Source: a virus. Taken from it: a DNA stretch of 62,482 nucleotides. The position numbers and the translations under genes are program-made. A model generated the notes under the pieces. It was not told the origin of the DNA. It did no database searches and worked only from the letters and a program-made list of their open reading frames with translations. The DNA lies in the IMG/VR virus record IMGVR_UViG_3300044819_000092, positions 1 through 62,482 of that record. One strand, given 5' to 3'. This document shows, piece after piece, positions 1-62,482 of this stretch (the first letter of the stretch is position 1; every line of letters starts with the position of its first letter).

Positions 1-127
1 GTCCTCGTCCGGCGCCCAGTACCGAGGCGAGCCCGGCCCCTGCCGCCCGGTGTTGACGTTGCGGATCCACGGGCCCGGTGGATCGCCCTCGCCGTCCCAG
101 GAGAGAAACCCGATCATCGCCTCGACG
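1..127. repeat. Terminal direct overlap, left copy (contig closure)
   Basis: Bases 1-127 are identical to 62356-62482. A 127-base end overlap equals a common maximum de Bruijn k-mer size, so this is most simply the seam of a circular assembly rather than a biological terminal repeat. The same sequence also occurs internally at 61864-61990, so the contig ends inside a true repeat and closure at this point relies on the assembler. Confidence 0.9.
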
Positions 128-387
128 GTGTCCTGCTTGGCGTAGCACCACCCGTCGGTGTACCCGGTACGGTTGTCGAGCGGGGTCGCGATGACGAGCC
201 GGAGGTTGTAGCCCATCGGAAGGAGGTGCACCCGCAGGCCGGAGGGCAGGAGCCGGCAGGGCCAGTCTCCCTCCTTGCACCCCCTCGCGTCGCAGGTGGC
301 CGCGTGCTCGTCGCGGAGCGCGTCCCTCGGCCGCCGGACACCTATCACGTCGTTGAACCGCTCCAGGCTCGATTGGATTTCGCCCAC
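1..387 (-). CDS. Conserved phage hypothetical protein, runs across the contig junction
   Basis: The reading frame starts at a GTG at 387 with GGGAGGG just upstream. It stays open to base 1 and, taking the molecule as circular, finishes at 62335-62355 (GKRGST then TGA), giving about 135 residues. The N-terminal half has three cysteines (ATCDARGCKEGDWPC); the C-terminal half is rich in Trp, Gly and Pro and ends near WAPDED. I recognise the type as a small protein common in phage small-gene operons but know no function. A promoter-like TTGACA and an operator-like half-site lie upstream at about 421-446. A separate 52-residue fragment of its C-terminus is duplicated at 61843-62001. Confidence 0.7.
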   Translation of the reverse strand, partial: MGEIQSSLERFNDVIGVRRPRDALRDEHAATCDARGCKEGDWPCRLLPSGLRVHLLPMGYNLRLVIATPLDNRTGYTDGWCYAKQDTVEAMIGFLSWDGEGDPPGPWIRNVNTGRQGPGSPRYWAPDED

Positions 388-433
388 GTCACCCTCCCGT
401 GGAACGGTTGTCGCACGGCCGGCTAGCCGCTGT

Positions 434-446
434 CAACAATAGACGA
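434..446 (+). promoter_or_regulatory. Operator-like half-site CAATAGACGAACG
   Basis: CAATAGACGAACG lies 46 bases before the GTG at 387, beside a TTGACA hexamer in the minus-strand direction and the palindrome GGCTAGCC at 421-428. Nearly the same half-site occurs twice, in inverted orientation, at 30934-30970, next to a candidate repressor gene. I infer a common DNA-binding protein controlling both the small-gene operon that starts here and the recombination operon. Confidence 0.4.
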
Positions 447-449
447 ACG

Positions 450-671
450 TCAGTTGAGGAGCGGGGCCCGTCCGTCCTTCAGCACCGGCCGTCCGAAGCA
501 GGCGGCGCAGATCCAGCGGCGGCACGAGAAGCACGTCCCTCCCATCTCGAGCTTCTCGGCCATGTCCTCGAGGCTCGTGGCGATCTCCTCGGTCACGCAG
601 TGGCTGCAGGCCATGCGCCGAGGGAAGAGGAGGAGGAGGATCGGCGGTGGCGCCCGCGGCTTGCGCGCCAT
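450..671 (-). CDS. Small putative zinc-binding protein
   Basis: This 73-residue protein has clustered cysteines (ACSHC near residue 22, then CFSC and CAAC), a pattern typical of a treble-clef or zinc-ribbon fold. The ATG lies one base after the stop of the ribbon-helix-helix gene at 673-867, inside a GAGGAGTGAG ribosome-binding context, so the two are probably translationally coupled. An internal ATG (MACSHC) is a possible alternative start that would remove the basic, proline-rich N-terminus. Function unknown; a nucleic-acid-binding role is a guess from the fold. Confidence 0.65.
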   Translation of the reverse strand: MARKPRAPPPILLLLFPRRMACSHCVTEEIATSLEDMAEKLEMGGTCFSCRRWICAACFGRPVLKDGRAPLLN

Positions 672-672
672 C

Positions 673-867
673 TCACTCCTCGCCCTTCTTCCTCGGCCGG
701 CTGGCGGCGGCGGCAGCGGCCAGGTGAGCGACGAGGGCCTCGGCCACGATCTCCCGCTCGGGCTTGCCGTCGTCCGCGCTGCGCTTCTCGAGCTCGACCT
801 TGACGTCCTTCGGGACCCAGACCGCGAGCTGGCGAAAGTTGTGGGCGTCGACGACCGGCTTGCTCAT
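673..867 (-). CDS. Ribbon-helix-helix type DNA-binding protein
   Basis: This is a 64-residue protein. Residues 12-50 fit the Arc/CopG ribbon-helix-helix plan: a short strand (QLAVWVPKD), a helix (VKVELEKRSADD) and a second helix (EREIVAEALVAHL). The tail is basic (SRPRKKGEE). Such proteins bind operators as dimers. The ATG follows the portal stop codon with no gap (TAGATG), so it is made from the terminase-portal transcript and may act as a late or autoregulatory repressor, which is inference. Confidence 0.7.
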   Translation of the reverse strand: MSKPVVDAHNFRQLAVWVPKDVKVELEKRSADDGKPEREIVAEALVAHLAAAAAASRPRKKGEE

Positions 868-3072
868 CTACTGGCCCTTCACGACTCCGAGCCGTCCGCT
901 GAGGTTCGCCATGAGCCGGGTCCGATGGACGATGCGCGCGAGCTTGGCCGGATCCATCTTGTCCCGGTAGTAGGTGACGAGGCGTTTTTCCAGCTCCGCG
1001 AAGCTGGTGGCGCTCTTGATCTCCGCCTTGAGGCCGGAGATATCGGTGGCCAAGGCCCGAGCCCCGAGCGCGAGCGCGTTCTCTGTGAGCTTGTCAGGAT
1101 AGCGCTTCGATTTCTTGCCCCGGATGGCCCGGGTCCGAAGCTCCGCCACGCCGCGATCCGACAGCGCCATGATCGCATTGAAGGTGTCGTCGGCGTGAGC
1201 CCGGATCTTCCCGGTCCCGCCGCGCCGCTTGAGCTTGGCCTTGAATCGGTCGACCGGGACGACGGACATCCCGCCGAAGACCTTGGCGCCGGCGTCCGGG
1301 CGCTGGCCGAGGTAAGCCGACTTCGCCGCCTCGCCAGTCTTGAACCCGAGCATGACCTTGTCCTCGTCATGCTTCACGAACTCCGGCGCCTTCAGCTGGT
1401 GAACGACGTGGACGTTGGCGGCGTCCTCGCTCGGCCCTACGTAGCAGTCGAGCTCCTCGCCATCGCTGCCCACGTGGCCCTCCACGAACCCGTAGTCGTG
1501 GAGCATGAGCTGCTCTCCGGTCTTGGCTCCGGCGGCGTCGTGGAAGGTGCGGGTCGAGCCGCGCGGGTGTTCCACCGCGATGGGGAGCCCCTGGAACTTG
1601 TACTTCTTGACCACCGGCCTCGGGGTCTTGACCTCGATCTGCACGTCGGCGGCGCTCAAGGCCGCGGCGTCGTCCGCGGCTGCTGGCTCCCCGGTCCCCG
1701 GCGCCTTGCCCGCTGGCGCTCCCGCTGCACCACGGGCCGCCCCGCTCGCCTTCATCACCTCGAGCGCCGCCGCTTGCTTGGCCTCGGCCTCCTCGGCGGC
1801 CACGGCCTCGGCCGCTGCCTGCTCCTCTTCGGTGAGGAGGACGAGCCCGAACTCCTCGGCGGTTTCGCGGATGTTGACCGGGACCTTGGCCAGGGTGAGC
1901 GCGGCGATCCCATCGCCCACCCCCTTCAAGATCTCCGTCCTCTTGCTCTCGTCCTCGGGCGGCTCGACCCGGTAGATGGGCCGAGGGGCGAGGCTGGCAT
2001 CTCCGAAGTTGAAGCGCGCCCAGGGCTTCAAGACTTGCTCGTAGATGGCCGAGGCGAGGGCTGCATCCTCCTTGGCCTTGTCGAGCCGGACGAGGTTCTG
2101 GACCTTGGCGCCACCGTCCCCGAGCCCGCCGGGCTTCGCCTCGGTGGTCAGGTTCTGGCCGAGCAGGAGGACCGCGATGTCGACGTTCACGTCCGCCTTG
2201 CTGTCCTTGAAGGTCTCGTAGGTCTTCGCGGTCGCCTCGAGCAATTCGACGTCGTACTTGTTCCCGTCCTCGCCCTGCTGCAAGAGGATCGTCGGCTCGG
2301 AGCCCCGGTTGGCCACGCTCTGGAAGAAGTCATCGTTCGCGGTCCCCTGGCCTCCTTCACCCGGGACGATGGCCTTGGTGATGGGCAGGCCATGCACCTC
2401 GTTGTACCGGGGCCAGTCCCGGTTGATCCACATCCTTCGCATGTACATGGGGCCGAGCGAGCGGATGAGGCCCCCGAGCCACGCATACTGGTACCCGAAC
2501 GGGCACCAGACGAACCACTGCCCTTCGGGCTCGGGGTTGTCGTCGAGCCGGGGAAGGTCGACCTCGCCCTGGTCCGCGGTGGCGATCTTGTAGCCGGCCT
2601 TGCTCACGTCCCAGCGGACGAACTGGCTGTGCCAGAACTTCAGCCTCGGCCACCACATCTCGTCCTCGTACCACCAGACGATCTCGGCGACGCCCATGTT
2701 GAGGTGAAGCCCGGCGCGGAGGATGGCCGCCATGGTCCCCGGCTGGAACATCCTGTCCCACTTGCCCGGGGCGTCCTCGGTGCCGCCGAGCATGTCGGCG
2801 TACTTGCCCGACTTGGCTCTGTCGTCGGCCGGCTTCACGTCGAGGTTCGCGGCGAGCAGGGCGCCTACTCGGGTGGCGGTGACGGCGGAGATCCGATCGT
2901 CCCTCCCGGTGGCGTCCGACAGGAGGGCCGCCCGGTTGAACACCCCCTGCTCGAGCTGCAGCAACGTGGCGTTGACGGAGTAGACCGTGTCGAACCCGCT
3001 GAAGCTCTGGATCGGCAGGGTCTTGAACGGATTTCCGGGCGGTCGCTCCACGTCCAGATACTGACGGGACAC
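868..3072 (-). CDS. Phage portal protein (DUF935, Mu gp29-like) with embedded pyrophosphatase-like domain
   Basis: This 734-residue portal forms the dodecameric ring at the capsid vertex. Residues about 1-430 match the Mu-type DUF935 portal, including the Trp-rich stretch IVWWYEDEMWWPRL and SRVRLDKAKED-like helices. After an Ala/Glu-rich linker, residues about 487-615 look like the phage 'InPase' (inorganic pyrophosphatase-like) domain of polyvalent proteins (HDYGFVEGHVGSDGEELDCYVG, HDEDKVMLGF, VFGGMSVVPVDRF). The last ~50 residues (SATSFAELEKRLVTYY onward) resemble the normal portal C-terminus, so the domain seems inserted. I chose the GTG at 3072, after AAGGCGG, because the longer open frame upstream is repeat-containing spacer. 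It lies downstream of terminase as in most tailed phages. Confidence 0.9.
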   Translation of the reverse strand: MSRQYLDVERPPGNPFKTLPIQSFSGFDTVYSVNATLLQLEQGVFNRAALLSDATGRDDRISAVTATRVGALLAANLDVKPADDRAKSGKYADMLGGTEDAPGKWDRMFQPGTMAAILRAGLHLNMGVAEIVWWYEDEMWWPRLKFWHSQFVRWDVSKAGYKIATADQGEVDLPRLDDNPEPEGQWFVWCPFGYQYAWLGGLIRSLGPMYMRRMWINRDWPRYNEVHGLPITKAIVPGEGGQGTANDDFFQSVANRGSEPTILLQQGEDGNKYDVELLEATAKTYETFKDSKADVNVDIAVLLLGQNLTTEAKPGGLGDGGAKVQNLVRLDKAKEDAALASAIYEQVLKPWARFNFGDASLAPRPIYRVEPPEDESKRTEILKGVGDGIAALTLAKVPVNIRETAEEFGLVLLTEEEQAAAEAVAAEEAEAKQAAALEVMKASGAARGAAGAPAGKAPGTGEPAAADDAAALSAADVQIEVKTPRPVVKKYKFQGLPIAVEHPRGSTRTFHDAAGAKTGEQLMLHDYGFVEGHVGSDGEELDCYVGPSEDAANVHVVHQLKAPEFVKHDEDKVMLGFKTGEAAKSAYLGQRPDAGAKVFGGMSVVPVDRFKAKLKRRGGTGKIRAHADDTFNAIMALSDRGVAELRTRAIRGKKSKRYPDKLTENALALGARALATDISGLKAEIKSATSFAELEKRLVTYYRDKMDPAKLARIVHRTRLMANLSGRLGVVKGQ

Positions 3073-3116
3073 CCGCCTTGGCTCAAATCCTCGGCCCGGG
3101 CGGAGCCGGGGCGCAG

Positions 3117-3198
3117 GTGTGGCGCGCGCGAGCAGGCGGGACCGCATGGGAGGCCCGTGGCGCTGCAGGCACCGGGCCCGAAGGTGTCCGGCCCCGGG
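3117..3198. repeat. 3'-associated repeat element, copy 1
   Basis: This lies between the terminase stop (3239) and the portal start (3072). It contains CCCGTGGCGCTGCAGGCA and AAGGTGTCCG-CCCCGGG blocks also seen near 13310-13388 and 17523-17600. It is the most divergent copy and the only one outside the early region. GC-rich dyads flank it; no gene is visible in the 166-base gap. Confidence 0.6.
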
Positions 3199-3238
3199 AC
3201 GGGTGGCGCGGGCCCCGGAGGCCCGGGGGGGGGGCAAT

Positions 3239-4792
3239 TCAGATGCGCCGCGGCGGCACGGGGATCTTGGGTTTCGAGTACGAGACCCGGGCCGGCTCGA
3301 GCATCAGCTCGGAGGCGGCGTAGACGAGCCCGTCGAGCCGGTTCGGGCTGGCGGCGGTGGAGTCGAGGGGATCCCACGAGGTCAGCTCGTCCTCGAGCTT
3401 GGCGAAGGTCCCGACGTGGTGGCACTTGCTCTGCTCGTACAGGCCCGCGATGGGCTCGGCCCGGATGAGCTTGCCGCCCTTGGCGTGGACCCCGACGTAA
3501 GGCAGGCTGGCCCCTCCATCGGTGGCGCGGAGGTTCGACTCGACGAGCGCCCCGCCATTGTTGATCTCGGCAATGATCTTGTTGGCCCTCCACTCGTGGA
3601 AGAGCCGGACGAGGATCGAGCCCCACTCGGATGGAGCGTAGACCCCGGACAGATCCTCGAGCAGGAACCCATGGGTCTGGGGCAGGCCCCGGCAGGTGCA
3701 GGAGCCGACGCCGAAGACGACGATCCCGGTCTCGTCGCTCTTCTCGTTGTTCGAGACGGCCGGATCGACGCCAATCATGATCCGGGTGAGGTCGATGCCG
3801 TTGGCCAGGAGGATGGCCTTGGTCTTCATCATGCGGCCCGGGATGGCCGCCATGAGCCGGCGGAAGTCCGGCAGCTCGGCCTCGGACCACCCTGGGTCGG
3901 GGGGCAGGATCTGGCCGGGCTTGGGGCGGAGGCGGAGCCGGTCGAGCTCGCTCATCTTCCACAAGGCGTTCGGGTTGTCGTCGAGCACCTCGCCGCCGAG
4001 CTCCTGGCGCCCGAGCCGGGTCCCGCCGTACCGGGCATACAGCTTGGACAGGGCCTTGCTCGACAGGTTCTTCGCGTTGTCGCTGGTGTGCCCCTTCGTG
4101 GTGATGGTCCCCGGGGCCGCGAGGATGTCCTTCACGATCTGGGTCGGGCGAGGTGTCGCGGTGATCATCGCTCGGGGGTTCGGCCCGAGCCGGAGCCCGA
4201 ACTGCAGGTTGTCCCAGGCGTCCTCGGCGTACTTCCACGCCGGCAGCTCGTCCAGCCACCCGAAGATCCCCTGGGGACCGCGGAGCCGGTCGGGCTCCTC
4301 GGCCGAGAACAGCATGGCGTGAACCCCGTTCGGCCAGGTGATGCGCCGGTGAGACGGCTCGTATCTCGCAGGGAACCAGGGCGGCGAGCAGCGGAGGAGC
4401 CCGGCGGGGCCGGTCACCATCACGTCTCTGACGTCGGCCGCGGTCGCCCCGACGACGTAGATCATGGCCTCCTCCTTGGCGAGCTTGCCCGCCCGGACGA
4501 GCCCCGCGGCCTCCTCGGCCACCATCTGCGTGTTCTGGGCCCCGCACCTCGTCTTTCCCCACCCGCGGCCCGCCCGGATGAACCAGGTGTCCCAGTCCCC
4601 CTGGGGGAGCCGCTGCTCGGGCCTGGCGTTCAACTCCTCCCAGATGAAGTCGGCGAGCTCGAGCGCAGTCGCCTCCTCGAACTTCCGAGGTAGGCTCTCC
4701 ACGTACTCCGAGAGCCGGGTCTCCTCGAGCAGCCGCTTCACCTTCTTCGGCCCGAGGAGCCGGATCGAGCGATCGAGCATGGACTCGGACAT
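3239..4792 (-). CDS. terL: Terminase large subunit
   Basis: This is the 517-residue packaging motor and nuclease. The N-terminal ATPase has a Walker A at residues 73-81 (RAGRGWGKT), a Walker B with catalytic glutamate at about 176-182 (IFGWLDE), and the coupling motif ITATPRP near 210. The C-terminal RNase H-like nuclease shows GVDPAVS (Asp343), LLEDLSG (Glu/Asp379-380) and NRLDGLVYAASEL near the end. Length is normal for the family. The start is an ATG six bases after the small-subunit stop. The pair belongs to the late unit that starts at the ParB-like gene (7483). Confidence 0.95.
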   Translation of the reverse strand: MSESMLDRSIRLLGPKKVKRLLEETRLSEYVESLPRKFEEATALELADFIWEELNARPEQRLPQGDWDTWFIRAGRGWGKTRCGAQNTQMVAEEAAGLVRAGKLAKEEAMIYVVGATAADVRDVMVTGPAGLLRCSPPWFPARYEPSHRRITWPNGVHAMLFSAEEPDRLRGPQGIFGWLDELPAWKYAEDAWDNLQFGLRLGPNPRAMITATPRPTQIVKDILAAPGTITTKGHTSDNAKNLSSKALSKLYARYGGTRLGRQELGGEVLDDNPNALWKMSELDRLRLRPKPGQILPPDPGWSEAELPDFRRLMAAIPGRMMKTKAILLANGIDLTRIMIGVDPAVSNNEKSDETGIVVFGVGSCTCRGLPQTHGFLLEDLSGVYAPSEWGSILVRLFHEWRANKIIAEINNGGALVESNLRATDGGASLPYVGVHAKGGKLIRAEPIAGLYEQSKCHHVGTFAKLEDELTSWDPLDSTAASPNRLDGLVYAASELMLEPARVSYSKPKIPVPPRRI

Positions 4793-4798
4793 CGGAGA

Positions 4799-5269
4799 TC
4801 AGGCGGTCCCGGATTCCTCGATGGCTGCTGGCTCCTCGCCCTTGCCCTTGGCCTCCTCCACCTCGATGGCCGTCTCGAGCTTGTTCCGGATGGCCCCCCT
4901 GAAGCTCCCCGGAAGGCCCTCCAGGCCTCCAAGCTCGAGGTGGTCCCGCCGGCCCCACCGCTCTGGGCTCTTGCGCTCGAGGCGCCAGGCGGCGGCCTGC
5001 CACTGGCCAGCGAGGGCCGCCTTGGTGATGGAGCCGAGCGCGGTGATCTCCGCCTTCTGCTCGGCCACCCAGTACCCCTCGGCGAAGGCCTGGAGCTCGG
5101 GGGTCTGCTTCCTCGCCCCGCGCCGGAGCCAGTCGAGCAAGGTCACCTTCGAGATGCCGGCCGCCGCCGCCGCAACCTCGAGGTAAGAGCCGACCGAGAT
5201 GTTGTAGAGGATGCGATCGGCAACGACCTTGTCGAACTTGTACAGCTTCCTATTTGGGTTCCTTGGCAT
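4799..5269 (-). CDS. terS: Terminase small subunit
   Basis: This 156-residue protein lies directly upstream of the large terminase. It has a basic N-terminus and a helix-turn-helix at about residues 27-50 (GSYLEVAAAAAGISKVTLLD), as in small terminase subunits that recognise the packaging site. The middle is helical and the C-terminus acidic (IEVEEAKGKGEE), suiting oligomer and large-subunit contacts. Its start overlaps the previous gene by about 20 bases. The identification rests on position plus the helix-turn-helix. Confidence 0.85.
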   Translation of the reverse strand: MPRNPNRKLYKFDKVVADRILYNISVGSYLEVAAAAAGISKVTLLDWLRRGARKQTPELQAFAEGYWVAEQKAEITALGSITKAALAGQWQAAAWRLERKSPERWGRRDHLELGGLEGLPGSFRGAIRNKLETAIEVEEAKGKGEEPAAIEESGTA

Positions 5270-5921
5270 CGGGTATATGGCCTGCGTTCAGTTTCAGTTT
5301 TTGCTGCGCCGCTTCCTCGGCCCGTCTCTGCTCGCGGAGAGGCGCGTTCGCATCCAAAGCCTCCTTCGTGACGAGGTGGTCGAAGAGCCCCGGCCGGAGC
5401 GGTTTGAGGGCCGCCTGCTCGTCCGCCATGAAGCTTTCACGGGTTTTCCCTGCCTTCTTGCCCCGTGCCGAATGGTAATCGTACGCTTCCCACGGAACCT
5501 CGAGCCGGGGGGCGTCCGCTGCCTCGGCCGCGGCGATGTCGGCCGCGATCTCCTCGTCGGTGATCCCCATCCCGTCCATGAGGACCGCGTTGATGAGGTT
5601 GTCGACGTCCCTGCTCTTCTCGGCGAGCGCCAGGAGATACGCCGCCTTGCAGACGAAGAGCTGGCCTCCACCCGCGCCCCGCTGGTACCCGTTGATGACG
5701 AGGTAGGCATCGTTGAGCGCCATCACCTCCTTGGTGATGATCCCGAAGCAGTCCTCGGCCGAGATGATGAGGAGCCGGCGCCAGACGTAGCGGTCGAACC
5801 CGCCGCGCCAGATCTCGCAGGCCCAGTACCCTGCCATCTTGGCGTCGCCCCGGCGGATGGCCTTCTGCATGGCCGAGATGCACTCGTAGAGCATGTACTT
5901 CTTCGGCGTCATGAGTTGCAT
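5250..5921 (-). CDS. RarA/MgsA C-terminal (lid)-like protein lacking an ATPase domain
   Basis: In this 223-residue protein, residues about 9-60 (ECISAMQKAIRRGDAKMAGY... then YVWRRLLIISAEDCFG) closely recall the C-terminal region of the RarA/MgsA replication-recombination ATPase, where a similar RRGD and SEDIG pattern occurs. No Walker motifs are present. The remainder is acidic then basic and unfamiliar. I chose ATG 5921 because GAGGAG precedes it; the longer open frame upstream is unlikely to be translated. It sits just before the terminase genes. It could bind host clamp loader or RarA partners, which is inference. Confidence 0.7.
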   Translation of the reverse strand: MQLMTPKKYMLYECISAMQKAIRRGDAKMAGYWACEIWRGGFDRYVWRRLLIISAEDCFGIITKEVMALNDAYLVINGYQRGAGGGQLFVCKAAYLLALAEKSRDVDNLINAVLMDGMGITDEEIAADIAAAEAADAPRLEVPWEAYDYHSARGKKAGKTRESFMADEQAALKPLRPGLFDHLVTKEALDANAPLREQRRAEEAAQQKLKLNAGHIPDAKEPK

Positions 5922-6036
5922 CGGGATCTCCTCGGGACACGGGACAAGGTGGTGGTCATCCTCTGAACATGAAGCCCTCGAAACTTGAGTACAAACCATT
6001 AGTTAGGCTATTTTGCGGGCCTTCTTTCGCGCTCCA
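5922..6036. other. AT-richer spacer upstream of the RarA-like/terminase genes
   Basis: This 115-base gap is notably less GC-rich than its surroundings (AATAGCCTAACTAATGG in the minus direction, then CTCAAGTTTCGAGG). CTCAAGTTTCGA recurs at about 14727 before the DUF3150 gene. A promoter is plausible but no clear -35/-10 pair can be assigned. Confidence 0.3.
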
Positions 6037-6792
6037 TCAGCCCTTGGCCCAGTCGTGCTTGCGGGGGATGACGACGGAGCAGGCGACCCCGGGCCTGTCC
6101 TCCTTGAACCGGACGAAGTCGCCCCACTTCTGCCGGAGGAGCGCCTTGTCCTTGTCGCACCGCTCTTTGGACCGGACCGACTGGAGCCCGCCCGTGCCGC
6201 CCGCGATCTTGCCGAAGTTCCAGTAGAACCGTTTGTCCTGGAAGACGATGCGCCGCTCGAGCAGCTCCCGCATCACGACATCGCAGTCCTCCGCGATGAC
6301 GAGCCGGTCGTCCCACCTCGCGAGCTTGCCGATGGTCCCGACTGCTCCCCCGAACGGGCCCCGGACCCCGAGCGGATCATGGTCCTTGTACGTGAGCGAC
6401 CACGCTTGCACGCCCCACCCGAAGAGCGAGACGCCCATGTCGCTCGCCACGAGGGCGGTGGAGTAGATGAGATCGCCGAGGAGCTCGGGCCGGCGGATGG
6501 TCCGCATCCGGAGGCCAGGCCGAGCGAGCACGCTTTCGAAGTCGTCATCGACCTGGAGGCAAACCAGGGTCTTGCAGTCGTCATGCAGGAAGTTTCGGAT
6601 CCTCCCCATCCCCTCGAGGTTCGGGTGGGTCCGCAGGGCGTCGGGGGGGATCCCGGCGTCGAGGTAGGCCTGCTTCTCCCGCTCGGCCACGTAGACGATG
6701 GCGTCCGGCAGGAACTTGGTCTTCGTCCGGAGCGCCTTGTCGGGACGCCCAGAGGACGGGACGTGGACCGAGATGTCACTTCGCTTGAGCAC
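6037..6792 (-). CDS. GT-A type glycosyltransferase, resembling the TET-associated glycosyltransferase family
   Basis: This is about 251 residues from the GTG at 6792, which overlaps the ParB-like gene by 17 bases. The N-terminal pattern (HVPSSGRPDKAL, then GMGRIRNFLHDDC, then LVCLQVDDDFESVL) resembles the TET/JBP-associated glycosyltransferase family predicted in phages with oxidised and glycosylated DNA bases. The DDD would be the metal and nucleotide-sugar site. WGVQAW and IAEDCDVVMREL further along suit a GT-A fold. No TET/JBP dioxygenase is recognisable here, so the acceptor could be a differently modified base or a protein. Coupled with the adjacent ParB-like gene. Confidence 0.55.
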   Translation of the reverse strand: MLKRSDISVHVPSSGRPDKALRTKTKFLPDAIVYVAEREKQAYLDAGIPPDALRTHPNLEGMGRIRNFLHDDCKTLVCLQVDDDFESVLARPGLRMRTIRRPELLGDLIYSTALVASDMGVSLFGWGVQAWSLTYKDHDPLGVRGPFGGAVGTIGKLARWDDRLVIAEDCDVVMRELLERRIVFQDKRFYWNFGKIAGGTGGLQSVRSKERCDKDKALLRQKWGDFVRFKEDRPGVACSVVIPRKHDWAKG

Positions 6793-7483
6793 GCAGCATC
6801 CCGAGGAGCTTGCCGGCGTCGATGCACCGGCCGACTCCAATCTTGCGGACCGCGGGGACCGGCGAGGAGTCGACCATCTCGAGATCGAGCAAGCTGCAGA
6901 GCGCCTGCCAATCCATCGTGTTCCTCGCGAGGACCATCACATAGTCGTAGTGCTCGTAAGGGCGGAGCAGCATGTCCACGGGGCCGATGTCGCCATCCTT
7001 GTCCCCCTTCGGCCCCAGTTCGTCCCCGAGTTTCTCGCGCCCGTGCCCGGTCAGCTCGAGGAGCATGACCTTCAGCTCGGCCTCCTGGACCTCGATCTCG
7101 TTGACCACCTGCTGCACGTGTTGGCTGTCGATGGCGGCGAGATCCCCGAGCGGATCGTAGAGCGCCACGAGCTTCCTCGCCTCAGACTCGGTGACGTCGA
7201 GGACGAGCGTCGGGATCATCTGGCCCTTGCCCTCCTCGGTCCGCAGGTGCCCATCGATGAGCTCGAGCGAGCCGTCGGGCAGCTCCCTCGCGAGCGCGGC
7301 CCCGGCGTACCCCACCTCTTTCAAGATGGCCCGGAGGGCCCCGCGCTGCCCGTCGGGGTGGAGCCGGAAGTTATCCGGCGAGGGCTTCAGCTGTTCGGCC
7401 GGCACCCTCCGGAACTCCTTGATGCGGTCCCGGATTTCCCCGAGCGGCATCCCCACCGTCGGCTTCTTGCTCGCCTTCTTCAT
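6776..7483 (-). CDS. ParB-like nuclease-domain protein
   Basis: In this 235-residue protein, residues about 26-115 show the ParB/sulfiredoxin core: VPAEQLKPSPDNFRLHPD, then ELIDGHLRTEE (the GHLR-type signature), then VTESEARKLVALYDPLGD. Phage ParB-like proteins often sit with DNA base-modification enzymes, as here with the downstream glycosyltransferase. No partition function is expected. It is the first gene of the late unit carrying terminase and portal; a WTTTGAGG promoter-like motif lies 31 bases before its ATG. Confidence 0.8.
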   Translation of the reverse strand: MKKASKKPTVGMPLGEIRDRIKEFRRVPAEQLKPSPDNFRLHPDGQRGALRAILKEVGYAGAALARELPDGSLELIDGHLRTEEGKGQMIPTLVLDVTESEARKLVALYDPLGDLAAIDSQHVQQVVNEIEVQEAELKVMLLELTGHGREKLGDELGPKGDKDGDIGPVDMLLRPYEHYDYVMVLARNTMDWQALCSLLDLEMVDSSPVPAVRKIGVGRCIDAGKLLGMLRAQAK

Positions 7484-7514
7484 CGGACTTCAGGCTAGCC
7501 GCTCGGGAAGGGGC

Positions 7515-7526
7515 CCTCAAAATCCC
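7515..7526 (-). promoter_or_regulatory. Late-promoter-like motif, site 1 (GGGATTTTGAGG)
   Basis: Read on the minus strand, CCGGGATTTTGAGGG ends 31 bases before the ParB-like ATG at 7483. The palindrome GGCTAGCC flanks it on both sides (7493-7500 and 7527-7534). This is one of eight sites with this motif or its variant at the same distance from the first gene of a late unit. Confidence 0.6.
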
Positions 7527-7528
7527 GG

Positions 7529-7957
7529 CTAGCCGGCGACGACCGAGGCGTCCGGGACCCCAAGCTCGGCGAGCCGCTGCTGGTCCTCGATGTTCTTCAT
7601 CCACATGTTGCAGAACTCGACGAGGTCGGCCTGGCCCCGCTCGGCGCCGGTCCATCTCCAGGTGCCGCCACCCTCGACGACCTCAACGTACCGCTTGTAC
7701 GGTGCCGCGAACTGGTCGATGGCGGTCGGGAAGACGTCGCCCGAGGGGCTCACGTAGAACTCGACGTCCGGATCGGGGCACAGATCTCCATTCTGCTCGA
7801 ACCGATGCGCGACGGCGAAGAGCCCCTGGGCCAGGCAATCAATCGCCACCCGCATGAAGGTGCCCTTGGCGTTGTCGACGTACCGGGCCGCGCCCGGCTC
7901 GAGGCCCCGGACGAGGGTCTTGAAGATTTTCGTAGCTCGGCCATTCAGACTCTTCAC
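7529..7957 (-). CDS. DUF6908-like phage protein
   Basis: In this 142-residue protein the centre (FMRVAIDCLAQG, then AVAHRFEQNGDLCPDPDVEFYV) matches the DUF6908 pattern found in many phages, in which an HxxEQNGDLxxDP stretch is hallmark. Function unknown. The GTG start shares four bases (GTGA) with the stop of the upstream gene. It is the last gene of the early unit before the late promoter at 7515, and its stop codon TAG lies within the GGCTAGCC palindrome. Confidence 0.65.
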   Translation of the reverse strand: MKSLNGRATKIFKTLVRGLEPGAARYVDNAKGTFMRVAIDCLAQGLFAVAHRFEQNGDLCPDPDVEFYVSPSGDVFPTAIDQFAAPYKRYVEVVEGGGTWRWTGAERGQADLVEFCNMWMKNIEDQQRLAELGVPDASVVAG

Positions 7958-8268
7958 GCTGCACGCTCCTTGACACCAATCTCTTTTTGAACGGCCGCCG
8001 AGCGGAATGCCCGGCGCGCCTCGGCCACAGTCCTGTAGAGCTTCACTTCCTTGTAGCGGCGCCCCGGACCCTCGGCGATCTCGTTGGTCCCGAGGATGCG
8101 CCCGTCGGGCATCACGTAGATGCGCAGGCAAGCGCCCTTCTCGGTCGGGGTCTTGTAAAGGGCCCCGACGAAGTAGTCCCCCTGCCAGGGCTGGCGCAGA
8201 TCGGCCGGGAGCCGGAAGACGCCGAACCGCAGGCGGTCCCACCACGTCGAGTCGCTCGCTGTTTTCAT
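7954..8268 (-). CDS. Hypothetical protein with a MKT start module
   Basis: This 104-residue protein starts MKTASDSTWWDRLRFGVF and is rich in aromatic and basic residues; no family is recognised. The ATG sits in GTGTGAGCATGAAAAC, like the conserved start leaders further upstream, although the rest of its leader (8269-8340) has diverged. It is coupled to the DUF6908-like gene by a GTGA overlap. Confidence 0.65.
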   Translation of the reverse strand: MKTASDSTWWDRLRFGVFRLPADLRQPWQGDYFVGALYKTPTEKGACLRIYVMPDGRILGTNEIAEGPGRRYKEVKLYRTVAEARRAFRSAAVQKEIGVKERAA

Positions 8269-8344
8269 GCTCACACACTCAGCTGCAAGGCTGCTTGCCT
8301 CCAGCCAAATCCCCATGGAGCTGGTCCATGGGGACGCGGTCGGT

Positions 8345-9079
8345 CTAGGCCCGGCGGAGCTGCTTGGCGCCGGCCCCGAGGGCGGGCCCGGTCCCGAGGT
8401 GGATATCGCGGGCCGCGGTGGCGCCGGCCTGGTAGGCGTCCCGACGGGTGACCTTGACGTTCGCCTTGCTCGACGTGACGCGGCTCCACTGGCTCTTCAC
8501 GTAGGCTGCGAGGTCCGCGTCCCCGCTCTTGATGATCGCGAGCGCAGTCCCGGTGACGGTCCCCGCCTCCTGCTTCATCCGCTGCTCCTTCATCCGGCGC
8601 TGAAGCTCGGCGACGGCCCCGAACCGGAAGCTGTTCCGGAAGAGCCCGCCCATGTTCTTGCCGTCGATGTCGCACAGACGGTCGATCTCGTTCTTCAGGT
8701 ACGAGAACATGTAGGCCACGGTCTGCGTGTCGGACGGCTTGCCGATGACGCACATCCGGCTCACGAGCTTGCCGTCCACGACCACCTTGGTCGTCACGAG
8801 GCGGCAGTAGAACCCGTAGGCGATGGCGTTCATGAGCTGACTCTGCCAGGCAACGAGGCCCTTGCCCTTGCCGTCGACGTTGAGCTGTCCGACCCGCTCC
8901 GGGGCGGTGCCGGTCGAGGCCTCGAGGTCGATCATCGAGATCTTGTGCTCGAAGAGGAGCGCCTGGGCGCGGGCCGCCGCGGTGGCTGCTTCGTTGACGT
9001 TGGTGGAGGCGTGGTTCGCGAGCGCCATGAGCTTCTGAATCTTGGCGATGATGGGGTTCGTCTCGGTGGTCATTTTCAT
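8345..9079 (-). CDS. DUF2786-domain protein
   Basis: In this 244-residue protein, residues 3-45 (NPIIAKIQKLMALA... then EHKISMIDLEA) fit DUF2786, a helical domain common in phages and actinobacterial genomes. A longer C-terminal region follows (AYGFYCRLVTTKVVVDGK, YMFSYLKNEIDRL), as in the usual two-domain version. Molecular function unknown. I chose the ATG at 9079 after GAAAGG. The conserved start leader upstream (9134-9202) has lost its own ATG here (ATTACG), so the true start has moved about 55 bases downstream. Confidence 0.8.
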   Translation of the reverse strand: MKMTTETNPIIAKIQKLMALANHASTNVNEAATAAARAQALLFEHKISMIDLEASTGTAPERVGQLNVDGKGKGLVAWQSQLMNAIAYGFYCRLVTTKVVVDGKLVSRMCVIGKPSDTQTVAYMFSYLKNEIDRLCDIDGKNMGGLFRNSFRFGAVAELQRRMKEQRMKQEAGTVTGTALAIIKSGDADLAAYVKSQWSRVTSSKANVKVTRRDAYQAGATAARDIHLGTGPALGAGAKQLRRA

Positions 9080-9133
9080 GGGCCTTTCGGGAAGGAGGAG
9101 GAGGAGGGGAGGAGCCGGGAAGCTCGATTCGTA

Positions 9134-9202
9134 ATTCACACTCTTCAGTCCAAGATTTCTGCACGCCAGGCTGGATTCCGGTGAGCTGTTCTTCCCTGAC
9201 GC
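9134..9202 (-). repeat. Start-associated leader repeat, copy 1 (degenerate start)
   Basis: On the minus strand this contains the blocks CGTCAGGGAAGAACAG, GCCTGGCGTGCAG and GAAGAGTGTGAA in order, as in seven other copies. In this copy the expected ATG reads ACG. It precedes the DUF2786 gene. Confidence 0.85.
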
Positions 9203-9261
9203 CCAGGGAAAAGAGGGCCGAGGACGAGCCCCAGGGCGGCGCTCGCGTTCGGGCGCTCCTC

Positions 9262-9330
9262 GTGTTCCTGCAGGCCCGGCGGCAAGAGCCGCGCGTGGCG
9301 CTGCAGGCACGGGCTCGGGGGATGCGGGCC
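9262..9330. repeat. 3'-associated repeat element, copy 2
   Basis: GTGTTCCTGCAGG and GTGGCGCTGCAGGCA blocks on the plus strand, between the stop of the 9358-9567 gene and the leader of the DUF2786 gene. The paired CCTGCAG and CTGCAGG motifs are about 35 bases apart. Same class as copies at 10128, 13310, 15388 and 17523. Confidence 0.75.
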
Positions 9331-9357
9331 CCCGGAGGGGGAGCCCGGCCCGGGGGT

Positions 9358-9567
9358 TTAGACGTCCTCGATCCGCCCGACGAGCGCGAGCGCGCATTTT
9401 TTGCAAACGTGCCATTTTGTCGTGCGGCGGTTTTCGTCGAAGTCGACGACCGTCGTTGACGCGAGGGCCCAAGGGTGCGACCCGCCGTCGGATGCGTCGC
9501 AAATTTTGGCCCCGGCGGGGATGGCGGAGAAGGTCGGGAAGGTGGAGGAGGTCGACTCGGTTTTCAT
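9358..9567 (-). CDS. Small MKTES-module protein
   Basis: This 69-residue protein begins MKTESTSSTFPTFSAIP, sharing its start and Ser/Thr-rich lead-in with the products at 13017, 15094 and 17150, but its body differs. The body has a paired-cysteine motif (HVCKKC) near the end, so a metal-binding role is possible. The ATG belongs to the conserved leader at 9561-9637. Function unknown. Confidence 0.65.
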   Translation of the reverse strand: MKTESTSSTFPTFSAIPAGAKICDASDGGSHPWALASTTVVDFDENRRTTKWHVCKKCALALVGRIEDV

Positions 9568-9637
9568 ACTTCACACTCTTCAGCCCACGGAAACTGCACG
9601 CCACCCTCGATTCGGGTGAGCTGTTCTTCCCTGACGC
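9561..9637 (-). repeat. Start-associated leader repeat, copy 2
   Basis: All three blocks are present (CGTCAGGGAAGAACAG, GGTGGCGTGCAG, GAAGAGTGTGAAGT) and lead directly into ATGAAAACCGAG of the 9358-9567 gene. Confidence 0.85.
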
Positions 9638-9650
9638 CCAGACCCGCCCG

Positions 9651-9667
9651 AGCCCCCGAAGGGGGAG
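9651..9667 (-). terminator. GC stem-loop after the 9689-10000 gene
   Basis: CCCCC-GAA-GGGGG at 9653-9665, followed by more complementary GC sequence, lies just downstream of the stop at 9689. There is no T-run, so it may be an RNA-stabilising hairpin instead of a classical terminator. Similar GC hairpins follow the genes at 15094 and 17150. Confidence 0.35.
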
Positions 9668-9688
9668 CCCGAGCCGGGGCCCGGGGCC

Positions 9689-10000
9689 TCAGCCCTGGTG
9701 CCCGTGCCCGCCGTCGCAGATCCCTTCCCAGATCTGGCCCAGCTCGCGGCGCACGGTCTTCAGCATCTTGACCCGCCCGTGGTGCTGCTCGAGGGCCGCC
9801 TGGAAGTCCATCACGTGCCGAGGGTAGTAGTCGCGCGCGTGCGGGGCGGCGGCGTTGAGCGCGTCGAGCGCCAGGCTCAGGGCCCGGTCGGCCGCTTCAA
9901 TCTGGGACTCGAGCTCCTGCTTGCTCGTCCCGTTCATGTGGATCGTCGGGAGCTGGAGGGCGGGGGCGGCTTCGGGCTTTCGGTCGAGGTCGGTTTTCAT
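9689..10000 (-). CDS. Small helical hypothetical protein
   Basis: This 103-residue protein, starting MKTDLDRKPEA, is predicted mostly helical (ELESQIEAADRALSLALDAL and DFQAALEQHHGRVKMLKTVRREL), so a coiled-coil oligomer is likely. It ends in a short Gly/His tail. It is led by leader copy 3 and followed by a GC hairpin. No family recognised. Confidence 0.65.
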   Translation of the reverse strand: MKTDLDRKPEAAPALQLPTIHMNGTSKQELESQIEAADRALSLALDALNAAAPHARDYYPRHVMDFQAALEQHHGRVKMLKTVRRELGQIWEGICDGGHGHQG

Positions 10001-10071
10001 ACTTCTCACTCTTCAGGCCACCGGATCTGCACGCCAGGCTGGATCCCGGTGGCCCTGTTCTTCCCTGACGC
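9994..10071 (-). repeat. Start-associated leader repeat, copy 3
   Basis: CGTCAGGGAAGAACAG, GCCTGGCGTGCAG and GAAGAGTGAGAAGT in order, running into ATGAAAACCGACC of the 9689-10000 gene. Confidence 0.85.
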
Positions 10072-10076
10072 GGGGA

Positions 10077-10589
10077 TCACGCGACCTTGGAGAAGAACCG
10101 CCGATCCCACCTCACCTTCGACTTGCTCGTGTTCGGCGCAGGGAGGACAGCAAGGGCCGCGCGTGGCGCTGCAGCCACGGGCTCGGGGGATGCCGGGGCC
10201 GGGGCGGGGACCGGGGCCGGGGCGGGGGCCGGAGCGGGCCGCGCGGGCTTGGCCTTCGGGACAGGCTTGGCCGCGGGAGCTGCCTTCTTCGCCTTGGCCT
10301 TCACCGGGGCCGGGGCCGGAGCGGGGACCGGGGCCGGGGCCGTTCGCCCCATGTGGCGCTTGGCGACGACGCCGAGGTCGAAGAGCGCCGCCAGATCGGC
10401 ATATGCCACATAGCTGCCGCTCCCGTTCAAATCCACCGCCTTGAACGTCGCCCCGTCGAAGAGGTGCGTACCCCACTTGAGGACGACGTGCCTCGCCGCT
10501 CCTTCGTTGGCGGTCCGTTTGACGTGGCCCTCGTAGGAGCCGAGGTAGCACTCGATGCGGCTGATGGTCGTCTTCTCCAGGGTGGTCAC
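10077..10589 (-). CDS. Hypothetical protein with Pro/Ala/Lys-rich tail
   Basis: In this 170-residue protein, residues 1-85 form a compact domain (IECYLGSYEGHVKRTANEG, then VLKWGTHLFDGATFKAVDL). Residues about 86-150 are low-complexity PAPAPAP with lysines, typical of a flexible basic tail. The last ~30 residues are encoded by a copy of the 3'-associated repeat element (10128-10190). GTG start with a GTGA overlap to the upstream gene. Function unknown; the tail could bind nucleic acid. Confidence 0.65.
   Translation of the reverse strand: MTTLEKTTISRIECYLGSYEGHVKRTANEGAARHVVLKWGTHLFDGATFKAVDLNGSGSYVAYADLAALFDLGVVAKRHMGRTAPAPVPAPAPAPVKAKAKKAAPAAKPVPKAKPARPAPAPAPAPVPAPAPASPEPVAAAPRAALAVLPAPNTSKSKVRWDRRFFSKVA
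10128..10190. repeat. 3'-associated repeat element, copy 3 (inside a coding sequence)
   Basis: CAAGGGCCGCGCGTGGCGC followed by TGCAGCCACGGGCTCGGGG matches the elements at 9262 and 15388, but here it is read in frame as the C-terminus (PEPVAAAPRAAL...) of the 10077-10589 product. The stop codon lies about 50 bases beyond it. Confidence 0.65.
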
Positions 10590-10858
10590 TTGAGCTCCTT
10601 GATGGTCCCCGCGTCGACGATGGTGTCGATGCGGTTGGACTTCGAATAGAACACCTGCTCGCCGGGCTCCGTGCGTTCCGTGAACAGCACGAGCTCGCCC
10701 GAATGGCAGGCCACGCCGAGCTTGGTCTTCACCTCCCGCGCGGCCCGGCCGACCCGCCACGAATCCCAGTGCCCGCGGTACTGAGGCCACTTGGCGCTGT
10801 GCCCGTCGGCAATCTCGACGAGCAGCCGGCGGATCTTCTCCTTGACCAAGCCACTCAC
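10586..10858 (-). CDS. Small hypothetical protein
   Basis: This 90-residue protein starts VSGLVKEKIRRLLVEIADG and has a Trp-rich middle (WPQYRGHWDSWRVGRAAREV). No family recognised. The GTG start and stop codons are each joined to neighbours by GTGA overlaps, so it is translated in a chain with the genes at 10077 and 10855. Confidence 0.65.
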   Translation of the reverse strand: MSGLVKEKIRRLLVEIADGHSAKWPQYRGHWDSWRVGRAAREVKTKLGVACHSGELVLFTERTEPGEQVFYSKSNRIDTIVDAGTIKELK

Positions 10859-11457
10859 GACTTGATCTTCCCTTCGTGCGTCCCCTCGAACACTTCGACG
10901 ATCTGCGAGGTGTCCCGGCCATCGTCTCGGTGGACCTGCTTGACGAGGTCGACCGCGTGCGCCGGGCTCGCCGCCTCGATGTGCTCGACGAACGGCTGTG
11001 GCAACTCGAGCCCGACCGCAACGTTCCACGAGTTGAGGTAGCCGACCACCGTGTACGGCCGGTAGTCCATGCCGCTCACGGTTGGCTCGACGTCCGACTC
11101 TCGCCCCTGAATCTCGGCCTGCCGCTCCGCGCGCATGATCTTGTCGATGGCCGATTCCACGTCTTCCCGCGGGCGCAGGTACTCCACCCGCCGCGCGACG
11201 TCTTCGATCGTCTCGGAGCTCCACTCGTGGTCCGGGTCCCCGCCCGGCCACAGGATCTCCTTCAGGTCATCCTCGAGCGTCGAGATCATGGCCGAGGTGA
11301 CCTTGGCCTTGCCGAGCCCCTCGTCGCGGTCCTCGATGAGGTCCTGAAGATCGCCCCAGTCGAGGATCTGCGCGACGTAGAGCTCCGGGTGCTGGTCCTT
11401 CTCGGTGGTCTCGATCTCGAGCTCTATCAAAACGCGGGTCTTCATGACGCGGGTCAC
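10855..11457 (-). CDS. Hypothetical acidic protein
   Basis: This is a 200-residue protein from a GTG overlapping the previous stop; an ATG at 11445 is an alternative. It is acidic, with ELEIETTEKDQHPELYVAQIL near the start and a helical middle (EDVESAIDKIMRAERQAEIQ). The C-terminal part (YRPYTVVGYLNSW, then VEHIEAASPAHAVDLVKQ) reads like a small alpha/beta domain. No confident family. Confidence 0.65.
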   Translation of the reverse strand: MTRVMKTRVLIELEIETTEKDQHPELYVAQILDWGDLQDLIEDRDEGLGKAKVTSAMISTLEDDLKEILWPGGDPDHEWSSETIEDVARRVEYLRPREDVESAIDKIMRAERQAEIQGRESDVEPTVSGMDYRPYTVVGYLNSWNVAVGLELPQPFVEHIEAASPAHAVDLVKQVHRDDGRDTSQIVEVFEGTHEGKIKS

Positions 11458-11888
11458 AGGGCACCGCCCTTCTGCCCGACGTCGCGCGGGTCCGGCTGGT
11501 CGATGAGGACCGGCTCGCGCGCGTCCATGCGGATGCTGGTGAGCGTGCCGTTGGGGCGGCAGTAGTAGATGGTCGCGATCTCCTTGTAGAGCGACACTCC
11601 GGTGACGGTCACGCGCAACCAGCGCCCGCCGGCGTCGGTGAGCCAGCCGTTGCCGGCGCCGGTGAGGACGTCGCCCTTCTGCAGGCGCCCCGCCGGGACC
11701 GCTCCCCCGTGCGCGATGTTGAGGAGCGCGGAGGCCCAGCTCGACTCGCCGCCGAGCAGCTCCCAGACCTCCTTGACGTAGGCGTCCTCGCCGGGGGTCA
11801 CGTCGAAGGCCCCGGCTGGGCCCTTGCTCTCCCAGATCTCGAGCGCTCGAATGTTCCCGACCGGCGTCGGCTCAACATTCGTCTTCAC
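11454..11888 (-). CDS. Hypothetical protein
   Basis: This 144-residue protein from a GTG at 11888 shares four bases with the stop of the zinc-ribbon gene. The middle has SSWASALLNIAHGG and a beta-rich second half (GWLTDAGGRWLRVTVTGVSLY). Function unknown. A longer frame to 12068 exists but runs through the zinc-ribbon gene in another frame, so it is rejected. Confidence 0.6.
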   Translation of the reverse strand: MKTNVEPTPVGNIRALEIWESKGPAGAFDVTPGEDAYVKEVWELLGGESSWASALLNIAHGGAVPAGRLQKGDVLTGAGNGWLTDAGGRWLRVTVTGVSLYKEIATIYYCRPNGTLTSIRMDAREPVLIDQPDPRDVGQKGGAL

Positions 11889-12061
11889 GACGTCGGCTCC
11901 GCCGCGGCCGGCGCCTGCAGCTCCGCGCACGGGAGGCACACCACGCTGAAGGAGCAGCCACGCCAGACGATCTGGCAGCTCTGGTCCAGGTCGACTGCCT
12001 TGCCGCAGGTCCGGCACTTCTGACAATGCTTCGGGTCGTTCGTCTCCATGGTCATCTCCAT
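11885..12061 (-). CDS. Small zinc-ribbon protein
   Basis: This 58-residue protein was read directly from the sequence. Two cysteine pairs, HCQKCRTCG at residues 12-20 and VVCLPC at about 40-45, plus a central Cys29 and Cys36, give a typical zinc-ribbon arrangement. The ATG at 12061 follows a T-rich stretch; later in-frame ATGs at 12055 and 12049 are possible. It is coupled by GTGA to the next gene. A nucleic-acid or protein adaptor role is likely but unproved. Confidence 0.65.
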   Translation of the reverse strand: MEMTMETNDPKHCQKCRTCGKAVDLDQSCQIVWRGCSFSVVCLPCAELQAPAAAEPTS

Positions 12062-12096
12062 TTTTCAAGTTGGTTCGGTGGTCGAGCCCGGGCGGG

Positions 12097-12264
12097 TCAG
12101 GCCGCGGGCTTGTTCATCATCGAGCGCAGCTCCGCGGCGAGCTCCTGGGCGGTCCAACCCGGGATGCGCGAGAGGCGAGCCGCGAGGGCTCGGAACTTGG
12201 GGTCCGGGTGGGCCGCGAGCTGGCGAAGGATTTCTGCTTCCGGGCGGGTCGACTTGGTTTTCAT
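12097..12264 (-). CDS. Small helical hypothetical protein
   Basis: This is a 55-residue protein beginning MKTKSTRPEAEILRQLAAH and ending SMMNKPAA. It is predicted helical throughout (FRALAARLSRIPGWTAQELAAELR), a HEAT-like or helix-turn-helix-like pattern. Its ATG sits in GTGTGAAGTATGAAAACC, the conserved leader end, although the upstream leader (12265-12330) has diverged. Too short for confident family assignment. Confidence 0.55.
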   Translation of the reverse strand: MKTKSTRPEAEILRQLAAHPDPKFRALAARLSRIPGWTAQELAAELRSMMNKPAA

Positions 12265-12425
12265 ACTTCACACACTTCTCTGCAACCGCCGGCCCAGCAA
12301 CCATTTGCCGGGACCGGCTGTTCTGTGGGGACGCGCCCGGTCTAGAACTCGCCCTTGACCCTTTGCCCCAGCTCCCCTGTCGGGTGGAGACGCGCCGGGC
12401 CTACGTGCTCCCGGCGCCGGTCCCG

Positions 12426-12632
12426 CTAGTGCTGGTGAGTGTGGCCCTTGCCGGTCCCGTGATGGTGATGGTGGGCCCCGGGGACGTGTTTCTCGACCGT
12501 CAGCTCCCCGCCAAGCTCGAGGGCGAGCGCCTCCAGCTCGGCCATGATCTCGGCCTCTTCTCCGATCATGTCTCGGGCGTTGGTCTTGATGGAGCCGTCC
12601 GCGAGGATTTCAACAATCAGCTTCGATGCCAT
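12426..12632 (-). CDS. DUF2997-like small protein with histidine-rich tail
   Basis: In this 68-residue protein the N-terminal strand (KLIVEILADGSIKTNA) and following acidic helix (EIMAELEALALELGG) fit DUF2997, a short family usually adjacent to DUF1257 and a Ycf46-like AAA+ ATPase. Both occur here (12637 and 15487). The C-terminus is HVPGAHHHHHGTGKGHTHQH, a natural metal-chelating run. The gene lies 4 bases downstream of the DUF1257 gene, so co-translation is likely. Biochemical role unknown. Confidence 0.6.
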   Translation of the reverse strand: MASKLIVEILADGSIKTNARDMIGEEAEIMAELEALALELGGELTVEKHVPGAHHHHHGTGKGHTHQH

Positions 12633-12636
12633 GGGA

Positions 12637-12978
12637 TCACCCGTTCCTTCGGTTCGTGAGAATCAGCTTGCCCTTGTTCAACCCGTCGACCGAGACCGTG
12701 AACCCGCGCTTCTTGGCGAAGGCCCGGACGCCGATCTCGGTGTACTTCCGCTGCACGGCCTTCAAGGCCTCGAGGTTCGACGATTCGGTCGAGAACCCCT
12801 CGCCCTTCTGCCGGCGGTAGAAGTTGAGGTCGAGCCGGTCGTTCGTCTCGTGGGATCCGCGGGCGGCTGCGAGCGTGTCGCCCCGATTGTAAACTTCGTA
12901 CCCGAGCGCCTTCAGGGCTTCCTCCAGGCGCTCGAGCTCGGTCATGGTCGTTTTGGTCACGGTCGAAAAACAGGGCAT
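12637..12978 (-). CDS. DUF1257 (Ycf35-like) protein
   Basis: This 113-residue protein starts MPCFSTVTKTTMTELERLEE and continues with LKALGYEV, matching the DUF1257/Ycf35 signature (M-S-H-F-S-T, then a D/E-L-E-x-L-xx-A-L-xx-L-G run). The C-terminal half (YRRQKGEGFSTESSNLEALK, then GFTVSVDG) fits the family's second part. The ATG at 12978 has a strong GGAG seven bases upstream, which decides the start against a longer frame. In cyanobacteria and plastids Ycf35 and Ycf46 co-occur; their joint function is not established. Confidence 0.75.
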   Translation of the reverse strand: MPCFSTVTKTTMTELERLEEALKALGYEVYNRGDTLAAARGSHETNDRLDLNFYRRQKGEGFSTESSNLEALKAVQRKYTEIGVRAFAKKRGFTVSVDGLNKGKLILTNRRNG

Positions 12979-13016
12979 TTCGGTCTCCTTTTTCGGGGTC
13001 GGGGACGGGGCCGGAG

Positions 13017-13190
13017 TTACCGCGCGGAGCGGACTTCGACGTCGCCGTCGAGCTTGGCGAAGAACTTCTCGAGAGCAGCTTGGGTCTTGAAGGTCCGGAG
13101 CTTCCAAGCCGTGCCGGGGATCCGGTAGGCGATCTCGATGGCCGGGGTGGAGGGGGAAGAGGAGGAGGAGAAGAGCGACTCGGTTTTCAT
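13017..13190 (-). CDS. Small MKTES-module protein, paralogue of the 15094 product
   Basis: This is a 57-residue protein. After MKTESLFSSSSSPSTP comes a compact domain EIAYRIPGTAWKLRTFKT then ALEKFFAKLDGDVEVRSAR. The 15094-15276 product has the same domain (EIAYRHRGTEWKRRTFKT) and ends EVQFAR. The two share leader, Ser-rich lead-in and domain, so they arose by duplication of the whole cassette. Function unknown. Confidence 0.7.
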   Translation of the reverse strand: MKTESLFSSSSSPSTPAIEIAYRIPGTAWKLRTFKTQAALEKFFAKLDGDVEVRSAR

Positions 13191-13260
13191 ACTTCTCACT
13201 CTTCTGCCCTTGATTTCTGCACGCCAGGCTGGATTCCGTCGTTCTGTTCTTCCCTGACGC
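13184..13260 (-). repeat. Start-associated leader repeat, copy 4
   Basis: CGTCAGGGAAGAACAG, GCCTGGCGTGCAG and GAAGAGTGAGAAGT are all present and lead into ATGAAAACCGAGTC of the 13017-13190 gene. Confidence 0.85.
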
Positions 13261-13309
13261 CGAGTGCCGCCGCGCTACTTGGCCCGGGCGGAGCCGGCGC
13301 CGGTGTGGC

Positions 13310-13388
13310 GTGTTCCTGCAGGCCCGCCCGCATGGCGCGCCCGTGGCGCTGCAGGCATCCCCTCCGAAGGTGTCCGGCCCCGGGCCCG
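13310..13388. repeat. 3'-associated repeat element, copy 4
   Basis: GTGTTCCTGCAGGCCC, then GTGGCGCTGCAGGCA, then GAAGGTGTCCGGCCCCGGG on the plus strand. It lies downstream of the DUF3846 stop at 13409. Nearly identical to the copy at 17523-17600, including the GAAGGTGTCCG extension. The minus-strand frame through both copies is open and similar (GRTPSEGMPAAPR), so one may derive from a coding 3' end. Confidence 0.75.
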
Positions 13389-13408
13389 GGTGAGCGGGCC
13401 CCCGGGGC

Positions 13409-13771
13409 CTAGTCGTCGACCGAGGGCGGGAGCCCGAGGAACCCCACGAACCTATCGATCACCCACGGGATGAGCGCGCTCGGGACCGAGGTCGAGTCGC
13501 CTCCTCGGCTCGTCTGCCCTGTGATGAAGAACGTCCCGTGGATCCACTGCCGCAGCTCGAGCACGGGACGGTTCGGCGGGAGGCCCTTCAGCAAGCCCTC
13601 CTCGTCGCACCAGAGGTTGAGGAGCCGCCCGCCGCAGTGGAGCGGGACGCACTGGACGAGCCCGCCCCCCACGGTCTGCTGGAACGTCTCGAGATCATTC
13701 TCGATGAGCTCGAGCTTGGGGACCGGATCGTCCGCCTTCACCACCACCACCTCGATCTTGGCCACGGTCAC
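13409..13771 (-). CDS. DUF3846-domain protein
   Basis: This 120-residue protein has the DUF3846 pattern: FQQTVGGGLVQCVPL, then CDEEGLLKGLPPNRPVL, then IHGTFFITGQ. This family is common in phages and conjugative elements and is of unknown function. The GTG start overlaps the DUF3150 stop by four bases (GTGA), so the two are made together. Confidence 0.8.
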   Translation of the reverse strand: MTVAKIEVVVVKADDPVPKLELIENDLETFQQTVGGGLVQCVPLHCGGRLLNLWCDEEGLLKGLPPNRPVLELRQWIHGTFFITGQTSRGGDSTSVPSALIPWVIDRFVGFLGLPPSVDD

Positions 13772-14703
13772 GCCGCCAAGCGCCGGCGGCCCGGCTGAGT
13801 GAGGTTACGCTCCGCCGTGGCGATGGCTTCGTCCATCCCCACCTCGAGCGACTTCTTGATTTCCGAGAGGCCCGAGATGGCCGAGTCGGGCACCCGCTTG
13901 TTTGTCTCGATGCCGCGGAGCAGGGCGCGGAGCTGCTTCACCTGGGCGCTGAGGTTCGCGTCCCCGAGGACGTTGACCTGCTCGACCCGGTCGAGGACCT
14001 CGAACGCGGTCCGCAGGGACGCATCTCGCAAGATGCCGCCCTTCTGAATGAGCGCGAGGACGTCCGCGAGCTTGGTGGTCACGTCTTCTCGGAGCTGGGT
14101 CACCATGAAGGAGATCACGCCCTTCACGGTCTCGCCCTCGGACAGGAGGGCCGCTTCCGTCCCCGCCTGCTTCGGGCCCTGGATCGCGTAGACGCTCCAG
14201 TGCAGTCCGAACTTCGACCGCACGCTCTCGGCGCTCGGGTACTCGGCCCGGACCCGCGCGAGCGCATTGGCCGCCGCCTCCTCGGTCTTGGCCGCATCCT
14301 TGAGCGCCTGCTCGATGACCGGGAACATGGCCTCCTTCGTCTGCTCGTAGTTCGAGACGAAGTCGTCGACCGCCAGCTCGAACTCGGCCCGCAATTCCTT
14401 CAGCCGCGACGACAGCGCCTCGAGGTTGGCCGAGGGCACGTAGCGGGTCCCGAAGATGAACCCGAAGGTCAAGCCGTAGTGGTCGACGGCCTTCTTCGCC
14501 TTGCTCACGATCTCGTGGATCTTGGTGAACGAGTCCGGAGGAGCGAGCCGGGTGGAGCCGAGCGACAGCGCCTGCTCGACCGACTCGGACTCGTCGATCC
14601 CGAAGTCCTTCGCGCGGAGCTTGAGCCGAGCGCCCCAGACCGACGTTGAGAGGCCCACCACGGATCCGGACAGAAACAGGTCATTCCACGACAGCTTTGA
14701 CAT
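13768..14703 (-). CDS. DUF3150-family protein
   Basis: This 311-residue protein has a start (SGSVVGLSTSVWGARLKLRAKD), middle (FGFIFGTRYVPSANLEALSSRL, EFELAVDDFVSNYEQTKEAM) and helical remainder that match DUF3150. Such proteins are found in phages and plasmids, often near AAA+ ATPases, as here with the ATPase at 15487. Long amphipathic helices suggest a structural or adaptor role. ATG 14703 has AAGGAG upstream, which fixes the start. CTCAAGTTTCGA lies about 24 bases before it. Confidence 0.75.
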   Translation of the reverse strand: MSKLSWNDLFLSGSVVGLSTSVWGARLKLRAKDFGIDESESVEQALSLGSTRLAPPDSFTKIHEIVSKAKKAVDHYGLTFGFIFGTRYVPSANLEALSSRLKELRAEFELAVDDFVSNYEQTKEAMFPVIEQALKDAAKTEEAAANALARVRAEYPSAESVRSKFGLHWSVYAIQGPKQAGTEAALLSEGETVKGVISFMVTQLREDVTTKLADVLALIQKGGILRDASLRTAFEVLDRVEQVNVLGDANLSAQVKQLRALLRGIETNKRVPDSAISGLSEIKKSLEVGMDEAIATAERNLTQPGRRRLAA

Positions 14704-14789
14704 TGGTATTCTCCTTCTGCATTTTTCGAAACTTGAGACTGTGGGCCTCCTCCGCCGAGTCAATCAGCGCGGAGGAGGACGGGGCCGGG

Positions 14790-14984
14790 TTAGAGCGATC
14801 CGAGGGCCTGACGCAGCTGCGAGCAGCGCGCCTTCTGGGAAGGCCAAATGGCCTGGACCTCGTCGAGGGTCTCGAGGCAGATCGTCTTCTGGTCCGGCGT
14901 CGCGAACCCTCGCTCGATGACTTGCTCGACGGGCGCGAGGTGGGATTCCGAGGGGCTGTAGGTCGTCTTGATTGCTGAGTTCAT
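14790..14984 (-). CDS. Small hypothetical protein
   Basis: This is a 64-residue protein starting MNSAIKTTYSPSESHLAPV with a helical C-terminal half (TLDEVQAIWPSQKARCSQLR). Its start is inside leader copy 5, where the codons read ATGAACTCAGC instead of ATGAAAACC. No family recognised. Confidence 0.6.
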   Translation of the reverse strand: MNSAIKTTYSPSESHLAPVEQVIERGFATPDQKTICLETLDEVQAIWPSQKARCSQLRQALGSL

Positions 14985-15053
14985 GCTCACACTCTTCTCT
15001 CCTGGATTTCTGCACGCCAGGCTCGCGTGGCTTGAGCTGTTCTTCCCTGACGC
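14981..15053 (-). repeat. Start-associated leader repeat, copy 5
   Basis: CGTCAGGGAAGAACAG, GCCTGGCGTGCAG and GAAGAGTGTGAGC precede the ATG of the 14790-14984 gene. The block between the first two has changed (CTCAAGCCACGCGA), but the spacing is kept. Confidence 0.8.
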
Positions 15054-15093
15054 GGGCCGGGTGGGGCCCCCGGGAGGGGAGCCCGGCCCGGGG

Positions 15094-15276
15094 TTACCGT
15101 GCGAACTGAACCTCCGCGCCCTCGAGCTTCTCGAGGAATTTGTCGAGCGCCTTCTCGGTCTTGAAGGTCCGGCGCTTCCATTCGGTCCCGCGGTGGCGGT
15201 AGGCGATCTCGATGGGCTCGGGGGAGCGGTTCGAGGTGGAGGAGGAGGGGGAGGAGGTCAGCGACTCGTTGTTCAT
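15094..15276 (-). CDS. Small paralogue of the 13017 product
   Basis: This is a 60-residue protein. MNNESLTSSPSSSTSNRSPEP is a serine-rich lead-in, followed by IEIAYRHRGTEWKRRTFKT, then ALDKFLEKLEGAEVQFAR. About half of the domain residues are identical to the 13017-13190 product. A basic strand-helix domain of this size could bind nucleic acid, but no family is known to me. Led by leader copy 6 and followed by a GC hairpin near 15060. Confidence 0.7.
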   Translation of the reverse strand: MNNESLTSSPSSSTSNRSPEPIEIAYRHRGTEWKRRTFKTEKALDKFLEKLEGAEVQFAR

Positions 15277-15346
15277 GCTCACACTCTTCAGTCCAAGATT
15301 TCTGCACGCCAGCCTGGATTCCGTCGTTCTGTTCTTCCCTGACGCC
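15274..15346 (-). repeat. Start-associated leader repeat, copy 6
   Basis: CGTCAGGGAAGAACAG, GGCTGGCGTGCAG and GAAGAGTGTGAGC lead into the ATG of the 15094-15276 gene. The middle is nearly identical to copy 1 (AAATCTTGGACT). Confidence 0.85.
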
Positions 15347-15387
15347 CAGGGGTAAGAGGCCGAGGTCGAGCCCGGCGGCGCTCCCCC

Positions 15388-15470
15388 GTGTTCCTGCAGG
15401 CCCGCCCGCAAGGGCCGCGCGTGGCGCTGCTCGCCGGCGCCCGGAAGGCGCGGGCCCCCGGGAGGGGAGC
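15388..15470. repeat. 3'-associated repeat element, copy 5
   Basis: GTGTTCCTGCAGGCCC and CAAGGGCCGCGCGTGGCGC on the plus strand, between the stop of the AAA+ ATPase gene (15487) and leader copy 6. A GC-rich dyad (GGGCCCCCGGGAGGGGAG) closes it. Confidence 0.75.
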
Positions 15471-15486
15471 CCGAGCCCGGGCCGCT

Positions 15487-16974
15487 TCACCCGAGCTTGC
15501 GGCTGGTGCTCGCGGGGGCCTCGGGAGCGGAGGCGGCGCGGGCCCGGGTCTTGGCCCATTCCCTGATGGCAGAGATCTCCTCCTTCATGGTGGTCGCGAG
15601 CGGGATGGTCGACTGGGCCGAGGTGAGCAGGTGCCGGGTTTCGAGCGGGATGGAGGCGTCGAACGACTCGAACATGGCGTCTGTGACGACCGACTCGATC
15701 TCGCTCCCCGTGAACCCCTCGGTGACCTTGGCCAGCGCCTGCACGTCGAACGAGCCCGGAGCCCGTCCCCGATTGCGCAGGTGGATCCCGAAGATGATCT
15801 TCCGCTCCTCGAAGGTCGGCAGGTCGACCGCGAAGATCTCGTCAAACCGGCCCTTGCGGAGCAGCTCGGGCGGGAGCGCGGAAACCTGGTTCGCGGTGGC
15901 GACGATGAAGACCGGCCGGGCCTTCTCCTGCATCCAGCTGATGATCGTCCCGAACATGCGCCGGGTGACGCCGCTGTCCCCGCTGCCGCTGCCGCTGCTG
16001 CCCGCGAGCCCCTTGTCGATTTCGTCGATCCAAAGGACGCAGGGGGAGATGGCCTCCGCGAGCTTGAGCGCATCGCGGGTCCGCCGCTCGCTCTCGCCCA
16101 CGAGGCTGTTGAACAAGCTCCCCACGTCGAGCTTGAGGGTCGGGACGCCGAGCGCAGTCCCGATGGCCTTCGCCGAGAGCGACTTGCCGGTCCCCGGGAC
16201 GCCCACGAGCAGCACGCCCTTCGGCTGGGGCAAGCCATACTCCACGGCCTCGGGCGACCAAGCCCGACGACGGCGGAGGATCCACGCCTTCAGCACCTCG
16301 AGCCCGCCGATCCCCTCGACGCCGCGGGGATCTGGCTCGACGATTTCGAGGAGCCCCGTCCGCTTCACGGCCTTGATCTTCTCGCGGTAGATGACCGCCG
16401 GGTCGAACCCCTTCATCTCCACGAACGACAGCGACAAGGCATTCTCGGCCTCGCTGGCGGTGAGCCCGCCGAGGGCCCGGAGGAGCTCGGGGCTCGCGGC
16501 CGGAGGAAGCCCGGCGCTCTCGGCGATCCCGGCGACGATGGCGGCAAGCTCCTCCGCGCTCGGCATCTCGTAGTCAAGCACCACCACGAGCTTCTCGAGC
16601 GTCGGGTGGGGCTGGAAGCTGTTCGCCAGGATGACGACGGACGAGCCGCCCGCCGGCGCCGCAGCCAAGAAGTCGCGGAAGGTCCGGAGCAGGATCGGAT
16701 CCCGGTCAAAGGGCCAGGTGTGCGGATCGCGCAGGATGAAGACGGTGTTCTCGCGGCGCTGGCTGCACGCCGCCATCAAGTCCTGCGTGTCGTCGATGGC
16801 CCGTCCGCCGGCGGAGACGTCCCGCATCCCCTCGGTCGCGCTCCACGTCACGATGCTTCGGCCCACCTCCTTGGCGGCGGCGATGACGTCGGCGCAGGCG
16901 CGGCCCTCGTCGCTGGTCTGAATGGCAATGGCCGGAAAAGCAGCCTTGAAATAGTTGCGCAGCACGGTCTTCAT
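15487..16974 (-). CDS. Ycf46-like AAA+ ATPase
   Basis: This is a 495-residue protein. The N-terminal ~215 residues form a degenerate domain with VFILRDPHTW and VVILANSF, as in Ycf46. The C-terminal AAA+ module has Walker A at 258-265 (GVPGTGKS), the Ycf46-type run KLDVGSLFNSLVGESERR, Walker B at about 313-318 (VLWIDE), sensor 1 at 359-362 (ATAN) and an arginine-finger region (RKGRFDEIF). It is probably a hexameric remodeller. Partners suggested by co-occurrence elsewhere are DUF1257 and DUF2997, both encoded at 12.4-13.0 kb. ATG 16974 has AAGGAG upstream. Confidence 0.85.
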   Translation of the reverse strand: MKTVLRNYFKAAFPAIAIQTSDEGRACADVIAAAKEVGRSIVTWSATEGMRDVSAGGRAIDDTQDLMAACSQRRENTVFILRDPHTWPFDRDPILLRTFRDFLAAAPAGGSSVVILANSFQPHPTLEKLVVVLDYEMPSAEELAAIVAGIAESAGLPPAASPELLRALGGLTASEAENALSLSFVEMKGFDPAVIYREKIKAVKRTGLLEIVEPDPRGVEGIGGLEVLKAWILRRRRAWSPEAVEYGLPQPKGVLLVGVPGTGKSLSAKAIGTALGVPTLKLDVGSLFNSLVGESERRTRDALKLAEAISPCVLWIDEIDKGLAGSSGSGSGDSGVTRRMFGTIISWMQEKARPVFIVATANQVSALPPELLRKGRFDEIFAVDLPTFEERKIIFGIHLRNRGRAPGSFDVQALAKVTEGFTGSEIESVVTDAMFESFDASIPLETRHLLTSAQSTIPLATTMKEEISAIREWAKTRARAASAPEAPASTSRKLG

Positions 16975-17040
16975 CGGGCGACTCCTTGGGGACCGCGCCG
17001 GGGCGCGGGGTGGGTTTCGTGTTCGGTGGAGGTGTTGAAT

Positions 17041-17105
17041 TCACTCTTCAGGCCAGCGGATCTGCACGCCAGGCTGGGTTCGGGTGAGCTGTTCTTCCCT
17101 GACGC
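17041..17105 (-). repeat. Start-associated leader repeat, copy 7 (start region lost)
   Basis: CGTCAGGGAAGAACAG, GCCTGGCGTGCAG and CCTGAAGAGTGAA are intact, but the sequence then changes to TTCAACACC without an ATG. The ATPase instead starts about 65 bases further on with its own ribosome-binding site. Retention of the rest suggests the leader acts at more than translation. Confidence 0.8.
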
Positions 17106-17149
17106 GGGGGCCGGGGGGGCCCCCGGAGGGGAGCCCGAGCCCGAGCCGG

Positions 17150-17401
17150 CTACGAGCAGACGTAGACGTAAGAGACGCCGAGGGCGGAGAAGTGAGCGCG
17201 GGCGGCCTTCTTGGCCTCGCCGTAGGTCCCGTTGGCCCAAAAGACATCGGTCGTCGAGTCGTAGTTCCGCTTGGCGGAGAAGCCCCAGCTCCCGCCGCCG
17301 CGCGGCTCCTTGCCGGTCGCGAAGCGGTATCCCGAGGTGTTGAACTCGATGGAGGTGGAGGGGGAGCGGGAGGAGGGGGAGGAGAGCGACTCGGTTTTCA
17401 T
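17150..17401 (-). CDS. Small MKTES-module protein
   Basis: This is an 83-residue protein. MKTESLSSPSSRSPSTSIEF is followed by a Gly/aromatic-rich domain (YRFATGKEPRGGGSWGFSAK, then EAKKAARAHFSALGVSYVYVC). The lead-in matches the 13017 product (MKTESLFSSSSSPSTP) but the domain is different, so the lead-in is shared by unrelated bodies. Followed by a GC hairpin at about 17111-17126. Function unknown. Confidence 0.65.
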   Translation of the reverse strand: MKTESLSSPSSRSPSTSIEFNTSGYRFATGKEPRGGGSWGFSAKRNYDSTTDVFWANGTYGEAKKAARAHFSALGVSYVYVCS

Positions 17402-17470
17402 ACTTCTCACTCTTCTGCCCTCCGGATCTGCACGCCAGGCTGGGTTCGGGTGAGCTGTTCTTTCCTGACG
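17399..17470 (-). repeat. Start-associated leader repeat, copy 8
   Basis: CGTCAGGAAAGAACAG (one change), GCCTGGCGTGCAG and GAAGAGTGAGAAGT lead into ATGAAAACCGAGTCG of the 17150-17401 gene. Confidence 0.85.
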
Positions 17471-17487
17471 CGGGGGGCGCGCCCGGG

Positions 17488-18282
17488 CTACTTGACGGGC
17501 GGAGCGCCGGCGCCGGTGTGGCGTGTTCCTGCAGGCCCGCCCGCATGGCGGCCCCGTGGCGCTGCAGGCATTCCCTCCGAAGGTGTCCGCCCCCGGGAGG
17601 GGCACGTCGGGGGAGCCGTCGCGGGGATTCTCTGGAGGAGATCCATGCCGGCTCGCATGTTGGCGAGCGCCTGCTTCTCGAGCTGGCGGGCCCGCTCCAT
17701 GGTGAGGTTCGCGTAAGCCCCCACCTGCTGCAGCGGCATGGCCTGCCCTTCCCGGACGAGGGCCGCGACCCGGAGCGAGCAGGTCTCCGGCATCTCGTCG
17801 ACGTCGATGCCAGGGAAGTTGTCCTTGACCGAGTGACTGACCGGATCGATCTCGAGCTTCAGGTGGTGCCGGCACGAGACCCACGGGCACGGCCCCGGCT
17901 TGCAGTCCCCGAACGTCTTCGGCCGTCGGCGGTAGATCCCCGCCCGGGTGAGTGCCGCGACGTCGAGCTTCATCTCGGCCCGCTCGGCCCGGCCGACCCG
18001 GTGGGTCCCGAGCGACTTCGGCCGAGGTCCGTGGATCGGCATCGGCGCGAACTGCCGGAGCCCGGCCGCGCGCCGGATCGGGGCCCGTGCCGCCGCCGCC
18101 CGCGGCGCGAGCTCGAGCGGCATCTGCACCTCCGCCTGCCGTCTGCCAGGGCGCTGGCCATGCACCCGCCGGCCGGGGAAGTGGACGACCACCACGATCC
18201 CGAGGAACCCGAAGCACACCTGGCGCGGCGCCTCGAGCGGGATCTCCGGGGGCCGGACGATGCGCAGCGCGTGCGCGCTCAC
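17488..18282 (-). CDS. Sigma-70 region 4-like DNA-binding protein
   Basis: This 264-residue protein from a GTG at 18282 overlaps the RuvC-like stop by four bases. Residues about 115-210 contain a cysteine/histidine segment (GPCPWVSCRHHL), then METCSLRVAALV and a helix-turn-helix (MPLQQVGAYANLTMERARQL, then EKQALANMR) that closely follows sigma region 4.2, which contacts the -35 element. Regions 2 and 3 are absent. The N-terminal ~100 residues are Pro/Arg-rich and unfamiliar. The C-terminal ~35 residues come from the 3'-associated repeat. It may activate the phage late promoters; this is inference. Confidence 0.7.
   Translation of the reverse strand: MSAHALRIVRPPEIPLEAPRQVCFGFLGIVVVVHFPGRRVHGQRPGRRQAEVQMPLELAPRAAAARAPIRRAAGLRQFAPMPIHGPRPKSLGTHRVGRAERAEMKLDVAALTRAGIYRRRPKTFGDCKPGPCPWVSCRHHLKLEIDPVSHSVKDNFPGIDVDEMPETCSLRVAALVREGQAMPLQQVGAYANLTMERARQLEKQALANMRAGMDLLQRIPATAPPTCPSRGRTPSEGMPAAPRGRHAGGPAGTRHTGAGAPPVK
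17523..17600. repeat. 3'-associated repeat element, copy 6 (overlaps a gene 3' end)
   Basis: GTGTTCCTGCAGGCCC, GTGGCGCTGCAGGCA and GAAGGTGTCCG on the plus strand. It is read in frame as the C-terminus (TPSEGMPAAPRGRHAGG...) of the sigma-like protein. The copy at 13310 carries the same frame but lies after a stop codon. Confidence 0.7.
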
Positions 18283-18791
18283 GTCGCTCCCGTTTGCGCG
18301 TGGCGCCCCGCCGCCGGTCCGGATGGTGTCCGGGGGCCGAGCCCGCTCCGCTGCGCCCAGGCCGCGATGGCGCAAGCATCGGCCTGGTCCTCGGGCAGCG
18401 CGATCCCGAACCGCTCGAGCGCCCACGCGATGCACGCGAGCTTCCGCTCCGGGCCCGGCGTCCGGGTGGTCATGCGGCCGGCCAGGATCACCGGCTGCCA
18501 GGTGGACGCGAGGACCGTCACCGTCGCGAGCCCGCGCCGCTCGAACGCCTGCAGCCACCGGCCGAGCAGCCGAGAGAGGACGAGGCCGGTTGAGTTGTTC
18601 AGCCTGACGAAGACGTCCTCGATCGCGACCACCTCGGGCTTGAACGTCGCGATGGTGTCGGCCGCGCGCTCCACCGCCTGCCAGTCATTCACCTCGCAGA
18701 GCCCGCGCCGGAGGATGCGCGCGCCGCAGATGACCGCGATGCCGGTCCGCTCGGCGCTGTCGACCCCGACGATGACGGCCGTGTCGTTCAC
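18279..18791 (-). CDS. RuvC-like Holliday-junction resolvase fold protein
   Basis: In this 170-residue protein the first strand has the acidic signature IVGVDSAERTGIAV (first catalytic Asp). EVVAIEDVFVRLN supplies the second carboxylate, and PEDQADACAIAAWA the C-terminal acidic pair, as in RuvC-type RNase H-fold nucleases. It probably processes branched recombination or replication intermediates. I chose GTG 18791 with AGGA upstream; the longer frame enters the pentamer-repeat array. A second RuvC-like gene is at 31477. Confidence 0.7.
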   Translation of the reverse strand: MNDTAVIVGVDSAERTGIAVICGARILRRGLCEVNDWQAVERAADTIATFKPEVVAIEDVFVRLNNSTGLVLSRLLGRWLQAFERRGLATVTVLASTWQPVILAGRMTTRTPGPERKLACIAWALERFGIALPEDQADACAIAAWAQRSGLGPRTPSGPAAGRHAQTGAT

Positions 18792-18794
18792 GTA

Positions 18795-19535
18795 GAAAAT
18801 TCCTCGCCTCGCCTCGCCAGGCCCCGCCGTACCCCGCCTCGCCTTGCAACACCCGGCCACACCAAGCCCAGCCTCGCATCGCCACGCGGCGCCACTCCAG
18901 ACCCCGAACCTCGAAAACCGTTTGAGAAGAAGACCCTGCCTTGCCAGGCCACGCCTCGCCTCGCCTCGCCCCGACCAGCCTCGCCGTGCCTCGAACCTCG
19001 AAAAGCCGTTGAGAAGAAACCTCGCCGCTCCAAGCCCGGCCTAGCCGGGCCACGCAACGCCCGGCCGTGCCCTGCCTCGCCATGCCCTGCCGGGAGCCTC
19101 GAGAACCGTTGAGAGAGAACCCTCGCCCCGCCCCGCCGAGCCGTGCCGAGCCATGCCTTGCCACGCCGCGCCAGGCCCCGCCGTTCCTTGCACCGCCATG
19201 CCCCGAGCCTCGAAAAGTCGTTGAGAAGAAAACCCGTGCCTCGCACCGCCAAGCCTCGCACCGCCGCGCCACACCTTGCCTCGCAAGGCCAAGCCATGCC
19301 GCGCCGGGCCTCGCACCGCCGCGTTCCTCGAGAACCGTTGAGAAGAAAAGCCTCGCCTGGCCTGGCCCTGCCGCGCACCGCCCCGCCCTGCCAAGCCGGG
19401 CCGGGCCAAGAGCCTCGAAAAGCCGTTGAAGAAAAGCCGCGCCTCGCGCTGCCTTGCCTTGCAGTGCCATGCAGTGCCCGGCCGTGCCCTGCCTCGCCTT
19501 GCCGGGCCGCGCCCCGCCCTCGCCATGTGCCCGCC
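18795..19535. repeat. Pentamer (CCNNG) array with six interspersed ~26-base boxes
   Basis: About 740 bases with no credible gene. On the plus strand nearly the whole stretch can be cut into five-base units CCNNG (CCTCG, CCTTG, CCATG, CCGTG, CCGGG). Six boxes of the form CCTCGAAAACCGTTGAGAAG start at about 18909, 18996, 19097, 19208, 19326 and 19413, spaced 87-118 bases; the box also keeps the five-base register. Long minus-strand open frames exist only because stops cannot easily form in this pattern. It lies between the RuvC-like gene and an early gene and is a candidate replication origin or protein-loading site. Confidence 0.8.
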
Positions 19536-19539
19536 GCGA

Positions 19540-20178
19540 TCATACCTGCGCCGAGGTCGCCTTTCCGTTCGTCCGGGTCGCCCGCGGTGGGATCACGACT
19601 CGGTCGCTGACGATGACCCACCCCACGACGTCGGCGGTCCCGAACGGGCCGCCCTTCTCGGGCCGGAAGTCCCCGAGGCCCTGTTGCTGGACCCCCTCGC
19701 CGAGCAACATCCGGATGGTCGCCTCGTCGAGGATGTTGTCGTTGATGCGCAGGTACACCTTCGTGCTCCAGGCGTTCAGGCGAGCGCGGTAGCGCATGAT
19801 GCGGCCCTTGGTCGCCGGGATGGTGACCGGCCGAGCGTCGATCTCGAACTCCGACGCCCGGGTCAACCTGTCGGTGAGGAAGAGCGGCGCCAGCTCGTCG
19901 GTGACGATCATCGCGGCCGGCACGATGTACTTCAACGTTTTTCTCGAGCCGCGCTGCTTGTGCGCTCCACCCGCCTCGCGGATGAGCCGCGCGAACGCCG
20001 AGCCGGGCAGGCACAGACCGCCCTCGTCGTCCCGGTAGACGGACGCCTCGCACAACGTCCGAGGATCCTCCGTCGCGATGTGCACCCGCCTCGTCTTCTT
20101 TTCGATCTCCCCGCTGCCGGAAAACCGGTGCAACAGGATCGGACTCGTCCCCTCTACCCATGCTTCGACTGTGATCAT
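19540..20178 (-). CDS. Conserved phage early protein of unknown function
   Basis: This 212-residue protein contains ILLHRFSGSG, LCLPGSAFARLIREAGG, VYLRINDNILDEATIRML and QQGLGDFRPEKGGPFG. The last block (G-x-G-D/R-F-R-P-E-K-G-G) recalls a phage family that sits near single-strand-binding and recombination genes, but I cannot name it with certainty. ATG 20178 has GGAG upstream, which rejects the longer frame through the second pentamer array. Likely DNA metabolism, by neighbourhood only. Confidence 0.6.
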   Translation of the reverse strand: MITVEAWVEGTSPILLHRFSGSGEIEKKTRRVHIATEDPRTLCEASVYRDDEGGLCLPGSAFARLIREAGGAHKQRGSRKTLKYIVPAAMIVTDELAPLFLTDRLTRASEFEIDARPVTIPATKGRIMRYRARLNAWSTKVYLRINDNILDEATIRMLLGEGVQQQGLGDFRPEKGGPFGTADVVGWVIVSDRVVIPPRATRTNGKATSAQV

Positions 20179-20254
20179 CTCGTTTCTCCGTTCTTTTTCA
20201 GGTTGTCTCGCGGCCCGCGCCAATGCCGCTCTCGTCTTCGATGGCGCGATGGGA

Positions 20255-20390
20255 AGTCCCAAGCCTCGCCTCGCCCGGACAAGCCCTGCCATGCCCGGCC
20301 CCTCCTCGCCGTGCCCTGCCCCGCCACGCCTTGCCGTGCCGTTCCCTGCCGTGCCTAGCCTGGCCGCGCCCGGCCGTGCCACGTTCCTCG
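20255..20390. repeat. Second pentamer (CCNNG) array
   Basis: About 130 bases of the same five-base rhythm (CCTCG CCGTG CCCTG CCCCG CCACG) fill most of the gap between the stop at 20392 and the start at 20178. No 26-base box is present. The 20179-20254 part looks unique. Confidence 0.75.
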
Positions 20391-20391
20391 T

Positions 20392-20877
20392 TCACCTGCT
20401 GTCCCCTGCCACCAGACGCAACGGCTGCTCATCGTCATCGTCCGCGCCCGCCTCGCGGACGTAGAGCCCGGTCGCGCCGTCCCAGCACTTGGGGAACTGG
20501 CCCTTGCCCACCTGGTGCCGGCACGGCGTCGAGATGTCGACGTTCGCGAGCTCGGGGTGCGCGTCGATGTAGCTGCGCCACCGCCTCCGGGCGGCCTCGG
20601 TGTGCCGCTGCTCCGCCGCGAACTTCAGCCTCCACCCGTCGGCGTGCGCCCAGGCGCGCGAGCCCTCGGGCAATTCGTCCCGCATGGTGCGGGCCTGGAT
20701 CGCCTTCAGCTCGGTCGCCCGGGCGATTTCGCCGAGCCCGTGCAGGAGTTCGAACGGCGTTGGCTGGCCCGAGGGCGGGCCCTTCATGGGCGCGCTCCAG
20801 GGCGGATCGAAGAGCCGGCACGGGCCGCAGTTCTCGCGCGTGTGGACTGGCTCTCTCTCGGCGTCGGCTTTTTCCAT
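20392..20877 (-). CDS. Hypothetical cysteine-containing protein
   Basis: This 161-residue protein has ENCGPCRLFDPP near the N-terminus and STPCRHQ then FPKCWDG towards the C-terminus, so metal binding is possible. The middle is helical and rich in Arg (RRRWRSYIDAHPEL). The C-terminus is acidic (ADDDDEQPLRL). It lies just downstream of the replication-organiser-like gene; no family recognised. Confidence 0.65.
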   Translation of the reverse strand: MEKADAEREPVHTRENCGPCRLFDPPWSAPMKGPPSGQPTPFELLHGLGEIARATELKAIQARTMRDELPEGSRAWAHADGWRLKFAAEQRHTEAARRRWRSYIDAHPELANVDISTPCRHQVGKGQFPKCWDGATGLYVREAGADDDDEQPLRLVAGDSR

Positions 20878-20890
20878 GTCCCAACCCCTC

Positions 20891-21997
20891 CTACCGCTGG
20901 TTCAGGTGCTCGAAACTGATGCGCTCGGGCTCGCTCTCGCGACCGCGGCTCCTGGCCACGTTGTGCTTGCATTGCGGGCAGCCGGCGACTGGCCCCGCCC
21001 TCGGGAGCTTCTTGTGGCTCTCGCCGTTCTTGTGCAACTCGCAGTACGCCGAGCCCATGGGCTTGCGCCGCTCGGCCGAGAGCGCCTGGAAGTCCCTGAC
21101 GAAGAACGCGAACGGGTGCTTGGCCTTGAGCCTGCCGGGTGAGGTGTCGTCGAGGTACTCGGCGATGATCGGGCCGGCCCGGCTCTGCACCTCGAGGCGA
21201 GCGATCTCGGGCAGCCCGAGCAGGTACTGGGCCAGATCTGCCTCGTGCCGAGCGGTCCCGCCGGTGTACGTCGCCTGCCCGTACTTCGCGCACCACCCCT
21301 CCGCGAACCTCGCCAACCACCGCGAGGACGGCCACAGGAACTCCGGCTTCGTCGAGCCGAAGGCGCCAAGCGGCGGCGCTGCTGCCACCACGTCCGGCTC
21401 CGGCTCCGGAGCCCTAGGCGTAGCCTGAGATCGCGCGCGCTCCGGATCCGGATCTTCACGCTCTTGATCAAGTTCTCTCTTCGGATCCGGATCTTGCCTG
21501 GACTGGCCTTGACTTGACTTGACTGGTCTTGGGGGGCGGACGATGGGCGGACAAGGGGCGGACATCTCGGCGGACCTGGGGGCGGACAATGGGGCGGACG
21601 TCTCGAGGAGCGACGCCCCGTCCGTCACCTGTCCTCGCTGGCGGATCTTCTGGTCGCGCCACCGCTGGCGCAGGTGGTCCGCGCGCTCGGTCATCCGGAC
21701 GATGGCCCCGCCGGTGTGCTCGGCCCAGTTGTGGATCTCGGCCGGCCGCCCGTCGGCTTCGTCGATGAACCCCGCCGCGACCAGCGCCGCGTAAAGGGCC
21801 CCGTCGAGCGGGCGGTACTGGCAGGCGATCTCGATGTCGTAAGGCTCCATCCCGCCGAGGTTGCCGTCGGGGCACGAGCGGCAGGCCCAGCTCCAAAGCC
21901 GCACCACGTACCACGCTGCCTCGGGGTTCTTCAGCGCCGCGCAGAACCGCAGCGTCTTGCGGTGGCTCGGGAAGCCCTCGTCGATTTCGAGGTACAT
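20891..21997 (-). CDS. Putative phage replication organiser
   Basis: In this 368-residue protein, residues 1-110 (MYLEIDEGFPSHRKTL, then AWYVVRLWSWACRSCPDG, then IHNWAEH) resemble the N-terminal winged-helix domain of phage replication organiser/replisome proteins. A Pro/Arg/Glu-rich linker (about 130-205) leads to a helical C-terminal part (WLARFAEGWCAKYG, then HPFAFFVRDFQAL) and a last segment with CELHKNG and CPQCKH that may bind zinc. No helicase or polymerase is seen in the genome, so it probably recruits host replication proteins. Its own gene or the nearby array may hold the origin. Confidence 0.65.
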   Translation of the reverse strand: MYLEIDEGFPSHRKTLRFCAALKNPEAAWYVVRLWSWACRSCPDGNLGGMEPYDIEIACQYRPLDGALYAALVAAGFIDEADGRPAEIHNWAEHTGGAIVRMTERADHLRQRWRDQKIRQRGQVTDGASLLETSAPLSAPRSAEMSAPCPPIVRPPRPVKSSQGQSRQDPDPKRELDQEREDPDPERARSQATPRAPEPEPDVVAAAPPLGAFGSTKPEFLWPSSRWLARFAEGWCAKYGQATYTGGTARHEADLAQYLLGLPEIARLEVQSRAGPIIAEYLDDTSPGRLKAKHPFAFFVRDFQALSAERRKPMGSAYCELHKNGESHKKLPRAGPVAGCPQCKHNVARSRGRESEPERISFEHLNQR

Positions 21998-22001
21998 CAG
22001 G

Positions 22002-22472
22002 TCACGCCAGGTTCTTCGCGGCCGACGCCGCCGAGGTCGAGATCATGTCCTCGATCTCGAGCTGGGTCGGGGTGAAGGTCAGCCTCGCCATGAGCCCGCA
22101 GTTGCGGCCGAGGAAGACCCAGATCTCGTCGTGATACCAGGTCTCGAACTCGAGCCGCACCGTCGGCGCGCAGTCCTCGTCCGCCGCCTCGAGCGTGGCC
22201 TTGGTGCCGCGGAGCCGGTCGACCTTGCAGGTGTCCGCGCCCGCCACCAGCACCGCCTGGGCGACGACGCGGTCGATCCCGATGATCACCCGCTGCATGT
22301 CGCCCGCCTTCAACGCCGGCAGCGCCCGCTTGGCCCCGAGGCCGAGCGAGCCCGCGATCGAGGCGTCGAGCTCGGCGTCGAACGCCATGATGCACCGGCG
22401 CTGGTAGACGCCGTTCTCCGACGTCGCCTTCAACGTCACGCGCGCGATGCTGGCCAAAAGTTCAAGCTCCAT
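22002..22472 (-). CDS. Hypothetical protein
   Basis: This 156-residue protein from an ATG with GGGAG upstream contains GIDRVVAQAVLVAGADTCKV and VRLEFETWYHDEIWVFLG, suggesting a beta-rich domain. The C-terminal QLEIEDMISTSAASAAKNLA is helical. Four bases separate its stop from the replication-organiser start, so they are probably cotranscribed. No family recognised. Confidence 0.65.
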   Translation of the reverse strand: MELELLASIARVTLKATSENGVYQRRCIMAFDAELDASIAGSLGLGAKRALPALKAGDMQRVIIGIDRVVAQAVLVAGADTCKVDRLRGTKATLEAADEDCAPTVRLEFETWYHDEIWVFLGRNCGLMARLTFTPTQLEIEDMISTSAASAAKNLA

Positions 22473-22497
22473 TTTTCAACTCCCTGCCGTTAGAGAA

Positions 22498-22555
22498 AAT
22501 CCACGCCACGCCTTGCATCGCCATGCCTCGCCTGGCCGCGCCTTGCCAAGGCACC
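22498..22555. repeat. Third pentamer (CCNNG) array, short
   Basis: About 58 bases of CCACG CCACG CCTTG CATCG CCATG type units between the stop at 22563 and the start at 22472. Same composition as the arrays at 18.8 and 20.26 kb. Confidence 0.65.
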
Positions 22556-22562
22556 TCGTCCT

Positions 22563-22757
22563 TCATTTCGGGACCCTGACCCGCCAGCCCCACGCGCCCA
22601 CGAGCTCGCCGTCGGGCCGGATCTTCCAGCACGTGAGGAGCGGCGTCCCGTCGGGCTCCCTCGCCGTGAAGACCATCGAGATCTCGCGGCCACCAGTGCC
22701 ATCGAGGACCACGCGGTCGCCCGGCCGGAGCTCGGCCAGGTAGTCCTTCATGGTCAT
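22563..22757 (-). CDS. Small hypothetical protein
   Basis: This 64-residue protein starts MTMKDYLAELRPGDRVVLDG and continues with short beta-strands (ISMVFTAREPDGTPLLTCW, then GAWGWRVRV), which looks like an SH3- or KOW-like barrel. It is coupled to the ASCH-like gene by an ATGA overlap. Function unknown. Confidence 0.65.
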   Translation of the reverse strand: MTMKDYLAELRPGDRVVLDGTGGREISMVFTAREPDGTPLLTCWKIRPDGELVGAWGWRVRVPK

Positions 22758-23449
22758 GGGGTGAGCCTCACGAACGAGATGGCCCAGACCATCGGGTTCG
22801 CCGCCCAGGACTTCTGGCCGTCCTCGCCATGGATGAAGGCCCACAGGCCCGCGAAGGCCTCGATGGCAGGCTGCCCGCGCGCGGGCGCTATCCCCTCGGC
22901 GAGCGCGTCCTCTTCGGTGATGTCCTGGAGGCGCTCGAGGCGGGTCTCGGTGATCCCGAGGACGATCCGCGCGTGCGCCCGGGGCATGTGGAGCTGCGAT
23001 CGAATTCGACCGGCCCACGCCGGCCTCGGGCCTTCGGCGAGGTAGTGAATCTTCACCCCGGCCGGGATGTCGCGCGCGGCGAGAGTCGGCAGCCCGGCTG
23101 CCGGATCGGCGTCGTAGCCGCGGCCTGCGCACCAACCCTCCTTGACCCAGAGCTTGAAGCCGGGGACGCCGTACGGGCACACCACCTCGGTGCCGACCAT
23201 TCGGCCGTGCGTGGCGATTCTCCTCGTCTGCGTCTTCCGCCCGTCGAGGATGGCCCGCACCATCTCGGCCATGAAGAGGATCGGCCGCTCGAGACCACGG
23301 CCGTTCGCCTCGGAGTCCGAGAGACGGTCGACACGTCTCCCCGAGGCTGGGGCGCCTGCCCCCTCTCCCTTACGCGGATCCTCGGCGCGGGGGATAACTT
23401 CGTCCCCCGGCACCTCGCCGCTCGGATTTGGAAGACCTGGCGCGCTCAC
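22754..23449 (-). CDS. ASCH/PUA-like phage protein
   Basis: This is a 231-residue protein from a GTG joined to the zinc-ribbon stop. After a ~55-residue lead-in comes RPILFMAEMVRAILDGRKTQ, a WVKEGW segment, HMPRAHARIVLGITETRLE, LQDITEEDALAEGI and NPMVWAISF, the standard pattern of phage ASCH-fold proteins. ASCH and PUA folds bind RNA or modified bases. Here it may relate to nucleotide or tRNA handling, which is not shown. Confidence 0.75.
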   Translation of the reverse strand: MSAPGLPNPSGEVPGDEVIPRAEDPRKGEGAGAPASGRRVDRLSDSEANGRGLERPILFMAEMVRAILDGRKTQTRRIATHGRMVGTEVVCPYGVPGFKLWVKEGWCAGRGYDADPAAGLPTLAARDIPAGVKIHYLAEGPRPAWAGRIRSQLHMPRAHARIVLGITETRLERLQDITEEDALAEGIAPARGQPAIEAFAGLWAFIHGEDGQKSWAANPMVWAISFVRLTP

Positions 23450-23655
23450 GGAGCCACCTGGCAATACACGGTCACCTCGTAGTCGACGGCCGAGACCCGG
23501 ATGGTCGCCGAGCAGGTACCGCACTCGTACCGGAACCCCTCGACGAGCAGGCCCTCGACGTCCGGCTCCGCGAGCGAGTTGTGAGCGCCGCACCGCGGGC
23601 ACTCGACCCGCTCGACGTCGTCCGACTCGGTCTCGGCCAGATCCACGGTGCTCAC
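23446..23655 (-). CDS. Zinc-ribbon protein
   Basis: In this 69-residue protein two CxxC knuckles, CPRCGAH near residue 19 and CGTCSA near 45, flank an acidic segment, giving a clear zinc ribbon. GTG start overlaps the preceding small membrane gene. A role in transcription or DNA binding is typical of the fold but not specific. Confidence 0.7.
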   Translation of the reverse strand: MSTVDLAETESDDVERVECPRCGAHNSLAEPDVEGLLVEGFRYECGTCSATIRVSAVDYEVTVYCQVAP

Positions 23656-23750
23656 AGCTGCACGCTCAAGAGCACGAGCAGGAACGCGCCCCCCACCACC
23701 ATCACGGCGAGGCAGACCATGTCCCGAGTCGTCGGCCGCGGCGCCATCAT
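23652..23750 (-). CDS. Very small single-pass membrane peptide
   Basis: The 32-residue frame MMAPRPTTRDMVCLAVMVVG... is mostly hydrophobic from residue 11, one transmembrane helix, and ends LLVLLSVQL. ATGA overlap upstream and GTGA overlap downstream place it squarely inside the translational chain, which supports expression despite its size. Role unknown; superinfection exclusion is a common role for such peptides but is a guess. Confidence 0.5.
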   Translation of the reverse strand: MMAPRPTTRDMVCLAVMVVGGAFLLVLLSVQL

Positions 23751-24046
23751 GGCGTCGGCTCCTTGGCGAGATCGTTCGTCGGCTCGTCGAGCTCCTCGAT
23801 GGCCTCCTCGAGGACGAGCCGCGCCGCGAGCAGCTTGCGCCCGTGATCCGTGAGGGTCCAGGCCTCGAGGGGATCGGCGTCCTCGGACTTCCGCAGGGGG
23901 GGCAGGCTCGCCACGAATCCCGGCGCGGTGGACGTGGTAACCGGGATGAGGAACGGCCGGAACTCGGCGATGGTCGGGGCGATCCTGAAGAAGTCGGCCG
24001 CGGTCTCGCACTCGAGCGTCACCTCGCCCACGCTGAACTTGATCAT
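23747..24046 (-). CDS. Hypothetical protein
   Basis: This 99-residue protein has an N-terminal beta segment (MIKFSVGEVTLECETAADFF) and an acidic helical C-terminus (LLAARLVLEEAIEELDEPTN). Joined to both neighbours by four-base overlaps. No family recognised. Confidence 0.65.
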   Translation of the reverse strand: MIKFSVGEVTLECETAADFFRIAPTIAEFRPFLIPVTTSTAPGFVASLPPLRKSEDADPLEAWTLTDHGRKLLAARLVLEEAIEELDEPTNDLAKEPTP

Positions 24047-24345
24047 GCCTGGGCCCTCACCAGCTCGGCCGAGGGTGGAGTGAGCGCGGCGGTCGCGGCT
24101 TGGCGGAGGATCCGCGCCTCGCGTTCCAGCCCGCGGGCGGTCGCCCGGATGGCCTCAATCCGCTCGTGCGACGCCTTCAGGGCGAGGCCCGCCCGGAAGA
24201 ACTTGCCCACGGCGAGGCCCGTCTCGTAGTCCCGGATGGCCTGACTCCACAGCTCGGCCGCCCGGACCCAGCCGGCCGCCGCCTGGCGCTCGAGCTCTGT
24301 GGCGACGTCGAGGATGTCGGCGGGGGAGAGCCGCGGCACGGTCAT
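24043..24345 (-). CDS. Helical hypothetical protein
   Basis: This 100-residue, almost wholly helical protein (VATELERQAAAGWVRAAELW, then ARGLEREARILRQAATAAL) is probably a coiled-coil oligomer. Coupled to both neighbours by ATGA-type overlaps. Function unknown. Confidence 0.65.
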   Translation of the reverse strand: MTVPRLSPADILDVATELERQAAAGWVRAAELWSQAIRDYETGLAVGKFFRAGLALKASHERIEAIRATARGLEREARILRQAATAALTPPSAELVRAQA

Positions 24346-24584
24346 CGGCGCCGCTCCGCGGGCCCGGGGGAGGCCTTGCGGCGCGTCCCGCTCACCTGGT
24401 CGGGATACCGCGCCTGGAACTCGAGCCAGGCCTTGTGGCCGGCGGCACCCACCCGGTCGAGTGCCCGGGCGGCGGCCAGTTGCTCGGTGCGTGGGATGAC
24501 CCGGAACGGGGGCTCACGCAGCGGGGCAGGGGGGGGAGACTTGTTCCCAGACCTGCCCGGGGAGGGGCGGCGGGCGGGGGTCAC
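24342..24584 (-). CDS. Small basic hypothetical protein
   Basis: This 80-residue, Arg/Pro-rich protein (MTPARRPSPGRSGNK, then VIPRTEQLAAARALDRVG) is the first gene of the leftward early chain and starts at a GTG. Upstream lies the attP region, so the chain's promoter probably overlaps the integration site. No family recognised. Confidence 0.55.
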   Translation of the reverse strand: MTPARRPSPGRSGNKSPPPAPLREPPFRVIPRTEQLAAARALDRVGAAGHKAWLEFQARYPDQVSGTRRKASPGPAERRR

Positions 24585-24916
24585 GAGAGGCCCCCAGGGA
24601 GAGCGTATCCGACCCTGTCAACCCGTGCCAACTCGTGCCAGTTTTGGACCCATAACCGGTCCCATAACTCGCGCTCCCGGCGTAAACCCGTGCCAGCTCG
24701 CGCCATGAGCGCGATTTCCCTACACCTGTGTAAAATCGCCGGGAAATCAGCTACTTCGGGAGCGAACTCCGCGTCACAACTTGGAGCCGGTAGGGTGAAT
24801 TGAACACCCGTCCTACGGTTTACGAAGCCGAAGGGGCGCAGAAAGGAGCCGAGGAATTCTAGGCACTTGCGAAGGGCGGATTGCAAAAATACCCATAACC
24901 CGCCATAACTCGGGTC
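24585..24916. other. Attachment-site and early control region (no gene)
   Basis: This 332-base gap holds the predicted attP core and two sets of flanking direct repeats. One pair is ACCCATAACC-N-CCATAACTCG (24648-24671 and 24891-24912), probable integrase arm sites. The other is CCCGTGCCAACTCGTGCCA (24622) against CCCGTGCCAGCTCGCGCCA (24687). A less GC-rich tract (GATTTCCCTACACCTGTGTAAAATC, 24710-24735 region) could hold the promoter for the leftward chain. Confidence 0.6.
24782..24826 (-). other. Predicted attP core, 3' half of a tRNA-Thr(CGU)
   Basis: Read on the minus strand this spells the last part of a tRNA: anticodon loop TTCGTAA (anticodon CGT), a variable loop, the T-arm GGGTG-TTCAATT-CACCC, then the acceptor strand TACCGGC, T and CCA. 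No D-arm or 5' acceptor strand precedes it, so it is not a working tRNA gene. Phages that integrate into tRNA genes carry exactly such a 3' segment to restore the gene. The integrase begins 91 bases away. Confidence 0.75.
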
Positions 24917-26071
24917 ATGAAAACGACCCCCACGATCGCGACCCAAAAACCGACCAAGCCGATACGGGCCCGCCGAGGTGCCGGTGCGGTTCGAAAGAAG
25001 GGCAGGAGCTGGCAGCTGCGGTTCACGGACGGAGACGGCGTCCGGAAGGAGATCGGAGCGTTCGCAACCAAGGCAGAGGCGGACACCCGTCTGAAGGAGT
25101 ACACCGCCGAGGCCAAGACGAAACGGGTCGCCCTGCCGGACCACGTCGGCCGGTCGTCGCCGTTCATCCGGGATCTGCTCCCGGAGTTTCTGGCCCAGCG
25201 CAAGCAGGCCGGCGAGGACCGGAGCCGAGCCAAGCACTTCGGGGATCTGGTCGACAAGCGGGTAGGGCGGGTGAATGCCGGGGACCTCAGAGCGCTCGTC
25301 AAGCAGTTGCGCGAGCCGCCCAAGTCGCTGTCGGGAGGGTCCGTCGAGCGGGTCCTCTACCTGGCGTCGTCCTTCTACCGCTGGCACCTGCAGACAAACC
25401 CGAGCGTCACGAATCCCGTGACCGCCTATCTGCGCTCCCTCGAGCGCACCCAAAGAAACGTACTCCGCTCCCAGCACGACCACCGGGACACCCCGTTCAT
25501 CGAGCGGCGGGAAGATCTGGCCCGGGTGTTCCGGGCCCTTCCCGAGCCCATGAACATCGCCTATGGCCTGTCGGCGTTCGCGGGCCTGCGCCCGGGTGAG
25601 GCGTTGGCGCTGGAGTGGGAGGACGTCGATCTCGCCAAGGGCATCCTGACCGTGCGCCAGGCCTTGCGACACGGCAAGGTCGGGGGACCCAAGTCGACCG
25701 CCGCGGATCCCTCGAAGAGGAACAGAAAGGTGCCCATCACGCCCTCCTTCCTGGCGGTGTTGCAGGAGTGGCGCCCGAAGGCCCCCGGCGTGCTCGTGGT
25801 GCCGGCCAGGCGGGGAGACAGGCACCTCGACGACTCGGCCGTGCAGGATGCGCTCGACGGGATCTGGGCGACCCTGGAGCTGCCCCGGATGACCTTCTAC
25901 AGCGCGGGCCGTCACTCGTTCGCGTCGCAGTGGGTCCTTGCGGGCCAGGACGTGTTCCGGCTCTCCAAGGTCCTCGGCCACAGCTCGGTGGAGACGACCA
26001 AGCGCTACGCCCACCTCACCGACCATGTTCCTGCCTCGGTGCTCGCGGCGGTCGATGTGCCCTTAGGATGA
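24917..26071 (+). CDS. int: Tyrosine-family site-specific integrase
   Basis: This 384-residue protein contains a basic N-terminal arm-binding segment, a SAM-like core-binding domain (about 75-170) and the catalytic domain. Catalytic residues visible: Arg225 in GLRPGEAL, a Lys near 254, Arg332 in YSAGRHSFAS (the usual HxxR histidine is Tyr/Ser here), His355 in LGHSS and the nucleophile Tyr364 in KRYAHL. It should recombine the attP core at 24782 with host tRNA-Thr. The ATG is four bases after an arm-type repeat, so integrase may repress its own gene. Its 3' end overlaps the opposing excisionase-like gene. Confidence 0.92.
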   Translation: MKTTPTIATQKPTKPIRARRGAGAVRKKGRSWQLRFTDGDGVRKEIGAFATKAEADTRLKEYTAEAKTKRVALPDHVGRSSPFIRDLLPEFLAQRKQAGEDRSRAKHFGDLVDKRVGRVNAGDLRALVKQLREPPKSLSGGSVERVLYLASSFYRWHLQTNPSVTNPVTAYLRSLERTQRNVLRSQHDHRDTPFIERREDLARVFRALPEPMNIAYGLSAFAGLRPGEALALEWEDVDLAKGILTVRQALRHGKVGGPKSTAADPSKRNRKVPITPSFLAVLQEWRPKAPGVLVVPARRGDRHLDDSAVQDALDGIWATLELPRMTFYSAGRHSFASQWVLAGQDVFRLSKVLGHSSVETTKRYAHLTDHVPASVLAAVDVPLG

Positions 26072-26258
26072 CGTCGAGGTCGAACCGGACGAGCCGGCCG
26101 ATCTGGATGTGCGGCCACTCCCCGGACTTCTTCTTGCGCATGACCGTCCACTCCGAGATCTGGAACATCTCGGCGATCTGCTTGGTGTCGACGTACCGGG
26201 GCAACTCGGCTGCGCGGTGCTTGATCGGAGTGTCACCGCCCGCCATGACCGACGACAT
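26016..26258 (-). CDS. Excisionase/MerR-type helix-turn-helix protein
   Basis: This 80-residue protein has a winged helix in the middle (VDTKQIAEMFQISEWTVMRK, then WPHIQIGRLVRFDLDVIL), typical of AlpA/Xis-like proteins that bend DNA and favour excision. It overlaps the last 56 bases of the integrase gene tail-to-tail, so each transcript is antisense to the other. The start could also be the GTG six bases earlier. Which of this and the next gene is the true Xis is unclear. Confidence 0.7.
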   Translation of the reverse strand: MSSVMAGGDTPIKHRAAELPRYVDTKQIAEMFQISEWTVMRKKKSGEWPHIQIGRLVRFDLDVILRAHRPPRAPRQEHGR

Positions 26259-26266
26259 GGCCACGG

Positions 26267-26506
26267 CTACGCCTCCCCGCCTTCGGGTATGGGCGCCCCG
26301 TCCCGCGCGATGCGGTCGATTTCGGCCCGTGGGACGAGTATCCGCCGGCCGATCCGCACGAGCTTGATCTGCCCCCTGTCCTCGAGGACGATGAGAAACC
26401 GCGGCCTCAGCCCGAGCTCGCGCGCGGCCCTGGCCAGCGGCTCCAGGACCGGCGCCGGATCGGGGGGACGGCGGTGGACCCGAGTAGCTGCTGCCATGAC
26501 CGTCAT
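26267..26506 (-). CDS. Second small helix-turn-helix (AlpA-like) protein
   Basis: In this 79-residue protein the helix-turn-helix region is ARAARELGLRPRFLIVLED followed by IKLVRIGRRILVPRAEIDRI, the characteristic 'x-R-I-G-R-R-x-L-V-P-x-x-E' of excisionase-family DNA-binding domains. It lies eight bases upstream of the other excisionase-like gene. Likely partner or paralogue controlling integration and excision. Confidence 0.65.
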   Translation of the reverse strand: MTVMAAATRVHRRPPDPAPVLEPLARAARELGLRPRFLIVLEDRGQIKLVRIGRRILVPRAEIDRIARDGAPIPEGGEA

Positions 26507-26943
26507 GGCCGGGGCCCTTGCCCGAGGGGGCCGAGCGTGGACTGAGGACGGATCGCGCGAGCGGGGCAAGGTCGTAGCATGGGCATTCCCTTTCCCATTG
26601 GGGATGGAGACCGCACATCCGGTGAGAGGTCTGAGCGCGGCACCCCCTGCACCACGCCCACCGTCTCTAAGGGGAAGGGTCAAAAGCGGACCGGGTGTCC
26701 CGTCCGCGCGGTGAAAGTAAAACGCGCGTCCGAGCCTCGTCAACACCGAAACGTCACTTGCAGCTGGCGCGGGTAGCTGCCCGATCGACCGCACCACCTG
26801 CAAGCCTTCGATCCGCAATTGAAAATCCGCCGAGAGCGAGCCAGAAAAATTTTGCGGTTACTTTTTCCAGACTTTCAAGCGGTTTTACGAAGAGTACCAC
26901 GCAGCACCTCAGAGCACTTCGGCGCCCGCGGCATAAGCAATTT
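26507..26943. other. Gene-poor control region
   Basis: 437 bases with no coding frame I trust. Around 26815-26895 it is markedly AT-richer (GCAATTGAAAATCC, GAAAAATTTTGCGG, TTACTTTTTCCAG) than the rest of the window. GGCATTCCCTTTCCCATTGGGG near 26581 has weak dyad symmetry. It probably carries a terminator for the recombination operon and a promoter for the excisionase pair. Confidence 0.4.
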
Positions 26944-27405
26944 TCATGACACCCCTCCGAGCAGTCTCGGCCCACCATTCTGCTCGGCGAGGCGTATCCG
27001 CTCGATGATGGTCTGCCCGGTGTCGGTCACGATGTGGGCCAAGAACTCCTCCTCGAACGTCGCGATGCCGCTGCCCACGATCTCGAGCTTGGCCTTCATC
27101 GCGAGCAGCAGGCACCTCCACAGCCGCCGCTCCTCCTCCTCGATGGCCCTGGCGAGCCCCGGGGCCGCCGGCGCTCCGTAGCTTCTTCGTGACAGCGTCA
27201 TCGCCCGCTTCACGATCTTCGGGTCGTCCTTCGACGGCCTGGCGACCGAGAAGGAGACCCGGCGGCCTTTCAGGACAAACGAGAACCCCGCCTCGCCCGC
27301 GGTGTATCCCGAGGTGAACTCGGTCGCCCCGGCCTTGCGGAGGAGCGCCTCGATCTCGGCCCGGGTCTTCTCGACCGCGACCGTTGTGCCCTCAGCGAAC
27401 GGCAT
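26944..27405 (-). CDS. Conserved phage protein of the recombination operon
   Basis: This 153-residue protein contains VAVEKTRAEIEALLRKAGAT, FSFVLKGRRVSFSV, LWRCLLLAMKAKLEIV and IATFEEEFLAHIVTDTGQT. This combination is a widely distributed phage family of unknown function, often near recombination or ssDNA-binding genes. Last gene of the recombination operon. No catalytic motif is evident. Confidence 0.75.
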   Translation of the reverse strand: MPFAEGTTVAVEKTRAEIEALLRKAGATEFTSGYTAGEAGFSFVLKGRRVSFSVARPSKDDPKIVKRAMTLSRRSYGAPAAPGLARAIEEEERRLWRCLLLAMKAKLEIVGSGIATFEEEFLAHIVTDTGQTIIERIRLAEQNGGPRLLGGVS

Positions 27406-27679
27406 CGGGGGGCTCCTCGCCGTCCTTGGGCTCCTTCTTCGGCCCGGTCCACCGCCACGTCCACGCTCCCCGCATCTCCTCGGCAGGGCCGGCGTAGACG
27501 AGGCGGCCGTCGTCTTCGGTCAGGGTAGCCGTGACGTCGGCGAGCCGGCCCTGCCAAATCTCGGAGCCGATGTACTCGAGCGCATCCCACATGTCGTAGA
27601 GGGTGGTCACCTCCTGCACGGTCCGGCCCTTCCCGGTGAAGGGCTCGTCATATTCAAGGCTCTCGAGCACGAGCTTCAT
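27392..27679 (-). CDS. Hypothetical protein
   Basis: This 95-residue protein from ATG 27679 starts MKLVLESLEYDEPFTGKG with YDMWDALEYIGSEIWQGR and ends acidic (KDGEEPPDAVR). Overlaps the next gene by 14 bases. No family recognised. Confidence 0.65.
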   Translation of the reverse strand: MKLVLESLEYDEPFTGKGRTVQEVTTLYDMWDALEYIGSEIWQGRLADVTATLTEDDGRLVYAGPAEEMRGAWTWRWTGPKKEPKDGEEPPDAVR

Positions 27680-27689
27680 GGCCGCCCCC

Positions 27690-29006
27690 CTAGCCGTCCG
27701 AGCCCGGCTCCTGCTGGGCGACCTTGGCCTTGAGCCGGGCGACGGCGCCCTCGAGCTCCGCTCGGGTGAGCTCGGAGAGCTCGTCCTTCTCGTACCAGAG
27801 GCAGACTTCCTCGTTGGACATCTCGGCGGTGGAGGCGAGCCGGGCGGCCTCGCTGCGCAGGTTGTCGAGTTCGATGGAGGGGGGAGGGGCCTGGCCCTCG
27901 GCAGACGCTTTGGCGGGCGGGGGAGACGCCTTGGCGGCGGTCTGGGCGGTGGCGGCCGGAGCCTTGCCGGCTTCCCGCTCGGCCTTGGCCTTGGCGGTGG
28001 CGTCGGCGATGGCGGAGCCCGGCGGCTTGGCCTTGGCCTTCTCGGCCTCCCGCTTGAGCCTGATCTCGGCCGCGGCTTCCTCGGCCGCCTTCTTCTCGAT
28101 GTGCTCGACCTTGCCTTCGAGGACGTCGCCCCAGGTGACCTCACCGTCGCGGATGGCGACGAAGAGCCGCCGGAGCTTGATCAACTCGGCCGGGCTCAAC
28201 GTCTTCAGGTCATGGCCCACGTACTCGCGGAGCGACTGCGGGTCGACGCCGATGGCGAGGTACGAATCGAGCAGCTTCTTCCGCTCGCCGTCCGGGTCCA
28301 CGGCCATCCGGTTCTCGAGGGTGGAGTAGCACTTGGCCATCGCCTCCTCCTTGATGTCGGCCGGCAAGTTCTTCAAGATCCCGTCCCTCCAGGCCTTGGA
28401 CGCCTCGGCCCCTTCTTGCTTGGCGACGTCGTCCGGGGTGGCCTCGACGATGTAGACGAGATCGCCATAGCTGTTCATCCGCGAGCCGAGCGGGGTCTGG
28501 TTCTTCTTGAGCTTCTTCCGCTCGGTGGTCTTCTGCACGGTCACGGTCTTGCACCACGTGACGTTGCTCTCGAGATCCTTGACCACGAACTTGACGATCT
28601 TCTTCCGCGAGTCGTCGTACAGGCTGAAACTGTCGATGTCGAGGTTTCTCATGTTGCGCGCGGCCTCCTCCGCGAACCGGATGGACAGCCCCTCGATGAC
28701 CTTGTCCTCCCACTCGCCCGTCTTCTCGTTCTGCTGCTTGCCCACGGGTTTGGCGAAGATGGCGGCGTCGGCGAAGAGCGGCCGGTCGCAGGCGCCGAGG
28801 AGCTTGGCCCGCACCTGATCCCAGGAGCGCGGGTAGCGCATGGCCATCACGAACGACGCCTCGATGCTGGCCCGAGCCTGGGCCGCGACCGCGACGGAGG
28901 ACGTCTCGACGACGTCCCTCGACTCGATGCCGTTGAACTCCTGGCGCTCGATGCGGGTTGGATCCTGGATACCGTTCGGGATGGTGACGAGATCTGGCGT
29001 GGTCAT
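27690..29006 (-). CDS. Probable single-strand annealing/recombination partner protein
   Basis: This is a 438-residue protein. The N-terminal ~300 residues (GLSIRFAEEAARNMRNLDID, then VTVQKTTERKKLKKNQ, PLGSRMNSYGDLVYIVEATP, GDGEVTWGD-like end) belong to a common phage family found beside YqaJ exonucleases. The C-terminus is an Ala/Lys/Glu-rich helical region and a short final domain. By position it would be the annealing half of a two-component recombination system. That is inference, since no classical RecT/Beta motif is visible to me. ATGA overlap with the exonuclease. Confidence 0.65.
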   Translation of the reverse strand: MTTPDLVTIPNGIQDPTRIERQEFNGIESRDVVETSSVAVAAQARASIEASFVMAMRYPRSWDQVRAKLLGACDRPLFADAAIFAKPVGKQQNEKTGEWEDKVIEGLSIRFAEEAARNMRNLDIDSFSLYDDSRKKIVKFVVKDLESNVTWCKTVTVQKTTERKKLKKNQTPLGSRMNSYGDLVYIVEATPDDVAKQEGAEASKAWRDGILKNLPADIKEEAMAKCYSTLENRMAVDPDGERKKLLDSYLAIGVDPQSLREYVGHDLKTLSPAELIKLRRLFVAIRDGEVTWGDVLEGKVEHIEKKAAEEAAAEIRLKREAEKAKAKPPGSAIADATAKAKAEREAGKAPAATAQTAAKASPPPAKASAEGQAPPPSIELDNLRSEAARLASTAEMSNEEVCLWYEKDELSELTRAELEGAVARLKAKVAQQEPGSDG

Positions 29007-29971
29007 TTTCTGCCTTTCTTTTGGGACTCGAGCTTGAGGGTCCGGAAGGAGTATCCGCCCGCGAGTTTCTCGGGCACGGTGGTCGTCTTCAGGGTGAGCC
29101 GTCTGCCATCGGGGAGGAGCCCGAAGGTCGCGTCGCCGATGGCCGCACGAAGCAGGTTCTCAGCGGTATCTATGCGATCCTTGTTCTCCTTTGTCGTGGC
29201 TGAAATCGCGTCCTTGCCCGATCGCCACGCGGAGACCCAAGCGAGCGCATCGTCGGGGAGCGCAATCTCGCTGCCGTCATCGTTCGGGTGGAGGCGCTTC
29301 AGCACCTTCTCGGTCGCCTCGGAGCCGTCGACGGGCGGCGCGACGTTGCGCTTGACCAGATCCCAGAACCACGCCACCTGCGCCTCGATCTCGTCGATGA
29401 GCGCGTCGTCCCTCATCACGTCGAAGAACTTGAACTTGTTGCCGCCAACCAGCACCGCGGCCGAGCCCCACCGGACGCCGAGGCAGGCGATCTCGGTCTG
29501 GACCTGCACCACGACGTGATCGGGGATCCCGTCTGCCCAGTCGTGCGCCATGTACCAGCCGGCGTTCTTGATCTGCAGATTCCCGGGGCCAGGCATCCCG
29601 TCGGCCTCGATGACGATCCGGTCCGGCGTCGCCCGCAGCTCGGGGATCCGCGGGTGCCGCGCCACGCAGAACGGCCCGCCGTCCCAGATCTTGCGGCCGG
29701 TGCGCTTCTCGTAGAGCCCGGCGACGACCGGCTCGATGAGCCCGCCGATCTCCAGGTACTCCCCCTCGAGATCACGCCTCGGGGCCCGGCCCGTCTTCTC
29801 CATCCAGAGCGAGAAGGCCGAGCCCCACGAGGACGGCGCCAGCCCGAAGAGGATCGCGACCTCGGAGGCCCCGACTCCTTCCTGCCGAGCGGCGAGCCAC
29901 GTCGGGCGGTCGCGGTAGTTGATGAGGTTCTTCTCGTACGTCGTCGGCTCTTGAACGAGGGCGAGGGTCAT
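29003..29971 (-). CDS. YqaJ-type viral recombinase (exonuclease)
   Basis: This is a 322-residue protein. RQEGVGASEVAILFGLAP, LEIGGLIEPVVAGLYEKRTG, the Asp of ATPDRIV, the E/Q-x-K of LQIKNAG and QVQTEIACLG are the ordered motifs of the lambda-exo/YqaJ restriction-endonuclease-like fold. It would resect dsDNA ends for recombination or replication. Together with the 27690 gene it forms a likely homologous-recombination module. Confidence 0.88.
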   Translation of the reverse strand: MTLALVQEPTTYEKNLINYRDRPTWLAARQEGVGASEVAILFGLAPSSWGSAFSLWMEKTGRAPRRDLEGEYLEIGGLIEPVVAGLYEKRTGRKIWDGGPFCVARHPRIPELRATPDRIVIEADGMPGPGNLQIKNAGWYMAHDWADGIPDHVVVQVQTEIACLGVRWGSAAVLVGGNKFKFFDVMRDDALIDEIEAQVAWFWDLVKRNVAPPVDGSEATEKVLKRLHPNDDGSEIALPDDALAWVSAWRSGKDAISATTKENKDRIDTAENLLRAAIGDATFGLLPDGRRLTLKTTTVPEKLAGGYSFRTLKLESQKKGRK

Positions 29972-30921
29972 CGGTTCACCTCCGGTGCGTTCCAGGTTTC
30001 GGGTGGGGCTTCGAGGAAGGCGGCGATGGCGTTGAGACGAACCCGGGCGGTGGCCACCCGAGCCCGAGCCGCGCGCGTGCCGAGCCCGAGGACGGACGAC
30101 GCATCGGCCACGGCGCGAACCGTGGCGGCGTACGCCAGCACCTTCTCGGCGTCGGGGAGGAGCGCCGCGAGCCGGGTGGCCTCGTCGGCCGCGCGCTTGG
30201 CCTCGGCCTCCTCGGCCTCGAGCGCCGCGACCCGGAGCCGCTCGGCCTCGGCGGTGGCGGCCTGCTTCGCCTCGAGCTCCCGGGCAGCGCCCTCGATCTC
30301 CTCGGCGAGCTGGCGGGCCTGCTCCTCGATCCGGCGTCGCTCGACGGCGAGGGCCTGCTCGGCCCGACGGTTCTTCTCGTCCACCTCCCGCTGGGCCGCC
30401 CGTGCCGCCGCCTGCTCGTCCTCGAACACCTTGCGCTCGGCCGCGATGCGAGCCCGCTCGACCGCGAGCCGTGCGTCCTCGGCCTCCCGCTCGGCCTTGA
30501 GCCTGGCCTCCTCCGCTTCGCGCTCGGCCTTGACCTTCGCCTGCAGGGCCAGGAACTCCGCCTGCTCGGCTTCGCGCTTGAGCCGGGCCTTCTCATCGTC
30601 GACGATCTGCTTCTTCACCTGCAGCGGCAGCTCGATGCCCTGGATGAGCGCGGTGAGATCCTTGGCCACGCCGTCGACCTTGCGGCCCCATTCGAGCGCG
30701 TCCGCTTTCAACTCCTTGCGTCGTTTCTCGACCGCGGTGCGGGTGGTCCGGCAGTGCGCGATGGCGAGCCGGACTTCCTCGTACCCCTCGGGGGTGGTGG
30801 CCTCGAGCGAGGCGTAGATCTGCCGGGTGGCCTCGATGTCGGCCTCGGTGACGTCGTATTCGACGGGCCTGTCAGAGACCGGGGCGCGGAGGGCGGTGAC
30901 CGTGGTGCGTGCCTGGTTCAT
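29968..30921 (-). CDS. Coiled-coil phage protein (DUF1351-like)
   Basis: In this 317-residue protein, after a short N-terminal domain (DRPVEYDVTEADIEATRQIY, then EKRRKELKADALEWGRKVDG), residues about 105-240 are a long Glu/Ala/Arg coiled coil, then a short C-terminal domain. The arrangement matches DUF1351-like proteins that precede phage recombination genes. First gene of the operon; an inverted operator-like repeat lies just before its ATG. Confidence 0.7.
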   Translation of the reverse strand: MNQARTTVTALRAPVSDRPVEYDVTEADIEATRQIYASLEATTPEGYEEVRLAIAHCRTTRTAVEKRRKELKADALEWGRKVDGVAKDLTALIQGIELPLQVKKQIVDDEKARLKREAEQAEFLALQAKVKAEREAEEARLKAEREAEDARLAVERARIAAERKVFEDEQAAARAAQREVDEKNRRAEQALAVERRRIEEQARQLAEEIEGAARELEAKQAATAEAERLRVAALEAEEAEAKRAADEATRLAALLPDAEKVLAYAATVRAVADASSVLGLGTRAARARVATARVRLNAIAAFLEAPPETWNAPEVNR

Positions 30922-30933
30922 TCATAGACGTTA

Positions 30934-30970
30934 ACCAATGGACGAACGGCAAGCAATGGTGTTTTTCGTC
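30934..30970. promoter_or_regulatory. Inverted operator repeat upstream of the recombination operon
   Basis: CAATGGACGAACGG on the plus strand and its mirror TTTCGTCTATTG about 22 bases away form an interrupted dyad in the 56-base gap before the ATG at 30921. CATAGACGTTAAC at 30923 may be a third half-site. The same half-site is at 434-446. The neighbouring gene at 30978 encodes a helix-turn-helix protein, the natural candidate to bind here. Confidence 0.55.
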
Positions 30971-30977
30971 TATTGAC

Positions 30978-31478
30978 TTAGCGATCCCAGGTCGACTCGG
31001 GGACGAGGAACGGGGCCCGCGCGAGCAGGGCACGCTTGTCGGCCGGCGGCTTGGACTTCACGCCCCACGACTTCGCGGTGGAGTACGGTACGTGAAAATG
31101 AGCAGCAATCGCGAAGATCGAGAGGCCAGAGTTTTTCGCGGCCACGGCCATCGGGCGCTTCAGCTTCTTGATCGTTCGTCCTCGGCGGAGCGTCGGCTCG
31201 GTGCTCGGGGCTTCCATCTTTCGTCCTATGCTGCCACCATGGACGACGGATGACAAGGACGACGTCGACGGCTTCGGGATCGGGTACTCGGGCTCGAGCT
31301 TGGGCCAGGTGGAGACGGGGACGCCGAGCTCTACTCTCACGGCCTCGGCGAAGGCCCGAGAGACGGGCGCCTTGCCGGCAAGCATCGAGCGCACCCACTT
31401 CGGATCGACGTCGCGCTCATCCCACCATGCGTCGAAGATTGCATCGAACAGAACGTGGGGCGCCACTTGCGCCACCAT
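30978..31478 (-). CDS. Putative phage repressor with two helix-turn-helix-like segments
   Basis: In this 166-residue protein the C-terminal SGLSIFAIAAHFHVPYSTAK is a good helix-turn-helix. The N-terminal part (DPKWVRSMLAGKAPVSRAFA) resembles a second Cro-like one. It reads towards the recombination operon with the dyad operator immediately downstream of its stop. The ATG at 31478 overlaps the ATG of the divergent RuvC-like gene; no ribosome-binding site is obvious, so an internal start is possible. Best candidate in the window for the lysogeny repressor. Confidence 0.6.
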   Translation of the reverse strand: MVAQVAPHVLFDAIFDAWWDERDVDPKWVRSMLAGKAPVSRAFAEAVRVELGVPVSTWPKLEPEYPIPKPSTSSLSSVVHGGSIGRKMEAPSTEPTLRRGRTIKKLKRPMAVAAKNSGLSIFAIAAHFHVPYSTAKSWGVKSKPPADKRALLARAPFLVPESTWDR

Positions 31479-31986
31479 GCACGGGGCCGAGCCCCGCCGT
31501 CAAGTGATCGTCCTCGGTGTCGACCCGGGATCCATCCGCCTCGGCTACGGAGTGGTCCGTACCGTCGGGCAGCGCTTGCACTACCTCGACTGCGGGGTCA
31601 TCTCGGCCCCGGCGGGATGGTCGCTCGAAAGGCGGCTCGCGGAGATCGGCCAGGGCCTGGAGGACGCGGTCTCCGAAGCGGTGGAGGCGGCTGATCCTGG
31701 GGAGCTGTGCCTGGCCGCGATCGAGGCTGGATACGCCGAGGGCCCAGGGGTCCTGGCGCTGTCGGCCGCGCGCGGGGTGGCGATGTTCATCCTTTACCGG
31801 CAGCTCGGGGTGGAGATCCGGGCGTACGCTCCCTCGACGGTGAAGCTCGCCGCCACCGGCCACGGCAACGCCGACAAGTCGCTCGTGTCCCGGATGGTGA
31901 AGCTGCGGCTCGGGATGAAGACGGAGCCCGGGCCCGACGAGGGGGACGCGCTCGCCATCGCCATCTGTCGGGCCTGCGAGCCGTAG
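31477..31986 (+). CDS. RuvC-type Holliday-junction resolvase
   Basis: This is a 169-residue protein. IVLGVDPGSIRLGYGVV carries the first catalytic Asp (Asp16) in the canonical RuvC D-P-G context; LAAIEAGYAEGPGVLALS gives the second carboxylate; GHGNADKSLVSRMVK and PDEGDALAIAIC are also diagnostic. It should cut four-way junctions, for example clearing DNA before packaging. A GTG at 31504 is an alternative start and would avoid the overlap with the divergent repressor gene. Confidence 0.85.
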   Translation: MHGAEPRRQVIVLGVDPGSIRLGYGVVRTVGQRLHYLDCGVISAPAGWSLERRLAEIGQGLEDAVSEAVEAADPGELCLAAIEAGYAEGPGVLALSAARGVAMFILYRQLGVEIRAYAPSTVKLAATGHGNADKSLVSRMVKLRLGMKTEPGPDEGDALAIAICRACEP

Positions 31987-32002
31987 GTGGTACGCTCGTC
32001 CC

Positions 32003-32161
32003 ATGCCCATCCCCTTCGTCCCCCTCGCGGTCCTCATCGTCGGGCTCCTCATGTGGGCCTTGAGCGCGAACGTTCGAGTCCAGGAGATGGGCCGGATCGC
32101 CTACGCGGTCGGGCTCTTCTTCGCCGTCGCGGTGGTCGCGCGGGCGCTGCTGCACGTCTAG
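32003..32161 (+). CDS. Small two-helix membrane protein
   Basis: A 52-residue frame with two hydrophobic helices (FVPLAVLIVGLLMWAL and AYAVGLFFAVAVVARALL) joined by NVRVQEMGRI. The layout matches a small membrane protein family common in temperate phages near lysis or resolvase genes. It starts 17 bases after the RuvC-like stop and ends two bases before the convergent endolysin stop. Function unknown. Confidence 0.65.
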   Translation: MPIPFVPLAVLIVGLLMWALSANVRVQEMGRIAYAVGLFFAVAVVARALLHV

Positions 32162-32163
32162 GC

Positions 32164-32757
32164 CTACGCCGTCGCGCCGCCCTCGATCTGATCTCTGCAC
32201 CAGTCGTTCCGCTCGGCCCGGACGCCCGCCCTGTGGCTCTCGCGTGCGGCGGTCTTGAAGTCGCGCCGGTCGATGGCCGCGCGGAAGTCCACGAACGTGT
32301 GCAGGGTCCCGAGCCCCATGTTCCAATCCATATCCACGCAGCCGTACTGCACGCCGTCGGGCAGCATGTCGAACCCCTGGAAGAGCCGCCGGAGCCCGGG
32401 CAAGCAGTCCTCCTCGAGCCGGACGAGCGCGAGCTCGTCGATGGCATCGTCATCGAGGTAGAGCTGGGCCGCGTGGCCCTGGTAGTGAGCGGCCAGGAAC
32501 CCTGGCTTCATGGCGCGGACCCGGTTCCAGTCGGCCTGGATCTCGTCGAGGGTCGCGGGGCGCACGGCCTCGCCCGGGTTGCCGGACGAGAGCATGAACG
32601 GCAGCGCCTGGGCGGCGGCCAGGCTCGGCAGGAGGCAGCCGATCCCGATGGTGACGTTGGGGGTGGGGACGCCGCCCTTCTTGGCGGTGTCGAGGTAGAG
32701 GTGCCGGATGCGGTCCTCCCACTTCTCGAGCGCGGAGAGGAATTGCTCGGGCCTCAT
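32164..32757 (-). CDS. Putative endolysin (lysozyme-like)
   Basis: In this 197-residue protein, EKWEDRIRHLYLDTAKKG then PNVTIGIGCLLPS places a Glu, an Asp/Thr and the TIGIG strand as in T4-type (GH24-like) lysozymes. DMDWNMGLGTLHTFVDF and DFKTAARESHRAG, then RNDWCRDQI, match the helical second lobe. No signal peptide, so release depends on a holin, probably the next gene upstream. Last gene of the lysis unit. Confidence 0.7.
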   Translation of the reverse strand: MRPEQFLSALEKWEDRIRHLYLDTAKKGGVPTPNVTIGIGCLLPSLAAAQALPFMLSSGNPGEAVRPATLDEIQADWNRVRAMKPGFLAAHYQGHAAQLYLDDDAIDELALVRLEEDCLPGLRRLFQGFDMLPDGVQYGCVDMDWNMGLGTLHTFVDFRAAIDRRDFKTAARESHRAGVRAERNDWCRDQIEGGATA

Positions 32758-33176
32758 GACTTCGGCCTTTCGTTGAGGGTGGTGACGGAGTCCGTCCCGG
32801 CCTTCGGTGGATCGGGCACGGGGGCTCTCGGCTCGTCAGGTGGGAAGAGCGGTGGCGCGAGCGGCTGCCCGCCGTTGTACGGCAAGGGGGACGCCTTGAG
32901 GAGCTGGTGGCCCACGATGGAGGCGCCCCCTGAGAAGACCGCCCCGAACACGATGTTGCCGACCACGTTCCAGGTGTCCTTGCCGATGGCCGGCGCCGCC
33001 GACATGAGGCCCGAGAGGATCATGGCCGGCAGGGCCTGCAGGATCTCGTTCTTGCGGGTGACCGCGTCCCAGCTGGCGATCGAGATCTTGCGCCAGCCAT
33101 AGATGAGCCCGCCGGCGATGGCGCTGATCATCGCGTAGACGAGCTTCGGATCGAGCGACTGCAGAAAATGGATCAT
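32754..33176 (-). CDS. Putative holin or lysis membrane protein
   Basis: In this 140-residue protein, hydrophobic segments at about 14-28 (YAMISAIAGGLIYGW), 51-65 (AMILSGLMSAAPAIG) and 71-89 (VVGNIVFGAVFSGGASIVG) are followed by a Pro-rich cytoplasmic tail. Overlaps the endolysin start by ATGA. Holin is inferred from topology and neighbour; no family recognised. Confidence 0.6.
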   Translation of the reverse strand: MIHFLQSLDPKLVYAMISAIAGGLIYGWRKISIASWDAVTRKNEILQALPAMILSGLMSAAPAIGKDTWNVVGNIVFGAVFSGGASIVGHQLLKASPLPYNGGQPLAPPLFPPDEPRAPVPDPPKAGTDSVTTLNERPKS

Positions 33177-33631
33177 GGGGGATCTCCTTCGGGCTCGGCC
33201 GGTGGCGCGTCCGCGGTCGGCTTCGGTTTCGGCTTCTTGGCCTTCGGCTGGGGGCGCGCCGCGAGCGCGATCTCGAGCGCCCGAGCGACGTCGGCCTGGG
33301 CCTGCTTGCTGAGGCCATCTTTCCGGATCCCCTGCCGCAACTCGGTGAGGCGGGTCTCGAGCGCGACGACCCGAGCGGTGAGCCGGGTCTCTCGCTCGGT
33401 CGCGGCCTTGGTGGTCTCGACCCCCACGAACTTGACCACCCCGCCGAGGCTGAGGCCCGAGGCCATGATGATGGTGAGGATGGAGCGCTGCCACTGGGGC
33501 AATCCCGCGAGCAGCTCGGCCACGGGGCCGCGCTTGAGGTTCGGGACCGAGTGATCCTCGGGCGGAGGTGGCGCCTGCTCCTCGCGGCGGACGACCCGGT
33601 AGGGACGGCTCCTGTCCCTGTAGTCGACCAT
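33173..33631 (-). CDS. Single-pass membrane protein of the lysis unit
   Basis: In this 152-residue protein a charged, Pro-rich N-terminus leads to one transmembrane helix (about 48-66, SILTIIMASGLSLGGVV), a coiled coil (TERETRLTARVVALETRLTE) and a Lys/Pro-rich tail. The shape suits an inner-membrane spanin subunit, though a holin regulator is as likely. Overlaps neighbours on both sides. Confidence 0.55.
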   Translation of the reverse strand: MVDYRDRSRPYRVVRREEQAPPPPEDHSVPNLKRGPVAELLAGLPQWQRSILTIIMASGLSLGGVVKFVGVETTKAATERETRLTARVVALETRLTELRQGIRKDGLSKQAQADVARALEIALAARPQPKAKKPKPKPTADAPPAEPEGDPP

Positions 33632-34008
33632 CACGGCCTGTCGCTTTGGCCGACCGCTCGCAGGGGTGGCGGTGCCGCGTGCGGGCCTGGGCCCCGGGGG
33701 GCGGGCCTCGCCCATATCTCGAGCTTGCGGGTGGAGGGTGACCACGCGAAGGTGAGCTCGACGTCCCGGTGGTCCACCTCCATCGCATCGAGGATCCGGT
33801 CGACCTGCTTGCGCATCCCCTGGGCGTCGCGGATCCAGTCCCCCGGCGCGCCCGTGACCTCGGCATTCACGCGGCGCTGGAACTCCGGGCTCGAGCACGC
33901 CACGAGCACTGCGTTGGCGCGGGAGACGAGGTCGGGCCGCGCGCCCCGCTCGGCGCCGTCAGAGGCGCGGCGGGCTTGCCGCCTGCGCTTCTTGCCCGGC
34001 TTTCCCAT
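33631..34008 (-). CDS. Hypothetical protein, first gene of the lysis unit
   Basis: This 125-residue protein has a very basic start (MGKPGKKRRRQARRASDG), a helical middle (EFQRRVNAEVTG, GMRKQVDRILDAMEVDHRD) and a Pro-rich tail. The late-promoter-like motif lies 29 bases before its ATG. No family recognised. Confidence 0.6.
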   Translation of the reverse strand: MGKPGKKRRRQARRASDGAERGARPDLVSRANAVLVACSSPEFQRRVNAEVTGAPGDWIRDAQGMRKQVDRILDAMEVDHRDVELTFAWSPSTRKLEIWARPAPRGPGPHAAPPPLRAVGQSDRP

Positions 34009-34037
34009 GGCCCGATCATGGGGCCCGGGGGGACCGC

Positions 34038-34049
34038 CCTCAAAAACCC
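34038..34049 (-). promoter_or_regulatory. Late-promoter-like motif, site 2 (GGGTTTTTGAGG)
   Basis: CCGGGTTTTTGAGGG on the minus strand ends 29 bases before the ATG at 34008. The GGCTAGCC palindrome lies immediately upstream (34051-34058). Drives the lysis unit, by inference. Confidence 0.6.
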
Positions 34050-34060
34050 GGGCTAGCCGG

Positions 34061-35041
34061 TCAGAGCAGGACGTCGCCCGGCCAGGTGTTCGCGCGGACG
34101 TCCACGGGGCCGATGCGGACCCGCGAGTCGCCGGTGTTCGACCATTGCTGAAAGAACGGCGTCGGCTGGCGGATCATGATGGCGACGTTGGCGACGATGG
34201 CCCCGTTGGCGTAGACGATGGCGCGCGCGGTCCCGTCGTCCGAGGCGTTGGCGCCGATGCGCTCGATCCGGAAGCGGGTGAGGTTGCCCGAGGTGGCAGA
34301 GATGCCGGTGTCGACGTAGGCCACAGCGCCGGCCGCGACCTTGGTGTAGACCTGCCAGTTGGCCAGGGAGCCCGGCTTGACGATGGCGACGGCCTCGGGC
34401 ACCTGGGCGGTGAAGGGCCCTGACCCAGAGCCCGAGCCGTTGAGCGCGAGCCCGAACGCCTGCTCGGACTGGCCGGAGTTCGGGAGGTTCGAGTACACGT
34501 CGAACTGCATCGAGATGGCGATGTCGGCGTCGGTCGCTCCGCCTGCGATATTGACCGCCGTCACCGGGCCCGCGGCCTCGACGTTGGTGAGCCCTCCGCC
34601 CGAGCCGTTCCCGGCGTCGAGCTCCAGGCACCCGATGGCGCCCACCCATGCCGGCACCACGATCCCGGCGGTGGTGATCCGGTAGATCCACCGGCCGAAG
34701 AGGGCACCTGCACCGGGCGCCGTCGGATAGGTGAAGTAGTGGCTCCAGTCCTCCTGCCAGGCGACGAGCTTGCCGGCCGGGAACCCGAGGTGGTCCACCG
34801 CAAAGCGCCCCTGGCCGTTCGCATCTTTGAACTGCTTGATGGCCTGGATCCACGCGGACGCCTTCGCCTTCGGGACTTTCTCCCAGGCGATGTAGTCGGC
34901 GAGGACCTGGAACGCTTGCATCACGGAGGCCGCGGTGGCCGGATCCCCCGACGCCGGCAAGGTGAGGATCGGCAAGGCTGCTGGATCGGGCGCGGTGGCC
35001 GGCGTGTGAGCCGAGACGGGGTTGCCGGTGTACGTGGACAT
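34061..35041 (-). CDS. Putative tail-tip or receptor-binding protein
   Basis: In this 326-residue protein, after a Pro/Ala-rich lead and a helical segment (ASVMQAFQVLADYIAWEKV), the rest is beta-rich with repeated Gly/Ser/Asn turns (LELDAGNGSGGGLTNVEAAG, MQFDVYSNLPNSGQSEQAFG). This resembles a jelly-roll or galectin-like head of a fibre. It is the last structural gene, downstream of the baseplate genes, where Mu-like phages place fibres. It has its own promoter-like motif at 35073. Confidence 0.6.
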   Translation of the reverse strand: MSTYTGNPVSAHTPATAPDPAALPILTLPASGDPATAASVMQAFQVLADYIAWEKVPKAKASAWIQAIKQFKDANGQGRFAVDHLGFPAGKLVAWQEDWSHYFTYPTAPGAGALFGRWIYRITTAGIVVPAWVGAIGCLELDAGNGSGGGLTNVEAAGPVTAVNIAGGATDADIAISMQFDVYSNLPNSGQSEQAFGLALNGSGSGSGPFTAQVPEAVAIVKPGSLANWQVYTKVAAGAVAYVDTGISATSGNLTRFRIERIGANASDDGTARAIVYANGAIVANVAIMIRQPTPFFQQWSNTGDSRVRIGPVDVRANTWPGDVLL

Positions 35042-35072
35042 GGCGCGATCCTCGCCCGGGTCCGGGCCCGCA

Positions 35073-35086
35073 CCAACTTCGGGCTC
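35073..35086 (-). promoter_or_regulatory. Late-promoter-like motif, variant, site 3 (GAGCCCGAAGTTGG)
   Basis: Ends 31 bases before the ATG at 35041. The same 14 bases occur at 38411-38424, also 31 bases before a start. Ending (A)GTTGG may correspond to TTTGAGG of the major form. Confidence 0.5.
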
Positions 35087-35087
35087 C

Positions 35088-35780
35088 TCAGAGCGGCGGG
35101 ATGTCGCGCACGATGCCGGTGGTGATCCCGTCGGCCCAGAGCCTGCCGGAGGCGTCCCAGGCCGCGCCGAACGGCCAGTCCCAAAACGGCCCCGTCACGA
35201 AGATCTTCGCCCCCATGTACCTGGCCTTGGCCGGCGCCCAGCTCCTCACCAGCTGATCGAGCTCGAGCGCGAGCGGCGAGCCGACGGTGAGCCCGGCGAC
35301 GTCCGCGCCGAAGACGATCCCGAACTGGTTCCAGATCTCCGGCCCCTGGGTGTTGAAGGTCCACCCGTTGTGCTCGCGGATGGTCACGACGCCCGAGTCC
35401 AGGTAGCTGTAGAGCTTGGTCCGCTGGATGATGACGGCCCCGGCGGCGAGGCCCACCGGCAGGCCCGCGCGCGCGAGCGCGAAGAGGAGCCCGCCGTGGC
35501 TGCCCTTGAAGGCGTGGCCCTGCGGCCCGTCCCAGCTCGTGCGCAGGCGCTCGGCGTACTCGTCCTCGCTCTCGCCACCCGCGAGGGGCAGCCCGCGATC
35601 GGCCCCGATGAGCCCGAGCGCATCACCCGGGGCCGCGCTCGGGATGTCCGCGAGGACGGCCTGCCGGTTCATGTCGAGCTCGAGATCCTTCTCGGCGCCG
35701 AGGGTGGACGTGAGGGCAGACCCGTTCTTGCCTTGCAGGAACCCCGGCGCGAGCTTCTTCTCGTAGTCCGCGTAGCTCAT
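35088..35780 (-). CDS. Baseplate/tail protein I-like
   Basis: In this 230-residue protein, the N-terminal YEKKLAPGFLQGKNGSALTS and central GESEDEYAERLRTSW are characteristic of the Mu/P2-type protein that follows baseplate J (P2 gpI or Mu gp48 position). The C-terminal part is Trp/Gly-rich (FVTGPFWDWPFGAAWD). It probably links the baseplate wedge to the fibre. ATGA overlap with the upstream J gene. Confidence 0.7.
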   Translation of the reverse strand: MSYADYEKKLAPGFLQGKNGSALTSTLGAEKDLELDMNRQAVLADIPSAAPGDALGLIGADRGLPLAGGESEDEYAERLRTSWDGPQGHAFKGSHGGLLFALARAGLPVGLAAGAVIIQRTKLYSYLDSGVVTIREHNGWTFNTQGPEIWNQFGIVFGADVAGLTVGSPLALELDQLVRSWAPAKARYMGAKIFVTGPFWDWPFGAAWDASGRLWADGITTGIVRDIPPL

Positions 35781-36886
35781 ACCGAAACCCAGGTGAGGAG
35801 CGCCCCGAGCCCGGCAGGATTCGGCGTCGCGACATCGCCGGAGGCCAAGGTCACGTCGTCGGGCCCGCCATCGAGGGTGACGCCGGTGAAGTCGACGGCG
35901 CCCGCGTCCATCACGGCCTTGAGGAGCTGCGACAGGTACACGATGCCTCCGATCTGGGTCAGGCCGAGGTACGCAACCCAGGCGGCATCGGCAGCCGCCG
36001 AGACCGTCGCCTGAAGCCCGGCCCGGACCGTCACGGTGCCGCCCGGCAAGACCACGTGAGCGCTCGCGGTCGAGGTGAGGATGTAATCGGTGATCGGCGC
36101 CCGCTCGGCGATGTAGGCCCTGACGGCGACGACGGCGTCGCCAGAGACAACGCCCCCGGCCCCGCCGATGGTCACGAGGACGCCGCCCGGGAACCCGATC
36201 GGATCGAGCCGGACCCGGGTCACCTCCGAGCTCCCCGCCCGCGCCCACTTCTCGAGCCGGTCGGGGGTGGAGTCGTCGACCGCGGCGCTCGGCCAGCGGG
36301 CCTTGCACCTGGCGATGAGCGCGGCGTCCCCCTCCCCGTCGGCCCCGTACTGGGGGACGCCCGAGTCGACCTTGATGATCGCCCCTGTGACCGTCACGCC
36401 GGGGAGGGGAGGATCCAAGCGGGCGATGAGCCCGCGCGCGGCCCCGGGGGACTCGGCGGTGGCATCGATGGTGAGGGTCCCGCCGGCCGCCAGCGTCCCG
36501 AAGGTGGAGGCGAGGTACCGTGTTCCATCGCTTGCGACAAAGGCGTTGAGGGCGGAGATCGCATACGCGGTCCCTGGCCCCGCCTCGCGCGAGAGGGTCA
36601 CCCCCTGCTTTGCGATCTGGGCCTCGGCCCGGTCGAGCCCGTACCACCCGTGCGACAGGACGTCGAGCCACTCGCCATCAGAGCTCTCGAGCAAGGTGCC
36701 CGCGACCTGGGCGGTGATGGCGTCGAGCAGATCGGAGATGACCGCGGCCTCGAGCTCGACCAAGGTCCGCAGGCCTCCGCCAGACTCGTAGTCGGTGACG
36801 GGGAAGCCCGGCCGCTGGAGGAGCGCAATCAGCGCAGCCTTCACGCCTGCCGTGTCGGGGAAGGCGAGCAGATCCGCGGCGGTCAC
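35777..36886 (-). CDS. Baseplate J-like protein (second of two)
   Basis: In this 369-residue protein, DGEWLDVLSHGWYGLDRAEA, ARLDPPLPGVTV, EGDAALIARCKARWPSAAVD, ARAGSSEVTRVRLDPIG and VTIGGAGGVVSGDAVVAVRA match the wedge protein J (Mu gp47, P2 gpJ), which joins the hub to the periphery of the contractile-tail baseplate. GTG start joined to the stop of the other J-like gene. Confidence 0.8.
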   Translation of the reverse strand: MTAADLLAFPDTAGVKAALIALLQRPGFPVTDYESGGGLRTLVELEAAVISDLLDAITAQVAGTLLESSDGEWLDVLSHGWYGLDRAEAQIAKQGVTLSREAGPGTAYAISALNAFVASDGTRYLASTFGTLAAGGTLTIDATAESPGAARGLIARLDPPLPGVTVTGAIIKVDSGVPQYGADGEGDAALIARCKARWPSAAVDDSTPDRLEKWARAGSSEVTRVRLDPIGFPGGVLVTIGGAGGVVSGDAVVAVRAYIAERAPITDYILTSTASAHVVLPGGTVTVRAGLQATVSAAADAAWVAYLGLTQIGGIVYLSQLLKAVMDAGAVDFTGVTLDGGPDDVTLASGDVATPNPAGLGALLTWVSV

Positions 36887-38379
36887 AGGGGCTGCCAGCT
36901 CATGGAGCTCGTGAGGGTGGAGCCGGCCGCGGGGACGGCGATCTCGTCCGGGGCGAGCGGGATGTTGGCGGCGGCGAGCGGCGGCCCGAGCAGCACGCCC
37001 TTGACGTCGGTCGCGCCAGCGTCGAGGATGGCCTGCTCGAGCTCGGCCAGGCGGACCACGCCGCCGATCCCGACCGTGCCGAGGTAGAGCTGCCACAGGC
37101 GATCCGCCTCCTGCTGGACGGCCGCGAGCTTGGTCCGGGGGACGGAAGCGACGCCCGCCTCGGCGATGTAGCGGGGCCTGGCGCTCGAGCAGAGGACCGC
37201 CTCGGCCGGGCTGCCCGAGCCGAGCGTGGCCGGTCGAGGAACTCCGCGGTACCCTTTCAGCCTGGCACTCACGTAATCTTGGACGGCGATCTGGGCCCGA
37301 GGGGAAGCGGGCCCAGTCGCGCTCGCGATGCGCACGAGGATCGCGCCCGGCGTGTTCGGATCGGCGTCGACCTTGACCTGCACCACCTCCGGCGAGGCCT
37401 GGTGACACCAGAGCCGCACGAGGCCCTCGGTCGGGACGTCGCTGAGGCTCGACCACTGGTCCTTGCAGCGGGCCCGGAGGGCCGAGTCGGTCTCCTCGTC
37501 CGCCCCACGCTGCAGGATCGGATCGCCCACGAGCATGGTGAAGATGTCGCCGGCGATGAACGACGGGGGGGCCGCGTTCTTGAAGAAGATGATCGAGGTG
37601 TAACCCGACCACGAGGCCGGGATGGGCGCTGCAATCGGCGAGCGGTAACCCGGGGCCCAGGTGAGCCCGCCGTCGAGCGAATACTCGTAGTCGATGGCGC
37701 CAGCCTCGCCCGTGGTGAGGATCCGGATCCGGATGGAGCCGTAGGGTGGGGGCCCTTTGCCTGGGCGCCAGTAGCCGGGGAGTGGCGGGGCATTGATGGT
37801 GCCCGAGGACGTCCCGAGCAGGCTCGTGGGGGTGAAGTCCGAGGGCCGGGCGTTGAGGCCACTCAGGCCCGCCGGCGCCGTCACCATCCTCGAGATCTGC
37901 CCCTCGGTGTCGGCGTAGGCGCTCCCGGGCTCCTCAGCCTGGAAGGTGACGTCCGCGGGGACGCCGGGCACGAGGATCACGTCCTCGATGGAGACGTAAC
38001 GGTTGCCGCCCGCGCCAGCAATCCAGAGATCCCCGGCGTTGAACGAGGCGCTCACGGTGGACGTCAAGCGGATGTTCTGGAGGGTGTACGTCGCCGGCGA
38101 CCGGCTGATCTGGTAGCGGCTCTGTGCGTACGCCGAGAGGGCATCACCGCGGCCAAGGTCGAGGAACCTGGCCTCCGCCATGGCCACGAGCCTGGGGCCG
38201 ACGAGGTTGGCGAGACCCCCGGCCACCATCTCGACCACCGACAGTTCGACGCCGCCGGACGCCGCCGGAGCCCAGTCGGCCACCGGGAGCCCCGCGGCGA
38301 GCAGGGCCGCGGACAGGCGCGCGGAGATGTCGGAGCTGAGTTGCTGGGTGCGCAGCTCGGCCAGCGTGTAGGACGGCAC
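36883..38379 (-). CDS. Baseplate J-like protein (first of two)
   Basis: In this 498-residue protein, RFLDLGRGDALSAYAQSRY, the VPGVPADVTFQAEEPGSAYA strand, EETDSALRARCKDQWSSLSD and LWCHQASPEVVQVKVDADP follow the same J-type layout as the gene downstream. There is an inserted ~110-residue beta domain (about 195-285, YGSIRIRILTTGEAGAID onward). First gene of a late unit, with the GAGCCCGAAGTTGG motif 31 bases upstream. Two different J proteins in one phage is unusual. Confidence 0.75.
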   Translation of the reverse strand: MPSYTLAELRTQQLSSDISARLSAALLAAGLPVADWAPAASGGVELSVVEMVAGGLANLVGPRLVAMAEARFLDLGRGDALSAYAQSRYQISRSPATYTLQNIRLTSTVSASFNAGDLWIAGAGGNRYVSIEDVILVPGVPADVTFQAEEPGSAYADTEGQISRMVTAPAGLSGLNARPSDFTPTSLLGTSSGTINAPPLPGYWRPGKGPPPYGSIRIRILTTGEAGAIDYEYSLDGGLTWAPGYRSPIAAPIPASWSGYTSIIFFKNAAPPSFIAGDIFTMLVGDPILQRGADEETDSALRARCKDQWSSLSDVPTEGLVRLWCHQASPEVVQVKVDADPNTPGAILVRIASATGPASPRAQIAVQDYVSARLKGYRGVPRPATLGSGSPAEAVLCSSARPRYIAEAGVASVPRTKLAAVQQEADRLWQLYLGTVGIGGVVRLAELEQAILDAGATDVKGVLLGPPLAAANIPLAPDEIAVPAAGSTLTSSMSWQPL

Positions 38380-38410
38380 ACGCCAATGGTGCGCTCACCT
38401 CGCCCTCGGG

Positions 38411-38424
38411 CCAACTTCGGGCTC
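38411..38424 (-). promoter_or_regulatory. Late-promoter-like motif, variant, site 4 (GAGCCCGAAGTTGG)
   Basis: Identical to site 3 and 31 bases before the ATG at 38379. It overlaps the stop region of no gene; the previous gene ends at 38427. Confidence 0.5.
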
Positions 38425-38426
38425 GG

Positions 38427-39584
38427 TCAGCCGAACCGCATGAAGAAGGCCGGCATGGTGTGGCTCCCCGCTATGAGCTTGGTCGGGCTCGAGGTCGGGA
38501 AGCTGGACGGTAGCGTCCCATCGTAGGTGCGGGCAGCCTGCCAGCCGATGATGGGATCGGTCAAGAGATCCGAGCCGATGCCCATGATCTGCATGGTGTC
38601 TGGCGGTGGCAGGCCTCCAAGGTTGATGTTGAAGCCGGTGTTATCGCAGGTGTGGACGATCCACAGCATGGTGCCGGCGGTGATGGCGAGGTTGCAGGCC
38701 CAGCCGGTGATCCCGCTCGGAAGGGGATTCTGCTCGGCCATCTCGGCCAGCTTGGCCCCGGGGAAGACGAGCCCGTCGCCGAGGTTCGAGCAGATGCCGA
38801 GCTTGTACCTCGTCGCTGCCACCCCGACCTGGTTCTTGATGAGGATCGCCTTGAGCGTACAGTCCTTCGGGAAGACGTGCGGGAAGGCGTTCAAGACGTT
38901 GATGGGATCGGTCGCTCCACCGTTGACGCCCCACCCGTACCAGTTGCCGACCATGCCCCACGGGTAGACGAGATCGAAGGTGCCGAACGACGTCGAGCCC
39001 GGCACGCCTGCGCGCATGACCTTGGTGTCGAAGACCTGATCGGCCGGAGGGGTGGGCGGGGGAGCGGCGGGCGCGGACGCACCCGCGGTGCTGGCATAGA
39101 TCACGGTGACGGCGTTGCCCGCGCGCGCGCCCGTGGCGCCCGTGGCGCTGGCGGTGGGGAGCGCCTGGCCGTCGAGGGTGAGGATCTCGACCGTCACCTC
39201 GCTGGCGCGCAGCACGAGATCGAACGGGCCCGCAGCCGACTCGAGCTCGAGGTCGATGGTCAGCTGGTTCGCGGTGCTGTCGAAGGCGAGGTTCGCGGTG
39301 ACCGCCTGGACCCTCTCGTCCTTCTCGCACTCGGCGATGATGGACCCGCGCGCCTCCGACAGCTCGGCCGCCGACAGCTCGGCGTTGAGCAAGTCCATCA
39401 GGCTGTAGCCGTAGCTCGCGTCGTAAAAGAGGCCTCCTCGGGTGGTGGTGAGCCGGCGGTAGATCGCCATCGCGAGGTTGCTCTTGCCCGAGGCGACGCC
39501 CCACGCGGGCGCCAGATCGTCCGTTAGGGCGACGTCTGTCCCGAGATCGTCGGGCGCAAGCGGCGGGAGGGTCGCGGACATCAT
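38427..39584 (-). CDS. Baseplate wedge gp25-like protein with C-terminal extension
   Basis: In this 385-residue protein, residues about 10-125 (VALTDDLAPAWGVASGKSNL, YRRLTTTRGGLFYDASYGY, ECEKDERVQAVTAN) fit the GPW/gp25-like wedge family (Mu gp46 position). A Thr/Ala/Pro linker then leads to a ~210-residue beta-rich domain (GTFDLVYPWGMVGNWYGWGV) not normally present, which may be a decoration or carbohydrate-binding part. Start chosen by AGGAG before the ATG. Confidence 0.7.
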   Translation of the reverse strand: MMSATLPPLAPDDLGTDVALTDDLAPAWGVASGKSNLAMAIYRRLTTTRGGLFYDASYGYSLMDLLNAELSAAELSEARGSIIAECEKDERVQAVTANLAFDSTANQLTIDLELESAAGPFDLVLRASEVTVEILTLDGQALPTASATGATGARAGNAVTVIYASTAGASAPAAPPPTPPADQVFDTKVMRAGVPGSTSFGTFDLVYPWGMVGNWYGWGVNGGATDPINVLNAFPHVFPKDCTLKAILIKNQVGVAATRYKLGICSNLGDGLVFPGAKLAEMAEQNPLPSGITGWACNLAITAGTMLWIVHTCDNTGFNINLGGLPPPDTMQIMGIGSDLLTDPIIGWQAARTYDGTLPSSFPTSSPTKLIAGSHTMPAFFMRFG

Positions 39585-40795
39585 GAGCTCCTGACGGTTG
39601 AGGACAGGTACTTCGGCGCCGCGCCCTCGAAGGTCCCGACCCCGGTGGCGACGTCGGCCACTGCCGTGGCGGCGCTCGAGTTGCCGAGGGCGGCCACGGC
39701 GATCCCGAGCTTGGCGATGGCGGTGGCCATCAGGGTGAGGAACGCATCCTCGGCCGCCCGGTAGGTGGCGCCGAGGATGACAGGCTCCGCGCCTGCGTCC
39801 GAGCCGAGGACGACGGCGTCCCCCAGGAGCTCGACCCGGCTCGCGGCCACCTCGCCCGAGAACCCGAAGGCGTAAGGGGAGGTCGGATCCCCGCCCGACC
39901 ACCCCACGAGGACCTGGCCGCCGGGCTTGACCTGCACCTTCCACCCGGGCAGGCCCCCGAGCAGCGGCACCTTGGCCATGCTCGGCAGCCGCAGATCGAG
40001 GGGACGGACGTCGATGGTGCTCCCGCTCTGGGCCACCACGGTCCCGAGGTAGCAGGCCAGGTAGTCGATGGGCGCCTGCGCCGCCTTCACCGCGCCCCGC
40101 AGGGCCGCCTTGAGCCGGTCGCCCCTGCCGCCCTCGTCGAACCAGACCGAGGTCCGCACCTCCGGATCGGCGATCTTGTGCTCGACGTACGAGACCGGCC
40201 GCGAGCCGAGCTTGGTGCCGGGCATGAGGAGCGGCAGCTCGACCCCGAGCAGGGCCTCGGCCCGGGCGGGGTTCTCGGTCAGCACCTGGTAGTCGTCGAC
40301 CGCGAGGCCCGAGTCGGGCCAGCGCTCCATCCCGATCCAGACCGTCCCGTCCGGCAGCACGCGCCAGGTGGCGTCGGGAGCGACCGATTCGAGCAGCTGC
40401 GTGATGAGCCGGCCCGTGGGGAGCGCGGCGGAGGTCCAGGCGTCGACCTGGCGCTTGAGGATTCCGGCGACGTCGGCCGTGGCGGACAGCCGCTCGCCCG
40501 CGCCGGTGAGGAGATCCGACAAGACAATCTTGAGCGAGATGCCGGTGTAGTGCTTGGGCTTGGCGATCCTCCGCAGGCCGCCCTTGCCCCCGACGATGCG
40601 CAAGCGGGCGGAGTCCTGCCAGTTGCCGCCGGTCTGCACCGTTCCATGCAGGACGAGCCGGTCATCGCCCACGGTCAGGATCACGGCGCCGGTGATGTCG
40701 TCGGGGGAATCGACGTGGACATCCGCGTGCCAGATGCCGGTTCGCGGGAAGCTCAGCACCGCGTCGATGACGTGCCGACCGTTGAGGGTCAGCAT
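39581..40795 (-). CDS. Baseplate hub/spike protein
   Basis: In this 404-residue protein, the N-terminal half (ADVHVDSPDDITGAVILTVG, ISLKIVLSDLLTGAGERL) looks like the hub (gpD/Mu gp44-45 class). Residues about 255-320 (VVAQSGSTIDVRPLDLRLPS, PGGQVLVGWSGGDPTSPY) form an OB-like barrel as in gpV/Mu gp45, and a helical tail closes it. Hub and barrel appear combined in one chain. Confidence 0.65.
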   Translation of the reverse strand: MLTLNGRHVIDAVLSFPRTGIWHADVHVDSPDDITGAVILTVGDDRLVLHGTVQTGGNWQDSARLRIVGGKGGLRRIAKPKHYTGISLKIVLSDLLTGAGERLSATADVAGILKRQVDAWTSAALPTGRLITQLLESVAPDATWRVLPDGTVWIGMERWPDSGLAVDDYQVLTENPARAEALLGVELPLLMPGTKLGSRPVSYVEHKIADPEVRTSVWFDEGGRGDRLKAALRGAVKAAQAPIDYLACYLGTVVAQSGSTIDVRPLDLRLPSMAKVPLLGGLPGWKVQVKPGGQVLVGWSGGDPTSPYAFGFSGEVAASRVELLGDAVVLGSDAGAEPVILGATYRAAEDAFLTLMATAIAKLGIAVAALGNSSAATAVADVATGVGTFEGAAPKYLSSTVRSS

Positions 40796-41479
40796 CTAGG
40801 CTTTGCCCTCGGCCGGGCGAGCCTTCGGCCCGTGCGGCCCGGTCTCGCCCTTCTCGCCCGAGGGCTTGGCCGGGGTTCCGTTGACGGGGGTGAAGAGCGC
40901 CTCGGCCTCACCCTTCTTCACGAGCACCGGATCCACGACCACCTTCGAGACCGTCTGGGTCTTCGAGTGCTTGCCCGCGGGGACGTTCTCGATGCACTTG
41001 AACTGCACGATCTTCGACCCCTCGAACTTGCCCGCCTGGGGATAGGTCACCGCCTGGACCACGCAGGAGTGGACCCCGAGGAGCTGGAGCGCAGGGTGGG
41101 AAACGTCGAAGGCCAGGCTCTTCAACTTCGACCCTTTCTGCGCCCGTCGCCAGACGAGCGCGATGATCTTCTGCAGCACCGTCCACTGCTGCTCGGTCCA
41201 GACGGTGCAGGAGATCTCGAACTTGCCCGGCTTGTACCCCTTGACGGTGATGGTGGAGCCGTCGGCCCCGTCCGGCTTCTTCATGTCGACGCCGATCTCG
41301 GTGAGACCGTTCGCCACCTCGCAGAGCCCCGGCAGGCGCTTCCCTGCCATCCACGCCGTGTCCCACGGGTGATCCGAGTAGAGCGCATTGAGGAGCCGCG
41401 GGGCCTCGTCCTTCCGGCCGCTCGCGGGGAGCATCTCCCCGTCTTGGACGCCGGAGTCCCAGAACGCGACGCCACCCAT
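40796..41479 (-). CDS. Tail/baseplate protein downstream of the tape measure
   Basis: In this 227-residue protein, YKPGKFEISCTVWTEQQWTV, FDVSHPALQLLGVHSCVVQA and FEGSKIVQFKCIENVPAG suggest a beta-rich tail-tube initiator or LysM-hub type protein. The C-terminal ~40 residues are a Gly/Pro/Lys tail. The position between tape measure and hub fits Mu gp43. Identification by position mainly. Confidence 0.6.
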   Translation of the reverse strand: MGGVAFWDSGVQDGEMLPASGRKDEAPRLLNALYSDHPWDTAWMAGKRLPGLCEVANGLTEIGVDMKKPDGADGSTITVKGYKPGKFEISCTVWTEQQWTVLQKIIALVWRRAQKGSKLKSLAFDVSHPALQLLGVHSCVVQAVTYPQAGKFEGSKIVQFKCIENVPAGKHSKTQTVSKVVVDPVLVKKGEAEALFTPVNGTPAKPSGEKGETGPHGPKARPAEGKA

Positions 41480-43314
41480 CAGGCCCCTGCCTCGGCGCCC
41501 GCCTGCTCGAGCGCGTTGATGAGCATGGGCAGCACGATCTCGCGGATCTGCTCGCCGATCTCCCGCCCCGTCTCCTCCGCGCTTTGCCCCGGGTGGGCGG
41601 TGACGGTGACCGGGATGCTGATGCTGACCTGGCCGCCGCCGAGCCCGCCGCCCGCCCCGGCCCCGCCTGGCGTGGGGACCGCGAAGGCCCCCTTCATCAC
41701 GTCATCGATCGCCCCCTGGCTCTTCTCGATCCCGGAGACGAACCCCTCGCCTGTGTTCCTGCCGAGCTCCTCGAACACCCGCGATGGAGAGTGGGCGTCG
41801 ATCTTCGAGGACATGGCGTCGATGGACACGTCTCCGAGCGCGCTCGAGGAGTCCGCCACGCTCGACATGTTCGACTCGATGCCGGTCGACATCCCGTCCG
41901 CCACCGCCTTGCCCGCTTCCTCGGAGCCCTTGCCAAAGCGGGCCTTGTACCAGGCGGGGTTGAAGAGGGTGTCGTTCATGAACCCCACCGGGGTGTGCAC
42001 GTTCATGAAGTCCACGGTGCTGCCGAGGGCCCCCTCGTGCTTCTGCTGCGACGGCAGCTCTCCCCTCGCCTGCATCCCGCCCATGACAGAGCTGCTCTTC
42101 TTCATCTGGTCCACCGCGAAGCCGGCCGGGGTGAAGTCGTGGATGAGCTTCGCTGCGAACTTCAACCCTTCGATCATCTGGAGGATGGCATCGACGGTGG
42201 GCTTGATCATGCTCGTCATGGCCTGGAAGGCGGGGACGATGTCGTCCTTGATGGTGTCGGCCACCGCCACGAAGTCGATGCGGGCGATGGCATTCACGAT
42301 GTCGATGACGGCTCCCTCGAGCGACTTGAAGATCATCTCCCCCCGCGGGCTGCTCGGATCGAGGGCGTCGAAGATCTCGGACAGCTTGGTCTTGAAGATC
42401 TCGAAGGCCGGCGACCCCGCGAACTTCTCGAAGTAGAGCTCAGGCAGGCTGGCCAGGTTCTTGAGCTTGGCGTTCATGGTGCCGCCCGCCTGGACCGCCA
42501 TGTCCCCGAGGACCCCATCCGCCCCGGCGATCATCGACAGGAGCTGATCCTTGGTGACCTCGGTCTTCTCGAGTTGCTTGTGCGCCTTCTCGTCGCTGAG
42601 GCCCGCGAACCCCGGCAGCTGCTTGATCTGGTCGATGCCGAGGTTGAGGCCCATGAGCTGCCGACCGCTCACGTGTCCCGAGAGCTGGGCCCGCCGCAGG
42701 GCCTCCATGGCCGCGCCGGCGTCCCCGCCCTTCGCCGCGACGTCCATGCCGGCGGCCATGAACTTGTCCAGATCCTTCATCTGGACGCCGGCGTTGAGCA
42801 GGCTCGAGGCCCACCCCTTCAACTGGTCCTGCGTGAACTCGGTCTTGGAGCCGATCTTCTCGATCCATTCGAGGACCTCCTTGCTCCCTTCCTCCCCGAC
42901 CGTGAGCTTGAGCGCCAGGCCCATCCGCTCGGCCGCGGCGGCGGTGTGCAGGATCTCGCTGCCGAGCTCCTGGATCTTCTCGATCCCCTCCTTCACGAGC
43001 TCGAACGCGAGGACCGCCCCGATGGCCTCGCCGAATTCGTGGAGCTGATGCTTCACATCGTGGACGGCCTCGCCCACCCCCTCTATCTCGTGCTTGTGCT
43101 TGTGAGCGGACTCGGAGGCGTGAGCCGACGCGGCTGCGTGCCCGTGCGTGGCCTTGGTCAATTCGTGCGTCGATCCCGAGAGCCCCTCGGTCGCATGGTG
43201 GAGCTTGCTCGTGCTGTCGATCGCGGCGTCTAGCTTCTTGACCCCGTCGTCGACCCCGGCGAGCTTCGCATCGACCGACCACTCGTATGAGATGCCGTCG
43301 CCGCCGCTAGCCAT
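41479..43314 (-). CDS. Tail tape measure protein
   Basis: This 611-residue, long helical protein has coiled-coil and His/Ala-rich segments (THGHAAASAHASESAHKHKH), hydrophobic stretches (FGEAIGAVLAFELVKEGIEK) and a C-terminal IDAHSPSRVFEELGRNTGEG block that is common at tape-measure ends. It sets tail length; at about 1.5 A per residue it would give a tail near 90 nm. Follows the frameshifting chaperone gene as in most tailed phages. Confidence 0.85.
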   Translation of the reverse strand: MASGGDGISYEWSVDAKLAGVDDGVKKLDAAIDSTSKLHHATEGLSGSTHELTKATHGHAAASAHASESAHKHKHEIEGVGEAVHDVKHQLHEFGEAIGAVLAFELVKEGIEKIQELGSEILHTAAAAERMGLALKLTVGEEGSKEVLEWIEKIGSKTEFTQDQLKGWASSLLNAGVQMKDLDKFMAAGMDVAAKGGDAGAAMEALRRAQLSGHVSGRQLMGLNLGIDQIKQLPGFAGLSDEKAHKQLEKTEVTKDQLLSMIAGADGVLGDMAVQAGGTMNAKLKNLASLPELYFEKFAGSPAFEIFKTKLSEIFDALDPSSPRGEMIFKSLEGAVIDIVNAIARIDFVAVADTIKDDIVPAFQAMTSMIKPTVDAILQMIEGLKFAAKLIHDFTPAGFAVDQMKKSSSVMGGMQARGELPSQQKHEGALGSTVDFMNVHTPVGFMNDTLFNPAWYKARFGKGSEEAGKAVADGMSTGIESNMSSVADSSSALGDVSIDAMSSKIDAHSPSRVFEELGRNTGEGFVSGIEKSQGAIDDVMKGAFAVPTPGGAGAGGGLGGGQVSISIPVTVTAHPGQSAEETGREIGEQIREIVLPMLINALEQAGAEAGA

Positions 43315-43317
43315 GGC

Positions 43318-43823
43318 CTACTTCTTGACGAGGAAGTCCCGGACGGTCCGCAGGCACGCCAGGCCCTCGCCGATGAGGAGCCAGCCGACGTCCGACTCGA
43401 CCGACACCTCGCCTGTCTGCACCTCGTGGACCACCGCCCGGAGCGCCTCCGATGAGCTGACGAGATTTCGCTGGGCCTCGCGAAACCCCGTCAGAGTTTT
43501 CGGTGGGTGGCCTGGCGGCTGGCGCCGCCGATTTCGATGATCTCGCCGGCGACGACGTTGACGAGCCCGGGATACTGGTCGAGGAGCGCCTCTCGCTCCT
43601 CGCCCCGCTCGGGCCACAGGACGCAGGCCTGGAAGAGGACGTCATCGGCGGTGACCTTCTCGCCCTCGCTCGAGATCTTGGCCCGGTAGATGTTCCAGAC
43701 ACCGCGGGACGGGCCCCGGACGATGAAGTCGTGAGGCAGGCTCGGGTGTTCGACGAGCTCGATCTCGATCCCGGGGTTCGCCGCCTTGACCTTGGCGATG
43801 TCGGCGGCAGTGGCTTTGGGCAT
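43318..43823 (-). CDS. Predicted -1 frameshift fusion of the tail assembly chaperone
   Basis: The 43491 frame (110 residues) ends QATHRKL. At CGA-AAA-CTC-TGA a one-base backward slip on the run of four A residues (43497-43500) gives ...RK then TLTGFREAQRNL... for another ~58 residues to a stop at 43318. The downstream frame has no start codon near its beginning but codes for a sensible domain (VSSSEALRAVVHEVQTGEVS, GWLLIGEGLACL). This is the classic G/GT arrangement directly before the tape measure gene. Both short and long products are expected. Confidence 0.65.
43491..43823 (-). CDS. Tail assembly chaperone (short product)
   Basis: In this 110-residue protein, IVRGPSRGVWNIYRAKISSE, VLFQACVLWPERGEEREALL and LVNVVAGEIIEIGG match the layout of phage tail assembly chaperones (P2 gpE/Mu gp41 class). 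It should coat the tape measure before tube assembly. First gene of a late unit; the TATTTGAGG motif lies 30 bases upstream. Confidence 0.75.
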   Translation of the reverse strand: MPKATAADIAKVKAANPGIEIELVEHPSLPHDFIVRGPSRGVWNIYRAKISSEGEKVTADDVLFQACVLWPERGEEREALLDQYPGLVNVVAGEIIEIGGASRQATHRKL

Positions 43824-43853
43824 GGCACCGAAGTTAGGCTCCGGCTAGCCGGT

Positions 43854-43867
43854 CCTCAAATACTCGG
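43854..43867 (-). promoter_or_regulatory. Late-promoter-like motif, site 5 (CCGAGTATTTGAGG)
   Basis: Ends 30 bases before the chaperone ATG at 43823. The TGA inside it is also the stop codon of the tube gene (SI-stop), and GGCTAGCC follows at 43843-43850. Confidence 0.55.
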
Positions 43868-44371
43868 GCCGATTGCGATGCGCTCGAACGTCGAGGAGAC
43901 GTCGTCCTCGAGGATGTCCATGACGGACAGGGTGAGGCTCCGGGCGAGCTGATCGTCATTGTCGGAGATGGCCTGCTTGGCCGAGAGGATCTGGGCCCCG
44001 ACGAGGCTGACGAGCTGGAACCCTGGCCCCATCGACGGCTCGAAATAGGTGATGGTGATGAGCGACGAAACCTCGCTCCAGGACTGCAGGAACGGGCCGC
44101 CCGAGGCGAGCAGGAAGGTCCGGAGGAAGGACCAGTCCCGCTCGTAGATCGTGATGTCGCAGGGGAAGGTCACCTTGCCTCGGGTCCGCGCCTGGGGCTT
44201 CGAGCGCGAGCCGGTCGAGATGCCGGGGGCCCGCACCGACTCGAAGTTGATGGAGCTCCACCCGACGATGGGGATCGAGGCCCCGAAGCTCGACCACTTG
44301 ACGTCGACCGAGGTCCGGGACAGCTCGTGGCCATTGATCTTCGGGAACGGGACTGGCGGCGACATGGGCAT
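43856..44371 (-). CDS. Tail tube protein
   Basis: This 171-residue beta-rich protein (VKWSSFGASIPIVGWSSINF, KVTFPCDITIYERDWSFLRT, FQLVSLVGAQILSAKQ) lies directly after the sheath gene, as in Mu (gpM) and P2 (FII). Length normal for tube subunits. Identification by gene order plus character. Confidence 0.75.
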   Translation of the reverse strand: MPMSPPVPFPKINGHELSRTSVDVKWSSFGASIPIVGWSSINFESVRAPGISTGSRSKPQARTRGKVTFPCDITIYERDWSFLRTFLLASGGPFLQSWSEVSSLITITYFEPSMGPGFQLVSLVGAQILSAKQAISDNDDQLARSLTLSVMDILEDDVSSTFERIAIGPSI

Positions 44372-44383
44372 GGCGGGATCTCC

Positions 44384-45793
44384 TTACAGGGCCGGGTTTA
44401 TGAACCCGATGGTCGTCACGATCTGCTCGGCGTAGCCGAAGGGCAAGATCCCGATATCGACCGGGAACCGCTTGGTCGAGAGGATCGGCTCGGTCTTGCT
44501 GACCTGGACGGTCGCGTCCCGGGCGTTGCCGTCGAGGCCCCGCAGGATGTCCCCGCGGACCGCGCGTTCGACCGACGCCGCCTCGGGCGGGTAGATGAAG
44601 CCGGTCCCCTTGTCGACCGCCACGTCGCTGTTGAGGACGTTGAGGAGCGAGCCGTAGGCGTAGGAGCAGGCGATGTCCATGACCCGGCGGTTCATGACGT
44701 TCGAGTAGTCCGAGCCGTTCACGGCCATCATCTCGCCCCGGGTGATGTAAAAGCCCTGCTTCTTGACGAAGCTGCGCAGCGTGGTGAAGCGCTGGGCATC
44801 GAGGTAGGGCGTCGCGGTCTCGTTCCGGTAGAGCGACCTCACCCCCTTGAGCGGGCCCCTGACGACCTTGCCCGGGTGCTCCCTGGCGGGGATCTGCGAG
44901 AGCCGGGAGGCGACGGCCGTGCTGCAGTTGCGGCGGAGGGTCCAGCCGTTGAAGGAGGAGACGTGGCCGATGTCCCCGACGCAGACCATGGTTCGCTCGG
45001 AGACGAAGCTCGTGAACGCGCCCGAGATGGTCGGATCGTCGATCAGGGCCCCGGCCGAGTCGAGGGTCGGGCACTCGACGATCCCGAAGACGTACCGGAA
45101 GGCGGCTGCCGCCGCGACCATCTGGGCATCGACGATGCCTGCGAGGGCGGCAGCGCCGGCGGCGGTGGAGGCCTGGCCGATCACGTGGACGAATCCCCAG
45201 TCCGTCGGATCGGCCAGCAGCACGGCCAGGGCAGCGGTGACGGCGCCGGTCGAGAAGGCGGCCGGCGTGGTCGAGAAGGCGTAGGTGTCGCCGACGTTGA
45301 AGGTCCCGGCGAAGGTGAGCGTCACGAGGGTCCCCGGAATCACGTAGGCGCCTCCGGCGGGCACGAGCACCTGTCCCGAGGTGGTGTTCCCCCCATCGAC
45401 CGACCACGTGAAGAGCGCAGCCCCGAGGGCCCCCCCGGTGACGATGGTGACGACCACCTGATAGGCGTCGTAGGCCGAGGCCGAGCTCGAGCCGGCTACG
45501 GTCCCGGTGCCGGTTCCGGTGTGGGTCGTGGCCCCTACCGTCCCCGCCGTGCTGTGGGCAAGCGGCACGGCGAGGACGGTCCCACCCGCCACCGCCAGGG
45601 TGTCGAGTATTGCCTCAACCAGGGGCCCGGCGCCAAGGGTAGAAACCACGGTCGCCGGATCGGCGAACGAATAGAGCGTGTTGACGGTGCCGAGCGACGA
45701 GATCCCGAGCTTGCAGCAGACGTTGGCGCCAGACGCGGCCAGCTGGCGGAGCCCGTTCGGATTGATGGTGATGCTGATGCCTGGCAGTGCCAT
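44384..45793 (-). CDS. Contractile tail sheath protein
   Basis: This 469-residue protein starts MALPGISITINPNGLRQLAA. The C-terminal half carries typical sheath features (RTMVCVGDIGHVSSFNGWTL, LRSFVKKQGFYITRGEMM, NRRVMDIACSYAYGSLLNVL, and a final strand TTIGFINPAL that would clip to the neighbour). A Thr/Gly-rich insertion at about 90-200 is probably surface exposed. Its presence defines the phage as a myovirus. Confidence 0.82.
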   Translation of the reverse strand: MALPGISITINPNGLRQLAASGANVCCKLGISSLGTVNTLYSFADPATVVSTLGAGPLVEAILDTLAVAGGTVLAVPLAHSTAGTVGATTHTGTGTGTVAGSSSASAYDAYQVVVTIVTGGALGAALFTWSVDGGNTTSGQVLVPAGGAYVIPGTLVTLTFAGTFNVGDTYAFSTTPAAFSTGAVTAALAVLLADPTDWGFVHVIGQASTAAGAAALAGIVDAQMVAAAAAFRYVFGIVECPTLDSAGALIDDPTISGAFTSFVSERTMVCVGDIGHVSSFNGWTLRRNCSTAVASRLSQIPAREHPGKVVRGPLKGVRSLYRNETATPYLDAQRFTTLRSFVKKQGFYITRGEMMAVNGSDYSNVMNRRVMDIACSYAYGSLLNVLNSDVAVDKGTGFIYPPEAASVERAVRGDILRGLDGNARDATVQVSKTEPILSTKRFPVDIGILPFGYAEQIVTTIGFINPAL

Positions 45794-45802
45794 GGGTGTC
45801 CC

Positions 45803-46030
45803 CTATCGAAAGGATTGATTCTTGGCGGCCGCGACCGCCGCGTCGAACTCCGCCTCGGTGACGACTTGCCCGTCCGGCCAGGCCGCGAGCGCCTTGGCCG
45901 CGGCGAAGTCGGTGAAGGCCGGGTTCGGCTCGATGAAGATCCCCGTCTGCCGCAGGAACCGGTCGGCCATGCCCTTCTGCTTGGCCCACTCCTCGATGGT
46001 GGTCTGCGGGGTCTCGTCGCCGTTGGACAT
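45803..46030 (-). CDS. Small protein between connector and sheath (Mu gp38 position)
   Basis: This 75-residue protein (MSNGDETPQTTIEEWAKQKG, ending AEFDAAVAAAKNQSF) has an N-terminal acidic helix. Similar small proteins precede the sheath gene in Mu-like phages; function unknown. Confidence 0.6.
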   Translation of the reverse strand: MSNGDETPQTTIEEWAKQKGMADRFLRQTGIFIEPNPAFTDFAAAKALAAWPDGQVVTEAEFDAAVAAAKNQSFR

Positions 46031-46033
46031 GGG

Positions 46034-46510
46034 CTACTGCGCCTCGTAGTGGGGGGTCATTGGGGCCGAGGTCGGCTGGACGGTGGTCGGCATCTCGCGC
46101 GTGAACGGCATCCGCAGCTGGCACTCGAGGATGCACAGCACCCCCTCGGCGGTCGAGCCCCGGGTGTCCCAGGTCTCGCCGGTCACGGCGTAGCTGCCGC
46201 AGGCGACGTAGTGCAGGGCCGCGACCAGGTGCCCGGCCAGCACCTCGGCCGAGGCGACGTCGTCGTGCCAGATGTGGGCGTTGACCTGGACGCTCCGGTG
46301 CCACAAGGCCCCTGGGTGCCGGATGAAGTCTCCGCCGTTCTTCTTGGCGACGGCGATGGGCCCGCCCCGCGGGATCCAGGCGATCCTGGGGGTGGTGTCG
46401 AGATCCGCCAGCTCCCGCTCGCCCAGGCTGAAGGTCGGCACGGGGAGCCCCAGATCCGTGAGCACGGCGAGGAGCTGCGCGTTGACCGCGTCGAGGACCT
46501 CCTGGATCAT
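46034..46510 (-). CDS. Head-tail connector/tail terminator-like protein
   Basis: In this 158-residue protein, IQEVLDAVNAQLLAVLTDLG, then VQVNAHIWHDDVASAEVLAG and YAVTGETWDTRG fit the small minor tail proteins (Mu gp37 class) that cap the tube and join it to the head. ATGA overlap with the upstream virion morphogenesis gene. Confidence 0.7.
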   Translation of the reverse strand: MIQEVLDAVNAQLLAVLTDLGLPVPTFSLGERELADLDTTPRIAWIPRGGPIAVAKKNGGDFIRHPGALWHRSVQVNAHIWHDDVASAEVLAGHLVAALHYVACGSYAVTGETWDTRGSTAEGVLCILECQLRMPFTREMPTTVQPTSAPMTPHYEAQ

Positions 46511-46950
46511 GCGGCCGCCCCGCCCCTGCCGTAGCGCGCGAGCACGAGCTCGGCGGTCTCGTTGAAGGCGGCGGCCCAGATGGGGCCGAGCCCGCCGGTC
46601 GAGGCCATCGGGATCATCTGGCGCTGGGGCATCCGCTTGCTGCCGTACTGGTGGACGCGCGCGTAGACGACGGGCATGTCGATGCGGAACCCGGCGGCGG
46701 TGGCCCGGGTGGCGACCGAGGCCCGGAGGCGCCCGGTGTCCTGGAGGATCATCCCCTGCCGGTAGCGGATCGGCTTCCAGGGGCGCCCGTACGGATCGCG
46801 CTCGGCCCGGAAGCCGTTCGCCACCTGGGTCCTCGCCTCCTCGGCCAGGTTGCGCGCGAGCAGGCGCCGGAAGGGCGGCGAGCCGAGCCCGGCCAGGCGC
46901 CCTCGGAGCTCGGGCAGGCCCATGGCGGACGTCTTTGACACGCCTGCCAT
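46507..46950 (-). CDS. Virion morphogenesis protein (Mu gpG-like)
   Basis: In this 147-residue protein, the helical start (GLPELRGRLAGLGSPPFRRL, NLAEEARTQVANGFRAERDP) followed by YGRPWKPIRYRQGMILQDTG, RLRASVATRATAAGFRID and VYARVHQYG is diagnostic of the phage virion morphogenesis/tail completion family. Needed for stable tails in Mu. Confidence 0.82.
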   Translation of the reverse strand: MAGVSKTSAMGLPELRGRLAGLGSPPFRRLLARNLAEEARTQVANGFRAERDPYGRPWKPIRYRQGMILQDTGRLRASVATRATAAGFRIDMPVVYARVHQYGSKRMPQRQMIPMASTGGLGPIWAAAFNETAELVLARYGRGGAAA

Positions 46951-46952
46951 GG

Positions 46953-47429
46953 TCAGCCGGTCTGGAACGGGCCCCGGTAGAACGCGAACTCGGTCCCCCG
47001 CACGGAGTACCCGCGCGACTCGGCGCTGATGACCCGCGACTGCCCGGCCGACGGCTCCCCGACCTCGGCGCCTGCGCCCGAGTCGATGATCCCGGTCGGC
47101 ACGACGGTCCCCTGGGCCACGAGCTTGAGCCAGGCCAGGGTGTCCCTGTACCTGTCGAGGACGTTCTTGTCGCTGGCGCTCTGGTCGGGGTTGAGGCCCT
47201 TGGCGCTGAGGAGATCGTAGGCGGCGATGATGGCGGTCGCCCGGACCAGATCCCCCCCGATGGCCATGAGCGGTAGCTGGTAGCGGGCCAGGTAGCCGTT
47301 CACCAAGTCGGTCGCGGTCTGCAGGGCGATGGTCTTCGCCGGCTCCAGGATCTTCGCCAACGCCTCGGCGCGCATCCCGAGAGCCTCGAGCTGCGCGACG
47401 TCGGCGTAGACGGTGATGGGCCCGGCCAT
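46953..47429 (-). CDS. DUF1320-like head completion protein (Mu gp36-like)
   Basis: In this 158-residue protein, the helical core (AEALAKILEPAKTIALQTAT, GGDLVRATAIIAAYDLLSAK, RYRDTLAWLKLVAQGTVVPT) fits the DUF1320 (gp36) proteins that follow the capsid genes in Mu-like phages, and the tail ends FAFYRGPFQTG. Probably forms the head-tail connector ring. Confidence 0.75.
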   Translation of the reverse strand: MAGPITVYADVAQLEALGMRAEALAKILEPAKTIALQTATDLVNGYLARYQLPLMAIGGDLVRATAIIAAYDLLSAKGLNPDQSASDKNVLDRYRDTLAWLKLVAQGTVVPTGIIDSGAGAEVGEPSAGQSRVISAESRGYSVRGTEFAFYRGPFQTG

Positions 47430-47434
47430 GGGGG

Positions 47435-47899
47435 CTACCTCTTGCCCTTGCTGTGCTTGCCGGTGTGCTCGTCGTCGGAGACGGCGGGCGGTTGGGCGTG
47501 CTCGAGCTCGACGATGTGGGCGGCGAGCGCCTGGTTCGTGTCCTTGAGCTCGGCGATCTCCTTCTCGAGCGCGGCGACCTTGTCGGTGGCGTCGGTGGCC
47601 GTCTTCTTGGCGGCGTCGAGGACCGTCTTCGAGATGGTCTCGTCGGTCTCGCCATCGGCGAGGATGGTGATCCTCCCATCGGCCTTGAGCTCGTCGAAGG
47701 TGGCGCGGGAGATCTTGGTGCTGTCGGGGACCTTCCGCGTCCCGGTCTGCTTGCCCTCGTGGAAAATGGGCTCGTCGAGCATGGGCGGCTCGCTGTCGAC
47801 GACCTCGACCCGGAGGGTCTCGGCGGACGGCCAGAACCGCCCAGGGGTCCAGACGCCGGGGAAGTTCTCGCGGGTAACGGCTCGGATTTTCACGAACAT
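47435..47899 (-). CDS. Mu gp35-like protein
   Basis: In this 154-residue protein, the start MFVKIRAVTRENFPGVWTPG, an acidic middle and a coiled coil (DKVAALEKEIAELKDTNQAL) with a His/Lys tail correspond to the gp35-position gene after the capsid. Role in the head unproved. Confidence 0.65.
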   Translation of the reverse strand: MFVKIRAVTRENFPGVWTPGRFWPSAETLRVEVVDSEPPMLDEPIFHEGKQTGTRKVPDSTKISRATFDELKADGRITILADGETDETISKTVLDAAKKTATDATDKVAALEKEIAELKDTNQALAAHIVELEHAQPPAVSDDEHTGKHSKGKR

Positions 47900-47913
47900 G
47901 AGGAGGCCTCCGG

Positions 47914-48882
47914 TCAGGTGGTGGAGACGCGCATCGACAGGAACGGCAGGGTGCCGGCAGCGACGCCCTTCGAGTCGGTCCCGTAGACGAAGCGCTTGTT
48001 GTGGAACACCTCGGGGTTCTGGGGATCGGTGATCTGCAGGAGCGCCGATGGATCCTTCGCGATCTGCATGACGAACGGCTTGAGTAGGTTCGTGCTGTGG
48101 ATGTAGTAGACCGTCGGCTGGCCCGACAGGCGCGGGTTGATGCTGAGCTTGAGCGCGCCGCCGATTGCCGCGAGCGCTGCCGGCAAGCGGTTGTCGACCC
48201 CGGCCGCGGCGACATTCGGCGGTGTTCCTGCGACTCCCTGGACGGTCGCCAGGTTGATGCCGGAGGCGAGCGCGGTCGCGCCATCGAGGCCGAGCTGGGG
48301 AGGCACCTCGAGGATCGACGGCATCACCTCCATGGGCAGGCCGTTCTCGTTCTTGTAGGACATCATCGTCGAGATGAGCGTCCACAGGTTTAGCGAGGTG
48401 AGCGGCATGGCGGTGAACGAGTTGCTGTAGGTGCCGCCACCGGCATCGTCGAAGTTGACCGGGTGAGCGGCGTTGTAGAACGTCTGGCCGTCCCAGCTCG
48501 GCGTGGTGTTCGCGGCCACCATGGCGTCGGTGACGAGCTTCTCGTACCACCTGCCGGAGACCTCGCCCGCGATGCGGCCCCGGTCCTCGTACGCGCCGAG
48601 GTTGTCGTAGAAGATGTCGTTTGCATCGACCACGAAGCTGTACTCCCAGTCCTCGTTCTTGAGCTCGAAACCTCGGGTCACGAGGTTGTTGAGGATCCGG
48701 GCGCCCACCCACTTGCGCATCTCCGGCTGGGCCGCGAGCCACATGTGCACGGTCCGGTACGCGGTGGAGGTGGCGCGGTACGCTTTCTCCTGCCAGCGGT
48801 CCTGGCCCTTGCCAAACGCAATGGAGAAGTCCTGCTGGAACTGCGCCTGGAGATCTTGGACGGACTGGGGTGAGACGATCAT
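47914..48882 (-). CDS. Major capsid protein (Mu gpT-like)
   Basis: This 322-residue protein contains QDLQAQFQQDFSIAFGKGQD, then the Mu T-type hallmarks LKNEDWEYSFVVDANDIFYD, YEDRGRIAGEVSGRWYEKLV and TWDGQTFYNAAHPVN-like sequence (PSWDGQTFYNAAHPVNFD). HK97 fold expected. It follows the protease/scaffold and decoration genes in standard order. Confidence 0.9.
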   Translation of the reverse strand: MIVSPQSVQDLQAQFQQDFSIAFGKGQDRWQEKAYRATSTAYRTVHMWLAAQPEMRKWVGARILNNLVTRGFELKNEDWEYSFVVDANDIFYDNLGAYEDRGRIAGEVSGRWYEKLVTDAMVAANTTPSWDGQTFYNAAHPVNFDDAGGGTYSNSFTAMPLTSLNLWTLISTMMSYKNENGLPMEVMPSILEVPPQLGLDGATALASGINLATVQGVAGTPPNVAAAGVDNRLPAALAAIGGALKLSINPRLSGQPTVYYIHSTNLLKPFVMQIAKDPSALLQITDPQNPEVFHNKRFVYGTDSKGVAAGTLPFLSMRVSTT

Positions 48883-48939
48883 GGTGAGGCTCCTGCCGAG
48901 GTGTACCGAAAAGGTGAAAGTGGTATCGGTGGCCGGGGC

Positions 48940-49374
48940 CTAGTTCCCGGGGCTCTGGTAGACCCAGACGCCGCTGGCGTCGACCGCCATGATCTTCCCG
49001 CACTTGCTGCGGGTGCCGCCGCCGTCGGTCTTGGCCACCGTCGCATCGTCGACGGCGAAGCAGTCGTTGCCCACGTCGACCTGAGCGATGGCGTCGCCGG
49101 CGGTGCTGTTCGACCACGAGAACTCGCCGAACTCGATCTTGAGGGTCTTTGCCCCCGAGGGCAGCGCGACCGTGCTGACCACCCGCTCGGGCGACAGGTT
49201 CACGCGCGCGAACCGCTTGAGGGTGGTCGAGGTGATGGCCGGGATCAGGTACCCGGAGGCGTCGACCGCGACCATGGCGCCGTTGTTGAAAATGAGCCCC
49301 GTCTTCGCGAGCTGCTCCTCCGAGCGGTAAAATTCGCCCCGCTCTCGGGTGTTCCTGGGTCCGGTGGTTGCCAT
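48940..49374 (-). CDS. Capsid decoration-like protein
   Basis: In this 144-residue beta-rich protein, FNNGAMVAVDASGYLIPAIT and KCGKIMAVDASGVWVYQSPG frame a small barrel. The position between protease and major capsid protein is that of decoration (gpD-like/DUF2190-like) proteins. No signature is certain. Confidence 0.65.
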   Translation of the reverse strand: MATTGPRNTRERGEFYRSEEQLAKTGLIFNNGAMVAVDASGYLIPAITSTTLKRFARVNLSPERVVSTVALPSGAKTLKIEFGEFSWSNSTAGDAIAQVDVGNDCFAVDDATVAKTDGGGTRSKCGKIMAVDASGVWVYQSPGN

Positions 49375-49420
49375 GTTGGTTGGTCCTTGCTGAGGTTCGA
49401 GGTGGAGATCGAGGGCCGGG

Positions 49421-50554
49421 TCAGGCGGTCTGGCCGAGCTTCTTGCGCTCGAATTCCTCGACGTCCTTGAGCGGCCGGCCGAACTGCCGGGCGATCTCGA
49501 TCCGCTCGGCCGAGAGGGCGACGCTGCCCGCGGGGGGCGTGGTGCCGGGCCCCATCTTCACGATGGCGGACAGCTTGGCGACGTAGGTCTTCGCCGCCGA
49601 GACCACGCCAGGGGTGACCTTGCCGCCGGTGAGCCCGAGGAGCGAGGCCTCGACCTCGGCCCTGTCGGCCGGGGGCAGCTTGCCTTCCTTGACGGCGCCC
49701 TCCCAGATGCCGTCGAGCGAGGCGCGCAAGGCCGCGGTGGCGTCCGCCTCCATCTTGGCCTCGAGCACCACGGCCTTGTCGGCGTTGACCTTCATGGCCG
49801 CGAGCGCGGCGATGGCCCCCTCGGGGCTCTCCTGGCCGGTGAGCCGAAAGACGGAGCCCCGCAGGGTGACGAGGCCCTGGACGAGCGACAGCCGCTCGGT
49901 GGAGGGGACGTCCGAGCGCAGTCCGACCGCGGCCGAGAGCGCGACGACTTCGCCGCCCTGGGCCTCGAGCACCTTGATGCGGGTGTTGGCGATGTCGAGC
50001 TGGGCCTTGGTCTCGTTGTAGAGCTTCTCGAATTCCACTTGATCCTCCTCAGACTTGGCCATGGCCGCGATGAGCGGAGCGATGCCGTTGAGCCCTGCCA
50101 GGTTGACGAGGGCGAAGTTGATGAGCTTGCGAGGCCGGCACAGGCCGTCGTCGCCGTAGTCGTAGGCAAAGGCGGGGGAGAAGAGGTTGTAAAGACCGCC
50201 CTCGACATCGGCCTTGCCCTCGGCGCTCCACTGGATCTCGCTCGCCCAGAGCTCGCCGTTCCGAACCTCCGGCACGAACGAGCACGAGGACATCCCCTGC
50301 TCGCGGGTGATGCGCTCCCCGTCGTACTTGGGCAGCATCTCGTGGTTCCAGTCGGCGTAGAGCCGAGGGATCCCTTTGTTCCCGAAGCTCGCCATCACGA
50401 GCGCGGCGGCCAGCTCGTCGAACACGAAGGGCCCGTAGTCCGAGTCGTTCTGCCCCTCTTTGAGCAGGCGGATCTCGCTCGGAGCCTTGCCCTCCTTCGA
50501 CAGCTCGATGCCTGCCGAGAGGATGGCCGTCCCGTGTTTGGCGTGCTTCCCCAC
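49421..50554 (-). CDS. Prohead protease and scaffold (Mu gpI-like)
   Basis: In this 377-residue protein, RLYADWNHEM, GELWASEIQWSAEGKADVEG, LYNLFSPAFAYDY and FALVNLAGLNGIAPLIAAMA match the Mu I protease domain (about residues 1-170). The rest is a helical, Ala/Glu-rich scaffold ending with the KKLGQTA tail; the internal scaffold is normally excised by self-cleavage. GTG start, with the TATTTGAGG motif 29 bases upstream. First gene of the head unit. Confidence 0.85.
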   Translation of the reverse strand: MGKHAKHGTAILSAGIELSKEGKAPSEIRLLKEGQNDSDYGPFVFDELAAALVMASFGNKGIPRLYADWNHEMLPKYDGERITREQGMSSCSFVPEVRNGELWASEIQWSAEGKADVEGGLYNLFSPAFAYDYGDDGLCRPRKLINFALVNLAGLNGIAPLIAAMAKSEEDQVEFEKLYNETKAQLDIANTRIKVLEAQGGEVVALSAAVGLRSDVPSTERLSLVQGLVTLRGSVFRLTGQESPEGAIAALAAMKVNADKAVVLEAKMEADATAALRASLDGIWEGAVKEGKLPPADRAEVEASLLGLTGGKVTPGVVSAAKTYVAKLSAIVKMGPGTTPPAGSVALSAERIEIARQFGRPLKDVEEFERKKLGQTA

Positions 50555-50583
50555 GGCTCAAGGCTCCGCCCGGCCGAGCGGGG

Positions 50584-50598
50584 CCTCAAATACTGGGG
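50584..50598 (-). promoter_or_regulatory. Late-promoter-like motif, site 6 (CCCAGTATTTGAGG)
   Basis: Ends 29 bases before the protease GTG at 50554. Two GGCTAGCC-type palindromes stand upstream at 50612-50619 and 50634-50641. The 97-base gap holds no gene. Confidence 0.6.
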
Positions 50599-50651
50599 AG
50601 CGGATTTCTTCGGCTAGCCGCTTGAAATTGTTCGGCTAGCCGGCGGGAGGG

Positions 50652-51353
50652 TCAGCCTCCGCCCTCGGCTTCTTTGTCCTCGAGCTCGGCCGCGAACTCG
50701 TCCGGGTAGTCCTTCGGATCGGGCGCCCAGTCCGCCCCGCCTCCGCCCGATGGAGCCCGCCCGAACCCGTCGACCGGCTCGACCTTCGGCCCGCTCCTGC
50801 TCACGCCCTCGCGCTCGGCCTGGGCCTCGGTGAGGGTGACCGCGATGCACCTGCAGTTCGGGTGGAGCGGCGGGTAGTGGGTCTGGAACCATTCGCTGTC
50901 GGCCGACAGGACCGTGCCATCGCATGGGCGGCAAATCTCGGCAGACGTGCGCGAGTCCAAAATCGCCTGGTACCGCCAGTACGGCCGCTCGGCCTTCACG
51001 GCCTGCGCCGCCTCGTGCCTCCCGGCGTTGTAGGCGCCCTGGACGTTGGTGCGGAAGATGGTCTCCACCCGGGACGCGCCATCCTCGCCCCACGCCTCCT
51101 CGAGCGAGTCCTGCACCTCGGCCTTGAAGTCGTCGAGGGTGGTCCCGTCCGCGACCGCGCTCTGGATCGCCTCGTACACGTCGACGACCAAGTCGAGCTG
51201 CGCGACGTCGGCCACGGTGAACGCGAACTCGAGCTCGTCCTGCTCGAGCTCGGTCCAGACGTCCTCGGTCATCGGGACGCGGCGGCGGATGGCCGCGATG
51301 GCCTCGTCGAACTGGATCGGGTTCGGCGAGATGCCGGCGGTGGGATCGGCCAT
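50652..51353 (-). CDS. MuF-type minor head protein (Mu gp30-like)
   Basis: This 233-residue protein shows the MuF domain clearly: IFRTNVQGAYNAGRHEAAQA, PYWRYQAILDSRTSAEICRP, CDGTVLSADSEWF and HYPPLHPNCRC. The C-terminal tail is Gly/Pro/acidic. It normally sits next to the portal, and here it is about 14 kb away on the circular map. It probably enters the cell or stabilises the portal. Confidence 0.88.
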   Translation of the reverse strand: MADPTAGISPNPIQFDEAIAAIRRRVPMTEDVWTELEQDELEFAFTVADVAQLDLVVDVYEAIQSAVADGTTLDDFKAEVQDSLEEAWGEDGASRVETIFRTNVQGAYNAGRHEAAQAVKAERPYWRYQAILDSRTSAEICRPCDGTVLSADSEWFQTHYPPLHPNCRCIAVTLTEAQAEREGVSRSGPKVEPVDGFGRAPSGGGGADWAPDPKDYPDEFAAELEDKEAEGGG

Positions 51354-51373
51354 GGATCAGGGCTCGAGGCGCC

Positions 51374-51583
51374 TCAACCCCAGTTGGGGTTGTAGTTCCG
51401 CTGCTCCCAGTCCCCGGGGCCGCCCTCCTGGATCGGCATGATGGCCACCCAGTCGACGGCGCTGCAGCCGGGCTCGGTGCAGGTGTCCGGGATGACCGTT
51501 CGCGAGCCGGGATCTCCGGTCCACGAGGCAGGCCAGGTGTGGCCGTTCGCGCAGGTTGCTACTCCATCGGGATCGGGCGGCAT
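51374..51583 (-). CDS. Small zinc-binding-like protein
   Basis: This 69-residue protein from ATG 51583 with AAGGAG upstream has CANGHTW and CTEPGCSAVDW, which could bind zinc; the end is WEQRNYNPNWG. It lies between tail fibre and MuF genes. Function unknown. Confidence 0.65.
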   Translation of the reverse strand: MPPDPDGVATCANGHTWPASWTGDPGSRTVIPDTCTEPGCSAVDWVAIMPIQEGGPGDWEQRNYNPNWG

Positions 51584-51593
51584 TGGGCGCTCC

Positions 51594-55037
<3,444 letters not shown>

Positions 55038-55040
55038 GGA

Positions 55041-55496
55041 TCACCAGGTGACCACGATCTTGAGCGAGCAGTCGTTCGGGAAGGACATTTGCTTTCCGTT
55101 CGCGAGGGTGGCCTTGACTCGAGCGTCGTACCGACCGGACGAGTAGCCGGTCCAATCGAATTCGATCTTCCCGTCGGTGGCAGGGGTGAGGATGGTGCAG
55201 GCGGCGGTGACCGGGGCGAGCGACACGTCCTCGCGCCGGATCGCGAAGGTGACGGTGGCGCCGGTCAGATCGACGGGCGCTCCGTCCGGCCCGAGCAAGG
55301 TCATCTTGAGGACGGGCGCGGTGTCTTGCTCGCCGAGGTAGATGGTCCGCGCGCGCCCGCTGCCCATGACCGTCGTGCCGTCGTTGGCGAAGAGCGCCTC
55401 GGTGCCCATGCGGTTGCCGGTCAGTCTGGTCGGGCCTGGCGACGAGACGAGCGCGCGGGTGCGCGTGCCCTCGATGCGAGATCTGAGACCGACCAT
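55041..55496 (-). CDS. BppU-like domain protein, duplicate of the tail fibre N-terminus
   Basis: This is a 151-residue protein. A new ~50-residue N-terminus (MVGLRSRIEGTRTRALVSS...) precedes a domain over 85% identical to tail fibre residues 1-105. DNA 55115-55343 matches 54795-55023 almost base for base. It ends just after the domain (IVVTW). It may occupy the same baseplate socket without a shaft, or act as a chaperone or adaptor. First gene of its late unit. Confidence 0.75.
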   Translation of the reverse strand: MVGLRSRIEGTRTRALVSSPGPTRLTGNRMGTEALFANDGTTVMGSGRARTIYLGEQDTAPVLKMTLLGPDGAPVDLTGATVTFAIRREDVSLAPVTAACTILTPATDGKIEFDWTGYSSGRYDARVKATLANGKQMSFPNDCSLKIVVTW

Positions 55497-55528
55497 CTGC
55501 GGGCAATTACGCGCCCCCCTTCCCCGAA

Positions 55529-55541
55529 CCTCAAAATCCCG
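55529..55541 (-). promoter_or_regulatory. Late-promoter-like motif, site 7 (CCGGGATTTTGAGG)
   Basis: Ends 32 bases before the ATG at 55496 on the minus strand. It lies back-to-back with site 8 in the 250-base divergent gap. Confidence 0.65.
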
Positions 55542-55703
55542 GGGCCTCGGGAAGTTGAGCCCGGCCGCACTTGCCCCTACCTTTGTCCGGGACTGCGGGG
55601 GGTGGCTCGGTCATTTCTACCTTCATCTACGTCCGTGCTCTCAGGGACAGCGCCGCGGGACTGGGGGCATAACTTCTGCATTCTTATTGGGCCTCCGGTC
55701 CCG

Positions 55704-55717
55704 CGGGGATTTTGAGG
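55704..55717 (+). promoter_or_regulatory. Late-promoter-like motif, site 8 (CGGGGATTTTGAGG)
   Basis: The only plus-strand copy; ends 29 bases before the ATG at 55747. Being inverted with its gene, it shows that the motif follows gene direction. Confidence 0.65.
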
Positions 55718-55746
55718 CCGAGCCCGGCCCGGGTGAGCATTCTCGG

Positions 55747-56145
55747 ATGAAGCTCCTGCCGCCCGTTGCCCTCGCCGCCCTCGCTCTTCTCGCCGGGACC
55801 TGCCAGATGCCGGCGGTGAAGGACGCCGGCCACATCGCGGAGAACTGCGCGGCCCCGGCGGTGAAGACCCTGGCCTCGCACATCCTCGACGACGTGCAGA
55901 GCGCGCTCGTGTCGATGGACGTGACCGGGGGGATCGTCGGCATCGTCGCCGGGATCGTCAAGGGCGTCGTCAAGCAGGAGAAGGCCCGGGCCGAGGACGA
56001 GGCCTGGCAGGCGGCCAAGTGTGCGGTGACCGAGGTCCGGGCCCAGTCGAGCGTCCACCTCGGCTATGGCCTGCACGACCAGCCGACGATCGCCCGGGAG
56101 GCCCTGGTCCTCACCAACGCGGACGCATGGCTCCGGGCCCACTGA
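55747..56145 (+). CDS. Putative exported or lipoprotein-like protein
   Basis: This is a 132-residue protein. MKLLPPVALAALALLAGTCQ is a signal-peptide-like start with Cys19, although Thr at the -1 position is poor for a lipobox. A hydrophobic stretch follows (GGIVGIVAGIVKGVV, about 60-75), then a charged helix. An outer-membrane spanin or a cell-surface moron are possible. First of four plus-strand genes with their own late-type motif. Confidence 0.6.
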   Translation: MKLLPPVALAALALLAGTCQMPAVKDAGHIAENCAAPAVKTLASHILDDVQSALVSMDVTGGIVGIVAGIVKGVVKQEKARAEDEAWQAAKCAVTEVRAQSSVHLGYGLHDQPTIAREALVLTNADAWLRAH

Positions 56146-56885
56146 TGCCGCAAATCTGCGTCCTCAACCAATCGGGCGCCGACGATGCGGACGTGGCGTT
56201 CGCCTGCAAGGCTGTGGACGCCCAGCTGCGCCACGATTTCTGCCCGCTCTTCCCCGACGTCGCCTATCAGCCGGTCGCCTTCTTCGCCAGCAAGCAGAAC
56301 CTGCCGACGTTCGAGGGCGTCTCCCTCATCGCGATCATCTGCGAAGACATCGAAGTCCCCGGAGCCGCGGCCTACCACGGCGTCCTCGGCCAGCCCTACA
56401 TCCGCATCGATCGCCACGACGGCGAGCTCTCCGTGCTGCTCTCCCACGAGGTGCTCGAGGAGGCGGCCGATCCGAAGTGTGACGAGCGGCGCCTCTTGCC
56501 CGGCGGGGTGGTCGTCGCCTACGAAGTTTGCGATCCGGTGCAAGGCTGGTCCTACCCGATGAGCGTCTCGCTCTTCGGTGAGACCCGGGCCGTGCTCGTG
56601 TCGGCATTCGTGACGCCGGCCTGGTTCAGCGGGGGGCCCGGGCGCCGGTCCGTGAACGGGACGACGGCCGATCTGGGGCGCGGGGAGCTGGCCCCCGGCG
56701 GGTACCTGCCTACGCTGGTCTCGGTCGCGCCGGGGGCGGGGAGCCGGGTGGCGGCGCCTGCGGCCTGGGCCCATACGTTCGGGCCCCGGGCCAACCGGGA
56801 CGCCGTCCTCGAGCGGGCGGTCCGGGAGGGCTCGCGCTTCAGCCGGATCACGGAGCCGCGCGATCGACGCCGCTATGAGGGGTGA
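56145..56885 (+). CDS. Metallopeptidase-like protein (HExxE motif)
   Basis: In this 246-residue protein, the N-terminal half has an alpha/beta start (MPQICVLNQSGADDADVAFA) and ELSVLLSHEVLEEAADPKCD, a His-Glu-xx-Glu zinc-site-like helix as in a group of short phage and bacterial putative metalloproteases. VVVAYEVCDPVQG follows. The C-terminus is Gly/Pro/Arg-rich. TGATG overlap with the previous gene. Catalysis unproved. Confidence 0.6.
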   Translation: MPQICVLNQSGADDADVAFACKAVDAQLRHDFCPLFPDVAYQPVAFFASKQNLPTFEGVSLIAIICEDIEVPGAAAYHGVLGQPYIRIDRHDGELSVLLSHEVLEEAADPKCDERRLLPGGVVVAYEVCDPVQGWSYPMSVSLFGETRAVLVSAFVTPAWFSGGPGRRSVNGTTADLGRGELAPGGYLPTLVSVAPGAGSRVAAPAAWAHTFGPRANRDAVLERAVREGSRFSRITEPRDRRRYEG

Positions 56886-57154
56886 TGACGGGGCCCGATC
56901 TCGCCAAGCTCGAGGCCGACGTCGCGGCCCAGCTGCGGCGCCTCGGTGAGAGCGACGAGCTCCTCGCCACGCTGCGCGCCAGCCTGAAGGTCGCCCTCGC
57001 GGATGGCCGAGCCGTCGTCGCCAGGCTCGAAGAATTGGACAAGGCCGCGGCGGACGCAGCGCACCGGCAGACGTCCCTGCGCTCGGCGTTCCTCGTCACC
57101 CTGGACTACCTCGACAAGGTCGCGCCCATCGACGACGGTGGAGGTGCGGCCTGA
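56885..57154 (+). CDS. Small coiled-coil protein
   Basis: This is an 89-90 residue, nearly all-helical protein (LAKLEADVAAQLRRLGESDE, VVARLEELDKAAADAAHRQT). ATG shares bases with the previous stop. Function unknown. Confidence 0.6.
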   Translation: MTGPDLAKLEADVAAQLRRLGESDELLATLRASLKVALADGRAVVARLEELDKAAADAAHRQTSLRSAFLVTLDYLDKVAPIDDGGGAA

Positions 57155-57155
57155 G

Positions 57156-57380
57156 ATGCTAGGATGGTCCCCGGTGCCCATCTACAGCCTCCCAGCGAAC
57201 GATATCCGGGATGCCCGTCGGCAAGCCCTGTCGCGGGACGATCTGGCGAGCGAGATGGATCTGAAGCGGGCCGAGAATCGGATCGTGGCGGAGAAGGGGA
57301 AGGACGGCGCAGGGGCGAGGTGGATGCTGCGCCGGTTGCGGATGCGGCTCTTCGGGGGACCTACTTCAGCATCTCGGTGA
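57156..57380 (+). CDS. Small basic hypothetical protein
   Basis: This 74-residue protein starts MLGWSPVPIYSLPANDIRDA with a basic helical end (ARWMLRRLRMRLFGG). A GTG 18 bases further in (MPIYSLP) is an alternative start. Its last 20 bases overlap the convergent gene at 57361. Function unknown. Confidence 0.5.
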   Translation: MLGWSPVPIYSLPANDIRDARRQALSRDDLASEMDLKRAENRIVAEKGKDGAGARWMLRRLRMRLFGGPTSASR

Positions 57381-58077
57381 TGTCGAGGGTCCCGATGACC
57401 GGCTTGGCAATATTGTACGCCGCCGCGATCCGCCCGAGTATCCAGTCCACCTCGGTCACGTCGAGCCCTTCGAGCGCACGGGCCATGTTGGCCAGCCCAG
57501 AGAGCCGACGCGACTCTCGCGTCACGTAGTCGGCGAGCGGCCCCGTGCCGGCTTGCACCTGGCCGGTCTCGATGCGCCGGGAGAGGTGGAGCTTCTCGTT
57601 CGCCCACGCGAGCGCTTGCGTCTCGTCCACCGCCGCCTGGGTCGCCATCCCACGCCTCGCGAATTCTTCTAGACCGATGGCGTGGCCGTTCGAGCCGTTG
57701 CTGCCTCCGTGGTTCGGCGTCTCGGCCGGCAGCTTGTGCGCCGGACCCCACGTCATGATCTCTGTCGAGTCCTTCGCCGCCAGAGGATTCAGCTCCCGGT
57801 ACCGCGCGCGCCGCCGCTCGTTGTCCGCATCCCTGCGCTCGTCGGCGGATGGAGCCCGTTTCGAGTACCGGCCGATCGGGGGAATCAGGCCCTTGCCGCG
57901 CGCGATGTGCTGCCAGGCTTGGACGGCCGACATCACTGCGGCCTTCTCCGAGGTCTTCTCCGTCTTCACCGTCTCCGACGTGCCGTCGGCAAAGCGCAGC
58001 TCGGCCGAAAACTTCGGTGAGCGCGGGCCCCGGAACACTCGGACCTTGCGCAGAGATTCGTCAACTACCTTCGCCAT
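57361..58077 (-). CDS. Hypothetical protein, end of the small-gene operon
   Basis: In this 238-residue protein, RKVRVFRGPRSPKFSAELRF gives a basic beta start, RRDADNERRRARYRELNPLA a very basic helix, and EVDWILGRIAAAYNIAKPVI a helical end. AAAAAAGGAG precedes the ATG. No family recognised. Its 3' end meets the plus-strand cluster. Confidence 0.65.
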   Translation of the reverse strand: MAKVVDESLRKVRVFRGPRSPKFSAELRFADGTSETVKTEKTSEKAAVMSAVQAWQHIARGKGLIPPIGRYSKRAPSADERRDADNERRRARYRELNPLAAKDSTEIMTWGPAHKLPAETPNHGGSNGSNGHAIGLEEFARRGMATQAAVDETQALAWANEKLHLSRRIETGQVQAGTGPLADYVTRESRRLSGLANMARALEGLDVTEVDWILGRIAAAYNIAKPVIGTLDITEMLK

Positions 58078-58099
58078 CGCTCACTCCTTTTTTCATCGG

Positions 58100-58330
58100 T
58101 CATTGCCCTCGTAGCTTCTCCAGCACCTCGACGAAGAGGCGGATCATGTCCTCCCGCTCCGCAGATGAGACGTACGCCATGTTCCCCTTCTCCCCGAAGT
58201 CGAACATGATGAGCGCGAAGCCACTCCCCGGCGGCATGATCTCGCGGAGTGTCCGGCCGATGCCGGCGCAGCTGGCTTCGAGCGCGAGCCGCGCCTTGCG
58301 CTGCTCCGGGGATTCGGGCTCGGCCTTCAT
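58100..58330 (-). CDS. Small hypothetical protein
   Basis: This 76-residue protein (KAEPESPEQRKARLALEASC, then GSGFALIMFDFGEKGNMAYV) has a helix then a beta hairpin and a final helix. Similar small proteins occur in phage accessory operons. ATGA overlap upstream. Confidence 0.65.
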   Translation of the reverse strand: MKAEPESPEQRKARLALEASCAGIGRTLREIMPPGSGFALIMFDFGEKGNMAYVSSAEREDMIRLFVEVLEKLRGQ

Positions 58331-58545
58331 GGCTCGACCTTCGACCCGGGGTTGGCCGGCGGCGTCGGATCGCCCTTCTCCGTGAACAGGTCGAGGTTGC
58401 GCAGGCACCCGTCCAAGACGATCCGCGCGAACGCGTTTACCTCCTCCTGCCGCAGCCGCAGTTGGCCCGTGAGCGCGCCGTTGACGAACACCGCGATGTC
58501 GCAGTGGCTCGGCGTCGGGTGGCGGTAGTCGAGGGTGATCTTCAT
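58327..58545 (-). CDS. Small hypothetical protein
   Basis: This 72-residue protein (MKITLDYRHPTPSHCDIAVF, VNGALTGQLRLRQEEVNAF) is beta then helix. Part of the coupled chain with four-base overlaps both sides. Function unknown. Confidence 0.65.
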   Translation of the reverse strand: MKITLDYRHPTPSHCDIAVFVNGALTGQLRLRQEEVNAFARIVLDGCLRNLDLFTEKGDPTPPANPGSKVEP

Positions 58546-58799
58546 GCCTTCACCTCGGGGCTCCCGTCTGGGCTAATGACGAACCGTTTGAGAGTGCCCG
58601 CCGCCGCCTGCGACAATTCGAGCAGTTCCGCGAACGCGTCATCCGGAGCGCCGGCCATGTTGAGCATCACCCGCGCGGACGTGAGCGCCACCAGCACCGC
58701 CTCGTTGACGTTCGGGCACTCTACGCGCAGGAGGGCGACGGTGCTCGTCACCTCGGCAGCGACCCGATCCATCGTTGCCGTCACGTCGTCCCGGCTCAC
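58542..58799 (-). CDS. Small helical hypothetical protein
   Basis: This 85-residue protein from a GTG coupled to the previous stop is helical (TATMDRVAAEVTSTVALLRV, NEAVLVALTSARVMLNMAGA). Function unknown. Confidence 0.6.
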   Translation of the reverse strand: MSRDDVTATMDRVAAEVTSTVALLRVECPNVNEAVLVALTSARVMLNMAGAPDDAFAELLELSQAAAGTLKRFVISPDGSPEVKA

Positions 58800-58984
58800 G
58801 GCGGCGCCTCCGCTTCCGGCGTCGGCGGCTTGGCGGCCGCTTCTTCGACCACCGCCTTCAAGCGGACGGCCTCCGCTGCGATTCTCCTCAATTCTGCGTC
58901 CCTGGCCTCGCCGTCCGGCATCTCGCACCAGGCGAGCACATCTCTCTGCCATTTGCCGATCGGGCATTCAGGCGTGTGGCTCAT
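58796..58984 (-). CDS. Small hypothetical protein
   Basis: This 62-residue protein has the start MSHTPECPIGKWQRDVLAWC and an Ala/Glu/Arg helix (ARDAELRRIAAEAVRLKAVV). ATGA overlap chosen as start over a GTG six bases earlier. Function unknown. Confidence 0.6.
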   Translation of the reverse strand: MSHTPECPIGKWQRDVLAWCEMPDGEARDAELRRIAAEAVRLKAVVEEAAAKPPTPEAEAPP

Positions 58985-59214
58985 ATCCACGTCTCCACGA
59001 TGGTCGGATCGTCGTCCGGGTGGCGATCCAGGTGCGTGAGCCCGTACGGCAGCCGCGCCCGGATGCGGCGGTAGGAGTCCTCGACCGCGAACGGCTCCGG
59101 GTCAGACTTCACCTCGCCGGCCGAGGTCGCCACCTGCCGGCGGCAGACCCACTTGCCCGGGAAGTCGCGGGGGTTCCGGTAGATGACGAAGACGGGCAGC
59201 TCGTCCGGGATCAT
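58981..59214 (-). CDS. Small hypothetical protein
   Basis: This 77-residue protein contains LPVFVIYRNPRDFPGKWVCR and FAVEDSYRRIRARLPYGLTH. It resembles short phage proteins of unknown role. Coupled by ATGA on both sides. Confidence 0.65.
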   Translation of the reverse strand: MIPDELPVFVIYRNPRDFPGKWVCRRQVATSAGEVKSDPEPFAVEDSYRRIRARLPYGLTHLDRHPDDDPTIVETWI

Positions 59215-59591
59215 GAGGGCCGCCTTCCCGTTGCGTGGTCGTGCTCCGCCCGGGTCAGGCAGTCTTCACCGCAGTAGTTCGTGAACCCCGCTCCAATCGC
59301 GTGGCCGCATACCTTGCACTTGCCGGAGGCCTCCGCCGCCGAGTGAAGACCATCCTTCTTCCCCGGCGGCAAGCTGTCGATCTCCTCGCGGGCCGAGAGC
59401 CGGACGAGGTGCAAGGTCTTGTCCCCCTGGCGCGCGATCTCCTCGGCGAGCGAGCGCAGAGAGTCGAGCCTCGTCCTGTCCGCCATCACGAGCGGCAGCC
59501 AGCCGTCCGGTCCCTGGAACGCGACGATGCCTTCCTCGTTGTCGTCGCCGACGGCGAGCCAGGCCCAAATCTCGGTGACCCGGAAGCTCAT
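59211..59591 (-). CDS. Hypothetical protein with C-terminal zinc-finger-like motif
   Basis: In this 126-residue protein, the N-terminal domain (VTEIWAWLAVGDDNEEGIVA, LVMADRTRLDSLRSLAEEIA) is followed by CKVCGHAIGAGFTNYCGEDC and a His-rich end, a plausible zinc site. Function unknown. Confidence 0.65.
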   Translation of the reverse strand: MSFRVTEIWAWLAVGDDNEEGIVAFQGPDGWLPLVMADRTRLDSLRSLAEEIARQGDKTLHLVRLSAREEIDSLPPGKKDGLHSAAEASGKCKVCGHAIGAGFTNYCGEDCLTRAEHDHATGRRPS

Positions 59592-59809
59592 TGGCCGATC
59601 GCCTTCAGCGCTTCGCTGTACGTGAAGGAAACCAACGAGGTGCGCCCCCTCTTGATCCGATGAACGCCAGGCACGAGCAACAGATGCCGCAGATACCGAT
59701 CTGCGCTGGCGACCGTGATGCCGAAGTCTCGCGCCAGCGATTTTCGATCGTGGACGCGCCCCTGCATCAAGGTCGTCATGATCGCGCACGTGGTCTCGAT
59801 GGTCCCCAT
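59588..59809 (-). CDS. Small winged-helix DNA-binding protein
   Basis: In this 73-residue protein, HDRKSLARDFGITVASADRY is a hel-turn-hel with a following wing (VHRIKRGRTSLVSFTYSEAL), typical of DeoR/HTH-11 type regulators. It may regulate the small-gene operon. TGATG junction upstream. Confidence 0.7.
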   Translation of the reverse strand: MGTIETTCAIMTTLMQGRVHDRKSLARDFGITVASADRYLRHLLLVPGVHRIKRGRTSLVSFTYSEALKAIGQ

Positions 59810-60123
59810 CACGTCATCCTCGGCTTCGGAAGCTCGAGCAGGCGCGCCACGTACCACTCGAGCGGCGGCAGCTCGGGGTTGGTCTCAATGATCCCCTGCA
59901 CCAGGAACAAGCACGCGAAGGCCGCCTCGCCCGGCCCAACGGTCTCGTCCATGACCGTCTTGTGCAAGCGGTGGGCGGCTGCGGCGGCGTTCCGGAGGCG
60001 CTCCCGATACTCGCTATCCCGCATGAAGGTCGCCGGGTTCCGCCGGCGCCCGCCGCTGCAGGACGAGCAGAGCTGGCCGAGCGCCTCCTCGCCGCACTCG
60101 GTGCACTTGCCGACGAGGCTCAC
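59809..60123 (-). CDS. Zinc-ribbon protein, second of a tandem pair
   Basis: In this 104-residue protein, CTECGEEALGQLCSSCSGG gives a zinc ribbon, then a helical part (AAFACLFLVQGIIETNPELP) and LEWYVARLLELPKPRM. The upstream gene at 60120 has the same plan and ends LEWYLARVLELPKP, so the two are tandem duplicates. Function unknown. Confidence 0.65.
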   Translation of the reverse strand: MSLVGKCTECGEEALGQLCSSCSGGRRRNPATFMRDSEYRERLRNAAAAAHRLHKTVMDETVGPGEAAFACLFLVQGIIETNPELPPLEWYVARLLELPKPRMT

Positions 60124-60461
60124 GTCATCTCCGGCGGCAGCGGGAAGGGGAACTCGGGCTTGGGCAATTCGAGGACCCGAGCGAGGTACCACTCGAGCGG
60201 CGGCAGCTGCGGCGTGCAGGTGATGAGCGCGTCGATCATGAACAGGCACGCCAGGACCGCGCGGCCCTCGTCCTCGCCGGCGGCGTGGAGGACGGGCGAG
60301 ATCATCTCCCTGCAGGTCTCGAGGCCGAGCTCGAATTGCTTCGCGTGCGCGTCGGCGTCGATGAGCGGGCGCTTCACCCGCTTGCGCTCGCCGCTGCAGT
60401 AGGAGCAGAGCTTGCGGATGGCCTCGCCTCCGCACTTCGCGCAGGTGCCGAGCGTGTTCAT
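60120..60461 (-). CDS. Zinc-ribbon protein, first of a tandem pair
   Basis: In this 113-residue protein, CAKCGGEAIRKLCSYCSGER then a helical region (VLACLFMIDALITCTPQLPP). Paralogue of the 59809 product with about 40% identity. GTGA overlap downstream. Confidence 0.65.
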   Translation of the reverse strand: MNTLGTCAKCGGEAIRKLCSYCSGERKRVKRPLIDADAHAKQFELGLETCREMISPVLHAAGEDEGRAVLACLFMIDALITCTPQLPPLEWYLARVLELPKPEFPFPLPPEMT

Positions 60462-60655
60462 GGCTTCGCCTCCGGGCTGTCCACCGCCCGCGGGACCGGC
60501 TGGGTCACGGGCGGGATGAGCTGGGCCAGGATCGGGATCAGGTGCCGCATCTCATCGGCGATCAAGTGCTGGGCACTCGCAATGCGATCGCCGGCGTCCT
60601 TGATCCGCGTCAGCGACCGGAAGATCTCCGCGAAGGGTTCGGGCAGGGCGCTCAC
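60458..60655 (-). CDS. Small hypothetical protein
   Basis: This 65-residue protein from a coupled GTG is helical (FAEIFRSLTRIKDAGDRIAS, DEMRHLIPILAQLIPP). Function unknown. Confidence 0.6.
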   Translation of the reverse strand: MSALPEPFAEIFRSLTRIKDAGDRIASAQHLIADEMRHLIPILAQLIPPVTQPVPRAVDSPEAKP

Positions 60656-60837
60656 GACGTCCCCACCTCGAGCCCGAGCTCGGAGAGCGAGACCACCTCG
60701 TACGGGATCTCGTGCATGTCGAGCGCGACCCGGAGCATCATCACCGTCGGCTCGTCCCAGCCTCGCCGCTTGCACGCGGACACCAGCGCCGCCAGCAGGG
60801 TCGCCTTCGAGTTGTCGGGGTTCGGGAGCTCGCTCAC
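60652..60837 (-). CDS. Small hypothetical protein
   Basis: This 61-residue protein (NSKATLLAALVSACKRRGWD, TVMMLRVALDMHEIPYEVVS) comes from a GTG sharing four bases with the previous stop. Function unknown. Confidence 0.6.
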   Translation of the reverse strand: MSELPNPDNSKATLLAALVSACKRRGWDEPTVMMLRVALDMHEIPYEVVSLSELGLEVGTS

Positions 60838-61193
60838 GTCCCCACCGCGCGCTTCACGAACTCCTCGATCGTCGTTCGGATGAACCCGAGAGTCTTCCCA
60901 TCCGCCAGACAGGAGTCGCACGTCACATCGGCCCAGTCCTTCGTGTACAGGTGGCCCTCGGGATACTCCTCCGGATCACCGAACATCCCGCACGTCGTGC
61001 TCGTGGTCGCGCCGCCCGGGTGATGGTGCACCGGGATGTGGACTCCGAACTGCTCGCGCCATTCCTCATCGGGGACGTCGACCAGATCCTCGAAGACCAG
61101 CGAGCCGTCGTGCGCGCGCGAGATGATCCGCACGTTGTAGTGCCCGGGCTTGCTCGCCGGCCGCACCGCCCGCCGCCACTCTTCATTGTTCAC
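60834..61193 (-). CDS. Hypothetical protein
   Basis: This 119-residue protein has ASKPGHYNVRIISRAHDGSL, a His-rich segment (HIPVHHHPGG) and cysteines (TTCGMFG, VTCDSC) that could form a metal site. GTG start coupled to the 61190 gene. Function unknown. Confidence 0.65.
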   Translation of the reverse strand: MNNEEWRRAVRPASKPGHYNVRIISRAHDGSLVFEDLVDVPDEEWREQFGVHIPVHHHPGGATTSTTCGMFGDPEEYPEGHLYTKDWADVTCDSCLADGKTLGFIRTTIEEFVKRAVGT

Positions 61194-61846
61194 GGCGCCA
61201 CCGCCGGCATGAGCTTCCTCGCCACCTCGAGCAGCCGCCCGAGCTCGGCCACGGCCGCCGGCCCTTCCTCCTCGGCGCCGAGCAGGGGAAGGCCCGACTC
61301 GACGGAGGCGTCCACCTCGGCGCGCGTGGCCGCGCGGCCCTGGCAGTACCAGAGGACCTCGGTCGGCTCGCCCACCCGGATGAGCGTCCCGCCGCGCGAC
61401 ATGGTGATCCCTTGCCGCCTGTCGCGAAAGAACGTGAACTCCCTGCAGGTCCACAGGAGCGTGACGCCCGGGTTCCTCCGGAGGAAGACCCCTGGCGGCT
61501 CGACTGCTCCCTCGGGCAAGCCCTTGTCGCGCCGGTGCATCTGGGTCTTGGTCAGGAACGGGCAGGCCTCCGCCGAGTAGACGGCGCACTCTCGGTGGCA
61601 GGGCGGCTCCGCTGTGGTCCGGGTGATGCCGCACATGGGGCCGAGCGGGAAGGTGACGTTCCGCCCGAGCTGCTGCCCGCAGACCCAGCACCGCTTGAAC
61701 TTGATCGCCTCGTCGAACTTGCCCTTGTCGACCACCCGGAAGTCGGGCTTGCCGTCGATCCACGCCACGAACCACGGGACCGGGAGGCCCCGCTGCGGAT
61801 CGACAGGGAGGGTGGCGATGCGTGCGGGCAGGACCACGGCGCTCAC
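61190..61846 (-). CDS. Conserved phage cysteine-rich protein
   Basis: In this 218-residue protein, PWFVAWIDGKPDFRVVD, FKRCWVCGQQLGRNVTFPLG, MCGITRTTAEPPCHRECAVY, CPFLTKTQM and RNPGVTLLWTCREFTFFRD form a recognisable, widespread phage family with many conserved Cys and His, probably zinc-binding. GTG at 61846 overlaps the preceding stop by four bases. Its N-terminal 37 codons are duplicated as a truncated gene at 62222-62338. Confidence 0.75.
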   Translation of the reverse strand: MSAVVLPARIATLPVDPQRGLPVPWFVAWIDGKPDFRVVDKGKFDEAIKFKRCWVCGQQLGRNVTFPLGPMCGITRTTAEPPCHRECAVYSAEACPFLTKTQMHRRDKGLPEGAVEPPGVFLRRNPGVTLLWTCREFTFFRDRRQGITMSRGGTLIRVGEPTEVLWYCQGRAATRAEVDASVESGLPLLGAEEEGPAAVAELGRLLEVARKLMPAVAP

Positions 61847-61990
61847 GTCGAGCCTCGCTTCCCGTCCTCGTCCGGCGCCCAGTACCGAGGCGAGCCCGGC
61901 CCCTGCCGCCCGGTGTTGACGTTGCGGATCCACGGGCCCGGTGGATCGCCCTCGCCGTCCCAGGAGAGAAACCCGATCATCGCCTCGACG
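61736..61990. repeat. 255-base direct repeat, copy A
   Basis: Matches 62228-62482 at a constant offset of 492 with only two base differences and no gaps. It covers the 3' end of one gene and the 5' end of the next. The last 127 bases are also the contig-end overlap. Confidence 0.9.
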
Positions 61991-62001
61991 ATGATCCTCA
62001 C
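61843..62001 (-). pseudogene. C-terminal fragment of the junction-crossing gene
   Basis: A 52-residue frame (MRIIVEAMIGFLSWDGEGDP..., ending GKRGST) equals the last third of the 1-387 gene product, with a new four-residue start created at a GTG that shares four bases with the 61998 stop. It may be translated, but lacks the Cys-rich half. Confidence 0.65.
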
Positions 62002-62228
62002 TGCTCGAAGCCCTTCAGCAGGATGCGCCCCCGCTCCCACACGCCAACGAGCAGGCGCCGCATGGTCGACATCACCTGGTCACCCTCCGGGAACGAAGAG
62101 AAGAGAGCGACGTCACCGTTGCCGTCGGAGGCGGCGACGATGACGGTGACATCGTAGCCCCGAAGCTCCCCCGCGTGCGCCTGCACCGCCATCGCCGCCA
62201 CGGCGAGGGCCTTCTCGACCGTCAGCAC
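61998..62228 (-). CDS. Small hypothetical protein between the direct repeats
   Basis: This 76-residue protein from a GTG at 62228 (LTVEKALAVAAMAVQAHAGE, then YDVTVIVAASDGNGDVALFS) reads as an alpha/beta domain with a charged end. It is the only intact gene between the two 255-base repeats and starts exactly where the repeat begins. No family recognised. Confidence 0.55.
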   Translation of the reverse strand: MLTVEKALAVAAMAVQAHAGELRGYDVTVIVAASDGNGDVALFSSFPEGDQVMSTMRRLLVGVWERGRILLKGFEQ

Positions 62229-62338
62229 CGGAAGTCGGGCTTTCCGTCGATCCACGCCACGAACCACCGGACCGGGAGGCCCCGCTGCGGATCGACAGGG
62301 AGGGTGGCGATGCGTGCGGGCAGGACCACGGCGCTCAC
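62222..62338 (-). pseudogene. Truncated N-terminal copy of the 61190 gene
   Basis: A 38-residue frame from GTG 62338 with the same first residues as the 61190 product (to DGKPDFR, one Pro/Arg change), then a Cys and a stop. Its stop overlaps the 61998 gene start, so ribosomes may still pass through it. Confidence 0.7.
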
Positions 62339-62482
62339 GTCGAGCCTCGCTTCCCGTCCTCGTCCGGCGCCCAGTACCGAGGCGAGCCCGGCCCCTGCCG
62401 CCCGGTGTTGACGTTGCGGATCCACGGGCCCGGTGGATCGCCCTCGCCGTCCCAGGAGAGAAACCCGATCATCGCCTCGACG
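62228..62482. repeat. 255-base direct repeat, copy B (contig end)
   Basis: See 61736-61990. Bases 62356-62482 equal 1-127 and are the redundant end of the circular contig; 62335-62355 encode the last codons of the junction-crossing gene. Confidence 0.9.

What the first reader, a model, noticed from the sequence alone, without database searches (positions are those of the whole stretch)
9134..17470. Standard-part intergenic cassettes: a ~70-base start-associated leader in at least eight copies
On the minus strand CGTCAGGGAAGAACAG, GCCTGGCGTGCAG and GAAGAGTG recur in the same order and spacing at 9134, 9561, 9994, 13184, 14981, 15274, 17041 and 17399, each leading into a small gene, usually ATGAAAACC. 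Two more starts (8268 and 12264) keep only the last part. Two copies (before DUF2786 and the AAA+ ATPase) have lost their ATG yet keep the rest, so the leader is not just a ribosome-binding site. The closest known parallel is the start-associated sequences of cluster K mycobacteriophages, but sequence and layout differ here.
Basis: seen in the sequence. Interest (0 to 1): 0.85.

Follow-up and report, generated by a model that had tools for sequence, protein, structure and literature searches.

The report
Repeated phage gene-start leader cassettes
This uncultured phage carries eight near-standardised ~70-base leader segments (plus two older variants) in front of small accessory genes, a home-grown set of expression parts similar in concept to the start-associated sequences of some mycobacteriophages but with its own sequence and layout.

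Summary
Eight leaders lie on the minus strand between 9.1 and 17.5 kb and nowhere else in the 62-kb phage record. Each has three blocks, GCGTCAGGgAAGAACAG, TGGCGTGCAG and GAAGAGTG, at fixed spacing over 64 nt. The blocks are 95-100% identical between copies, the spacers only 54-66%. Two further starts (12264, 8268) are divergent full-length versions, not just tails. Two copies have lost the adjacent ATG yet keep all three blocks.

Six of the eight follow a very stable hairpin just after the upstream stop codon. Copies are mosaics of one another, so they recombine. Compared with the closest relative (AAA+ 68% identical), leader-plus-small-ORF units sit inside an operon that is tight there. No relative examined carries the leader.

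Best reading: a lineage-specific, portable expression cassette (terminator-like hairpin + promoter/5'-UTR + translation start). It resembles mycobacteriophage SAS/ESAS and T4 PeSL cassettes but is a member of neither. The promoter step is inferred; no known promoter consensus matches. A translational leader remains a serious rival: a remote phage with a related AAA+ gene has its own start-associated leader, there a covarying pseudoknotted RNA.

The parts
17402..17471 (-). Type I leader, start of 83-aa gene 17401 (one mismatch in block A)
17042..17105 (-). Type I leader blocks A-B-C upstream of the AAA+ gene; no ATG at the expected place; the gene starts 67 nt further on behind its own AAGGAG
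15277..15345 (-). Type I leader, start of 60-aa gene 15276
14985..15053 (-). Type I leader, start of 64-aa gene 14984
13191..13260 (-). Type I leader, start of 57-aa gene 13190; mosaic of the 17401 and 15276 copies
10001..10071 (-). Type I leader, start of 103-aa gene 10000; only copy with a 1-nt insertion and with complementary spacers
9568..9637 (-). Type I leader, start of 69-aa gene 9567
9139..9202 (-). Type I leader blocks A-B-C upstream of the DUF2786 gene; adjacent ATG decayed to ACG with an ORF remnant
12265..12334 (-). Type II (divergent, full-length) leader, start of 55-aa gene 12264; hairpin in the middle
8269..8337 (-). Type II leader, start of 104-aa gene 8268; hairpins in the middle
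17117..17140 (-). Terminator-like GC hairpin GGGCTCCCCTCCGGGGGCCC after the stop of 17401
15452..15475 (-). Same hairpin family after the AAA+ stop
15064..15087 (-). Same hairpin family after the stop of 15276
9650..9671 (-). Same hairpin family after the stop of 10000
9326..9349 (-). Same hairpin family after the stop of 9567
13376..13409 (-). GC hairpin (GGCCCCGGG/CCCGGGGCC) at the stop of gene 13771, upstream of the 13190 cassette
17522..17571 (-). D7/D9 intergenic repeat (CCTGCAG...CTGCAGG), here forming the 3' end of the HTH gene
15387..15434 (-). D7 intergenic repeat upstream of the 15276 leader
13309..13358 (-). D7/D9 repeat upstream of the 13190 leader (90% identical to the 17.5-kb copy over 115 nt)
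9261..9310 (-). D7 repeat upstream of the DUF2786 leader
17150..17401 (-). 83-aa leader-borne gene; homologue in L023 (36% over 61 aa) lacks the MKTES/Ser-rich N terminus and has its own Shine-Dalgarno
15487..16974 (-). AAA+ ATPase (core gene)
15094..15276 (-). 60-aa inserted gene, paralogue of 13190
14790..14984 (-). 64-aa inserted gene
13768..14703 (-). DUF3150 gene (core, own Shine-Dalgarno)
13017..13190 (-). 57-aa inserted gene, paralogue of 15276
12637..12978 (-). Core gene (DUF1257-like by my reading; no Pfam hit), own Shine-Dalgarno
12426..12632 (-). Core gene (DUF2997-like by my reading; no significant Pfam hit)
9689..10000 (-). 103-aa leader-borne gene
9358..9567 (-). 69-aa leader-borne gene
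8345..9079 (-). DUF2786/DUF7168 gene downstream of the ATG-less leader
17488..17973 (-). Sigma-70 region-4-like HTH protein just upstream of the array (possible trans factor, unproven)

Best explanation
The repeat is a lineage-specific, portable expression cassette. A terminator-like hairpin closes the gene before it. The 64-nt three-block segment then works at the head of the next transcript as a phage-specific promoter/operator plus 5' untranslated leader. Its 3' end, GAAGAGTG(T)GAAGT-ATGAAAACC, doubles as a translation start with a weak Shine-Dalgarno site. Duplication and gene conversion between copies spread it, and it lets small accessory genes be inserted between core genes while keeping their own expression signal. 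Shown: the blocks, fixed spacing, hairpins, mosaicism, insertion as compared with a relative, and block retention without an ATG. Inferred: that the blocks are read as DNA by RNA polymerase or a phage factor, and that the hairpins terminate transcription.
For: Blocks are 95-100% identical and spacers 54-66%, at constant spacing apart from one 1-nt insertion; invariant columns cluster in runs beyond all 20,000 permutations. All copies are co-oriented, intergenic and confined to the small-gene region. The two ATG-less copies keep every block and sit 59 and 67 nt upstream of the starts of the DUF2786 and AAA+ genes. Six of eight junctions before type I leaders carry a hairpin in the lowest 2% of the genome's 50-nt fold energies (four at or below 0.5%); two junctions without a leader have none. 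Leaders have 54-63% GC against 68.6% for the genome. In L023 the same core genes abut without leader or small ORFs. Mosaic copies: 15276 shares spacer 1 with 13190 but spacer 2 with the DUF2786 copy. Cluster K ESAS, the nearest analogue, contain SigA-like promoters (PMC11373665).
Against: No sigma-70-like promoter in the region (0 found, 0.4 expected). Neither sigma-54 nor ECF spacing fits the blocks on inspection. The fixed 69-71 nt from GCGTC to ATG is more than a promoter needs. The hairpins lack U tracts, and two type I leaders (17401, 10000) have no such hairpin between the upstream stop codon and the leader. Gene conversion alone could keep the blocks identical.
Confidence: 0.5

Rival explanations
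1. RNA-level translational leader: the 70-nt segment is a 5' UTR bound by a phage or host protein or small RNA (or folded through GCGUCAGG/CCUGGCGU) that switches or boosts initiation at the adjacent AUG, with transcription coming from elsewhere.
For: Fixed distance to AUG; no canonical Shine-Dalgarno at leader-borne starts; an 8-bp GU-containing stem between blocks A and B, reached by 0.27% of shuffles; type II copies carry strong hairpins (z -1.7 and -3.0). Remote phage G006 (L100) and two further contigs have start-associated leaders with a covarying pseudoknot and hairpin before the start.
Against: The A-B stem shows no covariation: 6 of its 8 pairs never vary and the other 2 are broken in some copies. 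Leader folds are no better than shuffles (z +1.0 to -1.2). Spacers 1 and 2 are strongly complementary only in the 10000 copy and, less so, the 9567 copy. Two copies keep all blocks with no adjacent start codon.
Confidence: 0.3
2. Recombination or selfish intergenic repeat (MITE-like or PeSL-like shuffling site) whose conservation reflects gene conversion, with no dedicated regulatory role.
For: Clear mosaicism between copies, accompanying D7/D9 repeats, insertion next to small ORFs, absence from relatives.
Against: Conversion would not confine variation to spacers while holding their length; strict co-orientation and position at gene starts; two divergent type II leaders keep the same length and ends.
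Confidence: 0.12
3. Binding-site array for a phage repressor or anti-repressor (stoperator-like), for example for the sigma-region-4-like HTH protein encoded next to the array.
For: HTH gene 17488-17973 lies directly upstream of the first leader (Sigma70_r4 E=2.4e-5); GCGT(G)CAG and GAAGA each occur twice in a leader (sequence).
Against: A 41% homologue of the HTH protein occurs in G001, which has no leader; strict start association is unlike stoperators.
Confidence: 0.05
4. Assembly duplication or coding artefact.
For: The contig ends show duplicated sequence, so assembly is not perfect there; one frame of the leader reads VREEQLT.IQPGVQ..
Against: Copies have distinct spacers, flanks and following genes far from the contig ends; within the leader, variation is not at third codon positions and one copy is frameshifted.
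Confidence: 0.03

Closest known systems
Start-associated sequences (SAS/ESAS) of cluster K mycobacteriophages (PMC3203893; PMC11373665)
   Same: Multiple co-oriented copies in the non-structural region just before ATG starts of mostly small genes; conservation beyond any Shine-Dalgarno; an extended upstream part on a subset; lineage-restricted; function unproven.
   Different: No 13-bp GGGATAGGAGCCC or AGGAG; three asymmetric blocks over 64 nt with fixed spacing instead of a 13-bp SAS plus 17-bp inverted repeats with variable spacer; no SigA-like promoter found; some copies stand without a start codon.
PeSL (promoter early stem-loop) cassettes of T4-type phages (Arbiol 2010, Comeau 2014; cited in PMC4503421, originals not held)
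   Same: Terminator-like hairpin plus leader between small accessory genes; copies linked to gene-module shuffling.
   Different: No recognisable host-type early promoter here; the leader reaches into the start codon; unrelated phage and sequence.
Structured start-associated leader of IMGVR_UViG_3300036829_000060 (L100/G006), found here, no Rfam match
   Same: Six copies directly before starts in the region of a homologous AAA+ gene; conserved blocks around a variable middle.
   Different: Unrelated sequence; covarying pseudoknot and hairpin, canonical GGAG Shine-Dalgarno.

Membership tests
Cluster K SAS | 13-bp GGGATAGGAGCCC (at most 2 mismatches) 3-7 bp before starts | tested here: not met
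   3 weak matches, 3.1 expected by chance; the two in this region are on the opposite strand, inside hairpins
Cluster K SAS | Many co-oriented copies next to starts of non-structural genes | tested here: met
Cluster K ESAS | 17-bp imperfect inverted repeats with short variable spacer | tested here: not met
   Only an 8-nt GCGTCAGG/CCTGGCGT complement with two G-T pairs; fixed spacing
Cluster K ESAS | SigA-like -35/-10 inside the element | tested here: not met
   0 sigma-70-like sites in 7500-18500; host promoter rules unknown
T4-type PeSL | Stem-loop (terminator) at the module border | tested here: met
   Six of eight junctions before type I leaders in the lowest 2% of fold energies; no U tract
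T4-type PeSL | Early host-type promoter in the cassette | tested here: not met
T4-type PeSL | Recombination between cassettes shuffles modules | tested here: inconclusive
   Mosaic copies and inserted small genes; no close relatives to show shuffling
Known structured RNA families (Rfam 15) | Covariance-model match at gathering score | tested here: not met
   0 matches

The most novel reading that the evidence does not exclude
The three-block leader is the recognition module of a phage-specific transcription-initiation system: a promoter class matching no known sigma class, possibly read with the adjacent sigma-region-4-like protein. The phage would use it as a standard part to plug new small genes into an existing operon.
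Probability: 0.12. Interest if true: 0.8.

Novelty: new variant of a known kind. Interest (0 to 1): 0.52.

Why it matters
It is a further, independently evolved case of phages equipping accessory genes with a standard leader. The case is clean: invariant blocks at fixed spacing, decayed-ORF copies that isolate the selected part, and a relative without the insertions. It gives defined elements (A, B, C, spacers) for testing how accessory genes acquire expression, a long-open question for SAS/ESAS. The parallel in G006 suggests that start-associated leaders recur by convergence.

Tried and rejected
Conserved RNA structure: no covariation, folds no better than shuffles. Spacer-spacer stem: strong only in the 10000 copy, weaker in 9567. 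Upstream ORF or peptide: variation not synonymous, one copy frameshifted. Sigma-70 promoter: none. Sigma-54 and ECF spacing checked by eye: no fit. Known RNA families: none. Homologous leaders elsewhere: IMG/VR hits to the 16-mer or to B-C are isolated matches without the other blocks, in apparently unrelated sequence; the A+B pattern has 0 hits in IMG/VR and GTDB contigs; phages and plasmids by blastn gave nothing significant; model R1 against 80 viral loci, 30 bacterial loci and 6 relative records found none. HTH protein as dedicated partner: weakened, because its homologue is in leader-less G001. TALE hits of the HTH protein in the PDB are repeat-inflated noise. The structure string was mis-registered and is not used.
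Full report
OBSERVATION. The window is a whole IMG/VR virus record of 62,482 bp of a contractile-tailed phage: sheath, baseplate, tape measure, Mu-type portal, terminase and major head protein. Eight copies of a leader occur on the minus strand between 9139 and 17471 and nowhere else. From GCGTC to the ATG, where there is one, each measures 69-71 nt. Block A (GCGTCAGGGAAGAACAG), block B (GCCTGGCGTGCAG, last ten bases invariant) and block C (GAAGAGTG) have mean pairwise identities of 98.5, 94.8 and 100%. Spacer 1 has 66% and spacer 2 has 54%. Of 64 columns 40 are invariant, and 34 of these lie in runs of at least 7, which no permutation reached. Only the 10000 copy has an indel within the 64 nt. 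Variation confined to the spacers at constant length means the copies are old enough to have diverged and that blocks and spacing are constrained, or are held by gene conversion.

TWO TYPES. The leaders at 12265-12334 and 8269-8337 are homologous to each other. At the same distance from the start they keep the GCGTC...GA(A/C)CAG beginning, and they keep the GTGTGA end. The middle is replaced by strong hairpins. They are divergent full-length members, not remnants of the last part only.

COPIES WITHOUT A START. Before the AAA+ gene and before the DUF2786 gene the blocks are intact but the ATG is gone. In the DUF2786 copy ATG has become ACG, followed by a decayed version of the Ser-codon run found in the other copies; 14 of 26 start-region positions changed against 0 of 35 block positions. 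The downstream genes start 59 nt (DUF2786) and 67 nt (AAA+) beyond block C; the AAA+ gene has a strong Shine-Dalgarno site, the DUF2786 gene only a weak one. So selection, or conversion, acts on the blocks independently of an adjacent start codon. This is the best argument for a function before translation.

CONTEXT. Six of the eight junctions before type I leaders carry a GC hairpin directly after the upstream stop codon, in the lowest 2% of genome-wide 50-nt fold energies. Five of these share the sequence GGGCTCCCC(N)GGGGGCCC; the one before 13190 differs. Two stop-to-start junctions without a leader have no hairpin; a third (14984 to 14703) has a moderate one. A second intergenic repeat (D7/D9, CCTGCAG...CTGCAGG) precedes four leaders and has become the 3' end of the HTH gene. 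Leader-borne starts have Shine-Dalgarno pairing of -2.9 to -7.4 kcal/mol (random mean -4.1), whereas nearby starts without leaders reach -6.4 to -8.8. Leaders have lower GC (54-63%) than the genome (68.6%).

INSERTION AND SPREAD. In the closest relative (L023; AAA+ 68%, DUF3150 52%) the AAA+, DUF3150 and two following genes lie back to back with their own starts. In the window, leader-plus-gene units sit between them: 15276 and 14984 after AAA+, and 13190 (with leaderless 13771) after DUF3150. The 83-aa gene 17401 has a homologue in L023 that lacks the MKTES/Ser-rich N terminus. The copies are mosaics: 15276 has the flank and spacer 2 of the DUF2786 copy but spacer 1 of 13190, and 13190 has the flank and tail of 17401. 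Segments have therefore been exchanged between copies. Insertion in the window rather than loss in the relatives is the simpler reading, because L024 and L025 also lack these units.

DISTRIBUTION. No second occurrence was found. The A+B pattern has 0 hits in IMG/VR and GTDB contigs. Isolated 16-mer or B-C matches elsewhere lack the other blocks. The model finds nothing in 80 viral and 30 bacterial loci with homologous AAA+ genes, nor in six relative records. The records G001 and G004 also show no start-associated repeat of their own by the same 12-mer test.

A PARALLEL. The same 12-mer test shows that G006 (L100) has a different start-associated leader in six copies next to its AAA+ gene. With two further contigs (L192, L193), twelve copies support two crossing helices paired in all sequences with compensatory changes, plus a covarying hairpin: 93% of cells paired against 85% in shuffles, 9 pairs with changes on both sides. 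Some hairpin columns are misaligned, which lowers the count. This is a likely undescribed structured RNA and shows that start-associated leaders arise repeatedly, in that case at RNA level. It raises the standing of the RNA-level rival for the window, but the window leader lacks any such covariation.

MECHANISM. The combination hairpin - leader - start, block retention without a start, low GC and co-orientation fit a transcription-unit head: terminator, phage-specific promoter/5' UTR, and translation start. This step is inferred; no sigma-70 site was found. The neighbouring sigma-region-4-like protein is a candidate reader, weakened by its homologue in leader-less G001.

COMPARISON. It works like cluster K SAS/ESAS (PMC3203893; ESAS contain SigA-like promoters, PMC11373665) and like T4 PeSL cassettes, but fails the sequence-defining tests of both. 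Verdict: real, new variant of a known kind.

Noticed in passing
L100:9290-13281; also L192 and L193: A different start-associated leader, CTGAGTAGTAC-hairpin-TGGACAACTCAGTCCA-GATTGGAGACAA-ATG, 12 copies aligned from three phage contigs, with a covarying pseudoknot and hairpin and UCCA able to pair with the Shine-Dalgarno; no Rfam match. Probably an undescribed structured RNA.
   Followed up: partly
L100:8989-9061: Type II hammerhead ribozyme (RF02276, 39.2 bits, gathering 37) immediately before the Shine-Dalgarno of the first gene of the same block.
   Followed up: no
window 18805-19530 and 20241-20400: Long tracts of degenerate GCCNN pentamers; the first is interrupted by about six copies of CTCGAAAAGCCGTTGAGAAGAAAACC. 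They lie near the RuvC-like and replication-initiation genes; perhaps an origin or a regulatory array.
   Followed up: no
window 17488-17973 (-): Small protein with a sigma-70 region 4-like helix-turn-helix directly upstream of the leader array; 41% homologue in G001 without leaders.
   Followed up: partly
window 10077-10589 (-) and 17488-17600 (-): The D7/D9 intergenic repeat runs into the 3' ends of two genes, apparently supplying new C-terminal codons.
   Followed up: partly
window 1-130, 61736-61990, 62228-62482: Bases 1-127 recur at 61864-61990 and the last 255 bases repeat 61736-61990 at 99%: circular or terminally redundant genome with an assembly over-run.
   Followed up: no
window 53560-54135: Dense 9-nt periodic repeats inside a large ORF, likely a repetitive tail-fibre-type protein.
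   Followed up: no
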